A stretch of 20,728 nucleotides of DNA from a virus. The stretch's first letter is position 1; each line of letters opens with the position of its first letter. A model generated the notes under the pieces. It ran no database searches, was not told the origin of the DNA, and was given only the letters and a program-made list of their open reading frames with translations. Below, piece after piece: positions 1 to 20,728 of this stretch. The stretch covers positions 1 to 20,728 of the IMG/VR virus record IMGVR_UViG_3300025869_000128. One strand, written 5' to 3'. The translations under genes were made by a program, and so were the position numbers.

Positions 1-2
1 AT

Positions 3-122
3 AAATATTCATTAACAGAACTAGAAAATATGATTCCGTGGGAGAGAGAAGTTTATCTTGCTCTACTTCAACAATACATTGAAGAAGAAAACCTAAAGGC
101 ACAACAGCAAAGTGGAATCTAA
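3..122 (+). CDS. 3' end of a probable tail-assembly / baseplate hub protein (partial)
   Basis: Only the last 39 codons lie in the window; the open frame runs in from the left edge and ends at TAA 120-122. The tail contains the motif LENMIPWEREVYLALL followed by an acidic, glutamine-rich helix. I recall similar P-W-E-R-E-x-Y endings in small tail-assembly chaperones and baseplate proteins (gp26/gp51-like) encoded just before tape-measure genes in T4-like phages; this is from memory and weak. The stop overlaps the GTG start of the next gene by 11 bases, suggesting translational coupling. The real start and full length cannot be seen. Confidence 0.5.
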   Translation, partial: KYSLTELENMIPWEREVYLALLQQYIEEENLKAQQQSGI

Positions 123-1905
123 CTTAAACATAAAGAAAACTGATACACCTAAGTTAAATGTAGAGACTGTTTCATCAGCAGTCTTTGGAAAAGATGATGG
201 TGCTGGAGGAGGTTCTGGAGAATCCATTAAAAATATTCATAAGACATTAAGTAAATTATCTGGTCATATAAGAAAATCTCTAGTTCGTATTAAGGCATTA
301 GAATTTAATTTAGAAAAAATAACTCCTAAACTTGAAGAAGTAGAAAAAAAAGTAATAGTTAATGCCGAAAAAAGAATTGAAGTAGAAAAGAAAGTAATAG
401 TTAATACTGAAAAAACGACTGAAGTAGAAAAAAAATCAGTAGTCAATGTTGAAAGAATTGTAAAAATTGAAAAGATATTAGAAAAGAAAAAAGACAATGT
501 AGGGGGTATAGGGGGCAATCAAAAAGATTTAACTAAAAGTCTTATAGAAACAAATAAGATTCTTGTAGGTATACGACAACAACTTGCTCTTGATTCTGCA
601 ATGAGAGTAGCAGATCAAAGAAAGAAAGAAGATGTATTTAAGAGATCTCAATCTAGAAAGAAATTAAATGCAGAGGAAAGTGCTTTAGAGAAAACTGCAA
701 AAAATATAGGTAAAGGAGTTAAAAAAGTTGTTGGTAAAGTATTATCCCCAGTTAAAAATTTCTTTGCTGATTTATTAGATTTTCTTCTTACTGTTGGTGC
801 TGGTATTGCAGTAAATGCAGCATTTGAATGGTTAAAAGAACCAAAAAATAGAGAACAACTTGATCAATGGTTTGGTTGGGTAGCAAAAAATTGGAAATGG
901 ATTGCAGGAATTACAGCAGGTATTTTATTACTACAACCTATATTATCGATTGTTGGTGCCATTGGTGGTGCAATAGTAACAATTAAAGCTGGTCTTGACA
1001 TTTTTAATTTTATAAGAAGAAGATTATTTGGTGGGGGAGGAAAACCACGATCACCGGCATCAACTACTGGAGGAGCAAAACCACCAGTTGGAGATCCTGG
1101 AAGGGCTGGAGGACAAAGTGGAGGATTCAAAGACCCTAATAGATATAGACCACCCGGACAAACCCGTGCCGGTAGTAGCTTTAATTTAGAACAGGCAAGA
1201 AAAGTGGCGCCAACTCCTGGTTCTGCTGTGCCAAAAGGAGGCATTTTCTCAAGATTTAGTAAGATAAAACCAGGGTCTCCGGCGCAGATGATGGGACAAA
1301 TAGTTCTAGGAGATGCTTTCGGTAGAGCAGGGAATTTTCTTAGTAATAAATTTGATGAGTTCCAACTTAAAAAAGAAATAGAACTCTATAATAATCTAGA
1401 TGATGTAGGGAAAAGTGCAATGGTATCGGAATATAAAAAAATAATACAATCTCAAGAAGAACAACAGACAGCTCTCGGAGGTTCTTTACATTTTCTTGAT
1501 AAATACCTGCTAAGATTAGGAGGAGAAACTATTTCTGAACAAATGATTCGGAGGCGTGAAGCATTTTTATATGGTATTGGACAAAGAGAAAGAGGTGGTC
1601 CTATAGCAGCAGGCAAACCTTATCTGGTCGGAGAGGGTGGACCAGAACTTGTCGTTCCAAAAATTAGTGGAACAGTAATTAATAATATGAAAACTGAAAA
1701 AATCTATCAGATGATTTCTTCTGATATGGGTGAAGGTAATATTAATATGATGAATCTATCACCAATTACGAATCAAATGCCACCACCAGAAATGCCAGAT
1801 ATGGGTGTTGGAGAGGGGGCAACAGAAGTTCCGGAAATTGCTAGTGTTAATATGGCAAATCCTTATCGTCAATTAACTCCAATGTTATATGGAATAACGG
1901 TATAG
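112..1905 (+). CDS. Tape-measure-like tail protein
   Basis: 597 residues from a GTG start that overlaps the upstream stop; the next in-frame ATG is only at residue 164, so GTG is favoured. Order of parts: Gly-rich linker (about 30-37); a long charged coiled coil (40-200) with three 14-residue repeats at 76-117; a hydrophobic stretch with two or three membrane-like helices (about 210-300); a Gly/Pro/Arg-rich linker (307-350); and near the C-terminus (495-520) the motif GGPIAAGKPYLVGEGGPELV, which is characteristic of tail tape-measure proteins. T4 gp29, the T4 tape measure, is about 590 residues, so the length fits, but I cannot show homology to gp29. The protein would sit inside the tail tube and set its length. 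The next gene shares its architecture and may be a paralogue. It belongs to the plus-strand tail operon. Confidence 0.75.
   Translation: MESNLNIKKTDTPKLNVETVSSAVFGKDDGAGGGSGESIKNIHKTLSKLSGHIRKSLVRIKALEFNLEKITPKLEEVEKKVIVNAEKRIEVEKKVIVNTEKTTEVEKKSVVNVERIVKIEKILEKKKDNVGGIGGNQKDLTKSLIETNKILVGIRQQLALDSAMRVADQRKKEDVFKRSQSRKKLNAEESALEKTAKNIGKGVKKVVGKVLSPVKNFFADLLDFLLTVGAGIAVNAAFEWLKEPKNREQLDQWFGWVAKNWKWIAGITAGILLLQPILSIVGAIGGAIVTIKAGLDIFNFIRRRLFGGGGKPRSPASTTGGAKPPVGDPGRAGGQSGGFKDPNRYRPPGQTRAGSSFNLEQARKVAPTPGSAVPKGGIFSRFSKIKPGSPAQMMGQIVLGDAFGRAGNFLSNKFDEFQLKKEIELYNNLDDVGKSAMVSEYKKIIQSQEEQQTALGGSLHFLDKYLLRLGGETISEQMIRRREAFLYGIGQRERGGPIAAGKPYLVGEGGPELVVPKISGTVINNMKTEKIYQMISSDMGEGNINMMNLSPITNQMPPPEMPDMGVGEGATEVPEIASVNMANPYRQLTPMLYGITV
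337..462 (+). repeat. Three tandem 42-bp repeats inside the tape-measure-like gene
   Basis: Three consecutive 42-base units (337-378, 379-420, 421-462) encode 14-residue units starting EVEKKVIVNAE, EVEKKVIVNTE and EVEKKSVVNVE. Fourteen residues is two heptads, so gain or loss of a unit would keep coiled-coil register and change length by a fixed step. Confidence 0.85.
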
Positions 1906-1909
1906 TATC

Positions 1910-3601
1910 ATGGTAGCATCTATAGTAACAGGATTAGCAAAAACGATAGGATCCCAAATTGCAAAGAAGGGAGTTAAAAAAATTGCTGTAAAGAAGGCAA
2001 AATCTAATAAAAAAATACCAAAAAAATCAAAACTGATTTCATCAAGGGAAAATGAAATTGAAGAAAATTCTTCAACGACCAAAGATAGTGGTGAAAAAAC
2101 AATATCAAGTCTTACTGGAAGTTCAAAAAAACTTATAATTAAAGAAGCTTCATCTTCAAAATCTCAGGTTGAGCAACTTAAAATTAACGTAACCAATATT
2201 CATAGTTTTCTTAAACGCAGAAACAAGAAAGAAAAGAGGTTAAAAGAAAAAAATAGAAGACTTACAGTACAAAGAATAGAAAAAGAAAAGTTACAAAGAG
2301 AAGAAAAAAGATTGGAATCTCCATTAGGAAATTCATTAAAAAAAGTAAAAAATTCTGTTATTTCCGCTCCAGGAATGAGTTTATTTGATAAGTTACTTGG
2401 ATTTGGATCCTTGGTTCTTGCTGGAATTTTGGTAAATGGATTGCCAGCAATTTTTAAAGAAATTAAAGAATTTGTCGATAATTTAGTTAGTTTTATCACA
2501 CCGATTTATTCTGGATTTGTGCTTTTAAAAGCAGTAATAGATGGAGAACCACTTGATGATCCAGAATTGAATCCAGAGAAAAAAAGAATGAGTGATCAGG
2601 TAAAAAAACTCAAGAAAGAAATTGAAAAAATAAAGAAAAACTTTGGACCTTTAGGATTCGTTATTACGCCATTTGAAAAACTTGTAGATGCTGTTTTTAA
2701 GGCTTTTCGTGGTGATAAAATTGTATTAGCAACTAAAACTGAAATTGATGCAGAAACTGGAGAGAAAAAAGTAATTGAGGGATTTAAAGATTTAGAAACT
2801 GATACTTTTATACCGAGAGATTTTACTGACGCAGAGAGAGATTCATACAACAGACAAAGAGCACAACGTATACCGGATCCAAATATTCCCGGTTCTTATT
2901 CTTCAGGAGCTTATATTGGACCAACTGGAGATACAGATGGACAAGAAACTGGGTTGAATATGAATTTAGATGGTGGGATTGGAACTCCCATTTATGCCCC
3001 ATTTGATATGATTTATAAATCAACCGGAACTGATGGTAAACCTTCTGTTGGATTAGATGGAACTTCATCAGCACTTGGTCCTTCTGGTAAAGGTTTTGGA
3101 TATTATGGTGCCTATCGTTATATGAAAGGAGATAAAGAGTATGAAGTATTAATGGGACACTTTAAAAATCTCCCTTTTAAAGGAAAAGAAGGACAAAAAA
3201 TTCCAAAAGGAACATTGCTTGGATATCAGGGTGCGTCTGGTAGATCTGTTCCTGGACCTGGAAATCCCGATTCTGTATATCCTCACATTTCTCTTCACGT
3301 TAATGGTATAGGATTTCGAGCTACAAATAGAGAACTTAAATCTTTTGCTACTAAATTATCTGGTGCAAAACCTAATGCAAATGTAAGTGCACCAGGAGAA
3401 GGTGGAGGGAGAGGAAAATCAAATCAAATACAAACAATAAGTCAAAGAGATCCAAGAAAAAGAAGTCGTTCTATAACTATTGCAGTTCAGCAGGTAAATA
3501 CTATACAGACAGCATATGTTCCGATGCCAATCCCAATGAAATCGAGAGGTTCATCATCATCAGCATCAACACCACAATTGTCGGCATTATGGAGTGCATA
3601 A
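1910..3601 (+). CDS. Tape-measure-like / hub protein with a degenerate M23 peptidase domain
   Basis: 563 residues, ATG 4 bases after the previous stop. N-terminal part: very basic (Lys-rich 10-45), a charged coiled coil (85-137), then a hydrophobic segment (about 150-210) with LLGFGSLVLAGILVN that lines up with a similar segment of the preceding tape-measure-like protein. Residues about 346-470 look like an M23 (LytM-like) metallopeptidase fold: G-L-N-M-N-L-D-G-G-I-G-T-P-I-Y-A-P, then LMGHF, then PKGTLLGY and YPHISLHVNG. The usual HxxxD is N350-D354 and the usual HxH is S461-L-H463; H417 is present. Two of the canonical histidines are therefore replaced, so peptidase activity is doubtful. The C-terminal 100 residues are low-complexity, Ser/Pro/Arg-rich. 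Likely a virion protein in or near the tail hub. What the domain binds is unknown. Confidence 0.65.
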   Translation: MVASIVTGLAKTIGSQIAKKGVKKIAVKKAKSNKKIPKKSKLISSRENEIEENSSTTKDSGEKTISSLTGSSKKLIIKEASSSKSQVEQLKINVTNIHSFLKRRNKKEKRLKEKNRRLTVQRIEKEKLQREEKRLESPLGNSLKKVKNSVISAPGMSLFDKLLGFGSLVLAGILVNGLPAIFKEIKEFVDNLVSFITPIYSGFVLLKAVIDGEPLDDPELNPEKKRMSDQVKKLKKEIEKIKKNFGPLGFVITPFEKLVDAVFKAFRGDKIVLATKTEIDAETGEKKVIEGFKDLETDTFIPRDFTDAERDSYNRQRAQRIPDPNIPGSYSSGAYIGPTGDTDGQETGLNMNLDGGIGTPIYAPFDMIYKSTGTDGKPSVGLDGTSSALGPSGKGFGYYGAYRYMKGDKEYEVLMGHFKNLPFKGKEGQKIPKGTLLGYQGASGRSVPGPGNPDSVYPHISLHVNGIGFRATNRELKSFATKLSGAKPNANVSAPGEGGGRGKSNQIQTISQRDPRKRSRSITIAVQQVNTIQTAYVPMPIPMKSRGSSSSASTPQLSALWSA

Positions 3602-3606
3602 AATAA

Positions 3607-4896
3607 ATGGCAAACCCAGCAGTCGCATCAAAATATCAACTATTCACAATAACTAAGAATAATAGATCCTTTCCACTTCAATCTAAAGTTACGAGTTTTG
3701 ATTATTATGAAAGTTTATTGTCTCCAAATATTACTGCCATTATGACATTTGTGGATACTGGATTAGTTGAGGTAGATCAAAATGTTGCGACCTATGATAA
3801 GAAGTATGACTCCCAATCGAGACCAGGAACATTATATAATGCACTTCCAATTGTTGGTGACGGATCCGAAGAAATTAAATTTAAAATATCATCGGCACTT
3901 GGAACATTAGATTTTTCAACAACTCCATTATATGTAAATGGAACATCCAATCCAGATCAAAGTTCGACTCGTGAGTCTGTCATTCTAAGTCTTGTTTCTA
4001 AATCTGCAATTACAAATCAACAAACCTTTGTGAAGAAAAATTATTCAAGATCGACTAATAATACACAATCAGTTAGATTGATTGCAAAAAATATCTTAAA
4101 AATTGATAAACTTATTACAAATGAAGCTTCAAATAAATATCCATTTATTGGTAATAATAAATCACCATTTGATGTGATTTGTATGATAGCATCAAAATCG
4201 GCACCAGAAAATGGATCTCCTGGGTTTTTCTTTTATGAAACAAAAGATGGGCACAACTTTAGAGCAATTGATGATTTAATATCTCAAACACCTGCTGCAA
4301 CCTATTTTCGTAATGATGTTAATAGAAGTAGTGTGAGTGATAATTTAAATGATTTTAAGATTTTATCTTTTAGTATTATTAAAAATCAAAGTCTAATCAA
4401 TGCACTAAAATCTGGTGTATATTCAAATCGCAGAGTCGTATTTAATCCTAAAACTTTCAAATTAGAAGAAAAGCAATTTAATATAGGATCTTTAAAAAAA
4501 TCACTAGGTAAAAATGAAGCACCGACACCACAAGATAAAAAGCATACTAGAATACTGTACAGTATAAAAGATGTTGGTTGTCTTTCCTCAAAGGTAGAAG
4601 AAAGTGACGAAGGTGATGTGGACAGTTATCAGGGTGAGGTTCAAATGAGATATAATTTGCTGTTTACACAGATGGTAAAAATGCAAGTTCCTTGTAATCC
4701 AAATCTTAAGGCAGGTGATATTGTTAAGTGTAATTTAGAAATTATTACTCCGGGAGAAAAAGAGCAAGGTTCAGTTGATCCTGTAGAGAGTGGTAATTAT
4801 ATGATTTTAGATTTATGTCATCATTATGATCCTGAAAGATCATTTACCGCAATGACTCTTATTCGTGATACTTACGGCCTCTATACTGGCAAATAA
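3607..4896 (+). CDS. Baseplate hub protein, gp27-like
   Basis: 429 residues; T4 gp27 is about 390. ATG lies 5 bases after the previous stop. The N-terminus has FDYYESLLSPNITA and reads as an all-beta domain. The last 90 residues (about 340-429) resemble the tube-forming domains of gp27/VgrG/gpD hubs: MRYNLLFTQMVKMQVPCNP, LKAGDIVKCNL, then SGNYMILDLCHHYDPERSF and a final TLIRDTYGL. In gp27-type hubs a trimer forms a pseudo-hexameric ring joining the tail tube to the gp5 spike. The gene immediately downstream encodes a gp5-like OB fold, starting 1 base after this stop, which supports the pairing. Family placement is by motif reading and gene order only. Confidence 0.7.
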   Translation: MANPAVASKYQLFTITKNNRSFPLQSKVTSFDYYESLLSPNITAIMTFVDTGLVEVDQNVATYDKKYDSQSRPGTLYNALPIVGDGSEEIKFKISSALGTLDFSTTPLYVNGTSNPDQSSTRESVILSLVSKSAITNQQTFVKKNYSRSTNNTQSVRLIAKNILKIDKLITNEASNKYPFIGNNKSPFDVICMIASKSAPENGSPGFFFYETKDGHNFRAIDDLISQTPAATYFRNDVNRSSVSDNLNDFKILSFSIIKNQSLINALKSGVYSNRRVVFNPKTFKLEEKQFNIGSLKKSLGKNEAPTPQDKKHTRILYSIKDVGCLSSKVEESDEGDVDSYQGEVQMRYNLLFTQMVKMQVPCNPNLKAGDIVKCNLEIITPGEKEQGSVDPVESGNYMILDLCHHYDPERSFTAMTLIRDTYGLYTGK

Positions 4897-4897
4897 A

Positions 4898-5413
4898 ATG
4901 ACAACTAACTTAGGATACGCACTCGGTAATAATAAGTGGTTTTTGGGTCAGGTTGCTATTGAGCAGACTCAAACACCAGCACATAAAAATGGAAAGTGGA
5001 AAGATACTCATGGTGATAGAGTTAAAGTGAGAATTCCTGGTCTTCATCCAATGAAAAGCACTGATGATGGATTTGAACTTACTGATGATCAACTGCCATG
5101 GGCAATAGTTGCGAAACCAACTACACATGGAAACTACAATCATCAATCCTGTGGACTTCATGGTGGAGAGTGGGTTATTGGATTTTTTATCGATGAAGAA
5201 TGTCAAATTCCTGTAATTACTTCTGTGTTAGGTCAAAATTATGCAGGAGAGATTAATAGAGCATCGAATGGAACTACTTTAGGAAAAACGGTATCTAGAT
5301 TTACTAGAGGAAATCCTCCAGGAGCACATCAACAAGGTGGAGATAAATCTAAAGCAAATTTGCATACTAAAGATGAACTTGCAGAAGAATTTAAAAAAGC
5401 AAAACGTCCATAA
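4898..5413 (+). CDS. gp5-like OB-fold baseplate hub protein without lysozyme domain
   Basis: 171 residues. I chose ATG 4898, one base after the upstream TAA, rather than an in-frame GTG at 4865 inside the previous gene. Residues 14-115 resemble the N-terminal OB domain of T4 gp5: KWFLGQV near the start, GDRVKVRIPGLHP (39-51), LTDDQLPWAIVAKPTTHG (61-78), then GGEWVIGFFIDEECQIPVI and VLGQNY. In T4 the same protein continues into a lysozyme and a triple-stranded beta-helix; here it stops after a short polar tail. It probably sits as a collar between the gp27-like ring and a separate spike. No strong Shine-Dalgarno is visible, so translation is probably coupled to the upstream gene. Confidence 0.75.
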   Translation: MTTNLGYALGNNKWFLGQVAIEQTQTPAHKNGKWKDTHGDRVKVRIPGLHPMKSTDDGFELTDDQLPWAIVAKPTTHGNYNHQSCGLHGGEWVIGFFIDEECQIPVITSVLGQNYAGEINRASNGTTLGKTVSRFTRGNPPGAHQQGGDKSKANLHTKDELAEEFKKAKRP

Positions 5414-5419
5414 TAAATA
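5413..5419 (+). promoter_or_regulatory. Late-promoter-like element ATAAATA
   Basis: ATAAATA just after the previous stop and 31 bases before ATG 5444. It matches the core of the T4 late promoter (TATAAATA), which is read by a gp55-type sigma factor. The same motif recurs before other late genes in the window at similar spacing. Confidence 0.5.
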
Positions 5420-5443
5420 AAAAATCGGGAGGAATAAATTTCA

Positions 5444-7237
5444 ATGTCTAATCTTCAGGAAACAAATAAAGGATATACTCAATCAGATGCTCCTTTATCC
5501 GAAAAACCTCTTGGTAGTGCAGCTATGACAAAAGCTGTTACTGAGATGCAAAAAACAAGATCTGGGCCAGATCCATGTGGTCAAGGTGAGATGGGTAGGA
5601 TTAATATAGAATTACAGAAATTTTTTGAGGCATTAAAAGGAATTAAAAAATATGCGAATCTTTATGTAAATGGAACAATAAATAAATTGCAAAATGTAAC
5701 TTCTCTAATTAGAAATGTTTCTACAATAATTGCAGGAGTAATGAAAAGTTTAATGAATAGATTGAGAGATTTTTTAATTGATCAAATTAGAAAGGCAGTT
5801 GATTCCATAATTGATCAAATATTTCCCACAATTGTTAAAGGATTAAGAAATACAATTATTCAGCAGATTATTGATCAAATATTCTGTGCATTTAAAAATG
5901 TAGTAAAATCTCTTAAAAATTTAGCAGCAGATTTTCTCTCCGAATTAGTCGGAAAAGTTGTTAATGCACCATTTTGTGCTGCACAACAATACACAAATGC
6001 TCTTGTTAATAATTTAGCAGCAATTATTGATAAGGCTGTTGGTCCATTATTGGACGGGATTAATGATGCTTTGGGTGGAGTTGCTAATGTTGTTGGTGAT
6101 GTGTTCCAAGCACTTGATTATATTTTAGGATTTCAATCTATGACCTGTATGAAACCAAACTGTCCCGAAATTAAAGCATTTAAAGCGAGTCCTTGGGGTG
6201 GACCAACTCAACAACAAATTGATGATTTTGAAAATTTTATAGCACCTCTTGGTGGCAGACAATCTCCAGGTGCAGAAGGAATTGTTGGAGGTATTGATGG
6301 ACTTATTCAAGATATAGAAATATTTGGAAAAAGAATTGGAGATTCTCCTACTACAAATATAGGATGTGATACTGATCCATTTAAATGTGGTCCACCAACA
6401 ATTGAATTATTTGGTGGTGGAGGAATAGGAGCAGCGGCAGAAATTGTTATTGATAATTTTGGAACAGTAATAGGTTCTAATATTTTGTCTGGAGGAAGAG
6501 GATATGAAAGACCACCTTTTGTTACAATAAATGATTCTTGTGGAAATTCATATATGAATGGATACTCTAACATAGATGATAATCCAGATTCACCAACTTT
6601 TGGACAGGTAACTGATATTATTTTCACAACAAATCCCACTGTTCCACCAAGAGATGGTTCAGATGAAACTAATCCTACTACAGGTCCTAATGACGATTTA
6701 GATAACACCGATAGACCTCAATCATCGGATGATGAAATTGATCCAACACTATTTGGATCAGACTATATTGTATGCTTAGAAGGATTTAGAGTATTGAGTA
6801 TGGGATTTGGATATACAACTGATGATATCTTTGAAATTGATCCAGATATTCCAAATTTAAGTGTTTCAATAAAACTAACTGACGTTGGTCAAGTTATTGA
6901 TGTACAGATTGCAGAGAGAATATGCGGATTAACTTCATATCCAGAAGTTGATATAAATAGTCCAACTGGAGATGGTGCGATTATAGAACCAATTCTATCA
7001 TTTATCAAAATTGAAGATGAAATTGCTTCTGTAGATCCTGTTATTCCAGATGATGAAATTGCTTCTGTAGATCCTGATATTTCTGTAGGTATCGATTTTG
7101 TTATTCAAGCAGAAATTGCTAAAAATAATTTTGAAGGATTTATAACTACCTTAAGAGGGAAAAAACTCATAACAGAAAAACAACAGAAAGAGTTTACACG
7201 CGGAAATGTAATTAAAATTGTTGATTGTATAACATAA
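5444..7237 (+). CDS. Unknown virion-type protein between the two gp5-like modules
   Basis: 597 residues. The start is well supported: GGGAGGA at 5427-5433, 10 bases before the ATG, is the clearest ribosome-binding site in the window. The N-terminal half (about 50-240) is helical and hydrophobic with repeated I-D-Q-I motifs (LIDQIRK, IIDQIFP, IIDQIFC), reading like an inner tail or baseplate rod. The middle is Gly/Pro rich with Cys pairs (C-M-K-P-N-C; CDTDPFKCGPP). The C-terminal part is beta-type with glycine-turn motifs SGGRGYERPPFVTI and SMGFGYTTDDIFEI, a pattern I associate with cyanophage structural proteins. A 12-residue duplication (DEIASVDP twice) lies near the end. I do not recognise a function. 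Position between the OB-fold gene and the beta-helix gene argues for a hub or spike-associated role. Confidence 0.6.
   Translation: MSNLQETNKGYTQSDAPLSEKPLGSAAMTKAVTEMQKTRSGPDPCGQGEMGRINIELQKFFEALKGIKKYANLYVNGTINKLQNVTSLIRNVSTIIAGVMKSLMNRLRDFLIDQIRKAVDSIIDQIFPTIVKGLRNTIIQQIIDQIFCAFKNVVKSLKNLAADFLSELVGKVVNAPFCAAQQYTNALVNNLAAIIDKAVGPLLDGINDALGGVANVVGDVFQALDYILGFQSMTCMKPNCPEIKAFKASPWGGPTQQQIDDFENFIAPLGGRQSPGAEGIVGGIDGLIQDIEIFGKRIGDSPTTNIGCDTDPFKCGPPTIELFGGGGIGAAAEIVIDNFGTVIGSNILSGGRGYERPPFVTINDSCGNSYMNGYSNIDDNPDSPTFGQVTDIIFTTNPTVPPRDGSDETNPTTGPNDDLDNTDRPQSSDDEIDPTLFGSDYIVCLEGFRVLSMGFGYTTDDIFEIDPDIPNLSVSIKLTDVGQVIDVQIAERICGLTSYPEVDINSPTGDGAIIEPILSFIKIEDEIASVDPVIPDDEIASVDPDISVGIDFVIQAEIAKNNFEGFITTLRGKKLITEKQQKEFTRGNVIKIVDCIT
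7016..7087 (+). repeat. Direct 36-bp duplication
   Basis: A 25-base identical stretch occurs at 7016-7040 and 7052-7076, giving a 36-base period (12 codons) with a diverged remainder. It encodes DEIASVDP twice. The near-identity at DNA level suggests a recent duplication. Confidence 0.8.
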
Positions 7238-7238
7238 T

Positions 7239-7844
7239 ATGGGAAATAAAATTAAAGCTAGAGATTATACACATGTAAATAATCCATACGCACACATTCA
7301 CTTTGGACCATCTGGCGAACCTAATAAGAAGGGTGAAGATTTAAATACATGCATGACTACTTTACTTAGAAGTGGACACTCATGTATTTTTACTAATGAT
7401 GGAAATAAAGGTGAAATTAATCCAGGTTCTTCTCATGAGATTTGTGGAACTGAACTTGATAGAGGTCGTAATGATTCTGAAAAAGAAGCAATTGCAAAAT
7501 CAATTACATGCGAAAATGGTGATTTGGTACTAACTGCTCCAAATGGTAATGTAAAAATATTGGCACAAAATTTTTATGTTGAAACAATGGGTGCTGATAG
7601 TGATGGATCTATATTAATGAAGGCAAATGATCATATCATATTAAAAGCAGACGAACAAATTAATATTGCCGGAGGAAAAGTATGTATCACATCTTCTGAT
7701 AGTATAACTATTAATGCAAAAGGCACACTTTACGCACTTTATTCTGATATAGAACAAGGTTCGCCGTTAAATAATATAACAGACATTTTCAAAATTAGTA
7801 GCGTCACTGAGTTAATAAAATCTTTTGCAAACACTTGTAAGTAA
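7239..7844 (+). CDS. Small beta-helical spike-like protein (gp5 C-terminal module)
   Basis: 201 residues, starting 1 base after the previous stop. The N-terminal 85 residues contain H/C-rich segments (HIHFGPSGEPN; SGHSCIFTNDGNKGE). Residues about 90-165 are short alternating beta repeats: CENGDLVLTAPNGNVKILAQ, then DGSILMKANDHIILKADEQ and KVCITSSDSITINAKG. This is how the triple-stranded beta-helix at the C-terminus of T4 gp5 and of VgrG/gpV spikes reads. The protein is therefore a candidate membrane-puncturing needle, encoded apart from its OB fold. The C-terminal 35 residues are helical. Whether the conserved Cys/His residues bind metal, as in many spike tips, cannot be decided from sequence. 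Confidence 0.65.
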   Translation: MGNKIKARDYTHVNNPYAHIHFGPSGEPNKKGEDLNTCMTTLLRSGHSCIFTNDGNKGEINPGSSHEICGTELDRGRNDSEKEAIAKSITCENGDLVLTAPNGNVKILAQNFYVETMGADSDGSILMKANDHIILKADEQINIAGGKVCITSSDSITINAKGTLYALYSDIEQGSPLNNITDIFKISSVTELIKSFANTCK

Positions 7845-7856
7845 GGAAAAATAATT

Positions 7857-8708
7857 ATGTCTTTTCAAAATTTAGATACCGGTTGTTTAGATGTTTTTAG
7901 TGCAATTGTCGGAAGTTCTCTTAATATTCCAAAGGGTTTCTGGAAACCAGGAACTGCCGCAATTTATAACGGGTATTTGGGAACTACAGCACTCTCACAA
8001 TATGGTCAAGGAACTTGTAATGTAGGAATGAGTCCTGATAGTCCATTTGCATATACTGGAGCTGTTGGTAATGTTAATTTTCATAATAAATGTCTAACAA
8101 CGTATATTGGAGATCATAGAGTTATTGGACGTTCTTCTGTACAAGGTATAGAATTTAGAACAAACGTTGCAAATAGTCACATAGTTGCTAAAAACTCTAC
8201 TATCGCGGCATCTAAAGCTTCCATCGCTGCAGCAAATTTAGATCTTAGTAGTGCAAATCTTAATATAAAAGGGAATGTATCTATTACAGGTTTAAATGCT
8301 GCATCTGGATCGAGACCTCTATCTTGGGATAAAAAAAAACCTTTTGATATTCTTCATCCGACAAAAGAAGGTCATAGACTTAGATATGTTTGTTTAGAGG
8401 GCCCAAAGGCAGAAGTATATGTACGTGGAAAATCTAAAAATAATGTAATAGAACTTCCAGATTATTGGGTTGGACTGGTTGATGAAGAATCAATTACGGT
8501 CCATTTAACTCCAGTAGGATTTAATCAAAATTTATATGTGGAAAGTATTTGTGATAATAAGATTACCATTGCCGGAGCAGAAAAATATAATTTTCAATAT
8601 GTTGCTTATGGTGAAAGAAAGGACACTGAACCTAACATTCCTGAGTATAAAGGCTTGACAGAAGCAGACTATCCAGGAGATAATAAAGAATATAATCTCA
8701 TAAGATAA
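7857..8708 (+). CDS. Virion protein with a fibre-tip-type C-terminal domain
   Basis: 283 residues; TAAGGAAA lies just before the ATG as a plausible ribosome-binding site. The N-terminal part is Gly-rich beta. Residues about 108-148 are Ala/Ser/Asn-rich short repeats (SHIVAKNSTIAASKASIAAA, LDLSSANLNIKGNVSITG), like a beta-helix stalk. Residues 160-255 contain KPFDILHPTKEGHRLRYVC, LEGPKAEVYVRG, IELPDYWVGLV and ITVHLTPVGFNQNLYV. From memory this matches a C-terminal domain found on many phage tail fibres and spikes (L-E-G/S-P ... V-Y-x-G ... L-P-D-Y-F). The product is thus fibre- or spike-like although it is encoded in the hub cluster. The stop overlaps the next start by one base (TAATG). Confidence 0.6.
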   Translation: MSFQNLDTGCLDVFSAIVGSSLNIPKGFWKPGTAAIYNGYLGTTALSQYGQGTCNVGMSPDSPFAYTGAVGNVNFHNKCLTTYIGDHRVIGRSSVQGIEFRTNVANSHIVAKNSTIAASKASIAAANLDLSSANLNIKGNVSITGLNAASGSRPLSWDKKKPFDILHPTKEGHRLRYVCLEGPKAEVYVRGKSKNNVIELPDYWVGLVDEESITVHLTPVGFNQNLYVESICDNKITIAGAEKYNFQYVAYGERKDTEPNIPEYKGLTEADYPGDNKEYNLIR

Positions 8709-9388
8709 TGAAAAAAATACATGAAGTTTTTCCTCTGGTTATATATCAGGGTTCTTTGGAATGTCATGAAAAATTCAAAGAATATAATTTAGAAGAAGTA
8801 AAAGAATATTGGTTTAACGGATATGAATATGAATCACCAGAAGCATCATCTAGAATTTTTTTACACCTCAATGAAAATTGTTCAGAGTTATTTAAAAATT
8901 TAAGAACAATTTTTGATGAGTATTTTGATGCTCTCAATATTGACTATCAGAAATTAAATTATCATGTCGTAAAGTCATGGGTCGTTTATCATAAAGATGA
9001 TTCGACACCACCACTTCGACCACATAACCACAATGAAGCAAATATTAGTTTTGTCTATTATCTAAAAACAGATGAAACCTCCGATAAATTTGTTGTCAGT
9101 CAGCAACCAGATACAAATGTGAATCAAGTTTGTCAGGGATTTTTTGATACTGCAGACGTTCATAATATCATGACGGGTTATAATCGATATAATTGTAATC
9201 ACTACACAATTACTCCAACTGAGGGATCTGTAATTGTAATGCCATCAAACACATATCATCACACAATTAAAAAAGTGAGAGAAAGAGAAAGAGTTGCAAT
9301 TGCTGGTGATGTTAGAGTCACATTAAAACCAGAATGCTATAAACATCATCAAGGTTGCACTCATCCGTCACAATGGAGGGAACTCTAA
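8708..9388 (+). CDS. 2-oxoglutarate/Fe(II)-dependent oxygenase-like protein
   Basis: 226 residues, start overlapping the previous stop by one base (TAATG), so translation is likely coupled. The core fits the 2OG-Fe(II) oxygenase families common in marine T4-like phages: KSWVVYHKDD at 89-98, PHNHNEANISFVYYLK at 105-120 with candidate iron ligands H106/H108 (E110 nearby), the strand GSVIVMPSNTYHHTI with the distal histidine H184 or H185, and R195 in RERVAIAGDV as the candidate 2OG carboxylate-binding arginine. It would hydroxylate an unknown substrate, protein or other. It is transcribed with virion genes, so a virion-protein substrate is possible but this is inference. Its 3' end overlaps the convergent minus-strand gene by 21 bases. 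Confidence 0.75.
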   Translation: MKKIHEVFPLVIYQGSLECHEKFKEYNLEEVKEYWFNGYEYESPEASSRIFLHLNENCSELFKNLRTIFDEYFDALNIDYQKLNYHVVKSWVVYHKDDSTPPLRPHNHNEANISFVYYLKTDETSDKFVVSQQPDTNVNQVCQGFFDTADVHNIMTGYNRYNCNHYTITPTEGSVIVMPSNTYHHTIKKVRERERVAIAGDVRVTLKPECYKHHQGCTHPSQWREL

Positions 9389-10105
9389 TGCCCATTCGGG
9401 TCTAATTTTTTTATAAAAATTTCTTTGTTCTGCAGCACTTTGATCCCCTCTTCTAGTCCAATCTATCTTATAATCTAAAATAACTTTTTGATGTCCAATA
9501 TATTTTCCAATGTAGTCATAGATTAAAGTTTCTCCAACTGAAATGTCTGCAATACCTTTATGATTCATATTTTTCATCATAGAATATAATGAAAAATATT
9601 TTTTCATATTTGTAGGATTCCCATATGCAAAGAAATCAGCATATGATTCATGTGGTTCACATGGACCTGGATGAACTTTCCATGCAGGAATACAAAGTTT
9701 TACCTTCGGATTTATTTTAAAATTAGTGACACTGAGATCAGGTCTAGATTTGATAATAATATCATAATCATCAAAATCGAATAAATCAAGTGCCAGATAA
9801 TTTGCATACCATCCTCTAAGTTGTCTTTCCGACCATTCTCTACCAAATGATTCTCTACCACCTTCTTTAAAAATCATTGGTGGACATGTTTCAGTATCTC
9901 TGAATAGATATGCTTTTGGACTATATTCTTTGATTACATCATTTACATCAATAGAAATAAATCCTGTTCTCCAATGTTCTTGAGAATATGTGGAAGAACT
10001 TATATATACATCCGCATTATATTTTTCAATAATATTTGAAATGTTTTTTGAAAGATGTCTTTTCCAATCTCTCATATATCCAGTAAGAACAAATGCGACC
10101 TTCAT
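9368..10105 (-). CDS. Glycosyltransferase-like protein, opposite strand
   Basis: 245 residues, the only convincing minus-strand gene here. The N-terminus KVAFVLTGYMRDW reads as a first Rossmann strand and loop, followed by YNADVYISS. The middle has WYANYLALDLFDFDDYDII, then IKSRPDL (R121-P-D-L), the acidic motif typical of small GT-A-like glycosyltransferases in large DNA viruses and capsule clusters, and ESYADFFAYG. The C-terminus is basic and aromatic. It probably transfers a sugar to an unidentified acceptor. The gene lies antisense within a plus-strand late cluster, overlapping the oxygenase gene tail-to-tail by 21 bases and starting 39 bases from the divergent next gene. This looks like a cassette insertion. 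Exact GT family is not assigned. Confidence 0.65.
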   Translation of the reverse strand: MKVAFVLTGYMRDWKRHLSKNISNIIEKYNADVYISSSTYSQEHWRTGFISIDVNDVIKEYSPKAYLFRDTETCPPMIFKEGGRESFGREWSERQLRGWYANYLALDLFDFDDYDIIIKSRPDLSVTNFKINPKVKLCIPAWKVHPGPCEPHESYADFFAYGNPTNMKKYFSLYSMMKNMNHKGIADISVGETLIYDYIGKYIGHQKVILDYKIDWTRRGDQSAAEQRNFYKKIRPEWALEFPPL

Positions 10106-10107
10106 AT

Positions 10108-10114
10108 CTAAATA
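10108..10114 (+). promoter_or_regulatory. Late-promoter-like element CTAAATA
   Basis: CTAAATA followed by AAA, 37 bases before ATG 10145 in the short divergent intergenic region. It is a close variant of the ATAAATA element seen at the other late starts. Confidence 0.5.
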
Positions 10115-10129
10115 AAATCAGTTATAATT

Positions 10130-10137
10130 AATTTATA
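10130..10137 (-). promoter_or_regulatory. Late-promoter-like element TATAAATT for the glycosyltransferase gene
   Basis: On the minus strand this reads TATAAATT, 7 of 8 bases identical to the T4 late consensus TATAAATA. Its 5' end is 32 bases from the start of the minus-strand gene, the same spacing as the plus-strand elements. The region is AT-rich, so chance is possible. Confidence 0.4.
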
Positions 10138-10144
10138 TTAAATT

Positions 10145-11032
10145 ATGTCAAAGTCATCTGCGGCATTAGGTAGTCTTAAGTTATCACTAGATATTAGTGA
10201 TCAGTATGGTAAGGATGCATCTGAAGGAATAGGTGTTACAGCAACATATAATGAAGTTGAAATTAAGGCCAATCCAAAAACCGGGAAATATGAAAAAAGT
10301 GAGGTAGAAAAAAACTCTCCAGTAAAAAAAGATGTTGATGCTAGAGCAGATGAATTATCATTTTACAAGGGGCAAGTTGATTCATTGAAAGAAGTCAGCT
10401 TCAATGCAGACAAAAAATTATTTGATATTGTAACAGAAATAAATTCCAAGAAAAATCAAATAATTCAAATAATTACAGAAGCAACTGCTGTTGGTTGTGG
10501 TTGTTCATTTGTAGACCCATTAGATACTGTGGTAAATGGAGTCACTCTTGGTGTTGGTGCAACTTTTGTTCAAGATTATGCTTATATAAAATCATATCCG
10601 GGATTGGATTCTGGTTCTGATAGTCCATATGAAAGTGAATCTAAATCAACAATGACTCAAAATAATATTGGTAAAGGATTTGAGACTGGATATGATATTA
10701 ACTATGTTGAAGATAGTGGAGATCCATCTACAGGATTACCAATAGTAGGTTTTACGTCATTAACTGGACTGGCCAATATTTTTGCGAGTTGTAGTGATGA
10801 TGATTGTAGTGATAAATTATCTCAAGTTGAGGATTTGGCTGCAGAAATAGGATCCCTCAGATCAAAAATTAATAATCAATTAATTTCTGACACAAATACC
10901 GTGAAGGAAGAACAATCTAAGAATGAGTTATTTGTATGGTCTTATGAACATACTGAAAATAGTAATGCTGACACTAGAAATAAGACGGCAAATGTACAAT
11001 CTGTTATTAAAAACCAATCTGGATTTGATTAA
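10145..11032 (+). CDS. Unknown late protein
   Basis: 295 residues, preceded by a late-promoter-like element; no Shine-Dalgarno is visible. No family recognised. It starts SKSSAALGSLKLSLDISDQY, has a Lys/Glu-rich segment (40-85), a helical stretch (about 70-115), VGCGCSFVDPLDTVVNGVTL, a Ser/Gly/Asp/Tyr-rich central region, a Cys pair in CSDDDCSD, a short coiled coil (about 225-245) and a polar C-terminus. No signal peptide or membrane segment is evident. Its placement between tail genes and its late-type promoter suggest a virion or assembly protein, but that is inference only. The downstream stretch 11033-11054 holds a 5-bp hairpin (CCAGT/ACTGG) without a T-run. Confidence 0.55.
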   Translation: MSKSSAALGSLKLSLDISDQYGKDASEGIGVTATYNEVEIKANPKTGKYEKSEVEKNSPVKKDVDARADELSFYKGQVDSLKEVSFNADKKLFDIVTEINSKKNQIIQIITEATAVGCGCSFVDPLDTVVNGVTLGVGATFVQDYAYIKSYPGLDSGSDSPYESESKSTMTQNNIGKGFETGYDINYVEDSGDPSTGLPIVGFTSLTGLANIFASCSDDDCSDKLSQVEDLAAEIGSLRSKINNQLISDTNTVKEEQSKNELFVWSYEHTENSNADTRNKTANVQSVIKNQSGFD

Positions 11033-11054
11033 TCCAGTTCTATCACTGGCACAG

Positions 11055-11083
11055 TTGACACCGGCACTCAAATGCCTTATAAT
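11055..11083 (+). promoter_or_regulatory. Consensus sigma-70 promoter, TTGACA-17-TATAAT
   Basis: TTGACA at 11055-11060 and TATAAT at 11078-11083, separated by exactly 17 bases: a full match to the host housekeeping-sigma consensus. The expected transcription start is near 11090. It should drive the two small genes and the tRNA cluster to the terminator at 11955-11986 and marks this unit as early or host-polymerase transcribed. Confidence 0.85.
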
Positions 11084-11107
11084 AACAAGGTAAGCAACCA
11101 AGGCACC

Positions 11108-11296
11108 ATGCAAGACGAGTTTCTCACACGTTGTGTTGTAGACCCTACCAAACGCACAATCTACATTTATTCCAGTGAAGGAGACACCAAAGAAATTGTT
11201 TGTGATACTGTAGATCAGTTCATGAATGTTCTTGAGGTCATCCGTAATACTTGTCCAAAAGATGCTTTGGTTTATGCAGAACCACTGGAGGTGTAA
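11108..11296 (+). CDS. Small unknown protein, early type
   Basis: 62 residues. An in-frame ATG at 11072 would give 74 residues, but it lies between the -35 and -10 elements of the promoter above and would not be transcribed from it, so ATG 11108 is preferred; AAGG sits at 11100-11103. The protein reads MQDEFLTRCVVDPTKRTIYI, then SSEGDTKEIVCD and a C-terminal helix with VDQFMNVLEVIRNTCP: a compact alpha/beta fold. I believe small proteins like this are widespread in T4-like cyanophages, function unknown. Its last codons carry GGAGG-like sequence (11287-11291) that serves as ribosome-binding site for the next gene, starting right after the stop. Confidence 0.7.
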   Translation: MQDEFLTRCVVDPTKRTIYIYSSEGDTKEIVCDTVDQFMNVLEVIRNTCPKDALVYAEPLEV

Positions 11297-11470
11297 ATGG
11301 AGATTTTTACCCTGAAAGAATGGGAAGACAATTTTGATGAACTCTTAGAAAGAGTCGAAAACGGTGAAACCATAGGTATTGTAAGAGAAGATGGTAAGGC
11401 AGCAGTAATGATGCCTGCCGATGATGAACTGATACGAATACACACTGAGAACAATAACGAAGCTCAGTAG
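11297..11470 (+). CDS. Phd/YefM-like antitoxin or DNA-binding protein
   Basis: 57 residues, ATG immediately after the upstream TAA, with GGAGG at 11287-11291. The sequence follows the Phd/YefM N-terminal pattern: EIFTLKEW (strand then helix), DELLERVENGE (helix ending in the conserved G-E), then IVREDGKAAVMMPADDEL, the beta-hairpin with the usual R-x-G-K-x-x-A-V/M-L-x-P layout. The family binds operator DNA and neutralises RelE/Doc toxins. The C-terminal toxin-binding tail is short here (about 15 polar residues) and no toxin gene follows; tRNA genes do. It could be a solitary antitoxin countering a host toxin, or a repurposed regulator. Fold assignment is by eye. Confidence 0.65.
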   Translation: MEIFTLKEWEDNFDELLERVENGETIGIVREDGKAAVMMPADDELIRIHTENNNEAQ

Positions 11471-11480
11471 TTCATCATCT

Positions 11481-11568
11481 GCTCGTGAGACTTGGTAGTC
11501 AGGGGAGTTTTATAAACTCTTTGCACCCGATTAGTGCCTTTGAGATGGTTCAAATCCATCCACGAGTA
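11481..11568 (+). tRNA. Class II tRNA-like gene with anticodon UAU (atypical)
   Basis: 88 bases. Acceptor stem GCTCGTG/CACGAGT (one G-T pair), discriminator A at 11568, D arm GAC-TTGGTA-GTC, anticodon stem GGAGT/ACTCT with loop TTTATAA giving TAT at 11511-11513. The variable arm (11521-11543) contains a 4-bp stem GCAC/GTGC, and the T arm is GATGG-TTCAAAT-CCATC. CCA is not encoded. A UAU anticodon would read AUA (Ile), but a long variable arm is normal for Leu, Ser and Tyr tRNAs. Only one base separates the acceptor and D stems, and the anticodon stem may extend with G-T pairs, so it is either divergent or partly degenerate. Amino-acid identity is open. Confidence 0.6.
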
Positions 11569-11571
11569 TTT

Positions 11572-11644
11572 GCAGGTTTACCAATCTGGTGAATGGACCG
11601 TTCTCATAAAACGGCGAAGGTGGGTTCAATTCCCACAACCTGCA
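11572..11644 (+). tRNA. tRNA with anticodon CAU (Met elongator or Ile2)
   Basis: 73 bases, 3 bases after the previous tRNA-like gene. Acceptor GCAGGTT/AACCTGC is perfect, D arm CCA-A...TGG, anticodon stem CCGTT/AACGG with loop CTCATAA (CAT at 11605-11607), variable loop of 5, T arm GTGGG-TTCAATT-CCCAC perfect, discriminator A; no encoded CCA. The paired G1-C72 and the lack of G-C triplets in the anticodon stem argue against an initiator. Choosing between elongator Met and lysidine-modified Ile(CAU) needs comparison; the latter would read AUA. Confidence 0.9.
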
Positions 11645-11785
11645 TGAGACGGGGAATGAGCTCGCCCGCGACGGTGCTAACCACACTGTGATCTAGAGAG
11701 TTGGTTACTTTCTTTTTGCTCCATTACAAACTGTCAGTATACTGGGTGTGATGCCCACATAGCATACGGATAAGTGTAATGTTAT
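11645..11785 (+). other. Inter-tRNA spacer, 141 bases
   Basis: GC-richer than the late genes. It has no open frame of useful length and no T-loop box for another tRNA. It holds an inverted repeat TAACCA/TGGTTA in the first half and a weak promoter-like pair TTGCTC (11716-11721) - 16 - TATACT (11738-11743) that could feed the last tRNA. GCATA/TATGC pair immediately before the last tRNA. Confidence 0.4.
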
Positions 11786-11858
11786 GCCCGTGTAATCCAA
11801 AGGCAGAGATAATCGACTTAAAATCGATACAGTATCGGTTCGAGTCCGATCACGGGTA
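11786..11858 (+). tRNA. tRNA with anticodon UAA (Leu codon UUA) but short variable loop
   Basis: 73 bases. Acceptor GCCCGTG/CACGGGT (one G-T pair), U8, D arm ATC-CAAAGGCAGA-GAT with the conserved GG, anticodon stem ATCGA/TCGAT with loop CTTAAAA (TAA at 11819-11821), variable loop ACAGT of only 5 bases, T arm ATCGG-TTCGAGT-CCGAT, discriminator A at 11858, no encoded CCA. All helices are complete, so it should fold well. Bacterial Leu tRNAs normally have a long variable arm; this one is class I in shape, which is odd for a UAA anticodon. Confidence 0.9.
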
Positions 11859-11954
11859 TTAAAAGGGGAAGGAGTTAGCCCCACTATATGTAAAGTCACT
11901 CTGCGAGAAATGAAGATTATATGATAGGGTTTTTCTTTGGTGAGTGAATAACAT

Positions 11955-11986
11955 GAGGTTCCTGGTGGTGCGGGAACCTCTTTTTT
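11955..11986 (+). terminator. Intrinsic terminator
   Basis: GAGGTTCC (11955-11962) and GGAACCTC (11973-11980) form a perfect 8-bp stem around a 10-base loop, followed at once by six T (11981-11986). It ends the early unit of small genes and tRNAs. A late-promoter-like element begins 7 bases downstream. The 96 bases between the last tRNA and this hairpin hold only a GGGG/CCCC mini-hairpin near 11865-11882. Confidence 0.9.
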
Positions 11987-11992
11987 ATGAAA

Positions 11993-11999
11993 ATAAATA
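11993..11999 (+). promoter_or_regulatory. Late-promoter-like element ATAAATA
   Basis: ATAAATA directly behind the terminator T-run and 27 bases before ATG 12020. Confidence 0.5.
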
Positions 12000-12019
12000 A
12001 AAGAAAGAATAATATTATT

Positions 12020-12328
12020 ATGTCTTATACAGTAACCACTAAAAAGTGTTGGTATAATGACTATAGGATGATAGTCAAAATGTTTTTCTTAAATGATGTT
12101 CCATTTACATTTGATGATTTACCTGTGGGATATCTTTATGATCGGGAAATATTAAGAGAGGCATATAGTAACAAAGATTATTCGGTGGAAGATATCTACA
12201 AAGGTTCTAATTATTTGATATTAGAAAATTGTCATCCTTGCTTTGATGATATTGAGATATTAAACCCCGAAAACTTACCAGAAGAGATACAAAATTTTTA
12301 TAATGGAGAAGAGGATTTACTGAGATAA
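12020..12328 (+). CDS. Unknown small acidic protein
   Basis: 102 residues. An in-frame ATG at 11987 follows the terminator T-run directly and precedes the late-promoter-like element, so it would not be on a transcript from that element; ATG 12020 is preferred. The protein starts MSYTVTTKKCWYNDYRMIVK, continues with an aromatic and acidic segment (FTFDDLPVGYLYDREILREA) and ends acidic (ILNPENLPEEIQNFYNGEED). It has two Cys-Pro/Cys-Trp sites but no metal motif. No family recognised. Its stop overlaps the late-promoter-like element of the next gene. Confidence 0.55.
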   Translation: MSYTVTTKKCWYNDYRMIVKMFFLNDVPFTFDDLPVGYLYDREILREAYSNKDYSVEDIYKGSNYLILENCHPCFDDIEILNPENLPEEIQNFYNGEEDLLR

Positions 12329-12331
12329 ATA
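12325..12331 (+). promoter_or_regulatory. Late-promoter-like element ATAAATA
   Basis: ATAAATA overlapping the stop codon of the preceding gene, 39 bases before ATG 12364 of the giant fibre gene. Confidence 0.5.
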
Positions 12332-12363
12332 AAATATAGAAATGTCCTAGAAATCGTAATAAG

Positions 12364-15300
12364 ATGCCACTCAATAAGCTTGACAATTTCATTAAGAATA
12401 CCGAAGGTCGTATACTATATGTAAGTCCATCAGATTTAGATGCTACAGATAGTATTGATAATCAAGGTAATTCACTTGCTCGTCCATTTAAGACAATTCA
12501 GAGAGCTATTTTAGAATCTGCTCGTTTTTCTTACTTAAGAGGGGCATCTAACGATTTAATTGAGAAGACCACAATTCTTTTGATGCCAGGTGAACATACT
12601 ATTGACAATAGACCTGGATTTAAAATAAAAAATTCAAGTGGAGTAGCAAAGGTAGTATCTCCATCAGATGCAGAATCTGATGCGGCAGTCACTTTAAATT
12701 TAGATTTAAATTCAAACTTTGATTTAACTCAAGAAGACAACGTTTTATATAAATTTAATAGTGTTAATGGTGGAACTATTGTACCCAGAGGTACATCTAT
12801 TGTTGGTCTTGACTTAAGAAAAACTAAAATTAGACCTCTTTATGTACCAAATCCTACTGATGTTGATGTAGATAATAGTGCTATTTTTAGAATTACTGGT
12901 ACTTGTTACTTCTGGCAGTTTTCATTTTTTGATGGGAATGAAAACGGATTAGTCTACACTGACCCTACTGATTTTAGTAACAATAATAAATCCAAACCTA
13001 TCTTCTCGCACCATAAACTTACTTGCTTTGAGTATGCTGACGGTGTGAATATTGTCAATAGATCCTTATATGGAACTTTGACAGATCTTGATATGTATTA
13101 TGCAAAACTTTCTAATGCATATAATACAGGATCAGGATCACCAAGTAGAAATATTGATGCTAAGTTTCCTTCCGACACTGAGGGATTTGCAAAACAGAGA
13201 CCAGAGTGGGAAATTGTTGGTGCATTTGCTTCTGATCCAATTTCTATCAGTTCAATTGAAGCTGGATCTGGAGGAACTCCAACTAACCAAGTTACGGTAA
13301 CAACTGTCACTGATCATAATTTATCGGCAGGAACTCCGATTAAAATTAGTGGAGTAGATCCTGAGGATTATAATATTTCAACAAAAGTACAACTTGTTGA
13401 TGCAGATAATCCAAGAGTATTTACATATCTATTACCAACATTTAGAAAGAACCTTCCTACTCCAGGAAATGCATCTGGTGCAGAAGTAACCATTGAAACT
13501 GATACCGTTACTGGTGCTTCTCCTTACATCTTTAATATTTCAATGCGTTCCGTTTTTGGTATGAATGGAATGCACGCTGATGGTGCTAAGGCATCTGGTT
13601 TCCGTTCGATGGTTGTGGCACAGTTTACTGGTGTTTCACTTCAAAAAGACGATAGAGCATTTGTAAAGTATAATCAATCTTCTCGTTCTTATAATGGTAT
13701 TTCTCTTTCAAGAGTGGCCGGATCAGAACTTTCAAATGGATCATCATCAACTAATAATGAGACCGTATATCACCTTGATACTGATGCCATTTATAGAAAC
13801 ACTTGGGAACACTCTCATATTAAAGTTTCGAATGATGCAATTCTACAAATTGTTTCGGTCTTTGCGATTGGATTTAACAAACACTTTGAAATTTCTAGTG
13901 GTGGTGACGCATCAATCACAAACTCAAATTCCAACTTTGGTCAATTATCGCTAGTATCCGAAGGATTTAAAAAAGAAGCATTTGAAAAAGATAACAAGGC
14001 ATTTATTACAAATATTATACTGCCAAGGTCAAACGTAGTTGCAGAAGAAGATATTGACTGGTTGACGATTGATGTTGGTATTACTACGTCAGTTGGTATT
14101 TCCACTAACTTATACTTAAGAGAGTTCACTTCTGAAGATGATGTTCCACCAACACTAACTCAGGGTTATAGGGTTGGTGCAAAAGTAAATGATAAATTAT
14201 TTGTAAATATTGATGGATCTCGATATGAAGCAAATATTTTAATGGAAAACGGAGTTGATAACTCCTTTAGAGAATTTGATGTATCATCTGTAGTGAGTAG
14301 TAAATTTACTATTGGTATTAATCATGGACTTAAAACTGGCGAAAAGGTTATTTTATTAAGTGATGATGGAGATTATCCTGAAAATATTACTCCACACATA
14401 CCATATTATGTTGTTGCTTTTGATACTGCTCCTAATTTAGATAAAATTCAATTAGCACCTACAAAAGTTGATGCAGAAAATGGAAATAATATTACTGTTT
14501 ATGGTGGAACTAAGTTAAGAATTCAATCAAGAGTAACAGACAAAATTTCTGGTGAAGCAGGACATCCAGTACAATTTGATAGTGCTCAGAATCGTTGGTT
14601 CATCCATGTAAATAATTCAAATACAATTTATACCAAATTAGCAAGTTCTGGTGTTGCTGGAATTGGAGCAGAAACTGATCCAACATTTATCAAAAGAACA
14701 CCTGATAATAGAAGTTTAGATGAAAAAGTATATAAGTTTAGAGCAGTAATTCCTAAAGAATTAGTTAATGGTAAAAATCCCGAATCTGGATTTGTTATTC
14801 AAGAATCAAGCACTACGGAAGCCCGTGATGCGAATGATTTTACTTTATCTGATATTACAATTAGTGATTTCAATTTCAAGAAAAATAATAGATTTATTGC
14901 AAAATGTACTCATTCATCAACCACCTCAACTCTTACAACTGAACTTCCACATAACCTAGAAGTTGGTGATCAAGTCATTATTAAAAATGCAACCGATAGC
15001 ACCAATAGTGATGGGGCAATTAATGAAGGATACAATGGAACATTTATTGTTGCAAGTATTCCAAATAATATGGAGTTTACTTATACAAACTCCCAAAGTC
15101 CTGGTGCATCATCGACTAATGATACGAGTGTAAGAAATCAAAATCTTCCAAGATTTGAGAGGAATGATGTAAAGTCTAACTTTTATATTTACAGAACAGA
15201 AATTATTGATGAATATATTGAAGGAGTTCAAAATGGTGTATATCACTTATATGCACTCAAAGCTGATGCATCGATCCCCAATGAATTTACAGACTTACAA

Positions 15301-17664
15301 TTTAGCCAAAACGTAACTGATTTCTATCCACAATTAGATAGAGACAATGTAAATGACTCTCCACTATCAACAAAAACTTATGCGGCATCTTCTCCATTAG
15401 GTCAAGTTGTTACTAGTGATTTAAAAGGAAGTATTACGAGAGAAACATCTGATAAAGTAATTACAAAACTCAATAAAAATCTAACAGTTAGTGCAGTTAC
15501 ACCACAGTCTGCAGGTGTCTCCACAGTTACATTTACTAGAAATCATGAATTTAATCGTGCAATAACAGGAACTCTTTCTGCAGGAACTGGAATCAGAACT
15601 GATGGAACATATTATAATGTAAAACTTTATAATGATGCTTCATATAGCACTTGGAGTGGAGCAACAGCAAAAGTTATAGTTGCTGGTAATGCAATCACTT
15701 CATTCCAAATTCAATCTCAGGGTTCTGGATATTCTGATGGTGATGTATTGTATTTTGATAACGATGCTATTGATGGAAATCAGGATGGAACAATTACTTT
15801 AGATACGGCAGGAATTGCAACAGCTACTGGTGATGTAGTTCAGGTCACTGGTATTGGAACAGTATCTGATGGATATTATCGTATTGCCAACATTCCTAGT
15901 AAGAATCAAATTGGAATATCCAGAACCACTGGAGATCCATCTATCTTTGCCGATCACATTGTAATACCTGTAGGTCAATCTATTGCTATCGGATCGACAT
16001 CATTTAATGCTACAACAAAGATAACGACATTTAATTGTAATAATGCTCATGGATTAGTTTCTGGAAACAAATTTAGAGTTATTGATACATCCAACAATAA
16101 CTTGGGAGATTTTATTGTCAAGTCTAAAGTTGGAGTTACAACTTTCACTGCAGAAACTACAGTAGAATTAACAAATCCTGCGTTTATTCTTCAACATTAT
16201 TTCTCTTCTAACTCGGGTGTTTCCGATAGAAGTAATGAAAATCTCGCATCTAGATCAAAAACTCTTTATGGAAATGATTCGCTTGTAATTAGTAATAGTG
16301 GAAGTTCAATTGGAGTAAATACAACACTAATTCCAATTTCTCATCCATCTTCAGGTATCGGAACAACTGAAAGATTTCCAATTGGAACATATGTTCAAAT
16401 TGAGGACGAGATTATGAGAATTTCATCTTCCTCTCTAACTGGAACAAATAAACTTTCTGTTATTCGTGGTATTTTCTCTACCAATTCTTCTTCACATGCC
16501 GATGGATCACTAATTCGTAAGATTAATGTTTTACCAGTAGAATTTAGAAGACCATCTACAGTTCGTGCATCTGGACACACATTTGAATATCTTGGTTATG
16601 GTCCAGGTAACTATTCTACAGGTCTTCCTCAGGTTCAAACAAAATCACTGACAGAGAAGGAAGAATTCTTATCTCAGGCACAGGAAAGATCTGCTGGTAT
16701 TGTTGTTTACACTGGTATGAACAACAGAGGTGACTTTTATATTGGTAATACTAAGAAGTCATCTGCAACTGGCGAAGAAACATCATTCGATACTCCAATT
16801 CCCACAGTTACAGGTGAAGATCCAGCAAGACTGAGTGTTATCTTTGATGAAGTGACTGTTAAAGAAAGAATTATTGTTGAGGGTGGTGATTCGGGAGAAA
16901 TTCTTTCTCAGTTTGATGGTCCAGTAACATTTAATAATGGCGTTAGAATTAAGGATACTCTTTCTTTATCCGGAAGATTTAGAGTATTAAATACAACACA
17001 ATCAACCAATAGTAATTCTGGTGCAATTATTGTTGATGGTGGTGTTGGTATTGATAAAGACTTATATGTTGGTGGAGTTGCTAATTTTAATAGCCTTGAT
17101 CTGACAGGAACGTTTAGTTGTGCTGGTATTGCTACACTAGCAAAAAATGGTGGTATTACTACTACTGGTGGAGATCTTTTTGTTGGTGGTGCTACTACCA
17201 CTACAGATTTATCAGCTGGTAATCTACAAATAGCAGTTACAGATGACAATACAATCGATAGCAAGAGTGGCAATCTTAAATTAGGTGCTTTTACAGGATC
17301 ATATGTTGCCATTCAGACTAATACAACAATTACCGGAATATTAAGTGTTACTGACGATATTACTGCATTCTGGACATCTGACTCAAGATTGAAAGATAAT
17401 GTCAATCTCATTGATAATCCTCTTGAAAAAGTAATTTCTATCAGTGGTAATACATTTGAGTGGAATGAAAAATCCAATAAGTCTGGACATGATGTTGGTC
17501 TGATCGCACAAGAGATTGAAAAAGTGCTTCCAGAAGCAGTTGTAACAAGAGATAATGGTTATCTTGCAGTGGATTATCATAAAGTAATACCATTGCTTGT
17601 AGAGGCAATTAAGGAGCTCTCTGATAAGGTAGAAACACTTGAGCAAAAATTATCCGATAAATAA
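12364..17664 (+). CDS. Giant fibre/spike protein with C-terminal S74-type self-cleaving chaperone
   Basis: 1766 residues. The N-terminus (about 15-60) reads GRILYVSPSDLDATD and then GNSLARPFKTIQRAI, the entry typical of pectin-lyase-like beta-helix proteins; I believe such N-termini are common in large cyanophage structural proteins. The middle is long beta-repeat sequence with hinge-like motifs (NHGLKTGEKVIL, LPHNLEVGDQVII, NAHGLVSGNKFRV: the same N/H-x-L-x-x-G-x-x-V unit several times). Residues about 1669-1766 form an S74 intramolecular chaperone: TSDSRLKDNV with candidate cleavage Ser1672 (codon 17377-17379), FEWNEKS, GLIAQEIEKVLPEAV, then VDYHKVIPLLVEAIKEL and a short coiled coil. In this family the domain trimerises the fibre and cuts itself off. 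Likely a host-contact fibre or baseplate spike. No clear Shine-Dalgarno. Confidence 0.75.
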   Translation: MPLNKLDNFIKNTEGRILYVSPSDLDATDSIDNQGNSLARPFKTIQRAILESARFSYLRGASNDLIEKTTILLMPGEHTIDNRPGFKIKNSSGVAKVVSPSDAESDAAVTLNLDLNSNFDLTQEDNVLYKFNSVNGGTIVPRGTSIVGLDLRKTKIRPLYVPNPTDVDVDNSAIFRITGTCYFWQFSFFDGNENGLVYTDPTDFSNNNKSKPIFSHHKLTCFEYADGVNIVNRSLYGTLTDLDMYYAKLSNAYNTGSGSPSRNIDAKFPSDTEGFAKQRPEWEIVGAFASDPISISSIEAGSGGTPTNQVTVTTVTDHNLSAGTPIKISGVDPEDYNISTKVQLVDADNPRVFTYLLPTFRKNLPTPGNASGAEVTIETDTVTGASPYIFNISMRSVFGMNGMHADGAKASGFRSMVVAQFTGVSLQKDDRAFVKYNQSSRSYNGISLSRVAGSELSNGSSSTNNETVYHLDTDAIYRNTWEHSHIKVSNDAILQIVSVFAIGFNKHFEISSGGDASITNSNSNFGQLSLVSEGFKKEAFEKDNKAFITNIILPRSNVVAEEDIDWLTIDVGITTSVGISTNLYLREFTSEDDVPPTLTQGYRVGAKVNDKLFVNIDGSRYEANILMENGVDNSFREFDVSSVVSSKFTIGINHGLKTGEKVILLSDDGDYPENITPHIPYYVVAFDTAPNLDKIQLAPTKVDAENGNNITVYGGTKLRIQSRVTDKISGEAGHPVQFDSAQNRWFIHVNNSNTIYTKLASSGVAGIGAETDPTFIKRTPDNRSLDEKVYKFRAVIPKELVNGKNPESGFVIQESSTTEARDANDFTLSDITISDFNFKKNNRFIAKCTHSSTTSTLTTELPHNLEVGDQVIIKNATDSTNSDGAINEGYNGTFIVASIPNNMEFTYTNSQSPGASSTNDTSVRNQNLPRFERNDVKSNFYIYRTEIIDEYIEGVQNGVYHLYALKADASIPNEFTDLQFSQNVTDFYPQLDRDNVNDSPLSTKTYAASSPLGQVVTSDLKGSITRETSDKVITKLNKNLTVSAVTPQSAGVSTVTFTRNHEFNRAITGTLSAGTGIRTDGTYYNVKLYNDASYSTWSGATAKVIVAGNAITSFQIQSQGSGYSDGDVLYFDNDAIDGNQDGTITLDTAGIATATGDVVQVTGIGTVSDGYYRIANIPSKNQIGISRTTGDPSIFADHIVIPVGQSIAIGSTSFNATTKITTFNCNNAHGLVSGNKFRVIDTSNNNLGDFIVKSKVGVTTFTAETTVELTNPAFILQHYFSSNSGVSDRSNENLASRSKTLYGNDSLVISNSGSSIGVNTTLIPISHPSSGIGTTERFPIGTYVQIEDEIMRISSSSLTGTNKLSVIRGIFSTNSSSHADGSLIRKINVLPVEFRRPSTVRASGHTFEYLGYGPGNYSTGLPQVQTKSLTEKEEFLSQAQERSAGIVVYTGMNNRGDFYIGNTKKSSATGEETSFDTPIPTVTGEDPARLSVIFDEVTVKERIIVEGGDSGEILSQFDGPVTFNNGVRIKDTLSLSGRFRVLNTTQSTNSNSGAIIVDGGVGIDKDLYVGGVANFNSLDLTGTFSCAGIATLAKNGGITTTGGDLFVGGATTTTDLSAGNLQIAVTDDNTIDSKSGNLKLGAFTGSYVAIQTNTTITGILSVTDDITAFWTSDSRLKDNVNLIDNPLEKVISISGNTFEWNEKSNKSGHDVGLIAQEIEKVLPEAVVTRDNGYLAVDYHKVIPLLVEAIKELSDKVETLEQKLSDK
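17657..17663 (+). promoter_or_regulatory. Late-promoter-like element ATAAATA
   Basis: ATAAATA overlapping the stop codon of the giant fibre gene, 25 bases before ATG 17682. Confidence 0.5.
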
Positions 17665-17681
17665 CTCTAAAGATTATAATA

Positions 17682-20438
17682 ATGGCAAATTATAGAAAGT
17701 CATTTAATTTTAGGAATGGTGTTCAGGTTGATAATGATAATTTTATTGTAAATGCAAATGGACTGGTTGGAATTGGAACTTCAATTCCAACTGAGGTTAT
17801 AGATGCTGTCGGAAACGCAAAAATTAGTGGATTTACTACAACAGATACATTAGGTGTTGCAAACACTGCTAGTTTTTACAACTCCGTAAACGTTGGATCA
17901 AATGTCAGTATTGATTCAGGAACTGGTTTTATTAATGCATCCAAATTTATTGGAGATGCTAGTGGTCTCACAAATATATATGCCATCTCAACAACGGGAT
18001 GGGTGGCACAAGGTGTTGGATTACATACTTTCAGACAAGTTGGTATCGGAACTACAAATCCAGTATATAGTCTTCAAGTAGGATTTGATCCTGCATCTAG
18101 CACCGGTATTGGAATGACTTCTGGTAATATTCGTGCCAGTGGAGTTATTACTGCTACGAGTTTTGTTGGTGAATTGACCGGAGATGTAACTGGTAATATT
18201 ATAGGTAATGTAACTGGCAATATTACAGGAGATCTAACTGGTGTTGCGTCAACTGCAACACAACTCGAAAATGCAAGAAACTTCTCCATTGCAGGAGATT
18301 TGGAAGCAAGTGCAATATCTTTTGATGGAACAGGAAATGTTTCTTTAGCATCTACTCTTTCATCAAGTTTTAATGCTAATACTAGTGGTATCATTACAGC
18401 AAATACATTTTCTGGTATTTTAACATCATCTTCTGGTCATATTACCGATGCGACCATCATCGATGGAACTATTACCAGAATGGATGTTGGTATCGGAACT
18501 TTTGATAGCATAAGAGTTGATACGACCACAAATACTACAGTTGATGTTACTGGTAATGATAGTGCATCTATAAGTGTTGGTGCCTCTGTTGGTGCCGGAA
18601 ATAGTAGTGCTGTAATTAAATATACTTCTTCGACCGGTGGAGTAGAAATTTCTAATTATGATACTGGTGATGTATCTGTACTTTTACATGAAGGAACAGG
18701 TGCCGGAACAACCGGTGGATTTAAAGTATCCCACAACAATATTACTGTCCTTAATGCATATTATGACGGTAGAGTTGCCATTAATAAAGCATTACCAGAT
18801 ACTGGATACAATTTAGATGTAAATGGTGATGCTAAGATTACGGGAATTTTAAGTACGAGTGATTATATTACAATTCGTGCAGGTGAAGGAAATCAGGTCA
18901 CTGTTCCTGATGCCAATGGCAATTTCCCGGCAAATCCAGCTTTTAATATTGATATTAATACTGGAGTGAGTACTTTTAATTCTATTGCAATTGGTGGATC
19001 TATTATATCATCAGCAATTCCAGCAGCAGTGATAGGAATTGGAACTACAACTGGCGGTGGCAACACTGTTGCAATTGGAACAGATAATGTAAGAATAAAT
19101 GCAGATCTTACAGTATCTTCTGGAAGTTCAATAACAGTAGATAATTTAAATGTTTTAAACAGTACTATACTTTCTGAATCAGTAGTAGGACCTAGTGATA
19201 CTGATATGACTATTTCGAATGGAAATAGTTCTATCGTATTAAATGCAGATGTTATAGTATCTACTGCAAATTCAATAACAGTAGGTAGTATAGTCGCAAC
19301 TGGTATAACAGCTGGTATTATTACGACAAATAATTTAACTGTTTCGAACAATGTTTCACTTCCAAATGGATTGGGTGTTAGTTTAGGACTCGTTACAACG
19401 ACTGGTCTTTTAGAGATTGGTGCTGGTGCAACTGTCATCGCAAGTAACTTTTATGTTGGTGCTGGCAATACATCAGAATTCTCATCAGGAACTGTAAATG
19501 TTTTCGATTCAAATTTTGTATTTGGATTTTCTACATCAGTTGCTTCTGATTCATCTCTTAATAATTTTGAAATATTCAAAAGTGATGGAGATATCGCAGA
19601 TATTGCCGCTACAACTGACGCAACATTCATTAATAATGGTAATTTTATCGGAATTGGAACAACAGCAAATCAATATACATCTAGTAATAAAATTACAATC
19701 AAGGGAGATAAAATATTACAAGGAAGCAATTCGTTATTAGATAACGTTGCTATCGGAACCAATAATTATAGATTTGATCCTAGAGGTGAAAACACCTTTA
19801 CTCCTGGTAATGAATTTAATGCCCCCGAGTTTCAGTATGGAAAATTTCAAGTTCATTCAAATGGAAATGTAACATTTGTCAATGATGGAATTATTAGATT
19901 TGTCCCGTCTATAGGAATTGCTACAGTAGGATTTGGATCAACTAATGGTGGAGTTATATTTGATACTGCTGGTGATAATATAGCAGCTGCATCAGTTCTT
20001 GGAATTAATACTTTCTTCCCAAGATGTGTTCTTGATGTTGGTTATGCTTCAACAGCAGTAAATAGTTACTTCTTGCCACCAGTAGTTACTGAATCTGAAC
20101 TTGATATAATAAGAAATCTTCCAAATTTAACAAATAATCTTGGACATCAACAGTCAATAGAAGCAACTCCTGATGGTGTTCTTGGTGGTGCTCTTGTATT
20201 TAATAGTACAAATACAAGACTTGAAGTTGGTATAGGAACTACCACATTCTGTGGTATTGCAACACTTTCTAATAACCATACTGGTTTTAGTGCTTTTGTT
20301 CCTCCAAAGATGACAACAACTGAAAGAACCACAATGACCACTTCTGGTGTAGAAGAGGGTGGAGTCATTTATAACACAAGTCTTAATAAATTACAATTCT
20401 ATAATGGAACTTCATGGGAAACTATAACAAGTAGTTGA
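17682..20438 (+). CDS. Tail fibre protein
   Basis: 918 residues, all beta-type repeat sequence rich in Gly, Thr, Asn and Ile. It starts ANYRKSFNFRNGVQVDNDNF. Motifs of the form VGIGTTNP recur (residues about 29-35, 120-127 and several more), as in many trimeric phage fibres. Residues 163-187 are a four-residue periodic run (GELT GDVT GNII GNVT GNIT GDLT G) followed by ATQLENAR and FDGTGNVSLASTL, also a known fibre pattern. The C-terminal ~55 residues (FVPPKMTTTERTTM ... GGVIYNTSLNKLQFYNGTSW) match the small knob common at phage fibre ends. No S74 domain here, unlike the upstream gene. Likely a receptor-contact or connector fibre under the late promoter above. The stop is overlapped by the -35 of a downstream early-type promoter. 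Confidence 0.75.
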   Translation: MANYRKSFNFRNGVQVDNDNFIVNANGLVGIGTSIPTEVIDAVGNAKISGFTTTDTLGVANTASFYNSVNVGSNVSIDSGTGFINASKFIGDASGLTNIYAISTTGWVAQGVGLHTFRQVGIGTTNPVYSLQVGFDPASSTGIGMTSGNIRASGVITATSFVGELTGDVTGNIIGNVTGNITGDLTGVASTATQLENARNFSIAGDLEASAISFDGTGNVSLASTLSSSFNANTSGIITANTFSGILTSSSGHITDATIIDGTITRMDVGIGTFDSIRVDTTTNTTVDVTGNDSASISVGASVGAGNSSAVIKYTSSTGGVEISNYDTGDVSVLLHEGTGAGTTGGFKVSHNNITVLNAYYDGRVAINKALPDTGYNLDVNGDAKITGILSTSDYITIRAGEGNQVTVPDANGNFPANPAFNIDINTGVSTFNSIAIGGSIISSAIPAAVIGIGTTTGGGNTVAIGTDNVRINADLTVSSGSSITVDNLNVLNSTILSESVVGPSDTDMTISNGNSSIVLNADVIVSTANSITVGSIVATGITAGIITTNNLTVSNNVSLPNGLGVSLGLVTTTGLLEIGAGATVIASNFYVGAGNTSEFSSGTVNVFDSNFVFGFSTSVASDSSLNNFEIFKSDGDIADIAATTDATFINNGNFIGIGTTANQYTSSNKITIKGDKILQGSNSLLDNVAIGTNNYRFDPRGENTFTPGNEFNAPEFQYGKFQVHSNGNVTFVNDGIIRFVPSIGIATVGFGSTNGGVIFDTAGDNIAAASVLGINTFFPRCVLDVGYASTAVNSYFLPPVVTESELDIIRNLPNLTNNLGHQQSIEATPDGVLGGALVFNSTNTRLEVGIGTTTFCGIATLSNNHTGFSAFVPPKMTTTERTTMTTSGVEEGGVIYNTSLNKLQFYNGTSWETITSS
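18168..18239 (+). repeat. Six 12-bp (4-residue) repeats in the fibre gene
   Basis: Consecutive G-x-[LVI]-[TI] units (GELT, GDVT, GNII, GNVT, GNIT, GDLT), with strong DNA similarity between units such as GGTAATGTAACT and GGCAATATTACA. Likely one strand of a triple beta-spiral per unit. Confidence 0.7.
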
Positions 20439-20463
20439 CAAGACTCTAAAAACCATGTAGACT
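20435..20463 (+). promoter_or_regulatory. Sigma-70-like promoter, TTGACA-17-TAGACT
   Basis: Perfect -35 TTGACA (20435-20440), overlapping the fibre stop codon, 17-base spacer, and a 4/6 match -10 TAGACT (20458-20463). It marks the change from late to early-type genes. Confidence 0.55.
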
Positions 20464-20503
20464 ACCTTTGTTAGGGTTGAAGAGGAAGCTATAAGACACT
20501 TTA

Positions 20504-20538
20504 AGAACCGTCTACCAGGTCGCACTGGGGACGGTTCT
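20504..20538 (+). other. Long two-part hairpin between the fibre and helicase genes
   Basis: AGAACCGTC (20504-20512) pairs perfectly with GACGGTTCT (20530-20538); inside it CCAG (20515-20518) pairs with CTGG (20525-20528). No T-run follows, so it is not a classical terminator. It could still end or stabilise the late transcript, or be an operator next to the extended -10 promoter that follows. Confidence 0.6.
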
Positions 20539-20539
20539 C

Positions 20540-20548
20540 TGCTATAAT
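20540..20548 (+). promoter_or_regulatory. Extended -10 promoter TGCTATAAT
   Basis: TGnTATAAT at 20540-20548 is a full extended -10; the -35 position (TCGCAC) is poor, which extended -10 promoters tolerate. The expected start near 20555 would give a leader of about 17 bases before the helicase start. Confidence 0.65.
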
Positions 20549-20571
20549 AAGAAGGTAATCGAGGGACACCT

Positions 20572-20728
20572 TTGACCATCACTCTCAGACCCCATCAACG
20601 CAAGGCACTGAATGAGATGCTGGCATATGACAAAGGTCAGCTGATCATCCCTACGGGTGGTGGTAAGACTTTGTGTATGATATACGATGTTGTTGAGAAT
20701 CAAAAGTATATCGATAATGGTTCTACTA
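20572..20728 (+). CDS. Superfamily 2 helicase, N-terminal fragment (cut by window end)
   Basis: The first 52 codons of a frame open to the window edge. I take TTG 20572 as start: GAGGG at 20561-20565 is well spaced, and the next in-frame ATG (codon 16) would remove the conserved LRPHQRKAL box. The sequence L-T-I-T-L-R-P-H-Q-R-K-A-L-N-E-M is the Q-like motif that precedes the ATPase core in SF2 helicases, followed by QLIIPTGGGKTL, a Walker A/motif I. T4 UvsW carries about 110 residues before this point, so this is either a shorter relative or another phage SF2 helicase. The codon choice is less AT-rich than in the late genes and the promoter is host-type, as expected for an early or middle gene. 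Confidence 0.75.
   Translation, partial: MTITLRPHQRKALNEMLAYDKGQLIIPTGGGKTLCMIYDVVENQKYIDNGST

Follow-up and report, generated by a model that had tools for sequence, protein, structure and literature searches.

The antisense gene behind a 2OG-Fe(II) oxygenase gene in a T4-like tail region is, judging by its conservation, a real gene, accessory at its site yet resident there and probably not a fresh insert. The predicted fold gives good support for its product being a small, soluble GT-A-fold glycosyltransferase, GT6-like without being a GT6 member. With roughly even confidence, we regard it as an optional late glycosyltransferase gene in a fixed slot, whose product would most likely act on a virion or tail protein. 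The window, meaning the whole stretch analysed, spans 20,728 bases of a virus record (IMG/VR IMGVR_UViG_3300025869_000128). Its gene content (baseplate hub/lysozyme, tail and tail-fibre families) is that of a T4-like cyanomyovirus-type tail region, which together with DNA similarity to Synechococcus phage S-SKS1 within 11,048-20,681 suggests a picocyanobacterial host. Every other ORF with homology support lies, like the three tRNAs of the window, on the plus strand, confirming the lone minus-strand gene reported in the initial annotation; the 21-base tail-to-tail overlap with the oxygenase end and the 39-base divergent region before the next plus-strand ORF were likewise found as described there (Table 1). 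The setting is of a late type, with neighbours matching tail and baseplate families, and the downstream gene probably encodes a tail or baseplate protein.

Table 1. Features of the antisense gene and its surroundings (window coordinates).
Feature	Positions	Strand	Basis
Antisense gene, coding sequence, 245 aa, ATG start	9368-10105	-	phrog_13607 (function unassigned there), homologues, predicted GT-A fold
2OG-Fe(II) oxygenase	8708-9388	+	PF13759, phrog_81, protein-hydroxylase-like predicted fold
Tail-to-tail overlap of oxygenase and antisense gene, 21 nt	9368-9388	both	ORF coordinates
Divergent intergenic region, 39 nt from one start codon to the other	10106-10144	both	ORF coordinates
Downstream gene, 295 aa	10145-11032	+	matches no family; adjacent in most slots
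Upstream gene, 283 aa	7857-8708	+	phrog_17490; C-terminal half conserved beside oxygenase
CTAAATA, late-type promoter of downstream gene	10108-10114	+	single occurrence in window
TATAAATT, candidate late promoter for the antisense gene, whose ATG lies 32 nt further on	10137-10130	-	motif comparison across slots
R121-P122-D123 codons, RxD motif after strand 116-120	9737-9745	-	alignment and model

Several features of the surrounding DNA are recorded here in their own right. The C-terminal domain of the upstream protein is repeated in relatives, either in tandem genes (L018 6384-7810) or as a stand-alone short gene (L010 8850-9170). Alignment with S-SKS1 begins abruptly at 11028, at the end of the downstream gene, with 81% over 11028-13613 and more blocks to 20689, while a single 59-nt match is all that was found upstream of this point; from the alignment, the junction looks like a mosaic breakpoint. 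A small ORF at about 11298-11470 occupies a position equivalent to that of the S-SKS1 Phd-like antitoxin, and genes for tRNA-Ile(tat), tRNA-Met and tRNA-Leu lie among the tail genes at 11480-11859.

Homologues of the antisense gene were found at 44 IMG/VR loci. Seven of these (L052, L054-L059) are distant, with 26-33% identity, and lie in different contexts. Among the 37 closer homologues, the contigs of L029 and L030 stop short of the oxygenase; in each of the 35 that can be scored, the gene is convergent with and adjoins an oxygenase homologue. Identity to L007 at codon positions 1, 2 and 3 (0.94, 0.95 and 0.79) points to purifying selection. phrog_13607 is matched by 25 of the 26 aligned homologues. 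By sequence, no entry of Pfam, NCBIfam or the PDB named the protein (PDB chance matches only, E 0.5-1), and none of the 26 members matched a Pfam GT family. Searches of 50,697 phage records by tblastn gave nothing usable with the protein itself (one chance match to a Listeria phage, E 4) and no match with its homologues L046, L054 and L052. A pattern scan of genome contigs gave 98 pattern matches, none of them a confirmed relative, and nothing on the gene or its slot was recognised in the open-licence literature searched.

The identification of the product comes from structure prediction. An AlphaFold2 model built with the 26 homologues reached a mean pLDDT of 92.9 and a pTM of 0.91, and all 50 matches listed by Foldseek against the PDB are GT6-type enzymes (best E 8.3e-6). 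VIA-align gave Z 11.7 both to bovine alpha-1,3-galactosyltransferase (1g93; 3.8 A over 190 residues) and to the metal-independent bacterial BoGT6a (4ayj; 3.6 A over 185 residues), with sequence identities to GT6 structures of 8-13% among the matches listed. Viral structure matches are mostly unnamed cyanophage and giant-virus proteins, some labelled glycosyltransferase. The GT6 donor site, as characterised in a passage on the family, carries DxD or NxN (PMC3961637). That motif as such is absent here; R121 and D123 are invariant in all 26 aligned homologues, and the RxD motif probably takes its place, to judge from its position in the model. The distant homologues L052 and L054 adjoin genes for WavE, an FkbM methyltransferase, Glyco_trans_1_2 and a nucleotidyltransferase. 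It is this context, combined with the GT6-like fold, that leads us to call the protein a GT-A-fold glycosyltransferase; the label given in the initial annotation is thus upheld by predicted fold and distant context, but finds no sequence support in Pfam or NCBIfam. Kinship with WavE (PF07507) was considered and rejected, there being no Pfam match and only 0.4% probability (E 0.14) in hhalign comparisons with two WavE neighbours. A few genes from the distant homologue in L052, a large virus record, lies a tryptophan-halogenase-like protein (6673-8208; PF04820, E 7e-89).

The place behind the oxygenase behaves as a slot with alternative states. Alignment of the oxygenase retrieved 160 relatives, and among the best 80 of these the position directly after it holds the antisense gene in 18, a sense ParB-like gene in 14, neither in 46 and the contig end in 2. 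Where neither is found, the downstream-type gene follows directly in 39 cases, a glycine-rich gene in 2 and small genes only in 5. A wider set of 99 rows (100 sources minus L086, whose contig ends inside the oxygenase) comprises 46 with neither gene, 35 with the antisense gene, 17 with the ParB-like gene and 1 contig end. Some contigs entered twice: among the 35 carrier rows, six duplicate a contig already listed with a different locus id, leaving 29 distinct records, and L100 is a near copy of L097. The comparison of relatives proposed in the initial annotation therefore shows a gene that varies in presence and is not conserved in all of them. In every carrier row the two genes occupy opposite strands and overlap at their tails by 4, 12, 21, 25, 32, 65, 71 or 77 nt. 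The ParB-like gene (L009 6651-7031, L011, L013, L016) fills the slot in the sense direction, overlapping the oxygenase end; cyanophage S-SCSM2R has this state and annotates the product as a ParB-like CTPase. The stretches of S-SKS1 and Bellamy that were examined contain no oxygenase, transferase or ParB-like gene.

On a tree of 55 dereplicated oxygenases, presence of the antisense gene needs 10 changes (shuffled mean 14.5), of which starred branches force at least 6, and the three slot states together need 13; these counts are rough, because some branches are long (L097, L078) and rows may recombine. Close pairs show what such a change looks like. L129, with the gene, and L126, without it, share about 87% identity on the upstream side of the gap and 90% on the downstream side; L126 retains at 3670-3690 a stretch of 21 nt that in L129 codes for part of the C-terminal end of the transferase. 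L105 (present) and L092 (absent) agree at 83% and 88% on the two sides of a gap running from the oxygenase stop to the transferase start. Directly behind its oxygenase, L091 retains at 3673-3714 codons for MKIALVLTGYMRKW, corresponding to the first 14 transferase residues and identical to L097 at 12 of 14. Given these leftover gene ends, the absences in L126 and L091 at least are best read as losses. The proposal that the gene is a moron accordingly stands in one respect, since close relatives differ at the same site, but probably not as a recent one-off acquisition: place and orientation are constant wherever the gene is present in the family (35 of 35), and in some empty alleles remnants of the lost gene persist. 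A suspicion of recent transfer arose from L008, where protein identity is 89% for the oxygenase, 73% for the transferase and 38% for the hub. Fourfold sites (39/62 and 25/51, compared with 0.39-0.52 in the larger flanking genes) show no clear excess; recent transfer of an oxygenase-transferase block is unproven, and stronger selection would explain the identity excess as well.

The two motifs in the divergent region differ in how firmly they can be assigned. Within the window alone, neither exceeds dinucleotide shuffles (p ~0.54 for the plus and ~0.39 for the minus motif), and TATAAAT occurs 11 times. Comparison across slots is more informative. CTAAATA is given as the late motif of phage Aeh1 in the relevant part of one study (PMC1524935), and NATAAATA as that of S-PM2 in a section of a cyanophage review (PMC2984593). 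Of 46 slots dereplicated by hand (12 gene-carrying, 26 empty, 8 ParB; L041, L046 and L051, carriers without an adjacent downstream gene, and the empty rows L103, L109 and L134 were excluded), 40 have [AC]TAAATA no more than 45 nt ahead of the downstream start (shuffle mean 5.7, maximum 14 in 1000), at a distance of 25-40 nt. The placement of NATAAATA/CTAAATA some 25-40 nt before the downstream gene agrees with that of a T4-type (gp55) late promoter. The motif is present in 9 of 12 gene-carrying, 23 of 26 empty and 8 of 8 ParB slots. Its presence in slots without the antisense gene assigns it to the downstream gene, and the idea that it forms part of the antisense cassette was dropped. A plus-strand late motif for the downstream gene is therefore strongly supported by the slot comparison.

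On the minus strand, 6 of 15 gaps contain ATAAAT at 28-34 nt ahead of the antisense gene; shuffles average 0.43, and none of 2000 reaches this count. Scored upstream of the downstream start, the motif occurs in 6 of the 13 slots that carry the gene and in 2 of the 34 others (Fisher p 0.003, for rows that are not fully independent); the carriers here number 13, not 12, through the addition of L097, which has the plus motif and no minus ATAAAT. Because rows share ancestry and three of the six positives overlap the downstream start codon, the case for the antisense gene having its own gp55-type late promoter is moderate. The initial annotation had placed each motif for its own gene, which holds well for the plus strand and only moderately for the minus strand. 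A sigma-70 scan returned 9 sites, with 8.9 expected, and no terminator-like sites were found at 9000-10500. In T4, as set out in part of the study cited for Aeh1, the late motif lies at -13 to -6 (PMC1524935), and this spacing predicts starts near 10120(+) and 10124(-). Two promoters so placed would overlap head-on and be mutually exclusive.

Taken together, the preferred reading is that a gp55-type holoenzyme would transcribe both directions late in infection, one polymerase at a time using the 39-nt region. A short minus-strand transcript would give the transferase in the cytoplasm, where it could reach virion proteins before assembly and add a sugar from a host nucleotide-sugar, most likely to a baseplate or tail protein encoded nearby. 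As the scan of 9000-10500 found no terminator-like site, the minus transcript could also read through as antisense to the oxygenase; antisense RNA is mentioned elsewhere, for cyanophage S-PM2, in a section of the review (PMC2984593). Alternatively, the minus motif might merely reflect the AT-richness of the downstream gene's 5' region, with the antisense gene weakly or not transcribed late, a view we consider possible but unlikely. The single-sequence p value, the presence of the motif in the empty slots L126 and L107 and its absence from 7 of 13 occupied slots all speak for it; against it stand the enrichment in occupied slots, with the qualification on row independence made above, and a spacing of 31-34 nt that is kept despite differing flanking bases. 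A target on the host rather than on the virion, with the enzyme altering LPS or another surface glycan, for instance to block superinfection, likewise seems possible but less likely. Consistent with it, the gene clusters around the distant homologues L052 and L054 are of glycan or LPS type, and the LPS gene clusters of cyanophage P-SSM2 are proposed to act in this way in a passage of the same review (PMC2984593). However, the gene is single, adjoined by neither a flippase nor a polymerase nor any further glycan partner, and sits among late tail genes with late-type motifs. No sequence result favours one target over the other; we infer a virion target only from the tail-gene location and the absence of surface-glycan partners.

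The oxygenase next door invites two further explanations. It matches PF13759 (2OG-FeII_Oxy_5) with 42 bits at a cut-off of 27; all 14 members searched match this family, and among these no TET/JBP match was seen at E 0.001. Its model, of moderate quality (pLDDT 77), has as its nearest matches two uncharacterised proteins of marine bacteria (Z 16.2 and 16.1), followed by protein hydroxylases, among them prolyl 4-hydroxylase, LH3 and mimivirus L230 (Z ~13). L230 is described, in part of one account, as having both lysyl hydroxylase and hydroxylysyl glucosyltransferase activity (PMC9546862). The oxygenase might thus hydroxylate residues of a tail or baseplate protein and the antisense glycosyltransferase cap the new hydroxyl, as a phage analogue of L230/LH3 in which capping would be turned on or off through gene loss or a ParB-like gene in the slot. 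We think this improbable. The antisense gene does always adjoin the oxygenase (35 of 35 scorable close homologues) and the structural neighbours do include LH3 and L230, but adjacency follows from the slot itself, AlkB and small-molecule oxygenases of antibiotic pathways score nearly as high as the protein hydroxylases, and the model is only moderate. Moreover, 63 of 99 oxygenase rows are without the antisense gene, so glycosylation would be at most an optional second step. An oxygenase coupled to a glycosyltransferase also follows the logic of TET/JBP-type base modification. That the pair makes and glycosylates a hydroxylated DNA base is, however, very improbable, given the PF13759 assignment in 14 of 14 with no TET/JBP match, the location of the slot among tail genes, and a 2010 review that found no evidence for DNA modification or glycosylation in cyanomyoviruses (PMC2984593).

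Should its target be a virion protein, the enzyme would bear on how marine phages vary their surface; similar environmental T4-like neighbourhoods that carry the gene, lack it or have the ParB-like gene amount to a natural presence/absence experiment; and face-to-face overlapping late-type motifs for opposite genes are a layout in which transcriptional interference should be measurable. In addition, phrog_13607, a phage family without assigned function, gains a testable one: membership is shared by match in 25 of 26, and fold and context now suggest a glycosyltransferase.

Among known systems, the closest in structure are the enzymes of CAZy family GT6 (ABO/alpha-1,3-galactosyltransferases and BoGT6a), whose GT-A fold is predicted to be shared over nearly the whole antisense protein, BoGT6a being also of similar size; GT6 genes are reported from two cyanophages (PMC3961637). 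The antisense protein differs from GT6 in having, at the likely donor site, RxD instead of DxD/NxN, in its low identity and in matching no Pfam GT family by sequence. Mimivirus L230 and human LH3, which join a hydroxylase to a glycosyltransferase, are matched here by a predicted GT-A enzyme next to an oxygenase of hydroxylase-like predicted fold. In the window, however, the two are separate genes on opposite strands, the oxygenase often stands alone in relatives, and no collagen substrate is apparent. Phage morons and T4-like accessory late genes are similarly optional, with a fixed intergenic slot and a promoter motif of their own, for which the antisense gene has a candidate; in contrast to them, the antisense gene lies on the opposite strand, always overlaps its neighbour, changes state recurrently, leaves loss scars and has a sense ParB-like gene as its alternative.
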